This document shows, one piece after another, positions 1 to 36,266 of a stretch of DNA of 36,266 nucleotides. The translations under genes were made by a program, and so were the position numbers. The stretch covers positions 1 to 36,266 of the forward strand of contig SLKG01000131.1 in NCBI GenBank assembly GCA_007134735.1, given 5' to 3'. The stretch is from Kiritimatiellia bacterium (GTDB taxonomy: Bacteria > Verrucomicrobiota > Kiritimatiellia > SLAD01). Below the pieces are notes generated by a model, which was given only the letters and a program-made list of their open reading frames with translations, did not search any database and was not told where the DNA came from. Numbering within the stretch: position 1 is the stretch's first letter; each line of letters begins with the position of its first letter.

Positions 1-1161
1 ATCCACACGACCCTCATTGACCGAAGCATGTACGGCCCGTTCGATATGATCTTCCCCGAACTCGCGGCCATAGGCCTCGAGGTAGTGACTCAGTTCCCGG
101 CGAACGCGGTTCATCCACGCACGGCGATCGATCCAATCCAACGGCACCCACAGGCGTTCATACAATCCCGATAGATCCACGCCGGCGCCGGTAAACTCCT
201 CCGTGATCTCGGGCAGATTCCGACCCGCAAGGGGCCGCCCGGCCAACCAGGGTTCCAGGAAAGCCAGGCCGAACCCTTCCGCCATGCTGGTCGTTACCAG
301 GGTATGGGCGGATTTTAGCAATGTCCCGAACGGCACATCCGCACCGGCCTCAAAGGCCATGGGCAATTGTTCCGCCTCCGCGAATTCAACCCATCGTTCA
401 TAAAATTGCCGTTCACGCGGATTCTGTGGCGCCAACGTGGCTGCAAATCGATCCCCTTCGCGCGCCATGCCCGACCAGAATAGAAATTCACCCAGGTTCT
501 TTCGGCGAATCGCACGGGTGGGATAGAGAAACAGCCGACCGGTCTCTTCACGTGTTGGTTCGGGTCGTTCTTCATCGCCCTCCATCCACACGGCATTGGG
601 AAGCAGGTGCGTGCGTTCCGGGTCAAACCCGGCATCCAGCAGGGATTGCCGGTCCCGGCTGTTCAGCAGCGCGTAATGCACATGTCCGGCCTGGGGATAT
701 ACCACCGCACCCCATTCGTCCTCCGCCCCATACGCTTCACGAAGATCGCGATAATTCCGCGGCCGCCCATCCTCGGCAAAATCATGAATCTGCAGCACCA
801 ACCGTTCGTTCCGGTCCGCCAGGCGGCGAACCATGGCCGGCCACCGCAGGTTCTTTGCCAGTGCATGATTGTGAATATGCCAGATATCCGGGGGACCGCC
901 CAGCGCATCCCGCGCCGCGGCCTGAATGCGTTCCACCATGGCTTCCGGCTCCATGAGGGAACCCTCCCCCTCATACCCCAGCCCGCTCACCGTGCGCACA
1001 CAGGTTTCTGAAAACATTCCGTCCGACGGTTTCTCCCCCGTGATGACGACAGACGAAACCGAATGATTCTTCAGGGCGCCCACGGCGTTGTCGATGACCC
1101 GGGTTACGCCCCCCCGGCGCAGATGATAATGAAGAATGGCGATTCGTAATGAATCCGTCAT
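1..1161 (-). CDS. Glycosyltransferase, GT4/GT-B type, partial (C-terminus beyond left window edge)
   Basis: Not in the ORF track because it is open at the edge. The minus frame from ATG at 1161 reads MTDSLRIAILHYHLRRGGVTRVIDNAVGALKNH... with ...LFLYPTRAIRRKNLGEFL... and ...LVTTSMAEGFGLAFLEPWLAGRPLAGRNLPEI... (GT4-type E-x7-E region). ATGA overlap with the upstream gene. Confidence 0.85.
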   Translation of the reverse strand, partial: MTDSLRIAILHYHLRRGGVTRVIDNAVGALKNHSVSSVVITGEKPSDGMFSETCVRTVSGLGYEGEGSLMEPEAMVERIQAAARDALGGPPDIWHIHNHALAKNLRWPAMVRRLADRNERLVLQIHDFAEDGRPRNYRDLREAYGAEDEWGAVVYPQAGHVHYALLNSRDRQSLLDAGFDPERTHLLPNAVWMEGDEERPEPTREETGRLFLYPTRAIRRKNLGEFLFWSGMAREGDRFAATLAPQNPRERQFYERWVEFAEAEQLPMAFEAGADVPFGTLLKSAHTLVTTSMAEGFGLAFLEPWLAGRPLAGRNLPEITEEFTGAGVDLSGLYERLWVPLDWIDRRAWMNRVRRELSHYLEAYGREFGEDHIERAVHASVNEGRVD

Positions 1162-2150
1162 GGATGGCGTCCGAATTTTTCCCGGTAGGCGGAAACATCC
1201 ATCATCGGCGGGCGTTCTTCCTCGGCAATGTGGTACTCCACTTGTTCAAACGTCCCCTCCTTGGACTGGAACTGACGCAGCGCATGGTTCAATTCCGGCA
1301 ACTCGGGAATGATGTTCAGTGATTTGGCACGGGAAAGAAAGGTCTGGATGATTCCGAAGGCCATTTTGCCCAGATCCCGTGTCGGCTGATTCCGATGTAC
1401 CCGCTGATCGAGGTCCGTTTGACCGAAGGCCCCAAGACCCCACCGCGTATACACATCAATCAGGTGCGATGTTTCGACGCCGTACCCGATGGGAAACGGA
1501 ATAGCCTCCAGCACCTCGCGCCGCACGGCGTATTCCCCGGACAACGGCTGAACAATCGCCGTCAATTCCGGGAAGAACAGTGAAAAAAGCGGGCGCACCA
1601 GGATTTCGGTAACACGCCCGCCCCCCGTGGGTCTGACCCCTGTTGAAAAAGCCAGGGGACGGTCATAAAAAGCCTTCACGTATTTTATTTCGGGATGATA
1701 GATCAACGGCGCCAGCAGGCCGTAGGCGAAGCGGGGATGAATGTTTTTAATATCCGCATCGACATAGATGATGATATCGCCCTTTAGTTGATAGATGGCC
1801 TTCCAGAGGTTTTCGCCTTTCCCCTTCTTTTCACCCACCTCCGGAAGGATCTCGGACGCCAGGTATACATCCGCCCCGAACGAGGCGGCCACTTCACGCG
1901 TCTGGTCGGTGGAACCCGAATCGATCACGGCAATTTCGTCCAACAGCGGATACCGGCTCATCAATTCGGATTTAAAAATGACGATCTCCTTTCCGATCGT
2001 CTTTTCCTCGTTCAAGGTCGGGATGCACAGGGATACGGTGAGGTCCTGCTTTTCCTTGGCCTCGACCATATGACGGAAATCCCAGAAATGGCTGTGATGA
2101 AACGTATTTTCCTGGAGCCACTGATCAATGTTCATCACACAATCCTCCAT
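1158..2150 (-). CDS. gpgS: Glucosyl-3-phosphoglycerate synthase-like glycosyltransferase (GT81-type)
   Basis: GT-A fold motifs VSLCIPTLNEEKTIGKEI, AVIDSGSTDQT, GKGENLWKAI, IIIYVDADIKNIHPRF, PLSGEYAVRREVLEAIPFPIGYGVETSHLID. Start may be the internal Met at about 2135 (MNIDQWLQ). Confidence 0.85.
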   Translation of the reverse strand: MEDCVMNIDQWLQENTFHHSHFWDFRHMVEAKEKQDLTVSLCIPTLNEEKTIGKEIVIFKSELMSRYPLLDEIAVIDSGSTDQTREVAASFGADVYLASEILPEVGEKKGKGENLWKAIYQLKGDIIIYVDADIKNIHPRFAYGLLAPLIYHPEIKYVKAFYDRPLAFSTGVRPTGGGRVTEILVRPLFSLFFPELTAIVQPLSGEYAVRREVLEAIPFPIGYGVETSHLIDVYTRWGLGAFGQTDLDQRVHRNQPTRDLGKMAFGIIQTFLSRAKSLNIIPELPELNHALRQFQSKEGTFEQVEYHIAEEERPPMMDVSAYREKFGRHP

Positions 2151-3294
2151 CGATGGCCTTCAGCATGCCCAACAGTTGAGCCAATCCCGCGAACATGGGA
2201 TCGATCCGAATCCGTTCATCCGGCTGATTCAACCGCTCCCCCGTGGTAAGGCCCAGCGTGACGGCCGGGATCTTATGATCAATCAGCGCCGAAAGCTCGG
2301 AGGTGCTGGGCGCGATTCGGGGTTCAATGTCCAGAGCCCGCATGATCTCCCGCGCGCGGCGCACAAGGGGATGGCGGAATCCGGTTCCCCCGGGTTTTCG
2401 GCGGGCCAGAATATCCAATTCGATTTCCGCGTTCGTTTCCGAGGATATTTCACCAATCGCATCTTCAATCTGTTCATGAATCGATCGCACCACATCCGCG
2501 GACTCACTGCGGATTTCGAAACGCAGCACGGCTTGCGTGGCGGTCGTGTTGAATGCCGTTCCGCCGCGTATCGAACCCAGTACAATGCTGGTTTTCGGCC
2601 GCTTCGGCAGGCGGATCTGATTGATCCGGTTGATCACGTCGTTCAGCGTAATGATCGCGCCGGCCGCGCCAAACCGCGTCCAATCATACATTTCCGGCAC
2701 ATGCACCTCGATCTCGCCCCGAAGCATGCCCAAAGAAGAATAACTCAACCGGCCGAATTGCACGCCTTCCACACATAGGGCGCACCGGATAGGCATCCGG
2801 TTGTTCTTCAGGAAGAATCGCAGACCTTCCAGGTCGCCACGACCCAGACTCCGCGTGGCACCCATGAGGATGATGCTGGACCGGGGTTTGAATTCGACCT
2901 GCTCCATTAAAAAGGGAAGCGTGGCCAATACCGCCATGCCGAGACTGTTGTCGCCCACGCCCGGCCCCTTGACCCATTCGGATTGAAGGGATATCGTATG
3001 GTCGGTCTTTTCATCGAATATCGTGTCCGCGTGGGCAATCAACAGGATGTGTCCATCCTGATTCTCTCCCGGATAGATACCGAATCCGTTTCCGATCTCG
3101 TCCGTGGAACAATTCTGCAGCCCGCACTCACTGAATCGATCCTGCAGGAAGCGAACGCGGTTCTCTTCGTGGAACGTGGGCGCAGGAATCTCTCCCATCA
3201 TCACCAGGTTGGCCAGCACCATCTCCCGAAGCTGTCCGGCCGCCTCGCGATAACGCGGCAATCCTTCAATCACGTCGTTGATTTTCATCGTCAC
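2125..3294 (-). CDS. M20-family metallopeptidase-fold protein, possibly catalytically degenerate
   Basis: M20-like layout: ILLIAHADTIFDE, GPGVGDNSLGMAVLATLPFLME, dimerisation-domain-like region, C-terminal PDERIRIDPMFAGLAQLLGML. Several canonical catalytic positions look substituted (see findings). Confidence 0.7.
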   Translation of the reverse strand: MTMKINDVIEGLPRYREAAGQLREMVLANLVMMGEIPAPTFHEENRVRFLQDRFSECGLQNCSTDEIGNGFGIYPGENQDGHILLIAHADTIFDEKTDHTISLQSEWVKGPGVGDNSLGMAVLATLPFLMEQVEFKPRSSIILMGATRSLGRGDLEGLRFFLKNNRMPIRCALCVEGVQFGRLSYSSLGMLRGEIEVHVPEMYDWTRFGAAGAIITLNDVINRINQIRLPKRPKTSIVLGSIRGGTAFNTTATQAVLRFEIRSESADVVRSIHEQIEDAIGEISSETNAEIELDILARRKPGGTGFRHPLVRRAREIMRALDIEPRIAPSTSELSALIDHKIPAVTLGLTTGERLNQPDERIRIDPMFAGLAQLLGMLKAIDGGLCDEH

Positions 3295-3398
3295 GACATC
3301 CGTCCCTTCCCGTATGTTCTCCTGACAAGGCGGCCCGCGGAGTGCCTATGAACGTATTCCCCTGTCGGTGTTCCGGTTTTGTCGAGGCTTTACTTTAC

Positions 3399-3415
3399 CC
3401 GGGGATATTCCCCGG
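3399..3415. promoter_or_regulatory. Short perfect inverted repeat (ccgggga-tat-tccccgg) in the divergent intergenic region; possible operator or hairpin
   Basis: 7-bp perfect arms with a 3-nt loop, between divergent genes starting at 3294(-) and 3471(+). Function inferred from position only. Confidence 0.35.
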
Positions 3416-3470
3416 TTACAATACGACTCACTGCGCACCGTGTGTGTAGTATAGAATCAGGGGATTCATT

Positions 3471-4736
3471 ATGCCAGAACGAATCGGTTTTGTTTCAACG
3501 CGGTTTGCGGGCCTGGACGGGGTCTCGCTGGAGAGTGCCAAATGGGCACAGGTGCTCTGGGATCACGAGCACATCAGTTTCTGGTATGCCGGCCGCCTGG
3601 ATCGCGCGCCTGACATCAGCATGTGCGTGCCGGAGGCCCATTTTGCGCACCCGGAAATCGAATGGATCAACCGGCATATCTGGGGCCGTACCGCCCGCGA
3701 TCGCCTGGTCAGCCGCCGCGTGCGGGATCTGTCCGATTACCTCAAGGACACGCTGTATGAATTCGTCGAGTTCTTCGATGTTTCGGTGCTCATTATCGAA
3801 AATGCCGTGACCATCCCCATGAATGTGCCGCTGGGCATCGCCATCACGGAATTCATCAACGAAACCCACATGCCCGCGATTGCGCATCATCATGATTTCT
3901 ACTGGGAGCGCCAGCGATTCATGGTCCATGCCGCCCACGATTACCTGGAGATGGCATTTCCCCCGCGCATGCCCAACCTTCAACACGCCATCATCAATCT
4001 CGCCGCGCAGGAGGATCTTTCCTGGCGCAAGGGCGTGCCTTCCATCTATGTGCCCAATGTGCTGGATTTCGAGAATCCCCCTCCGCCCATCGACAGCTAT
4101 GCGCAGGACGTGCGTTCCGAAATCGGCCTGGAGAAGGACGACATCCTGATCCTGCAACCTACCCGCGTGGTTCCTCGCAAAGGAATCGAATACGCGATTC
4201 AACTGGTGGAAATGCTCGGGGACCCACGGTACAAACTGGTGGTGTCGCACGAAACCGGAGACGAGGGATACGAGTATCATAACATCCTGACCGAACTGGC
4301 GCACGCCGCCGGCGTGGACATTCGCTTTATCACGACTCGAATCGGCGAAGTACGGCAGTTGGACAGCCAGGGCAAGAAAATCTACACGCTCTGGGATCTC
4401 TATCCGCACGCCGACCTGATCACCTATCCCAGCCTGTACGAGGGTTTCGGCAACGCGTTTCTCGAGGCCATCTATTTCAAGATTCCCGTGTTGATCAACC
4501 GGTACGCCATCTTCGGCCGCGATATCGAACCCAAGGGTTTCCGCCTGCCGGTGATGGACGGGTACCTCACGCGAAAAACGGTCGAAGAAGTGCGCCGCCT
4601 TATGGAAGACGAGCCGTATCGGCGCGAAATCATGAATTACAACTACGATATTGCGATGCGATTCTACAGTTTTTCGGTTCTACGGAGAAGCATTCGCACA
4701 CTGATCACGAATATCACCGGCCTGGAGCATCTGTAA
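3471..4736 (+). CDS. GT4-type glycosyltransferase; candidate mannosylglucosylglycerate synthase-like enzyme
   Basis: GT-B features: [25 protein letters not shown] and [31 protein letters not shown]. Substrate suggested only by neighbours gpgS and the GH13_18 phosphorylase. Confidence 0.8.
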
Positions 4737-4739
4737 GCC

Positions 4740-6473
4740 ATGATAAAAAGATTCTCTCAAACCATCCTTCGTCGCATGCAGACACGGTTTCATTACCTGT
4801 ATGGCGGCGCGGATCGCCGCTGTGCGGAACGCACGGCCATGATGGTGGGACGATACGGAGTGGGTACGGACGGATCGCCGTCGGATCCCCTGTGGGACGA
4901 AAAAGACAGTGTACTGATCACCTACGGCGACATGGTACGCGCCGATGACGCGTCCCCGCTGACCGCCCTGCACGCTTTCCTTCGGGAGCATATCGGCGAG
5001 GCCATCCGAACGGTGCATGTCCTGCCGTTCTTTCCCTCCTCATCCGACGATGGATTCTCCGTAATGGATTATCGAACCGTCGATCCGAATCTCGGTACGT
5101 GGACCGATATCCGGAAACTCGCGAGCGAATACAAACTCATGTGCGACCTGGTCATTAATCATGTTTCCCGGCAGAGTTCCTGGTTCAGGGATTACGTGGC
5201 CGATGTCGCGCCCTACCGCAATTACTTTGTTGAAATGGGCCCCCGCACGGATCTGTCGCAGGTGGTTCGTCCCCGGAACTCCCCCTTGCTCTCGCCCACA
5301 CAAACACGAAACGGGGAGCGTCATATATGGACCACGTTCAGCGCCGACCAGGTGGACCTGAACTTTAAAAACCCGGATGTGTTGTTCGAGTTCATGGACA
5401 TACTCTTCTGGTATATCTCCATGGGCGCACGGGTGATTCGGCTCGACGCCATCGCCTATCTCTGGAAAGAGCCGGGAACAGCGTGCATTCATATGACGCA
5501 AACCCACGAAATCGTGAAGATCTTCCGGGATATTCTCGACATGGTGGCGCCGCACGTCGTGTTGATTACCGAAACCAACGTTCCGCATCGCGAGAACATG
5601 AGTTATTTCGGAAACGGGGACGAAACCCACATGGTATACCAGTTCAGCCTGCCGCCCCTCCTGGCTCACGCCCTCCTCACGGGAACCTCCCGGTACCTGA
5701 CCCCGTGGGCCGACGACCTGCCCGACCTCAAGCCGGGACAGACGTTCCTTAATTTCACCGCCTCACATGACGGCGTGGGAGTCCGCCCCCTGCGCGGGTT
5801 GATTCCCGACAGCGATTTCGATGCCTTACTATCCGACGTCGAACGAAAAGGCGGCCGCCTGTCGTACAAACAGAATCCGGACGGCTCGACCAGTCCCTAC
5901 GAGCTCAACATTACCTGGTTCGATCTGCTCTCGGACGAACCGGACCGGGTAACCGACCGGCACCTGGCACGTTTCCTTTGTTCACAAGCGGTCATGCTCG
6001 GCCTGAAAGGAATCCCCGCCGTATATTTCAACAGCCTGATCGGCGCGCGGAACAACCTCAAAGGGGTTGAGGAAACCGGCCACAACCGCACCATCAACCG
6101 GGAAAAGTGGGCGGCGGAACAGTTGCGCGCCCTGTTGCAGGATGGAAATTCCCACCATCGCCGCAGTTTCGACTACATCCTGCATATGCTTCGCCTTCGC
6201 GCCCGGCACCGCGCTTTTCATCCCGACGGAAAACAACAGGTCCTGAAGCCGGGTAACGAATTTTTCGCCTTTGAGCGCGCGGCGCCCGATGGCTCAGAAA
6301 CCATCACCTGCATCAGCAATCTGACCGACACACCGCGCGAGATTCTCGTGGACGAACGTTTCCCATCCCTCCATTCCAAAGATCATTGGGTGGATCTGCT
6401 GACCGACAACTCCTTCGGCGAACCCGACCCCATGCTTACCCTCGCCCCCTACCAGACATTGTGGTTGGTGTAG
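4740..6473 (+). CDS. GH13_18 sucrose-phosphorylase-family enzyme, candidate glucosylglycerate phosphorylase
   Basis: Motifs VHVLPFFPSSSDDGFSVMDYRTVDPNLG, LMCDLVINHVS, ARVIRLDAIAYLWKEPGT, VVLITETNVPH, FTASHDGVGVRPLRGL, GHNRTINREKW. Starts 3 nt after the preceding GT stop codon. Confidence 0.85.
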   Translation: MIKRFSQTILRRMQTRFHYLYGGADRRCAERTAMMVGRYGVGTDGSPSDPLWDEKDSVLITYGDMVRADDASPLTALHAFLREHIGEAIRTVHVLPFFPSSSDDGFSVMDYRTVDPNLGTWTDIRKLASEYKLMCDLVINHVSRQSSWFRDYVADVAPYRNYFVEMGPRTDLSQVVRPRNSPLLSPTQTRNGERHIWTTFSADQVDLNFKNPDVLFEFMDILFWYISMGARVIRLDAIAYLWKEPGTACIHMTQTHEIVKIFRDILDMVAPHVVLITETNVPHRENMSYFGNGDETHMVYQFSLPPLLAHALLTGTSRYLTPWADDLPDLKPGQTFLNFTASHDGVGVRPLRGLIPDSDFDALLSDVERKGGRLSYKQNPDGSTSPYELNITWFDLLSDEPDRVTDRHLARFLCSQAVMLGLKGIPAVYFNSLIGARNNLKGVEETGHNRTINREKWAAEQLRALLQDGNSHHRRSFDYILHMLRLRARHRAFHPDGKQQVLKPGNEFFAFERAAPDGSETITCISNLTDTPREILVDERFPSLHSKDHWVDLLTDNSFGEPDPMLTLAPYQTLWLV

Positions 6474-6479
6474 CAACCA

Positions 6480-7138
6480 TTCTTCATCTTAATCGTAATC
6501 TTAATCTTAATCGATCCGATCTAGATTCGCCATTTTCGCGGCTTTCACAGCTTTCTCTCCTCCCCAGCTTCCAAAAGAGAACCACGAATGGAAGACATCA
6601 TTGTCCCGCTCCTTGTCTTTCGGCTAACGAGAACGGGCGACGAGAACGGCAGACGATTACCACACTTACTCGTAATCCGCAGTCGTCGCCGTAATCGTAA
6701 TCCGAAAAGAAACAGGGATACGATACAGCATCGCGCCTGTTTTCCTCCGACCAGGATTAAGATAAGGATTAAGACAACCTTATCTTTGTCCCAATCCTTG
6801 TCCCGATCATTGTCTTTCGGCTAACGAGAACGGGCGACGAGAACGGTGAACGATTATGTCTTCACTCGTAATCCGTTATCGTCGCCCGCTATCGTAATCC
6901 GAAAAGAAACAGGGATACGACACAGCAGCGTGCCTGTTTCCCTCCGACGAGGATTAAGACAAAGTTGCAAGATTCCTTATCCTTGTCCCAATCTTTGTCT
7001 TTCGGTGGACGACTACGGCGACGACTACGGTCGACGATTATGTCTTCACTCGTAATCCGTAGTCGTCGCCGTAGTCGTAATCCGAAAAGAAACAGGGATA
7101 CGATACAGCAGCGTGCCCGTTATCCTCCGACCAGGATT
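6480..7138. repeat. Intergenic hairpin-repeat array 1 (leader plus about 3 units)
   Basis: 'tccgaaaagaaacaggg' recurs at 6701, 6899 and 7081 (spacing 198 and 182). Unit also carries ggattaagacaa / cttgtcccaatctttgtctttcgg / acg-rich arms / cctgtttncctccga. Convergent gap between genes ending at 6473(+) and 7139(-). Confidence 0.85.
7010..7077. repeat. Perfect 21-bp inverted repeat within array 1
   Basis: cgactacggcgacgactacgg (7010-7030) is the exact reverse complement of ccgtagtcgtcgccgtagtcg (7057-7077); 26-nt loop. Confidence 0.95.
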
Positions 7139-8278
7139 CTATTCCCCCAAATACTCCCGCGCAAACAACCGCGCTGTTTCGTACAGATCCTGTCGGCCAC
7201 GTTTCAGGACTTCTTCCATTGGCATATCCGGCTTTCCGGTCGGCAGGGCGATTTCCACCCCCGAATCCCTCATTTCCTGTTCGGATACCTGGACCGAACC
7301 GGCCATCACCGCCACCTTCGCGCCGGCCGGGCGCGTCGATTGGACGATCCCGGATACCACCTTGCCGCGCAAAGACTGGGAATCGAAACGGCCCTCCCCC
7401 GTAATCACCCAATCGGCGCCCTCGATTACTCGCTCCAATCCACTGGCTGAAATGACTGTTTCGATCCCCGCCACGAGACGGGCATTCATGAACGCCATGG
7501 CCCCCGCGGCCAATCCTCCGGCCGCACCCGCCCCCGGTACGTTTTCGATCTCGACACCCAGTCGATCCCGCACGATCTGCGCCATATGCTTCAAGCCGTC
7601 GTCCAGCCGCCGCACCATTTCCGGCGTGGCCCCCTTTTGCGGCCCGAATACCTGCGCGGCGCCGTGCTCGCCGCACAACGGATTGTCCACGTCGCATAAC
7701 ACCTCCACCTCCGAGAAACTCACTCCCTCAGGGGGTTCGATATCCCGGATGGCTTCCAGGTGTTCACCGCCCAATCCGATCGGCGCGCCTTGTTTGTCCA
7801 GAAATCGCCAGCCCAACGCCATGGCGGCGCCCACGCCGCCATCTACGGTCGCACTGCCTCCCACCGCCAGGAGAATGCGCTCCGGAATCCGGGCCAATGA
7901 ACGGGCGATCAGTTCTCCGGTCCCGTATGTCGTGGTCTTCAAGGGATTGTATTCAGACAGCTTCAACAAGGGCAACCCGCTGGCACTCGCCATTTCCACC
8001 AGTGCCATGCGATCCTTTTCAAACCAGGCGTATCCGGCCTCCACGGTCCGATCCGGCAAGGGTCCCATTACCACCGCCCGCATCCATATTCCATTGCGCG
8101 CCGCGATCAGGGCCGAAGCCGTTCCTTCTCCGCCATCGGCCATGGGCTTGATCGACACATCAAGATCTGGACGGACCGATAACAGCGCATCCCGTATGAC
8201 GGCACACGCCTGGCGCGCACTCATGACCCCCTTGAACGAATCCGTGGCAATGACGATCTTCAATGGTTTACCTTTCAT
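7139..8278 (-). CDS. Glycerate kinase (GarK/GlxK type)
   Basis: KIVIATDSFKGVMSARQACAVIRDALLSVRPDLDVSIKPMADGGEGTASAL, AVGGSATVDGGVGAAMALGWRF, VITGEGRFDSQSLRGKVVSGI. The tracked ORF begins at 8302, but the Met at 8278 (MKGKPLKIVIATDSFKG) fits better because the extra 8 codons lie in a REP-like repeat. Confidence 0.9.
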   Translation of the reverse strand: MKGKPLKIVIATDSFKGVMSARQACAVIRDALLSVRPDLDVSIKPMADGGEGTASALIAARNGIWMRAVVMGPLPDRTVEAGYAWFEKDRMALVEMASASGLPLLKLSEYNPLKTTTYGTGELIARSLARIPERILLAVGGSATVDGGVGAAMALGWRFLDKQGAPIGLGGEHLEAIRDIEPPEGVSFSEVEVLCDVDNPLCGEHGAAQVFGPQKGATPEMVRRLDDGLKHMAQIVRDRLGVEIENVPGAGAAGGLAAGAMAFMNARLVAGIETVISASGLERVIEGADWVITGEGRFDSQSLRGKVVSGIVQSTRPAGAKVAVMAGSVQVSEQEMRDSGVEIALPTGKPDMPMEEVLKRGRQDLYETARLFAREYLGE

Positions 8279-8282
8279 ACCC

Positions 8283-8645
8283 AGAACCCAGCGCTTACGC
8301 ACATAGAACCCAGCGCTTACGCGCTTCGAACCCAGCGCTTACGCGCTGGGCTACAGACTGACGCCCCTTCGGGGCTTGGGATGATTATTTCTTTTTCCAG
8401 CCCTTACGCACTTCGAACCCAGCGCTTACGCGCAGGGCTACAGACTATCGCCCCTTCGGGGCTTGGACTATCTTATTAACTCTATTTCCCGGCGCTTACG
8501 CGCAGGGCTACAGACTATCGCCCCTTCGGGGCTATAATAGAACATCCCGAAATTTAGCCCCGAAGGGGCGTCAGTCTGTAGCCGGGTGCGTCAGCACCCG
8601 GACACAGACAAAAAATACAAAATAAGCCCCGAAGGGGCTTCAGTC
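8283..8645. repeat. REP-like palindromic repeat cluster
   Basis: Repeated 'aacccagcgcttacgc', 'agggctacagactatcgccccttcggggct' and inverted 'agccccgaaggggcgtcagtctgtagcc'. Hairpin cccagcgc-ttac-gcgctggg at 8331-8350. 28-nt inverted arms 8506-8533 / 8556-8583 with two mismatches. Confidence 0.85.
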
Positions 8646-8650
8646 CATCA

Positions 8651-10375
8651 TCACCCAATACTCTTCAACACCTTCCACCCTCGCGGCAGAATCTCCACCT
8701 TCCCCGGACTATGATGCATTCCGTCATTCCATATATCCTCGGACCGCTTCCCGACCTTATATCGCACCGGCACATCTGACGCATTGAACACCACAACGAT
8801 CTCCTCGTCTCCATGCGTTCTCTTAAATGCCAACAGGCGTTCATGCCCGGATTTTAACCATCGGAATCCCCCGCGCCGCAACGCGATGCTCTTCCTTCGC
8901 AACTCAAACGCCCTTTGGAAAAACCGGTACAATGCCTTATCGGGTTTGCGCTTCCCCGCCGGACAGGATCCTTTTACGGTCCTGGTTTCCGGTTCGAACC
9001 GGATATCGTCCCACAACATGGGTTGCCGGTTGTCGGGATCGTTGGCCCCCCACATACCCACTTCGGTACCGTAATAGATCATGGGCGCGCCCGGATAGGT
9101 CACCTGGAACATCACGAGCTGGCGCAGGGCCTGCCGTGCCCGTTCGCCCGGTTTGGTCGTCCTGAAGGCCCCGTTGTGCTTTACCCGTGACGCATTGAAA
9201 TAATCCTCCCAGGACTTCTTCGGCACATCGGGGTTCTCCAGCATGGACGCGATGCGCGCCACATCATGCGAATCCAATAGATTTTGCAACACAGGCCATA
9301 CATCCGCCGTATACGCCCGGCGCATGACGTCGAGTCTCCTTTTGAACTGCTCGCTCGAAATCGGTCTTCGGCCCGGCGCAAAGAAATCCACGGACGGATA
9401 CAGCCACATGTAATTCATGACCGCGTCGAATTCATCGCCACGCAACCAAGGGCTTGCCAAGGTAACGATTTCGCCGGTGAGATAGGCCTCGGGATTGATC
9501 GACTTGACCAGTCGCCGCCATTCCTTCCAGAAACCGTGCGGCACGCAGAACGCCACGTCCAACCGCCAACCGTCAATGCCGTCGGATGGATCGCCGTCGC
9601 CGTCCGGATCCATCCAGCGCCGGGTGATATGGAAGATATAATTCCGGACCGGACGCACAAGATTATCACGGGTACGCGCCAATTCAGGAAGAGCCGCATG
9701 GTTAAACCATCCCCGGTATTTGAAGGTCCCATTCTTGTTCCAGCGCTGAATGCGATACCAGTCCCGATAACGGGAGGCCCGTCCATTGTGAAGAATATCC
9801 CGGAATGCGAAAAAAGCGGTCCCTGTGTGATTGAAGACGCCGTCGATGATGATTCGCATGCCGCGCTCATGAATATCGCGGACCAAATCCAGGAAATACC
9901 GGTCGGCCGCCGTCCAGATCCACGTGGCCGGATCCTCCGTTTCCCGGGCTTCCCGTATCGCCCGCAGGTCGCCTTCGCGGTCCGGCCCGAACGTGGGATC
10001 GATATGATGAAAGGAGGACCCGTCATATTTGTGAAGGGACCGTGCCATGAAAATGGGGTTCAGGTAGAGGGCGTTGACGCCGAGATCCTGGAGATAATCC
10101 AGTTTATCGCGGATCCCGATCAAATCGCCGCCATACCGCCGCAGATAAACAGAACGATAAAACGACCCCCGTTTCCTTTCCGATGCCGCCTGCCTGTACC
10201 AATCCATGCCCCAGGGGGACACGCGCCATCCGGGAACGGAATCGGTCGCAATATCCTCGGGGCGCGGATCGTTGTTCGGATCGCCGTTACGAAAGCGCTC
10301 GGGGAATATCTGATACCATATGGCATCCCGGGCCCAGTCTGGAACACCATCCTTTGTTCGCGGTCTGTTCTGCAT
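8651..10375 (-). CDS. GH13 alpha-amylase family protein, neopullulanase/cyclomaltodextrinase-like
   Basis: WARDAIWYQIFPERFRNGDPNNDP, LQDLGVNALYLNPIF, RIIIDGVFNHTG, GIDGWRLDVAF, AYLTGEIV, NLLDSHDVARI, YPGAPMIYYGTEVGMWG. Confidence 0.9.
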   Translation of the reverse strand: MQNRPRTKDGVPDWARDAIWYQIFPERFRNGDPNNDPRPEDIATDSVPGWRVSPWGMDWYRQAASERKRGSFYRSVYLRRYGGDLIGIRDKLDYLQDLGVNALYLNPIFMARSLHKYDGSSFHHIDPTFGPDREGDLRAIREARETEDPATWIWTAADRYFLDLVRDIHERGMRIIIDGVFNHTGTAFFAFRDILHNGRASRYRDWYRIQRWNKNGTFKYRGWFNHAALPELARTRDNLVRPVRNYIFHITRRWMDPDGDGDPSDGIDGWRLDVAFCVPHGFWKEWRRLVKSINPEAYLTGEIVTLASPWLRGDEFDAVMNYMWLYPSVDFFAPGRRPISSEQFKRRLDVMRRAYTADVWPVLQNLLDSHDVARIASMLENPDVPKKSWEDYFNASRVKHNGAFRTTKPGERARQALRQLVMFQVTYPGAPMIYYGTEVGMWGANDPDNRQPMLWDDIRFEPETRTVKGSCPAGKRKPDKALYRFFQRAFELRRKSIALRRGGFRWLKSGHERLLAFKRTHGDEEIVVVFNASDVPVRYKVGKRSEDIWNDGMHHSPGKVEILPRGWKVLKSIG

Positions 10376-10401
10376 GATTTATCCGGCGGCACGGCACCGC
10401 A

Positions 10402-10423
10402 GGTCGGGCATTGTTGCCCGACC
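10402..10423. repeat. Palindrome ggtcgggca-ttgt-tgcccgacc
   Basis: 9-bp perfect arms, 4-nt loop, intergenic. Confidence 0.85.
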
Positions 10424-10503
10424 CATTCACGGCCGCCATTCTCCGTATGGCCAGGCCAATGGTTTACGCCATCAGGCGATCCCGGCCATAACGAGAACGG
10501 CCG

Positions 10504-10525
10504 GGTCAGGCAGGAATGCCTGACC
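10504..10525. repeat. Palindrome ggtcaggca-ggaa-tgcctgacc (REP-like or terminator-like), touching the stop codon of the neighbouring gene
   Basis: 9-bp perfect arms; overlaps the first base of the stop codon (cta, 10525-10527) of the leftward gene. Confidence 0.8.
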
Positions 10526-10938
10526 TACTCGTGCCCCATCAATTCCCGCCTGCTTATCCTCCGGCCGGTTTCAAAATCATAAACCCAAACCGGTTCATCC
10601 TGAATGTGCAGGTACAGTCGGTTGGAATCATCGCTCCAGCGCAATCGTTCCTCCAAATCAACCCGATAGTCGGCCTCAAAAGGTTCCGAAACAAACAGGG
10701 TCTGCCAGAACAGGCCTTCCCTCGCCTGGATTCTGAAATGGTGCCGGATATATTCCATGCGCAGGAGCCGGGCGGACCGTTCGCCATCCGGTGCATCCAG
10801 GCGTTGAACCAGCCAGGTCGGACCCGACATCATCCGGTACCCGACCCAGGTCACCGCCAGAAAAGCCAGCAGGACGATGATCCACCGGGGAACAAGAATG
10901 CTGTCCCGGGCAACAAATTTCTGGAAACTACGAACCAT
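10525..10938 (-). CDS. Small hypothetical protein with one predicted N-terminal transmembrane helix
   Basis: MVRSFQKFVARDSILVPRWIIVLLAFLAVTWVGYRM..., start at about 10938, overlapping the 3' end of rseP. The 11025 start in the ORF track would overlap rseP by about 100 nt. Confidence 0.6.
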   Translation of the reverse strand: MVRSFQKFVARDSILVPRWIIVLLAFLAVTWVGYRMMSGPTWLVQRLDAPDGERSARLLRMEYIRHHFRIQAREGLFWQTLFVSEPFEADYRVDLEERLRWSDDSNRLYLHIQDEPVWVYDFETGRRISRRELMGHE

Positions 10939-12307
10939 CCGTCGGAATTTCGTTTCCTTCCTCTTCCTCGACCGGGGCGATCTCCTCGACATTTCTTCCC
11001 GGGAATAACCCCATGCGATGCACATCGCGGAAGGACAAAAAGATCATCAAGGAGATCAGCAGTATTACAAATATATAGGCCAGTACGGCGGTAACACGGG
11101 GATTGACTTTCCGCCGGGTCACCATTTCCCAAAGCGCAAACAGGATGTGTCCGCCGTCCAGGACCGGGATGGGCAGGAGATTGAGCACCGCCAGGTTGAT
11201 GTTCAACAGGCATGTAAACCAAATGGCCAACATGAAGCTGTTCCGAACCATTTCCCACAGGGCGGACAGTATGAAGACAGGTCCGCCGACGGCTTCCGCC
11301 GCTCTTCCGGTCGTCGCCGGCGTTACCAGCGCCGCCAGGAAACGGAATATCATCGAGGCAATATCGCGAATCTGCTCCGAGGGACGGGGATGCACCTTGA
11401 TGTCATAATCCACGGCCATCCAGCTGAATCCCACCCCGATCAAGGCACGGTCCTCCTCGGGATCGTATGCCGGTGTCACTTCCAGTTCGATCTGATCACC
11501 GTCCCGCAAGATCACCAGGGAAGCGGGTTCTTCCGGATGTCGTGAAACAAGGTCAATCAGGTGCGGAGGACTGTATACCGGCGTCCCTGCAAACGCCACG
11601 ATCCGGTCCCCGTTTCGGACACCCGCCGCCTCGGCGCTGGATCCCGGCAATACCCGGGCCACGTGGCAGTACATGACCATGGATACGCCCGGCAGTTCGC
11701 GCATGCCGTAATCGGTATCCACCGTAGTAAGGTCGATGATTTTTCCGTTGGCCTCGAGCGTGACCGATTCGGCCACGAGCGCAACAATCATCATGATGTC
11801 GTTCCAGTTCCGGACCGGTTCCCCGTTGACGGTTTGAATGACATCTCCGGGCCGGAGGCCTTGCGCATAGGCCTCGCTTTCGGGTTGGACATATCCGACC
11901 ACGCCGCTTTGCTCGTGCGGCGCGGCCGGTTTCCCGAACCAGAAGATCATATACGCGAGAAACACCGCCAGCAGTACGTTGCCCGTTGCCCCGGCCAGGG
12001 CCACCAGGATTCGCCGCCAGGGGGCAACATCGGGTAGTCGAGCGCCTTCCTCATCCCGGCTCTCGGAAATCTGACCGCTCGGATCCATCTGCGGAAGCGC
12101 CACGTAACCGCCAAACGGGAGCCATCCTATTTTGTATACGATTCCGTTTCGCTCCGTCTTCCAGATCGCCTGGCCAAAGCCTATCGAGAACACCTCGATC
12201 TTCAGCCCACACCATCGCGCAACCAGGTAATGCCCGAGTTCATGGACAAAAACGGTCAAAGCGAACAGCAAAACAACCACAACCAATGGATATATAATAT
12301 CAATCAT
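10928..12307 (-). CDS. rseP: RseP-type intramembrane site-2 zinc metalloprotease
   Basis: HELGH near the N-terminus, EVFSIGFG, two PDZ-like segments (GYVQPESEAYAQGLRPGDVIQTVNG; ARVLPGSSAEAAGVRNGDRIVAFAG), NLLPIPVLDGGHILFALWEM. Confidence 0.95.
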   Translation of the reverse strand: MIDIIYPLVVVVLLFALTVFVHELGHYLVARWCGLKIEVFSIGFGQAIWKTERNGIVYKIGWLPFGGYVALPQMDPSGQISESRDEEGARLPDVAPWRRILVALAGATGNVLLAVFLAYMIFWFGKPAAPHEQSGVVGYVQPESEAYAQGLRPGDVIQTVNGEPVRNWNDIMMIVALVAESVTLEANGKIIDLTTVDTDYGMRELPGVSMVMYCHVARVLPGSSAEAAGVRNGDRIVAFAGTPVYSPPHLIDLVSRHPEEPASLVILRDGDQIELEVTPAYDPEEDRALIGVGFSWMAVDYDIKVHPRPSEQIRDIASMIFRFLAALVTPATTGRAAEAVGGPVFILSALWEMVRNSFMLAIWFTCLLNINLAVLNLLPIPVLDGGHILFALWEMVTRRKVNPRVTAVLAYIFVILLISLMIFLSFRDVHRMGLFPGRNVEEIAPVEEEEGNEIPTDGS

Positions 12308-12347
12308 TCCGCCCTCATCTATTCAGCTCGTATCCAAGCCGCCGTCA

Positions 12348-12423
12348 CTGTAGCCGCGCCTGGTAAGGCGTGGCCGTCTTTCCCGATCGGCTCCGCCACC
12401 CCGCAACCGCAGCGCGGCTACAG
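12348..12423. repeat. Intergenic inverted repeat ctgtagccgcgc ... gcgcggctacag
   Basis: 12-bp perfect arms at 12348-12359 and 12412-12423, in the rseP-cdsA gap. Confidence 0.8.
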
Positions 12424-12440
12424 GAATGGCCTCCGCCGTT

Positions 12441-13280
12441 TCAAGCCATACACTTCACAAACACATACAGGACCGGGGCCGCAAACAACAGGCTGTCCAG
12501 AACATCGAGCGCACCGCCCATCCCGTGAATCCAGCGGCCCGAATCCTTGACGTCCGCCGCCCGTTTAATAAACGACTCTCCAAGATCACCCAGGATGCCC
12601 GACACGGCAAGGAGCACGGCCAACACAATCCCCTCCGTCCGGGAGAGGGTTACGGGTCCCAGCGCATGGTCCGTCCACCACAGGTACACCTGGCTCGCGA
12701 TCACCGCCGTCAATACGCCGCCGATACACCCTTCCCAGGTTTTGGCCGGAGAAATGCGGGGAATGAGTTTATGACGGCCCACGGCACATCCGATGAAGTA
12801 TGCGCCGCTATCTGCGAATTTAACAACCACCAACAGATACACAAACAAGGCACGGCCCTCGTGCACTTCCCACGCCATGAGCAGTTTGCCGATGAAATTC
12901 AGCAGAAAAGCCACATACATCACACCGAAAAACGTGGCCGCCATGGCTTCCATCGGACGCTCCGAATCCGGCTTCATGAATTGCCGCAGGAACAGGCCCA
13001 TCAGGATCAGGGCCGTAACACCGGCTTCCACGCCCCCATTGAAAACCCGGTTCCCATACTGCAGGGAAATCCAGGTTGCGGTAATAAGAAGACATCCGCC
13101 CACCAGGCCCGTTACGGGATAATGGGGCACCCGGGCCCGGCCCAATAAGGCATGGTATTCCCACATGCCGACCACGCACACAAACAGCAGAATCGGCAAC
13201 TTCAGAACCGATGGAAGATACAACGCCCCGATCGTTACGGCGACAATGATGAAGGCGCTCAAAAGACGATGCTTTAACAT
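12441..13280 (-). CDS. cdsA: Phosphatidate cytidylyltransferase
   Basis: Multi-TM protein with C-terminal signature region ISPAKTWEGCIGGVLTAV...GILGDLGESFIKRAADVKDSGRWIHGMGGALDVLDSLLFAAP. Confidence 0.93.
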   Translation of the reverse strand: MLKHRLLSAFIIVAVTIGALYLPSVLKLPILLFVCVVGMWEYHALLGRARVPHYPVTGLVGGCLLITATWISLQYGNRVFNGGVEAGVTALILMGLFLRQFMKPDSERPMEAMAATFFGVMYVAFLLNFIGKLLMAWEVHEGRALFVYLLVVVKFADSGAYFIGCAVGRHKLIPRISPAKTWEGCIGGVLTAVIASQVYLWWTDHALGPVTLSRTEGIVLAVLLAVSGILGDLGESFIKRAADVKDSGRWIHGMGGALDVLDSLLFAAPVLYVFVKCMA

Positions 13281-13288
13281 GTCATCCC

Positions 13289-14002
13289 TTACTCGATATT
13301 TCCAAACCGCCGGTGCCGGTGCGCATATTCTTTGAGCGCCTTTTTGAAGGCGTCCTCACGGAAATCCGGCCACAATATATCCGTTACATATAGCTCGGCG
13401 TACGATAACTGCCATAACAAGAAATTGCTGATGCGCATCTCCCCGCTGGTACGAATCATAAGGTCCGGATCCGGAATATCCGGCGCGTATAAATGAGCGG
13501 CCACCGTCTCTTCATCGATCCGCCTGGGATCCAACTCGCCCTTCTTAACCTTTCCGGCCAATTGACGAATGGCATCCACGATCTCCGCGCGCCCCCCGTA
13601 ACTCAGGGCCAGCACAAGGGTTCCCCCGCGGTATGCCTCCGTTTCACGGCCCACCCGTTTCAATTCCTTCTGAATATCTTTCGGTAAATCCGCGATCCGC
13701 CCGATCACCCGCAAACGAATCTTGTTATCATGCAGTTCTTTTTCGTGCTTGCTGAGAAAGATGCGCAGGAGCCGCATCAATCCCCGTATTTCCTCTTTTG
13801 GGCGTATCCAGTTTTCAACGCTGAAGGCGTAGAGCGTCAGGTATTTAACCCCGGCATCCCGGCAGGCCCTTACCACGGCGCGAACGGATTCCGCTCCCAT
13901 CTCATGCCCTTTGGCTCTTGGCAGGCCCCGTTTACGGGCCCATCGGCCATTCCCGTCCATGATGATGGCCACATGCCGTGGGGTTTTAGACCGCTCGGCC
14001 AT
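13289..14002 (-). CDS. uppS: Undecaprenyl diphosphate synthase (cis-prenyltransferase)
   Basis: RHVAIIMDGNGRWARKRGLPRAKGH, YLTLYAFSVENWIRP, DPDLMIRTSGEMRISNFLLWQLSYAELY. Confidence 0.96.
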   Translation of the reverse strand: MAERSKTPRHVAIIMDGNGRWARKRGLPRAKGHEMGAESVRAVVRACRDAGVKYLTLYAFSVENWIRPKEEIRGLMRLLRIFLSKHEKELHDNKIRLRVIGRIADLPKDIQKELKRVGRETEAYRGGTLVLALSYGGRAEIVDAIRQLAGKVKKGELDPRRIDEETVAAHLYAPDIPDPDLMIRTSGEMRISNFLLWQLSYAELYVTDILWPDFREDAFKKALKEYAHRHRRFGNIE

Positions 14003-15290
14003 GAGATTTCAATACCTCCTCGCGGATCAACGAACGTTCCCGCCCCGGACCCACGGATACGAGGTATACCGGGACCCCGGTCAACGCTTCCAGCCGCGCG
14101 ATATAGGCTTGCGCCCGATCCGGAAGTTCCTCGAATCGCTTCACGCCCGTCGTGCTCGTTTTCCAGCCTTCGAAAGATTCATATACCGGTTTACATTGCT
14201 CAAGATCGCGTACCGCGCCGGGTACGGTATCCATGATGCGGCCCCCGCAATCATAGGCCACGCAAATTTGGATCGTATCCACGTCGTCCAACACATCCAG
14301 CTTGGTCAAGGCCCAGTGATCCACCCCGTTGACCATGGCCGAATACCGGGCAATTACGTTATCGAACCATCCGCACCGACGCGGACGACCCGTGGTCGCC
14401 CCGAATTCATTTCCGGCCTTCCGCAAGGCTTCGCCCTCTTCCCCTTCCAGCTCCGTCGGAAACGGCCCTTCTCCCACACGCGTGGTATACGCCTTGATCA
14501 CGCCAATGACCCGGTCAATGCGGTTCGGCGCCAGGCCTCCCCCGGTGCAGGCTCCGCCCGCCGTGGCGCTGGAGGAAGTGACATACGGATAGGTTCCGTA
14601 ATCAATGTCCAGCATCGTACCCTGTGCCCCCTCAAAAAGGATCGCCTCTCCCGCATCCGCCGCGCGGTTAACCAGCACGAGCGTATCGGCAATATACGGC
14701 GCCAATCGCTCCGCCGCCGCCACGTATTCCCGGACCAATTCGTCTTCATCCACAAGCGTCGCCCCCAGGGTTTTGAGCTGACGATTGTAGTCCCGCACCC
14801 GGCGGCGCAGTCGCTCCGGAAAATCCGCCTCCCGAATATCACCCGCCCGAAGACCGGTCCGCGCCGCCTTGTCGGCATACGACGGCCCAATACCCCGCTT
14901 GGTCGTGCCGATCCGGTCGCGCCCCACCGCCTTCCCTTCCCGGTTCTCATCCAGGAAACGGTGATAGGGAAAAATCAGGTGCGCGCGATCACTCAAAAAG
15001 AAACGTCCTTCGACGGAAATCCCCCGCTTTGTAACATCTTCTATTTCAGTAAGTAGCGCCTCCATATCCACCACAACGCCGTGACCGATCACACACTTCT
15101 TGCCCTCGTGGAGAATGCCGGAAGGCAGGAGGTGCAGGACGTATCGCTCCCCTCCTATCTCCACCGTGTGGCCGGCATTGTGACCGCCCTGGTATCGAAT
15201 GATCCAGGCATGTTGCTCGGTCATCAGATCAATGACCTTCCCCTTGCCTTCATCTCCCCATTGCGCCCCGATTAACACCGTATTTGCCAT
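13986..15290 (-). CDS. purA: Adenylosuccinate synthetase
   Basis: MANTVLIGAQWGDEGKGKVIDLMTE, GGHNAGHTV, GTTKRGIGPSYADKAARTGLRAGDI, FEGAQGTMLDIDYGTYPYVTSSSATAGGACTGGGL, TTGRPRRCGWFDNV. 3' end overlaps the uppS start by 17 nt. Confidence 0.97.
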   Translation of the reverse strand: MANTVLIGAQWGDEGKGKVIDLMTEQHAWIIRYQGGHNAGHTVEIGGERYVLHLLPSGILHEGKKCVIGHGVVVDMEALLTEIEDVTKRGISVEGRFFLSDRAHLIFPYHRFLDENREGKAVGRDRIGTTKRGIGPSYADKAARTGLRAGDIREADFPERLRRRVRDYNRQLKTLGATLVDEDELVREYVAAAERLAPYIADTLVLVNRAADAGEAILFEGAQGTMLDIDYGTYPYVTSSSATAGGACTGGGLAPNRIDRVIGVIKAYTTRVGEGPFPTELEGEEGEALRKAGNEFGATTGRPRRCGWFDNVIARYSAMVNGVDHWALTKLDVLDDVDTIQICVAYDCGGRIMDTVPGAVRDLEQCKPVYESFEGWKTSTTGVKRFEELPDRAQAYIARLEALTGVPVYLVSVGPGRERSLIREEVLKSHGRAV

Positions 15291-15371
15291 AATATATCCG
15301 CCGATTGATCGCCTCCCGCCTGCGCGGTCAACGGGTTTTCATACTCAAACACCCACACATCCGTTTCGAAT

Positions 15372-15391
15372 CCCGGGCCTGCCGGCCCGGG
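15372..15391. repeat. Palindrome cccgggcc-tgcc-ggcccggg
   Basis: 8-bp perfect arms with a 4-nt loop, upstream of purA. Confidence 0.8.
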
Positions 15392-15508
15392 GAGCGCGGT
15401 AACCTCCACAGCCCACGCATCCATGGTCAGGGAGCGTAAGACAACGCCCATACCGGGTCAATGTCAAAGCAGAATCCCAACCCCGGTCCATGCCATAATC
15501 TCAATGCC

Positions 15509-16752
15509 CATCCTAATCTTAATCTTAATCTTAATCCTAATCCTAATCGATCCGATCCAGATTCGCCCATTTCGCGGCTTTCACAGCTTTTCCCCCTCCC
15601 CAGCATCCAAATGAGAACCACGAATGGAAGACATCCTTGTCCCAATCATTGTCTTTCGGTGGACGACTACGGCGACGACTACGGTCGACGATTATGTCTT
15701 CACTCGTAATCCGTTATCGTCGCCCGTTATCGTAATCCGAAAAGAGACAGCGATACGATACAGCATCGCGCCTGTTATCCTCCGACAAGGATTAAGACAA
15801 CCTGATCTTTGTCTCAATCCTTGTCCCAATCTTTGTCTTTCGGCGAACGAGAACGGGCGACGAGAACGGTGAACGATTACCGATTTCTTCTCGTAATCCG
15901 TAATCGTCGCCCGTTATCGTAATCCGAAAAGAGACAGCAATACGATACAGCATCGCGCCTGTTTTCCTCCGACAGGATCAAGGCAAGGATTAAGACAAAG
16001 ACGCAAGATTCCTGATCCTTGTCCCATTCTTTGTCTTTCGGCGGACGAGAACGGGCGACGAGAACGGCAGACGATTACCCCACTACTCGTGGTCCGTTAT
16101 CGTAATCCGAAAAGAGACAGCAATACGATACAGCATCGCGCCCGTTTCCCTCCGACAAGGATAAAGACAACCTGATCTTTGTCACAACCCTTGTCCCAAT
16201 CTTTGTCTTTCGGCGAACGACTACGGTCGACGATTATATCTTCACTCGTAATCCGTTATCGTCGCCCGTTATCGTAATCCGAAAAGAGACAGCGATACGA
16301 TACAGCATCGCGCCTGTTTTCCTCCGATGAGGATTAAGACAAGGATTAGGACAAGGATAAAGACAACCTGATCTTTGTCTCAATCTTTGTCCCAATCTTT
16401 GTCTTTCGGCGAACGAGAACGGGCGACGAGAACGGTGGACGATTACCCCCCTACTCGTGGTCCGTTATCGTCGCCCGTTATCGTAATCCGAAAAGAGACA
16501 GGGATACGATTCAGTATCGCGCCTGTTTCTCTTCGACGAGGATTAAGACAAGGATTAGGACAAGGACATAGATAACCTGATCTTTGTCTCAATCTTTGTC
16601 CCAATCATTATCTTTCGGTGGACGACTACGGCGACGAGAACGGCAGACGATTTTACCCCACTACTCGTGGTCCGTTATCGTCGCCCGTTATCGTAATCCG
16701 AAAAGAGACAGCGATACGATACTGCAACGCGCCTGTTTTCCTTCGACAAAGA
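15509..16752. repeat. Intergenic hairpin-repeat array 2 (leader plus about 6 units)
   Basis: 'tccgaaaagagacag' recurs at about 15736, 15923, 16106, 16278, 16487 and 16697 (spacing 172-210). Same unit structure and leader as array 1; begins with (cttaat)n. Confidence 0.88.
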
Positions 16753-17664
16753 TCAGAACGCCAACCGTACATGATCCATATATACGGTCACTTCCTCATC
16801 CGGCTCCGTTACAAACAATCCCCACCGGACGATGTTGCCGATATCCAGCGGTCTTCCGGATGGAGTGATCCATTCGCTCATATCCAGCGCCAGTTCATGG
16901 GATCCCGGTTTCAGCCGTGTATGTTTCTGAAACCGTTCCTCGTAGGGCGGATCCTCGCGGTCATCCACCCGAAACCAGATATCCACGGGTTGTTCCGCCT
17001 CCAGGTATACATCCAGCAAAAGGTGTTTTGCCGGGCGCCAGTCCCCGGGCACATCCACCATGAAGATGCGCGCATACCGCACACCGGGTTTTAATACAAC
17101 CCGCAAGGCCCGGTTCCCCCGCGTGGCATGGCGTTCCACCCGTTCACGCCGTCCATGATTAACGCGCCACCGAGTCAACTCAAGGGGGGATTCGAAGTCG
17201 GCCAGGACGGGAAAGGCTCGCGCGGCCGCCCACCGGTCGGCCAGAACCGCGACAACAGGCACGATGGTGAGCCCGACGATCACGACCGCGCAGACCCGGA
17301 GGCGTCCGTTCACCGGGGAAGGACGGTGCCGGGCATATTGCCACAGAAGCCCAATCATGGCGCCCGCCCATCCCATCAACACGTCGCCGAAATCGGGATC
17401 CCGTCCCGTGAGCGCCTGTAATCCCTCGATGGCGGGCGCCGCGAACAACAAAACCGCCGACACATACAAGAAGCGCCGGCCCGAATACCGGTCTTCGGCC
17501 GGTATCGTCAGCAGGAAAACTGCCATCAGCGCAAAGGCGGGAACATGGGCGAAGTTCCATAGGACACGGACTAGACGGTCTTCTGTTTCGATCGGAAACG
17601 GATAGAGGAGCAACGCCGCCACACCAATCAGCACAACGACGGATGCGGTTCTCTTGAATGACAC
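16753..17664 (-). CDS. VanZ-like membrane protein with C-terminal carbohydrate-binding/beta-sandwich-like region
   Basis: N-terminal hydrophobic helices with VLWNFAHVPAFALMAVFLL and DPDFGDVLMGWAGAMIGLLWQY (VanZ-like); soluble C-terminal half ADFESPLELTRWRV...NRALRVVLKPG...HLLLDVYLEAEQPVDIWFRVDD...VYMDHVRLAF. GTG start 2 nt after the giant ORF's stop codon. Confidence 0.75.
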   Translation of the reverse strand: MSFKRTASVVVLIGVAALLLYPFPIETEDRLVRVLWNFAHVPAFALMAVFLLTIPAEDRYSGRRFLYVSAVLLFAAPAIEGLQALTGRDPDFGDVLMGWAGAMIGLLWQYARHRPSPVNGRLRVCAVVIVGLTIVPVVAVLADRWAAARAFPVLADFESPLELTRWRVNHGRRERVERHATRGNRALRVVLKPGVRYARIFMVDVPGDWRPAKHLLLDVYLEAEQPVDIWFRVDDREDPPYEERFQKHTRLKPGSHELALDMSEWITPSGRPLDIGNIVRWGLFVTEPDEEVTVYMDHVRLAF

Positions 17665-17666
17665 CG

Positions 17667-20600
17667 CTAATCCACTTCCCAGATTACCCGATACGACCGG
17701 AACCGGTTGTCGGGCGATTCAATGTCCTCGTAATATAGATCTCCGCCCCGCGTGGATGTGAACCGCCCCTTCTGGTGCGAGCCCGGACCGTCCGGCGCGT
17801 CAACCCAGTTTATCCCGTCCTCCGTATATTCCACCCGGTATGTTTCGTGCCAGGCGCCGTGCCACATGATGGTGTGTCTTTCGGACGTCAGGAACTGCTC
17901 GACAATGTCCTCAAACTCGCTGAACCTGATTTCAATCGGCGCGGTGTTGGTGGCGGCGTACACATCGTCTTCATGCATCCCGATTACACGCCATCGTCCG
18001 TCGAAGGTATTGAAGTACGGGTCCGTCGTCCAAATAATGTACTCCTGGTAGGCGTCCACGTTTTCCTCGATGGTATGCCACGACACGCCTCCGTCGCCGG
18101 AGAATTGCACCGCGACCAGCACGCCCTCCGGAAGATTGTTCACGGCCCAGACCAGGGGTTGCAACAGTTCGTCCAGGGTTCCGATTTCCTGGCCCGGCGC
18201 GTTGAGGGTCCTCGTAACCACGCGGATATTGGTCGAGCCCTTGCTGGCAAATTCCGTGTTTCCGAACGCGCCGAGATTGACGCGGCCGGCGGTGGGATCC
18301 GGTTGCCGGTCAAACGGGGAGTCGGGATTGCCGCGCCCGATCGCCCAGGATGTTTCGACATCCTCCACAAAGGTATTGAGGGACGGATCATACCTTCCGT
18401 ATTCGCTCCTCAGATGGAAGTTCCCGGCGGACGCATTCTGCATTCGCGGATTGGTGATCGCGCTCCGGAAATCGTAATGCTGGCTCAACTGCCAGGTTCG
18501 CAAATTCCTGTTGGTGCCGAAGATATACCCATCCTCCTCGAAATAATAGATGTTGTAATCGATGAACATCTCATCCGATGGAATCTCGCTTCCGCTCAGC
18601 GCCACGTCATTGGACCCCGAAACCACGAATATATTATTCTGCAACTTGGTGTTGAGTATCGTGTTCTGCGCACGGAAACTGTAGTTCGAGTTCGCGACAA
18701 AGGTCACATTTTCAACCCGGGCAGTCCGGACGTTGCTGAGATCTATTCCTCCCAGATTCTTCCATACACGCAAATTCCGCAACTCCACGTTGCGCGAATT
18801 CCCCGCCAGTATGCCTACCGTATTGCTGTAACTGAAGACCCGCTCCACCTTGACATCCCGCGTGCTATTGAGCCAGACGCCCCGTTGCGCGGTATGGATG
18901 GACAAATCCCGAAGCGTGACATGCGCGGCCAGAACATTAAAGCCCCGGCCTATGACCGTGTTCCCGCGGCGCAGCACGGTCCCGCCCAGCGCCAGGTTGG
19001 TACTGCCCTGGATCACCATGGGCCCGTGCTCCGCATCCCCACCGCGCGACCAGATGATTTCGGTATCGCCCACGGTATATGTTCCCGTATCCACGTAGAT
19101 CACATCGCCGCCCACGGTGTCGTAGGTGTCGAGCAGGTCCTGGATGGAGCTCTTCGGTGTGGCCGGCGTCAACCCGTCATTAGCGGGACTCCCGGGGGCG
19201 GTGGTATAGATATCGTGGAACACCCCGTTGTTTACAAAGAAATCCTGCGGGTCGTTCCGAACCGAAAACTCATTGTCGGTTTCGCCGTAATACACGCCCG
19301 GATTACTGTCCAGCACGACCCGCCACTTGGCAAACAGGCTGGATTCGAACTGGGTGGTGTCCCATGTATAGCTTCCCGCGGCCGCGGGCAATCCGGAAAC
19401 AATGGTGATCCATCCTCCCGACGGATCGGGCCGATACTGCAAGGTCACGGTCTCTTCATCCATACCGGCGCCTCGCGCCAGCCAGCGCAGAACCACGTTG
19501 GTGCCGCGCACAGCGCCGCCGTCATTGAGGGACATGGTACCCAGCCACGGGGAGGCGCTGGTCTTACTGGCCTGTTCGGTATTACCGTATGCGCCAAGAT
19601 TGATGCGTCCGCCATTGGGATCCAGCTCATGACCAAAGGCACTCCCCGGATTCCCCGCATCAATGGCGGGCGAATTTTGCAGATCGGTCATCCATATGCC
19701 CTCAAAATAACGGCCGGCCGAGGATTTCAGGTGATAATCTCCTCCCGCCTCATCCGCAAACAGCGGATCCGCCGAGATGCTGTTGAGATCCTGGCCTGAT
19801 CGTTCCTGCCAATACACCAGTCTCTCCCATAACCCTTCAGCGGTATTCCCGATCCACGCATTCCCGCGTGCCAGCAGAAGGTTGTAATCCGAACTCAACG
19901 TGCCGGCATCCCGCTGAATGATCTGGGAATTGGCAATCAGTATGTTGTTGAACAAGTCAAGAGACGAACCCGATCCCCGTTGACGAACGGCCACCCCGCC
20001 GCCGACAACCGTGTTGTTTCGAATTACGGTATTGGTCCCCGATACGGTTACGAGGGTGCCCGCTCCACGGGATATCACGGAATGCTCCAGCAGGGCCCGG
20101 GCTCCGCCGACGGTCAATGTTCCATCCCGGATTTCAACCCCTCCCGCATACACATCGTTGCCGGTAATCTCCAGCGATCCATCAATCATCCTGATATTCC
20201 GCGCCTGTCCGGCCGCTCCCGCAATTCTGAGCGAGGTGTTGGAAAACTGCATGTCCCGGAAGACAATATTCGTACCCGCCGCCCGAACGGCACCATGCCG
20301 AACCGCCATGTCCTCCAGCAGCATATGTCCGGCGGTAATATTCAGGAATACGGCGCCCCCCAGCGCCGTGGCGTCAAGCAGGGTGCCCGGCGCATTGGTG
20401 CTTCCGCGAATGGTAACCGGTCTACCCGCAGCGCCTTGGCTGTCGATCGTAATGGTCACAAGGTTGTTCGTGTCGAAATAATAAATACCTGTATCGATCA
20501 AAATGCGATCTTCGGGCTCCAAGTCCCAATCGTCGAATACACTCTTGAGCGTCGCCTTGGGCGCCGTCGGGAATATGCCGAACGCTTCGTCATCCCCCGG

Positions 20601-23600
20601 CGCCTCCGTGAAAACATTGTTCTCCACCGAGTGGTCGTTGACATAAAACGTGAACGGACCGTTCAAACCGAAGAATGTATCGGCGGTATGATAGAGGTTG
20701 GTATCGGCCTCCAGGATAACGCGCCATTGGGAAATGGGGCTGATCAATACGTCCGGATCTGTGCTGTCCCAGAAGAAGCCGTCCTGGTCTATCGGTACAT
20801 TCTCGGCTATGGGTTGCCAGTTTTCGCCCATTTCCAGGGAATACTCAAGGCGAACACGGTTGGTGGCATCCAGGTTCCCAAACGCCCAGTAGAGCTGAAT
20901 AATGCCGTTCATGCGCCCCCCCTGCAGGGCTGTAATGGCCAGCAACCATTCCCGGGTCAGGCTCTTGCTCGCCTCCGCTGTATTGCCGTACAACCCGATA
21001 TTGCGGCGTCCGCCGTGGGGCTCGGGCTCCATGCTGTAATCGGATTGCGGACTCCCGGTATCGATCAAGAAGGATGTTACCGTGTCGTTGGTAACCCACC
21101 CCTCTCCCCGTACATACCGTCCCACTTCGCTGAGCAGATGATAATCGTCATTCGCCGGATCGGCAAACAGGGGATCCCCCGATATGGATCGCCGGTCCTG
21201 CAACGTTTCCTGGTTCCATTGCGGCAGCCCGGAAAACAGGAATCCCGCGCGACGGGCATACGACGCGCCGCGATCCGCGAACAAGGCATTGTAATCGGAT
21301 CGGACGTTGGATCCCGAAGGAACATTGTAGATTACATTGGTCGGCGCGGCCATAGCGTGAAGCACGGAGTTGCTGATATTCAACGTGCCCTCAACGTTGA
21401 TGGCGTTAAGCCGGTTCGACCAGAGGATGGAACTGTTGATCCACGTGTTTCCGGCGCCCGAAACCATGGATATGCCCGACCCGTAGTGGCGCGTGATCAC
21501 GACGCGTTCGAACCGGTTTCCCGCGCTCTCGCTGATGCTAACCCCCGCGCGTCCCCCGTCCCGGATCAGAAGGTTTTTCAGAAGGTGACCGGTGGTCCGG
21601 GATGTGGGACCGCCCATGCGAATGGCAATATCGGCATTCTGCATGATCAAATCGCGGAATTCCAGGAACCGTACCCCGTACAGATCGAAGATCACGGCGG
21701 GTTCCCCGGCCATCGAGAAATTTCCGTGCCGAACACGGTGGAGTACCGTGCCGCCGGCCAGATGATTGGTACTGCCCTGTATGACCACACGATTCGTCGC
21801 CACACCCGAATCGTTGGCCAGAATGAGTATATTCTGATCGATTTCGTAAATGCCCGTATCCACGTAGATCGTGTCGCCCTGGTCAAGATCATATCGTTCA
21901 ATAATGGCGGATATCCGGTCCACCGGGGTCCATACGGTAATCCCGTCATTCGTTGCATGTCCCGGGGCCGCGGCATATACATCCCCTACCGTATTCGTAT
22001 CGTTGACGAAGTACGTGATCGGACCGTTTCGGATGGTGAAATTCTGCGGGGTCTGGTCCTGTAGCGAGGGATCGGATTCCAGTTCGATGCGCCACAGTCC
22101 CAAGGGCGTGGATTCCTCTTCGCTGAAATCCCAGAAATGCGTCTGATCCGCAACCGGCACGTTCGTCGCAATGGTGATCCAGGTCGCCCCGTCATTCGGG
22201 GAATATTCCAACCTTACGGTTTCGTGTTCATCCAACCCCCGGTGGAGCCAGTACAGCGGATGCGTAAAACTCACGGTTCCTCCGTCCCGCATGCTGACAA
22301 CCTTCAAGTCGGCGTTCAAGCGGTTGGTGACGGATAAACTCGCTTGCGCCGTATTGCCGTAGCGGCCAATGTTCAACCGCCCGCCATGGGGCTCGGGCTC
22401 GTGATCGTAGGGAGCATCCCGGTCGCCCGCGTCAATGGCCCAGGATGTTTCCGCATCCGGCTCATGAACGCCCGTTTCCAGATTGAACCGGCCCTTTTGG
22501 CTCCGCAGCCGGAAATTCCCCGAAGCAGGATCGGCAAAGAGCGGCGGCGCGACAACGCTGTGATGGTCCATGTTCCGGGCGTCTTGCCAGGCGCGGAGAC
22601 TGCGATAATCCACCAGCATAAAGGGATCGCGCGCCAGGCGCGTATTGCCTCCGGGCCAAATCATGTTGTAGTCGCCGGATATGGAAGCCTGCTCGTGTAC
22701 CGAATACGCGAGCGCATGCAACAGTGACGCGTCCAATATACTGTGTCGAACTACCGCGCGGGTTCCGGACCCCAGGGAGACGGCACCCAGTTGATTGCCC
22801 CAGGCGACACTCGAGAGGATATCCACGATGGACTGCGCTCCGGCCACCCGATATCCCCATTGCGCATTGTTGTAGGAAGCGGCCCTCGACAGCTTAATGT
22901 TGCGCGCATTATTGAAATCAAAGCCGAAGGTGGTCCCGTGCGCACTTACGTAATCCAATTTGATCTCCTGCGCGTTCACCACCCGGACTCCCCGCTGGGC
23001 CTGTCTCAAGTCCAGGTTATGCACGTGTACGTCGCGGGCGGCGATCAGCGTCACCAATGCGGCATTATGACCCGTTCCAACGAATCGGCTCCCGCCCGCG
23101 GCGAAATTCGTACTGCCCATTATGATAATCGGCCAGCCGGGCTGCCCGCTCTTCAGCGTGTCGCCTATCAGCCCGAGCCGCATGCCGTCCGTATCGGCAA
23201 TAATGTATTCACCCGTATCAATGTACAGAATGTCGCCCGGCCCGAACGGATGCTCCTGTATGGCCCGGGCGGGATTGTTCATGGGCTGGTTCGGAGAAAG
23301 ACCGTCGTTGTCGGAATGACCCGGGGCCGTGGTATAGACCGTGTTGTTCGTGTTCCCGTCGTTTACGTAGACCACGATGGTCTCATTCTTGACCGTGAAT
23401 GGCATGTCCACCGTATCCCGAAGATCCGGATCCTCATCGCTGACCACTCTCCACCGGGCATGCTGTGTTATGGGCACATTCGAGGCATCCCACATGAACT
23501 CGGATTCATATACGGGAATGCCCGACTTAAGCGGGACATAGGATATGCCGTCAGACGAGAATTCCACGGTTACGGTCTCCGACGGGTCCATGTTGCCCGC

Positions 23601-26600
23601 CACCCAATACAACCGCTGGGTACCAAAAACGACGCCGCCGTCATTGACCGATACCGCCAGTAACCAGGCATTTGTTTTGCTCAGACTGGCATACGGCGTA
23701 TGGCCGTAAAAACCAATGTTGACCCGCTCCCCATGGGGTTCCTGTTCCCGGTCCCAGGGGGAATACGGGCTCCCCGTATCAATGAGGGGCGAATGAACCG
23801 CATCGGATACCCAGTTGGTTGAAAGCCAGCGCCCCTCGACACTCATGGGATGAAAATCACCGGCGCCCGGATTGGCAAAGTGCGGGGCATGGCTCAAACT
23901 GTTCCTGTCCTGACCGAGAAATCGCTGCCAGTCGAGCATGCGCGGATAGAATTCATTCCCGCCGAAATCAACCTGACGCTCGGCCAGCACCGCCCCTTCG
24001 GTTCGCACAAGATTGTTGTAATCCGCCTGTATGGCCGTCACATTTTCACCCAGGACAAAAATGCGGGCATCGGTTTGGTGCGCCTGAAGCACACTATTGG
24101 AAATCTGCAGGGAACATCCCGCATCCACCCGCATGGCCACGGGATTGCCCCACGAAACCACGTGCCGGGCATTGACCACCGCCGCCCCCTCATCGGTGAC
24201 CAGTGACAGTCCAACAGCGTCGTTATTCCATAAAAGCACATTCTCCAGTCGCACATTACTCGAACCGGCGGCATGTACACCCTGGGCCACGTTGTTATAC
24301 GATTTGATATTGGACAGGGAAATGGAATCGGAACGGGTTATGCGCACGCCCGTATTCGCATTCCGGAAGGACAGGTTTTCGATCCGGATGCCTTCCGTTT
24401 CAAAGAATTCCAGCGTGGAACCCACCCGGGTTATGCGATCCATGACCGTCCCGCCGGCCGTCATGTTGGTACTCCCCCGGATAATGACGGGGCTTTCCGC
24501 GGTCCCGGCTTCGAAGATGCTCATCCGGGTAGTCACGTTTTCCTCATACACGCCCGTATCGATGTAGATCACGTCGCCGGGTTCCAACTCGTTGTCACGG
24601 ATGAGGGATCGAAGAGACGGTTTGGGCGCGCTGGGCAACCAACCCGTGTTGTTGTCATGGCCCGGCGCCGTTGTATATACGTCCCCGTTGGAAAGGGGAT
24701 GATTCACAAAATACGGAATGCTTCCGTCCTGGCGCAGACGGAAGAAATTGTCGTTCATGGACCACAAATTGGTGTCCGTCTGGCTTGTAATCCGCCAGAC
24801 TCCGGCAATCGCCCGGCCATAGGGGGCGCTGTTCCACAAATAGTACCCATGCGAGGCCGGAACCCCCGTCGCCACATTGGTCCAACTTCCCGCCTCCCCA
24901 CCCAACGGGGAAAATTCGATGGTTACCAAATGATTGGTTACGGGGCCGGCCGCCACCCAATGCAACCCGATATCGTCAAAATTCGAACCGCCATCGCTAA
25001 AGGTCAGTACACGAAGAACCCCTTCCTCCGGACTCTTGCTGGCCTGCGGCGTATTGCCGTACAATCCGATATTGGCGCGTGCCCCGTTGGGATCGGGTTC
25101 ATGACCATAGGGCGCATCGGCACGGGCGCCGTCAATCAACGGCGAGAAAGCCTCCATGGCATTGGTCACAAAGCCTTCACCGGGAACATAACGGCCGTAC
25201 GGGCTCATGGGATGGAAATCGCCCGTGTCGGGATCTGCGAATTTCGGATCCGCGCCCAGGCTGTTGGCATCCTGTCCGGTCCGCTCGTTCCATCTCGACA
25301 GCCGTCGAATGGGGAATGCCCCACCGGGATATGGCCCCGTCTGCCTGCCGATATAGGCCCCGGGAACGACATGAAACACATTATAATCCGAAGAGAGTAC
25401 GCCGGAATCGGATCCGTCTTCCCGCTCGATCCCGGCCGTTTCCGGCTTCAAGGCACCAAACACCGAATTCTCCACGGTTAACGAACTGACACGCGTCAAC
25501 GGGTCTTGCGCATAGGATCCCCCGCCCACGCGGGCCCCAACGGCATTCGACCAGAATACCCCGTGCTGGAAGTCGGTATTCTCCGACCGCCAGCTTCGCA
25601 GACCGCTTTCGGCATGGCCCTGTAGAAGCGTATGCCGCAGTCGCACCTCGTGCGATTCATTGATATCTATACCGATCAGGGCATCCCGGGCCGTAATCCA
25701 TTCCAGCGAAGCATAGGACGAGCGGGTTAATCGAATGGCAGACCCCGAACCCCGCGGCTCATTTCTGAATCGAATATTCCGGATAGAGACACCCCAGGCA
25801 TCCACCAGTTCCAGGGCCCGTCCGTTTTGCACCCGCGTGATCCGTGTTCCTCCCGCAAGTTCGTTGGTGCTTCCCTGCAACGTGACCCCGGCCGCGCCTT
25901 CAAACAACGGAAGCAGGTTGGTCATGTTGTTCCATGCGTTAAAGCGGGTCCACTCGATTGTCTGATCGATAATATAATTCCCGGTATCCATATAAATGAC
26001 GTCCCCGGGCTCCAGGTCATATTCATTCAGGATGGATTGCAGGGAATTCCTCGGTGTCGCGGGAGTTAATCCATCGCCATCCGAGGATCCGGCGGCCGTC
26101 GTATACACTACCCCCTCGGTGGATCCGTCATTGATATACAGGACCAGGGGATCGTTACGCAGGGCAAAGGGCTTCTCCGTCTGCCCGTACACACCGGGAT
26201 CGTCTTCGCTCCTGACCCGCCAGGCGCCGATCCATGTGGAGGGATGCCCGGTGGTGTCCCAGAACAATCCGCCTTCCGTTACCGCCACAATGTTGGTGGC
26301 GATCTCTTCCCAGGTGTTCCCGCCATCAGGCGAAAAATCGATCCGAACCGTATGCCCGGTCGCCGCTCCGTACGCCCGCCAGATCAGCCGGAAGGAATCC
26401 CCCCTGGCATATCCGCCGTCCCGGAGGGTAAGGGGGACCAATCGAGGCTCGGCGGGAGACCGGCTGGCTTCCGGTGTATTTCCGTACAACCCGATGTTGA
26501 CCCGGTACCCGTGCGGATCCGATTCCTTTGAGTAATCGGCCTGCGGACTGCCGCTGTCAATCAGCAAGGATGTATGGGCATCCGTCACAAAGGTCTTCAC

Positions 26601-29600
26601 TACCGGATCGTATCGACCGGCTTCGCTGAGCGGATGGAAATCTCCTCCCACCGGGTCCGCAAACAAGGGGTCACCCGCCAGGCTGTGCCGATCTCTTCCA
26701 TAATCTCGGATCCATTCAGCCAGATTCCGGGATTTCATGGGAAGCGGGACGCGGAGCGCATCGCCGGGCACAAAAGGATACGTACGCCGCGAAATATACG
26801 CCGGACCTTCCAACTGGAAGAAGTTGTAATCCGACCGGAGATCGGCGGCCCGATTCCACGAAAATACGGCGTTGGCGCTGAAATGCGAAAACACCGAATT
26901 CGAAAAGGAAACGGAACCTCCACTCATTTGCACCGCCCCCAACGCCGCTTCACCCACCGCATTGGACCACAGGACTCCGTGCCCCCAGGAAATGCCCGTG
27001 ACTCCGGCCAGTGAAAGGGCCGGTCCCGTCGTGTCCCGGATCAGGCAATGCCGGAATACTCCATTATGCGAACCGTCCGTCACCGAAACCCCGGTTGCCG
27101 CGCCTTCTATCCGTATATGACGGAAATCGAATCCGCGCGACCTCGTTAATCGAATGCCGACCTGCGCATTCCGAATGGTCAGATGCCGCAGGGCTATGTA
27201 CTCCGCATCGGTCAGGCTGATCGCCGGATTCAGGTCGGCGGCTTCGAAAACGGTTCCGCCCGCCGCATAATTCGTGGACCCGATGAGCGTGACCGGCCGG
27301 TTCGCTTCAAGGGATCCGGCATCCATACTGGTAATCGAAATGGTGCGCGTTAACGGATAGGTGCCCGTGTCGATATAGATAAGGTCTCCGGGTTCCAGGT
27401 CATAGGTCCGCAATATACTCCGAACGGAATCCTTCGGGTCGGAAGGTGTTGTTCCTGTATGACCGGGCAACCCGATATTCGTCGTGTACACATTGCCGTT
27501 CGTCGACGAATCGTTCACATAGAACGGAACCGGACCATTTCGAATGGCAAAGACCACGGTATCGGGCATTTCACCCGAGAGCGGTTCCTCCGTCTCACTG
27601 ACCACCCTCCAGCGGGCCAGCACGGTGGACGGCATCCCCTCGAGGGGCTGCGTGAATGAACCGGCGTCCGCCGGAATGCCGGCGGCCAACACGTCCCAGG
27701 AAGCTCCATTATCGGGTGAGAATTCTATCCGGACGGAATGCGATAAAGCCGCGCCCTGCGCCAGCCAATGGAACGTCACATTGGTTCCGCGAACGGTTCC
27801 GCCATCATAAAACGACACCGCATGCAACGCCGCGTTGGTGGGCGAATGACTGGCTTCGGGGGTATTTCCGAATCTTCCGATGTTGGCGCGATCCCCGTGC
27901 GGAATCGGTTCCTGGTCAAACGGAGCCGCAGGAGAGGCGGCGTCAATCAACGGAGAGGTCACCTCATCCGTGGCCGAAAAGCCCACCCCGGGGACATACC
28001 GTCCGCCCGGCGCCTGGGTCTTCAGATGAAAATCGCCGACGGCAGGATCGGCAAACAACGGGTCCTGCGCCAGGCTGTGCCGGTCGCGCCCCGTGGCCTG
28101 CGCCCAATTCCCAAGCCGCCGATAGAGATTCGGCAATTCCTGTCCGCCCACGGATTCCCGCGCCACCCATGCATCGTCCCGGACATGGATGCTGTTGTAA
28201 TCCGCATTGAGCAGGCCGCCGCCAAAATAAATGTAGGCATCCGGGCCGAACGCGCCCAATACGCTGTTGGATACCGAGATCCCGGCAAATCCGCGCACGG
28301 CATACCGGTTGGACCAGAGCAAACCCTGATCCCATACAACCTTCGCGGATTGGTCGGCCCACAACGCGTTCGTCGTCACGTTTCTGACCGAACAATTGAC
28401 CATGCGCGTCAGCATGGAACGTTCTATGTGGATCCCGTGCCCGCCGCCGATGACGTCCACCGCTTTCATCAGGGTGTTGGTTGCGTTGACGACATGCAGG
28501 GCGGCGCCGACCTGTCCGACGCGGTTGAAGGTGATATTCTTCAGCGTCAGTCCGCGTGTGGCGTCCAGCCGCAACCCGCCCCCCGTAAAGACCGTCCCCC
28601 CCTCGTCCCGGTTCGTACTGCCGATGATGCGAACCGGATCCTCTCCGTCGCCGGCATCGCGCTGGCTGATCACGAGGTTGCCGGAAAGGGTATATTCGCC
28701 CGTATCCACGTATACCACGTCACCGGGCCGGACATCGTAGCGTTGGAAGACATCGGCGAGCCCGGGCAGGGGAGAATCCGCCGATAACCCCGTATTTCCC
28801 GAAGCCCCCACGGCCGTGGTGTACACATCACCGTCGAGGGAATCATCGTTTACATAGAAAACGAAGTTCGTATTCCGAACCGCAAATATGACCTCATTGG
28901 TTCCGGACACCGGAGTGGATTGACTCTCGACGCGCCATCGCCCTTTCAGGGTGGAAGGCCATTCGGTGGTATTCCAGGTATACACGCCGTCCAGGGCCGG
29001 AATCCCGGTCGCCACCGTATCCCAGGAAGCGCCCCCGTTGCCGGAAAACCGTATCAATACGAGGTCGTTGGTTACCGCTCCCCGGGGCAACCAACGCAGG
29101 TTTACCTGTGTTCCTTTTGCCACGCCGCCGTCGTTGAAGGACAAAACGGTCAATGCCCCGTCGTCCGGGGTTTTGCTCGCCCATAACGTATTCCCGTATA
29201 ACCCGATGTTGACGCGTCCTCCGTTCGGGTCGGGCTCGTGCGCATAGTCGGCCGCGGGATCACCCGCGTCAATCAATGGAGAGGTGACGGCATCGGGCAC
29301 AAACAGGCCCGTACTCACATCGTAGCGGCCTTCCTGGCTCTTCAGGAAAAAGGAACCGGCCTGCGCATCCAAAAAGAGGGGATCATGGCTTAACGTATTC
29401 AAGCCCTTTCCGGTGGCCTGTTGCCATGTCGTGACATCGGGGTAGCGAAGGGGCGCGGAAAGACTCACATTATGAGGAGGCTGGGCTATGCGAACGACGT
29501 GGTGAACGGGGTCGGCGCCTTGGCGCGCATGGAAATTATTATAATCGCCGGTGAACGACGATCCCAGCGTCACCCGAATACCAATCCGGTTCGGCCCGAA

Positions 29601-32600
29601 GACCCCGATGATCGAGTTGGAAATCGCCATGGAGGAATTAGCGGCCAGCTCGATGCCTATGTTATTGTACCACATAACACCGTTGTTCCACAGCAATCCC
29701 GTGGATTCTTCGGCCTGAAGGGCCCAGCTCCGAACAGTGTTGGTCAATCCGAAGATGGAGGACCGGTTCATGACAATGTCCTGCGATTCCGCGATGCGGA
29801 AACCGTACCGATCCCCCGCCGAGCTCATACCGGTCGGAAAATCGATATGCACATGTTCGAACCGGCTGTCTTTTACCCTCTCCAGGTCCATGACACGCGC
29901 GGTATTCGTAAAACGCAGATGGGACACCTCGTAGGCTTCGACGTCCCTGAAACGAAAGGCCGGACCGCTCTTCAGCCCGTTGATCACCGTGCCGCCGGCG
30001 GTGTAATTCGTGCTTCCAATGATACGAACCCGGTTGGTGCCCCATCCCGACATCATGGCGCTGAAGGTGACCGGGGAGGAAAACGTGTATTCACCGGTAT
30101 CGATGTATATCCGGTCCCCCGCCTCGATATCGTACCGGTTCATCACTGCGTGCAGGGACGGCAACGGGGTATCCGGATCCAACCCGTCATGGAGCAGGTT
30201 CCCCGCCGTGGTCGTATACACATTTCCTTCCGTGTTGCCGTCATTCACATAATAGGATATCTGGCTGTTGTTGATCCGAAACGGCACGCTGTTGCTGGCC
30301 TGCAACGACGCGTCGTCCTCGCTGATGACCCGCCAGAACGCCCGGGGGAAAGTGCCTTCCACGGTCGTATCCCACCCCTCGTACACGCCCTGGGCCGCGG
30401 GGAGGCCGACGGCGATGTCCACCCACGTTTCCCCGTCGTCGGCGGTATACTGAATGCGGACCGTGTGCGACGTAGCTCCGCCCGTGGCAATCCAGTACAA
30501 ACTGTTGGTCCCGCGAATCACGCCTCCCCCGTAAAGGCTGACCGCCAGCAGGCGGGGTGTGGGCGGCGTGCGGCTGGCTTCCGGATGATTCCCGTACAAC
30601 CCCATATTCATGCGTCCCCCGTTCGGGAAAGACTCCTCCCCGTACGGTGTGCCGGGATGGGCCGCATCGATCATCGGAGAAGTTTCTCCATCCAACACGA
30701 AATCGTTCTGGGCCGGATCGAAACGTCCGGCTTCACTGCGCAAGTGGAAATCGCCGTTTGCGGGATCGGCTAACAACGGGGCATGCGTCAGGGAGTGCAT
30801 ATCGTTACCCGTGGCCGCCTGCCATGAGGTCAGGAAACGACGCAACAGGTTGTTCACCAACGCCAGCTCGGCATCGTCCCGCAACTGAAGGTTGTTGAAG
30901 TCGGACTGGAACCCGGAAACATTTTCCAGCGAATAGATCCGGTTGGTAATTCCCGCGGCCGTAATCAGTGAATTGCTGATGGATACCGTGTTCGCGGCGG
31001 AGTAACGAACGCCTCCGGCCCGGTTTGACCAGACGATACTCTGCCCGACGCGCACCTGATCGCTCTGATGACCGCGCAGTCCGAACCCCTGGTTGTCCGC
31101 CAGTACGGCCCGCGACACCCGTATATGGTTGTTTCTCTGGAGGAACAACCCGTCCCCGCTACCGCCCACGGCGCGAACCATGGACAACCCAATATGCTGG
31201 GAATCCCGGACACGAATACCGGTAGCGGCGCCTTCCACCACGATGTTGGATATGATCACATATCGGGCATGATCCACATCCAATCCCACTCCTCCGGTAA
31301 AGGCCAGAACGGATCCCGGTACCGAATAATGCGTGGATCCCAATACCACCACCGGGTTCCCGGAAACGCCGCTGTCCGCGGGGCCGATGGTCACCGTCGC
31401 GTGATCGGAATACATACCGGTATCCACGTACACCACGTCGCCCGGCTCGATATCGTACCGGTGGAACACGGTGGCAAGCGAATCCAACGGCCGTTCGGGC
31501 GTGGCCACCCAATTGGTCGGAGAACCGGGCGCGGTGGTCCACAGCGTATGGTTCATATCCCCGTTATTTACGTACCAGGCCAGCGGAGCATTCCGGATCG
31601 CGAAGAAATTCGTCGTTTCGGAAAATACGCCGGAAGGATTTTCGACAAGGCTGACCCGCCATAATCCGGCCACGGCCGTTTCAATGGCGGTGGTGTCCCA
31701 TAGATAGTATTCATCCGTCGCGGGGACGCCCGCGTGCAATTCGTCCCAGCTTTCACCGCCGTCGGCAGAAATCTCAATGCGCACCAGGTCGGAGACATCC
31801 AGGTTGCCCGCCACCCAGCTCAATGTCGCCGTTTCCTTGACCCATCCTCCCTGCCTAAGTGAAGCCGCATGCAACCACGGGGATTGACGGCCCTTGCTCG
31901 CTTCCGGCGTGTTCCCATACAGCCCGATATTGACCCGGCCTCCGTTCGGAGGCGGTTCGTTGGAAAAATCGGATGCCGGATCTCCGGCATCAATCAAGCG
32001 GGAAGTTACGGCATCCGCTACCCAGCCGCCGGACGCCGGATCATAGCGCCCCGCCGGGGTCCGCGTCTTCAGGTGAAAATCAACCGGCGGGTCGGCAAAC
32101 AGCGGATCCACACTCATACTCGCCCGGTCCTGTCCGGTTTCCGCGCTCCATGCGGACAGGCTGTCCGTATTCCGGCCCAGCGATGCGATGTGGCCGACCA
32201 TCGCCTGGTTCCTGGTAAATATGTTATTGTAATTTGCGACCACGCTTGCCGGATTCGCCGCGTGATAACCCAACGCACCCGGTGTGGATGCCACGATGAC
32301 GCTGTTGGTCATGCGAGCCGTCCCGCCCGCTACGCGCAGGGCCGTCCCGACATTGTTCCAAAGCACACTGTGCCGGAGCGTAACGTCGCCCGACCCCACA
32401 AGGACACCGTTCTGGGTGTTCTGCCGGCTGATCACACGTTCCAAGACAGTTCCCGGGGAATTGATCACGCGAATACCGGTATTGTTTTCGTAGGCATGAA
32501 CCCGCACCAGCCTGGATCCCTCCGCGTTGTTCAAACGGATGCCCTCATCCTGGTTGCGAAACCGGATATCGCTGACTTTCACATACCGGGCATTGTCCAG

Positions 32601-35600
32601 GAGCAATCCATAGCGCCCGGCGGCCGGTGTTCCCGGCCGGGCGAAGACGGTCCCGCCCGCGGCATTATTCGTACTGCCGCGGATGTGCACGTATTGATTC
32701 GTACTGCCGGAATGCGTGATGCCCATTACCGGGTTCGCGGAGACCGCCGCGCCCAATGTGTAGACACCCGTATCCACATAGATGATGTCGCCCGGTTCAA
32801 GCGCATAGGCATTCAGCACCGCTTGGAGGGTCGCTTTCGGCGTGGACGGATCAAGACCCCGATTGGCATTGTCACCCGGGGCCACGGTGTACACGTTTCC
32901 GGCCGTCGAGTGATTGTTCACATAATAGACAAAAGGACCGTTCCGGAACGAAAACGTGGACGCCGTATGACTCGACACATCCGGGTCGTCTTCATAGACG
33001 ACCCGCCACATGGCTTGCGTTGTGGACGTCTGGTTTGTATAGGCCCACGCCCATGAACCGGCCGTCGCCGAAATGCCGCTTGCGGCCACCTGCCAGTCGG
33101 CGCCCGGTTCCGCCGCCAGTTCGATGCGAACCGTGGCCTCCGGCGGAAAATTACCGCCCGTCCACCGGACAATATCATTCTCCTCCACGTTCAGCGCGCC
33201 GCCGTCGTTATACGTCAACACCTGGAGCCAGGCGTTTGTCCGTGACTTACTCGCCCAGAGCGTACCCCCGAACGCGCCCACATTCAGTCGATCGCCGTGC
33301 GGAGCCGGCTCATTGGTCCAAGCGGTTGACGCCGGATCCCCCAAATCAATCAGGGGCGAGTGCTCGGCATCCGCCACAAAGTCGCCCGTATCGGGGTCAT
33401 ACCGGCCGGTCATGCTCCGCGGATGAAAATTGTAATTCTCCGGATCGGCAAATTTCGGATCGAGCACCGCGCTGTTCCACCATCCGTATAACTTCTGGAA
33501 AACATTCAGACTGGTATACTGGGCCGGTCCGATAGCCGCATTCCAGAGTATGTTGTAGTCGCCGTATTGCGTAATCCGGGTCCCCGCAAACATGTTTCCG
33601 CCGACAACAACCGTGTTGCTGATGGTCGTGCCCAGCGCTTGATTTCGCACCAGGTTGAATGCCGCGGAATTGCTCCACATCACATTGCCGTTCACGGTAA
33701 ACGGCCAGTTGCCGCGTATGCCCACGCCGCGGCCCTTGATGATGCATCGCTCAAACGAAACCCCCTGGCTGAACTCCAGGTTGACTATGGATGAGGCTCC
33801 GGAAGCCGCCATGTCAAACACGCGAACGTCCCGAAGCGCAACCGAATCGGCGTCAATGGTTACGCGGAGACCGTTTTTCAGCGTCATGTGTTCGATCTCC
33901 ACGTGTGAGCCGGTAACCCGCAACGCGTCATGATCGGGATTCATCCGGTCAATCACCGTCCCGCCCCCCGCCGGGCTTGTACTGCCGCGGAGGGTGAATC
34001 GTCCGCTCGCGCTCGATCCCGCTTGTCTCGGTCCCACGGTCAGCGTGAAATTGGAATACACCCCCGTGTCCACGTACACGATGTCGAATCCGCCCAGGTT
34101 ATACCGCGCAAACAGGTTGGTAATGGTTCGCATCGGTGTCTCAGGCGTCAATCCGTCATGGGAATCGTTTCCGGCCTCCGACGTGTACGAATTGTCTTCC
34201 GTGTCGTCGTTATTCACGTAATAGGGCACCTTGTGTCCGTTGATGGAAAAGCGTTGCACGCTCCGGGACTCCACGGCCGGGTCGGATTCGGAAACCACCC
34301 GCCATACCGCCGCCATCGGCGGAACACCCGTTACATCCCACGTATACACCCCGTCGGTCACGGGAACACCCGTGGCAATATTGGACCATGTTACACCGCC
34401 ATCCGGGCGGAATTGCAGTGCGACGGTCTCGCCCGGATCAAACTTCCCGTGATTCCACCGCAGTATTGTATTGGCTCCGGAAGCCCCGCCGCCATCGCTG
34501 AAGGTAAGGGCGCGTACCCAGGCGCTGGTGCGGCTCCGGCCGGCCAGTTCCGTACCGCCGAACGCCCCCGCGTTGACCCGCCCCCCATTGGGATCCGGTT
34601 CGTTCGTCCACGCCGTGGAAGCCGGATCGCCGAAATCAATCAGGACGGAATGAACCGAGTCCGTCACGGTATTGCCCGTAAGGGGATCGTAACGTCCCGT
34701 GACGCTCTTCGGATGGAAGTTCAGGTTCTGCGGATCGGCAAACAGCGGGTCGGTATGAATGCTATTGGGCCCGTTCAATTCGGAAAGATAGGCTCGTTGA
34801 CCCTCAAACAGGTCGGTACGCCAGAACACATTGTAGTCTGCCGTCGGCGTATTCCTGCGAAAGGCCGTGCCGCCTACGACCACATTGTTCCGGAATACCT
34901 GCGATGCCAGGCCGTGCTCAATCCATAAGGCCGCGAAATTGTCATAGAACACGCAGTGCTCGACCAGAAAGTCATAGGCGGCATGATAGGCATTGATCGC
35001 ATTTCCGGAGTTACCGGTAAATACCGTGTTGCGTATGGTCCACCCATCTCCCCGTGCGCGTATGGCATTGGCATTGTCACGGAAGATTATATTCTCAACC
35101 AGGATATGTTCACCTTGGGCCGCGCCGTGTGTGCCGGGCCCGCCCATACCATAACGACTTTCCATAACCGTCATGTCCCGGAAATGCACATGTTGGACAT
35201 AGTCGAGATCAAAGACGTTTTCACCGCCTGCGCCTCTACGGAACACGGTTGCGCCCCCGCCCGGCGCCCCCTGGAATACAATGGGCCGGCCTTCGACACC
35301 TGAAACCGAAACGGTCGTGGTATAATTCGAGTACGTTCCCGTATCGATATACACGATGGATCCCGGTTCGAGGGTATACGTGGCCAACAGGTTGGTCAGG
35401 GTCCGCATGGGTGTTCCGGGCGTCAATCCGTCATTCGCGTCATCGCCCGGCTCGGTGGTGTACACGTTTCCTTCAACGTGGCCATCGTTCACGTAATACG
35501 GAAACATGTATCCGTTCACGGTGAACCGGCGCTCGTTTTGCGCCCACACGGACGGATCCGAATGGCTGACCACACGCCAATGCGCGGCCATCGGTTCGAG

Positions 35601-36266
35601 CCCCGTGACATCCCAAGTATACATCCGGTTGGTCACATCAATCCCGGTGACAATGTTGGACCAGGATACCCCCTCGTCCGGACTGTACTGCAGGTACACC
35701 GTGCTTTCGGCCGGGAAGGCCCCGTAATTCCATCGCAACACATTGCCCGCGCCGGAAATGTTGCCCCCGTCGTTGAATGTGATGGTGTGCAGCCAGGGAT
35801 CCTCCCGGCTTTGGCTCGCCCGTTCCGTGCCCCCGTAGGCTCCCGCATTTACTCGCGATCCATGGGGGGCAGGCTCGTTGGTATAGGCCGTGGATGCCGG
35901 ATCGCCAAAGTCAATCACCACCGAATGAACGGCATCCGTGACCGTACTGCCGGTGGAGGGATCAAAGCGCCCGGTCACGCTCTTGGGATGAAAATTAAAA
36001 CCGGCCGGATCGGCAAATTCGGGATCCGCGTATGTGCTGTTGGGCATATCCAGCTCGTGAAGATACCGGAACTGCCCATGAAGCAGCACCGTGTCCCAGA
36101 ACACATTGTAATCGCCGGCTATGCCCGTCAGCGTATTGAACGCGCTCTCGCCCGCGATCACGCTGTTGTTCACTTCGATGCCGCCGCCCTGGCGATGGAC
36201 GTTCACCGTATTCTTCCAGAAGACGCATCGATCAAATGTGATGCCCGGACCGAACCAGCGGGCGCC
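17667..36266 (-). CDS. Giant modular right-handed parallel beta-helix protein (probably exported), 5' end beyond right window edge
   Basis: Tracked ORF 17667..36206 starts at an in-frame GTG, but the frame stays open to the edge and reads ARWFGPGITFDRCVFWKNTVNV... upstream of it. 13 copies of a cap such as FYVNDxSTxGNVYTTxxGxxxxDGLTPxTPxxSLxxxLxxYDLEPGDVIYVDTGxY, each followed by beta-helix sequence, a DPLFADPxxGDFHLxSxxGRYDPxxxxFVxDxxTSPLIDxGxPxxxxxxEPxPxGGRxNIGxYGNTxEAS segment and a DGGxxxGTxxLxWxAxGxxxxxxVRIEFSxDGGxxW linker. Confidence 0.95.
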   Translation of the reverse strand, partial: GARWFGPGITFDRCVFWKNTVNVHRQGGGIEVNNSVIAGESAFNTLTGIAGDYNVFWDTVLLHGQFRYLHELDMPNSTYADPEFADPAGFNFHPKSVTGRFDPSTGSTVTDAVHSVVIDFGDPASTAYTNEPAPHGSRVNAGAYGGTERASQSREDPWLHTITFNDGGNISGAGNVLRWNYGAFPAESTVYLQYSPDEGVSWSNIVTGIDVTNRMYTWDVTGLEPMAAHWRVVSHSDPSVWAQNERRFTVNGYMFPYYVNDGHVEGNVYTTEPGDDANDGLTPGTPMRTLTNLLATYTLEPGSIVYIDTGTYSNYTTTVSVSGVEGRPIVFQGAPGGGATVFRRGAGGENVFDLDYVQHVHFRDMTVMESRYGMGGPGTHGAAQGEHILVENIIFRDNANAIRARGDGWTIRNTVFTGNSGNAINAYHAAYDFLVEHCVFYDNFAALWIEHGLASQVFRNNVVVGGTAFRRNTPTADYNVFWRTDLFEGQRAYLSELNGPNSIHTDPLFADPQNLNFHPKSVTGRYDPLTGNTVTDSVHSVLIDFGDPASTAWTNEPDPNGGRVNAGAFGGTELAGRSRTSAWVRALTFSDGGGASGANTILRWNHGKFDPGETVALQFRPDGGVTWSNIATGVPVTDGVYTWDVTGVPPMAAVWRVVSESDPAVESRSVQRFSINGHKVPYYVNNDDTEDNSYTSEAGNDSHDGLTPETPMRTITNLFARYNLGGFDIVYVDTGVYSNFTLTVGPRQAGSSASGRFTLRGSTSPAGGGTVIDRMNPDHDALRVTGSHVEIEHMTLKNGLRVTIDADSVALRDVRVFDMAASGASSIVNLEFSQGVSFERCIIKGRGVGIRGNWPFTVNGNVMWSNSAAFNLVRNQALGTTISNTVVVGGNMFAGTRITQYGDYNILWNAAIGPAQYTSLNVFQKLYGWWNSAVLDPKFADPENYNFHPRSMTGRYDPDTGDFVADAEHSPLIDLGDPASTAWTNEPAPHGDRLNVGAFGGTLWASKSRTNAWLQVLTYNDGGALNVEENDIVRWTGGNFPPEATVRIELAAEPGADWQVAASGISATAGSWAWAYTNQTSTTQAMWRVVYEDDPDVSSHTASTFSFRNGPFVYYVNNHSTAGNVYTVAPGDNANRGLDPSTPKATLQAVLNAYALEPGDIIYVDTGVYTLGAAVSANPVMGITHSGSTNQYVHIRGSTNNAAGGTVFARPGTPAAGRYGLLLDNARYVKVSDIRFRNQDEGIRLNNAEGSRLVRVHAYENNTGIRVINSPGTVLERVISRQNTQNGVLVGSGDVTLRHSVLWNNVGTALRVAGGTARMTNSVIVASTPGALGYHAANPASVVANYNNIFTRNQAMVGHIASLGRNTDSLSAWSAETGQDRASMSVDPLFADPPVDFHLKTRTPAGRYDPASGGWVADAVTSRLIDAGDPASDFSNEPPPNGGRVNIGLYGNTPEASKGRQSPWLHAASLRQGGWVKETATLSWVAGNLDVSDLVRIEISADGGESWDELHAGVPATDEYYLWDTTAIETAVAGLWRVSLVENPSGVFSETTNFFAIRNAPLAWYVNNGDMNHTLWTTAPGSPTNWVATPERPLDSLATVFHRYDIEPGDVVYVDTGMYSDHATVTIGPADSGVSGNPVVVLGSTHYSVPGSVLAFTGGVGLDVDHARYVIISNIVVEGAATGIRVRDSQHIGLSMVRAVGGSGDGLFLQRNNHIRVSRAVLADNQGFGLRGHQSDQVRVGQSIVWSNRAGGVRYSAANTVSISNSLITAAGITNRIYSLENVSGFQSDFNNLQLRDDAELALVNNLLRRFLTSWQAATGNDMHSLTHAPLLADPANGDFHLRSEAGRFDPAQNDFVLDGETSPMIDAAHPGTPYGEESFPNGGRMNMGLYGNHPEASRTPPTPRLLAVSLYGGGVIRGTNSLYWIATGGATSHTVRIQYTADDGETWVDIAVGLPAAQGVYEGWDTTVEGTFPRAFWRVISEDDASLQASNSVPFRINNSQISYYVNDGNTEGNVYTTTAGNLLHDGLDPDTPLPSLHAVMNRYDIEAGDRIYIDTGEYTFSSPVTFSAMMSGWGTNRVRIIGSTNYTAGGTVINGLKSGPAFRFRDVEAYEVSHLRFTNTARVMDLERVKDSRFEHVHIDFPTGMSSAGDRYGFRIAESQDIVMNRSSIFGLTNTVRSWALQAEESTGLLWNNGVMWYNNIGIELAANSSMAISNSIIGVFGPNRIGIRVTLGSSFTGDYNNFHARQGADPVHHVVRIAQPPHNVSLSAPLRYPDVTTWQQATGKGLNTLSHDPLFLDAQAGSFFLKSQEGRYDVSTGLFVPDAVTSPLIDAGDPAADYAHEPDPNGGRVNIGLYGNTLWASKTPDDGALTVLSFNDGGVAKGTQVNLRWLPRGAVTNDLVLIRFSGNGGASWDTVATGIPALDGVYTWNTTEWPSTLKGRWRVESQSTPVSGTNEVIFAVRNTNFVFYVNDDSLDGDVYTTAVGASGNTGLSADSPLPGLADVFQRYDVRPGDVVYVDTGEYTLSGNLVISQRDAGDGEDPVRIIGSTNRDEGGTVFTGGGLRLDATRGLTLKNITFNRVGQVGAALHVVNATNTLMKAVDVIGGGHGIHIERSMLTRMVNCSVRNVTTNALWADQSAKVVWDQGLLWSNRYAVRGFAGISVSNSVLGAFGPDAYIYFGGGLLNADYNSIHVRDDAWVARESVGGQELPNLYRRLGNWAQATGRDRHSLAQDPLFADPAVGDFHLKTQAPGGRYVPGVGFSATDEVTSPLIDAASPAAPFDQEPIPHGDRANIGRFGNTPEASHSPTNAALHAVSFYDGGTVRGTNVTFHWLAQGAALSHSVRIEFSPDNGASWDVLAAGIPADAGSFTQPLEGMPSTVLARWRVVSETEEPLSGEMPDTVVFAIRNGPVPFYVNDSSTNGNVYTTNIGLPGHTGTTPSDPKDSVRSILRTYDLEPGDLIYIDTGTYPLTRTISITSMDAGSLEANRPVTLIGSTNYAAGGTVFEAADLNPAISLTDAEYIALRHLTIRNAQVGIRLTRSRGFDFRHIRIEGAATGVSVTDGSHNGVFRHCLIRDTTGPALSLAGVTGISWGHGVLWSNAVGEAALGAVQMSGGSVSFSNSVFSHFSANAVFSWNRAADLRSDYNFFQLEGPAYISRRTYPFVPGDALRVPLPMKSRNLAEWIRDYGRDRHSLAGDPLFADPVGGDFHPLSEAGRYDPVVKTFVTDAHTSLLIDSGSPQADYSKESDPHGYRVNIGLYGNTPEASRSPAEPRLVPLTLRDGGYARGDSFRLIWRAYGAATGHTVRIDFSPDGGNTWEEIATNIVAVTEGGLFWDTTGHPSTWIGAWRVRSEDDPGVYGQTEKPFALRNDPLVLYINDGSTEGVVYTTAAGSSDGDGLTPATPRNSLQSILNEYDLEPGDVIYMDTGNYIIDQTIEWTRFNAWNNMTNLLPLFEGAAGVTLQGSTNELAGGTRITRVQNGRALELVDAWGVSIRNIRFRNEPRGSGSAIRLTRSSYASLEWITARDALIGIDINESHEVRLRHTLLQGHAESGLRSWRSENTDFQHGVFWSNAVGARVGGGSYAQDPLTRVSSLTVENSVFGALKPETAGIEREDGSDSGVLSSDYNVFHVVPGAYIGRQTGPYPGGAFPIRRLSRWNERTGQDANSLGADPKFADPDTGDFHPMSPYGRYVPGEGFVTNAMEAFSPLIDGARADAPYGHEPDPNGARANIGLYGNTPQASKSPEEGVLRVLTFSDGGSNFDDIGLHWVAAGPVTNHLVTIEFSPLGGEAGSWTNVATGVPASHGYYLWNSAPYGRAIAGVWRITSQTDTNLWSMNDNFFRLRQDGSIPYFVNHPLSNGDVYTTAPGHDNNTGWLPSAPKPSLRSLIRDNELEPGDVIYIDTGVYEENVTTRMSIFEAGTAESPVIIRGSTNMTAGGTVMDRITRVGSTLEFFETEGIRIENLSFRNANTGVRITRSDSISLSNIKSYNNVAQGVHAAGSSNVRLENVLLWNNDAVGLSLVTDEGAAVVNARHVVSWGNPVAMRVDAGCSLQISNSVLQAHQTDARIFVLGENVTAIQADYNNLVRTEGAVLAERQVDFGGNEFYPRMLDWQRFLGQDRNSLSHAPHFANPGAGDFHPMSVEGRWLSTNWVSDAVHSPLIDTGSPYSPWDREQEPHGERVNIGFYGHTPYASLSKTNAWLLAVSVNDGGVVFGTQRLYWVAGNMDPSETVTVEFSSDGISYVPLKSGIPVYESEFMWDASNVPITQHARWRVVSDEDPDLRDTVDMPFTVKNETIVVYVNDGNTNNTVYTTAPGHSDNDGLSPNQPMNNPARAIQEHPFGPGDILYIDTGEYIIADTDGMRLGLIGDTLKSGQPGWPIIIMGSTNFAAGGSRFVGTGHNAALVTLIAARDVHVHNLDLRQAQRGVRVVNAQEIKLDYVSAHGTTFGFDFNNARNIKLSRAASYNNAQWGYRVAGAQSIVDILSSVAWGNQLGAVSLGSGTRAVVRHSILDASLLHALAYSVHEQASISGDYNMIWPGGNTRLARDPFMLVDYRSLRAWQDARNMDHHSVVAPPLFADPASGNFRLRSQKGRFNLETGVHEPDAETSWAIDAGDRDAPYDHEPEPHGGRLNIGRYGNTAQASLSVTNRLNADLKVVSMRDGGTVSFTHPLYWLHRGLDEHETVRLEYSPNDGATWITIATNVPVADQTHFWDFSEEESTPLGLWRIELESDPSLQDQTPQNFTIRNGPITYFVNDTNTVGDVYAAAPGHATNDGITVWTPVDRISAIIERYDLDQGDTIYVDTGIYEIDQNILILANDSGVATNRVVIQGSTNHLAGGTVLHRVRHGNFSMAGEPAVIFDLYGVRFLEFRDLIMQNADIAIRMGGPTSRTTGHLLKNLLIRDGGRAGVSISESAGNRFERVVITRHYGSGISMVSGAGNTWINSSILWSNRLNAINVEGTLNISNSVLHAMAAPTNVIYNVPSGSNVRSDYNALFADRGASYARRAGFLFSGLPQWNQETLQDRRSISGDPLFADPANDDYHLLSEVGRYVRGEGWVTNDTVTSFLIDTGSPQSDYSMEPEPHGGRRNIGLYGNTAEASKSLTREWLLAITALQGGRMNGIIQLYWAFGNLDATNRVRLEYSLEMGENWQPIAENVPIDQDGFFWDSTDPDVLISPISQWRVILEADTNLYHTADTFFGLNGPFTFYVNDHSVENNVFTEAPGDDEAFGIFPTAPKATLKSVFDDWDLEPEDRILIDTGIYYFDTNNLVTITIDSQGAAGRPVTIRGSTNAPGTLLDATALGGAVFLNITAGHMLLEDMAVRHGAVRAAGTNIVFRDMQFSNTSLRIAGAAGQARNIRMIDGSLEITGNDVYAGGVEIRDGTLTVGGARALLEHSVISRGAGTLVTVSGTNTVIRNNTVVGGGVAVRQRGSGSSLDLFNNILIANSQIIQRDAGTLSSDYNLLLARGNAWIGNTAEGLWERLVYWQERSGQDLNSISADPLFADEAGGDYHLKSSAGRYFEGIWMTDLQNSPAIDAGNPGSAFGHELDPNGGRINLGAYGNTEQASKTSASPWLGTMSLNDGGAVRGTNVVLRWLARGAGMDEETVTLQYRPDPSGGWITIVSGLPAAAGSYTWDTTQFESSLFAKWRVVLDSNPGVYYGETDNEFSVRNDPQDFFVNNGVFHDIYTTAPGSPANDGLTPATPKSSIQDLLDTYDTVGGDVIYVDTGTYTVGDTEIIWSRGGDAEHGPMVIQGSTNLALGGTVLRRGNTVIGRGFNVLAAHVTLRDLSIHTAQRGVWLNSTRDVKVERVFSYSNTVGILAGNSRNVELRNLRVWKNLGGIDLSNVRTARVENVTFVANSNYSFRAQNTILNTKLQNNIFVVSGSNDVALSGSEIPSDEMFIDYNIYYFEEDGYIFGTNRNLRTWQLSQHYDFRSAITNPRMQNASAGNFHLRSEYGRYDPSLNTFVEDVETSWAIGRGNPDSPFDRQPDPTAGRVNLGAFGNTEFASKGSTNIRVVTRTLNAPGQEIGTLDELLQPLVWAVNNLPEGVLVAVQFSGDGGVSWHTIEENVDAYQEYIIWTTDPYFNTFDGRWRVIGMHEDDVYAATNTAPIEIRFSEFEDIVEQFLTSERHTIMWHGAWHETYRVEYTEDGINWVDAPDGPGSHQKGRFTSTRGGDLYYEDIESPDNRFRSYRVIWEVD

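Follow-up and report, generated by a model that had tools for sequence, protein, structure and literature searches.

In Coxiella and Leptospira, the 23S rRNA carries intervening sequences (IVSs) with an S23/IVP open reading frame; these IVSs are sporadic and horizontally acquired, and mobility is one of the roles proposed for the reading frame (PMC4990558). A second group of related repeats comprises REP, REPIN and BIME sequences and the REPtrons with RAYT transposases (PMC3733652, PMC3116915). A REP of the GTAG/CGTC type is a palindrome of 20-40 bp that has a stem of 5-13 bp and is tagged with GTAG or CGTC on one side (PMC3733652).

The window analyzed here, a stretch of 36,266 nucleotides from the genome of a Kiritimatiellia bacterium, contains two arrays of hairpins that resemble both systems and fall under the definition of neither. 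Like REP, REPIN and BIME repeats, the hairpins are dispersed intergenic palindromes, solo as well as clustered, and a related gene is bounded by the same repeats. However, the main hairpin, H1, is 77-92 nt long, has about 30 pairs in tandem blocks, and in every case begins with TTTCGG and ends with CCGAAA. Moreover, whereas a GTAG-type REP is characterized by a RAYT gene flanked by the repeat, an H1 block cluster was found at none of the eight Y1_Tnp loci of the genome. The likeness to 23S rRNA IVSs consists in a PF05635 four-helix-bundle (4HB) gene inside an inverted-repeat stem, and applies to elements with a gene of D4HB, a protein with two such S23/IVP domains (257-293 aa as called), but not to the gene-less copies of the window. 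Unlike IVSs, which reside in a 23S rRNA helix, both arrays sit between protein genes; further differences are arms made of degenerate words in tandem, arrays of copies that lack the gene, and a two-domain protein. The array is best understood as REP-like and non-autonomous, with an S23/IVP protein as its partner, and it probably represents tandemly amplified gene-less hairpin arms derived from two related IVS-like D4HB elements.

Two other systems are similar in part. Cyanobacterial STRRs are tandem heptanucleotide repeats, and Avd, the accessory protein of DGRs, is a four-helix-bundle protein of related fold; we know of no description of STRRs as arms of four-helix-bundle genes. The term STRR is used in PMC4748335 and others, and Avd is described in PMC8934634. 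Tandem 7-mers likewise form the inverted arms around 4HB genes of Nostoc and Pseudanabaena plasmids, whereas the period here is 12-13 and the proteins are double-domain. In contrast to DGRs, the D4HB loci showed neither a reverse transcriptase nor a template repeat on informal inspection.

Structure of the arrays

A repeat search of the window placed the units of array 2 at 15692, 15879, 16062, 16234, 16443 and 16653, and thereby reproduced exactly the six units and the spacings of 187, 183, 172, 209 and 210 reported in the original prediction. Each unit consists of three consecutive hairpins, H1, H2 and H3. In H1, left blocks ACGA-NN-ACGG face right blocks CCGT-NN-TCGT, with spacers of 2-3 nt and a repeat period of 12-13; H2 is a small tail hairpin after H1, and the arms of H3 are the 12-mers AAGGATTAAGAC and CTTTGTCTCAAT. 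The fold energy of H1 ranges from -39 to -57 kcal/mol (z -4.5 to -9.5, equaled by 0/200 shuffles) and H3 folds with a z of -7.3; with such scores, the H1 and H3 hairpins are not due to chance. The features of the two arrays are as follows:

6481-7138, + strand: array 1, of the same hairpin family as array 2; abuts the stop codon of a glycerate kinase gene (7139-8302, - strand)
15509-15548, no strand: AATCTT/AATCCT hexamer run at the left edge of array 2 (tandem repeat finder, direct repeats)
15549-15653, no strand: leader common to both arrays, containing ATTTCGCGGCTTTCACAGC and AGAGAACCACGAATGGAAGACATC, like remnants of GxxExxY-type arms (read in the sequence; similar stretch beside a 4HB gene, L033)
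15654-15742, + strand: H1 of unit 1, left CT/CT and right TA/TA
15743-15778, + strand: H2 tail of unit 1, followed on the - strand by TGTCTCTTTT (homology with unit 5)
15784-15837, + strand: H3, with arms AAGGATTAAGAC and CTTTGTCTCAAT
15838-15929, + strand: H1 of unit 2
15979-16035, + strand: H3 between units 2 and 3
16036-16112, + strand: H1 of unit 3, one 13-nt right-arm block missing
16208-16284, + strand: H1 of unit 4, one left-arm block missing
16337-16404, + strand: H3 between units 4 and 5, aligned to the C11 array over about 16329-16403
16404-16493, + strand: H1 of unit 5
16494-16529, + strand: H2 tail of unit 5
16537-16612, + strand: H3 between units 5 and 6
16613-16703, + strand: H1 of unit 6, the left arm itself mixed (CT and GA)
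16704-16752, + strand: H2 tail touching the stop codon of the - strand gene 16753-17664

Four features extend the earlier description, namely the hexamer run with its leader, the losses of single blocks, the two extra hairpins in each unit, and the genome-wide dispersal of the family. The block losses concern units 16036 and 16208, each deprived of one 13-nt block, in opposite arms. Array 1 contains three units related to those of array 2 (6657-7137 in the repeat search), with H1 hairpins at 6618-6707, 6815-6904 and 7000-7087; the hexamer run recurs at its left edge (6481-6512), followed by the counterpart of the leader (6513-6617). Each array abuts, on its right, the stop codon of a - strand gene, which in the case of array 2 encodes 303 aa with a VanZ match too weak to reach the Pfam cut-off. 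No D4HB gene lies inside the window.

Stem conservation and arm exchange

The central stem had been described as occurring in two flavours of either arm, with mixed combinations pointing to arm exchange or gene conversion between units. The left-arm flavours agree with that description. As to the right arm, ccgtagtcgtcgccgtagtcg exists, but only in unit 7000, and is thus a feature of array 1 and not of array 2. The last unit of array 1 (7000) is indeed the only one with a flavour-matched perfect stem, and the mixed unit indicated near 15660-15735 corresponds to unit 15654.

Standard pairs made up 90.6% of the paired cells in a set of 30 diverse hairpins, and double-sided changes in the stem numbered 37, compared with 19.4 +/- 2.9 in shuffled data (0/500 shuffles reached 37); the stem collapsed once it was slid. 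In 12 of these 30 hairpins, the variable positions 14/82 and 27/69 were unpaired. The stem is conserved but leaky. In a set of 56 hairpins from this genome and its relatives, both blocks of one arm carried the same dinucleotide in 73% of left and 79% of right arms (32% and 37% when shuffled, p = 5e-5), whereas the cross-stem agreement of paired blocks was 36% and 45% (30% and 36% when shuffled, p 0.18 and 0.06; p 0.05 and 0.01 with one hairpin per locus). Hence, words are homogenized inside an arm. Flavours are shared within arms and only leakily across the stem, which is maintained. All four combinations of left flavour with loop/right-spacer type are present among the nine units of the window, and units 7000 and 15654 combine an identical left arm and loop with different right arms. 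These patterns fit an arm-wise exchange between units, which is partly supported by the within-arm sharing and the variety of combinations, while independent change may have produced them too.

Dispersal of the hairpins

The hairpin family is dispersed in the genome: 82 BLAST matches were obtained, of which many are half-hairpins or hits to the two strands of a single palindrome. A covariance model detected H1 in 43/288 genomes of the class, belonging to 29 genera, so that its distribution is patchy. When about 85,000 species were scanned for the exact pattern, 44 loci were returned, all in MAGs, and all labeled as PVC group, Lentisphaerae, Kiritimatiellae, Verrucomicrobia or 'uncultured bacterium'. 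As judged by simple ORF calls, the sites of the family are intergenic. A MITE is marked by a target-site duplication and a matching transposon; in the relatives read, the sequence upstream of purA is without the array, but the neighboring gene differs there too, so that this comparison provides no clean empty site.

Elements appear to nest in one another's loops, as H1 loops at L253:239-600 and L243:3714-3989 hold other inserted sequence, which at L253 is a hairpin with GxxExxY-type arms. Intergenic DNA of this genome at L279:1850-3560 contains many more words in inverted arms (TGTCGGGTG, GTATCCC, GGTCCTTGG, CCAACAAGGAATATCCAA), mostly gene-less. One gene, with a formyltransferase domain, was found between a left and a right half-hairpin, and we take this single case as chance.

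Hairpins enclose the genes of a double four-helix-bundle protein

D4HB genes were found in this genome (C54 and C137) and in relatives (G163, G144, G112, G001, G004 and G009), with proteins 56-85% identical to the C54 copy. H1-type hairpins, some of them partial, lie close on both sides of the gene at 7/7 loci with both flanks in the contig, from six genomes (SLKS locus L243 and G163 C283 have the same coordinates and were counted once), and at an eighth locus (G009) the sole readable side carries a half hairpin. The D4HB loci thus have a hairpin-gene-hairpin architecture. Flanking on both sides is rare for other genes: among 179 ORFs of hairpin-bearing loci it was seen for two, one of which was D4HB (1/178 for the others). 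Double-domain proteins 30-43% identical to D4HB were without H1 flanks, mostly having other 12-13-mer inverted arms.

Downstream of another D4HB gene of this genome (C11, 38% identical) lies a tandem hairpin array, to which H3 is identical at 60/75 positions (80%) without gaps; this array was the best match for four of five H3 copies and joint-best for one. As H1 flanks the C54/C137 type and H3 matches the C11 array, both main hairpins of the window have their own D4HB gene in the same genome. A double-4HB gene with a tandem H3-type array was also seen at L075:20-1190, directly before DNA that reads like an rbfA-truB operon (putative names).

The AlphaFold model of D4HB consists of two four-helix bundles (pLDDT 88), one of which superimposes on the S23/IVP structure 2GSC with a TM of 0.89-0.91 and also matches 2RLD, another S23/IVP structure. 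A fold search returned S23 proteins at E-values > 0.001, with a TM of about 0.9 to one bundle, and a sequence search of the PDB gave no match.

H1 was carried by 19/30 genomes with any double-4HB match and by 24/258 others. In 37 of the 43 H1-bearing genomes, many of which are incomplete MAGs, no H1-clade D4HB was above the threshold. Copies of the C54 protein in three other families share 83-85% identity with it, while PurA of these families is 59-61% identical to that of this genome; D4HB is thus conserved across families well above a housekeeping protein. This suggests horizontal transfer of D4HB, although mis-binning of single MAG contigs could have the same effect.

Arm words and repeat period follow the protein

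In this genome and its relatives, 4HB genes are framed by inverted arms in which short words recur in tandem, and these words differ from locus to locus. With arms accepted when the complementarity of the flanks exceeded that of 95% of mismatched flank pairs, inverted arms flanked 30/36 four-helix-bundle, 30/32 GxxExxY (PF13366) and 0/29 purA genes; left and right refer to contig orientation for whole-genome loci, which leaves the complementarity score unaffected. S23/IVP four-helix-bundle proteins were present in 50/56 genomes examined, often in several copies. On plasmids from other phyla, inverted arms enclosed 4HB genes in Nostoc, Pseudanabaena, Calothrix and Riemerella and GxxExxY genes in Bacteroides and Sphingomonas, while five other GxxExxY plasmid genes fell below the mismatched 95% level. 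On the plasmids of L299-L305, such genes split normally adjoining pairs: nrdB/nrdA in Nostoc edaphicum, fabD/fabG in Sphingomonas and cas6/cas4 in Pseudanabaena. GxxExxY was not found in viral contigs, and DUF559 had no match in the genome.

By autocorrelation, the best lag in the arms of single-4HB genes (n = 33) was 7 (20 cases), 8 (6), 6 (2) or multiples (5), whereas in those of double-4HB genes it was 12 or 13 in 22/25 (Fisher p = 4e-13). Thus, the arm repeat period follows the number of four-helix-bundle domains. For GxxExxY arms, a first guess of period 11 was abandoned, as autocorrelation gave a weak 8-10 instead. Arm words co-diverge with the protein: arm similarity correlated with protein identity with a Mantel r of 0.82, and of 0.83 without the H1 clade (both p 2e-4). 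The loci in the period and Mantel comparisons are not phylogenetically independent, which makes these p values optimistic. Since linked descent of gene and arms alone would also give co-divergence, the period rule hints more strongly at recognition. Searches of open-access full-text papers turned up no account of such arms or of a link between period and domain number.

Discussion

The position of both arrays against a stop codon is what would be expected if they were host 3'-end elements, either terminators or mRNA-stabilizing hairpins processed by RNase III, that had turned tandem, with the link to 4HB proteins being secondary. In line with this, of 24 arrays between co-directional genes, 17 are oriented alike with respect to these genes (17:7, p 0.03, some strand margins being low), other sites being convergent (8) or divergent (4). 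In an intrinsic terminator, a T run directly follows a GC-rich stem; here, TGTCTCTTTT follows H2 on the - strand, and terminator-like sites number 5, compared with 1.5 +/- 1.2 expected. The orientation and 3'-end placement of the arrays fit a transcriptional role as well. However, no T run follows H1, the H2 tail was seen only in copies of this genome, and the family is patchy; a 3'-end role would also leave unexplained the consistent enclosure of one protein subfamily, and we consider it unlikely as the origin of the arrays.

An origin as REP/BIME or MITE repeats of the usual kind, mobilized by a tyrosine (RAYT) or another conventional transposase, would account for intergenic palindromes dispersed as solo, paired and clustered copies in a genome with eight Y1_Tnp matches. 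It is at odds with the lack of H1 block clusters at these eight loci, with stems far longer than those of REPs and without REP tags seen, and with the identity of the enclosed gene, which encodes D4HB and not a transposase; we regard it as improbable. Replication slippage, which is evident in the within-arm homogenization and the single 13-nt block losses, could together with template switching have produced neutral palindromes among which 4HB genes came to lie by accident. That the same block sequence occurs in 29 genera, that words track protein clades and that the period tracks domain number make this very improbable.

If the arrays are gene-less arms of D4HB elements, the full element would be a D4HB gene enclosed by the same hairpins as the copies of the window. 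Each 4HB domain may read about one arm word of 6-7 bp, with a two-domain protein corresponding to the period of 12-13 bp. D4HB could then help to copy or insert hairpins in trans, solo hairpins spreading like REPs, while local arrays might gain or lose blocks and units through slippage or unequal exchange, homogenizing words within an arm. For D4HB elements we infer binding, mobility, copying in trans and RNA processing; in 23S rRNA IVSs, it is RNase III that excises the transcribed stem. That the spacing of arm repeats tracks the number of protein domains suggests that the poorly understood S23/IVP family reads, and perhaps spreads, these hairpins.

A broader reading, which we put forward tentatively and with somewhat less than even confidence, is that of a wide class of selfish hairpins without a conventional transposase. 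In such a class, S23/IVP proteins, or GxxExxY nuclease-like proteins in a sister form, would recognize the tandem words of their own arms, and domain number would set the period (about 7 bp for one bundle, 12-13 bp for two); the present arrays would be gene-less descendants. If true, this class would explain many so far unexplained degenerate hairpins and STRR-like repeats in several phyla. As S23/IVP proteins are without established function, the rule connecting domain number and clade with the period and word of the adjacent repeats provides a direct, testable hypothesis for what these proteins bind. The rule also suggests where numerous unexplained hairpins between genes, the cyanobacterial heptamer repeats among them, may have come from.

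Other features of the window

At gathering score, an Rfam search of the window returned nothing in the arrays and only Acido-Lenti-1, at 8331-8601. The four matches there (three on the + and one on the - strand) fall within a small group of palindromic repeats that resemble one another and contain GCCCCTTCGGGGC hairpins. Positions 17667-36206 on the - strand are occupied by a single ORF of 6179 aa with DNA repeats spaced about 1.35 kb apart, which probably encodes a giant repetitive surface or secreted protein.
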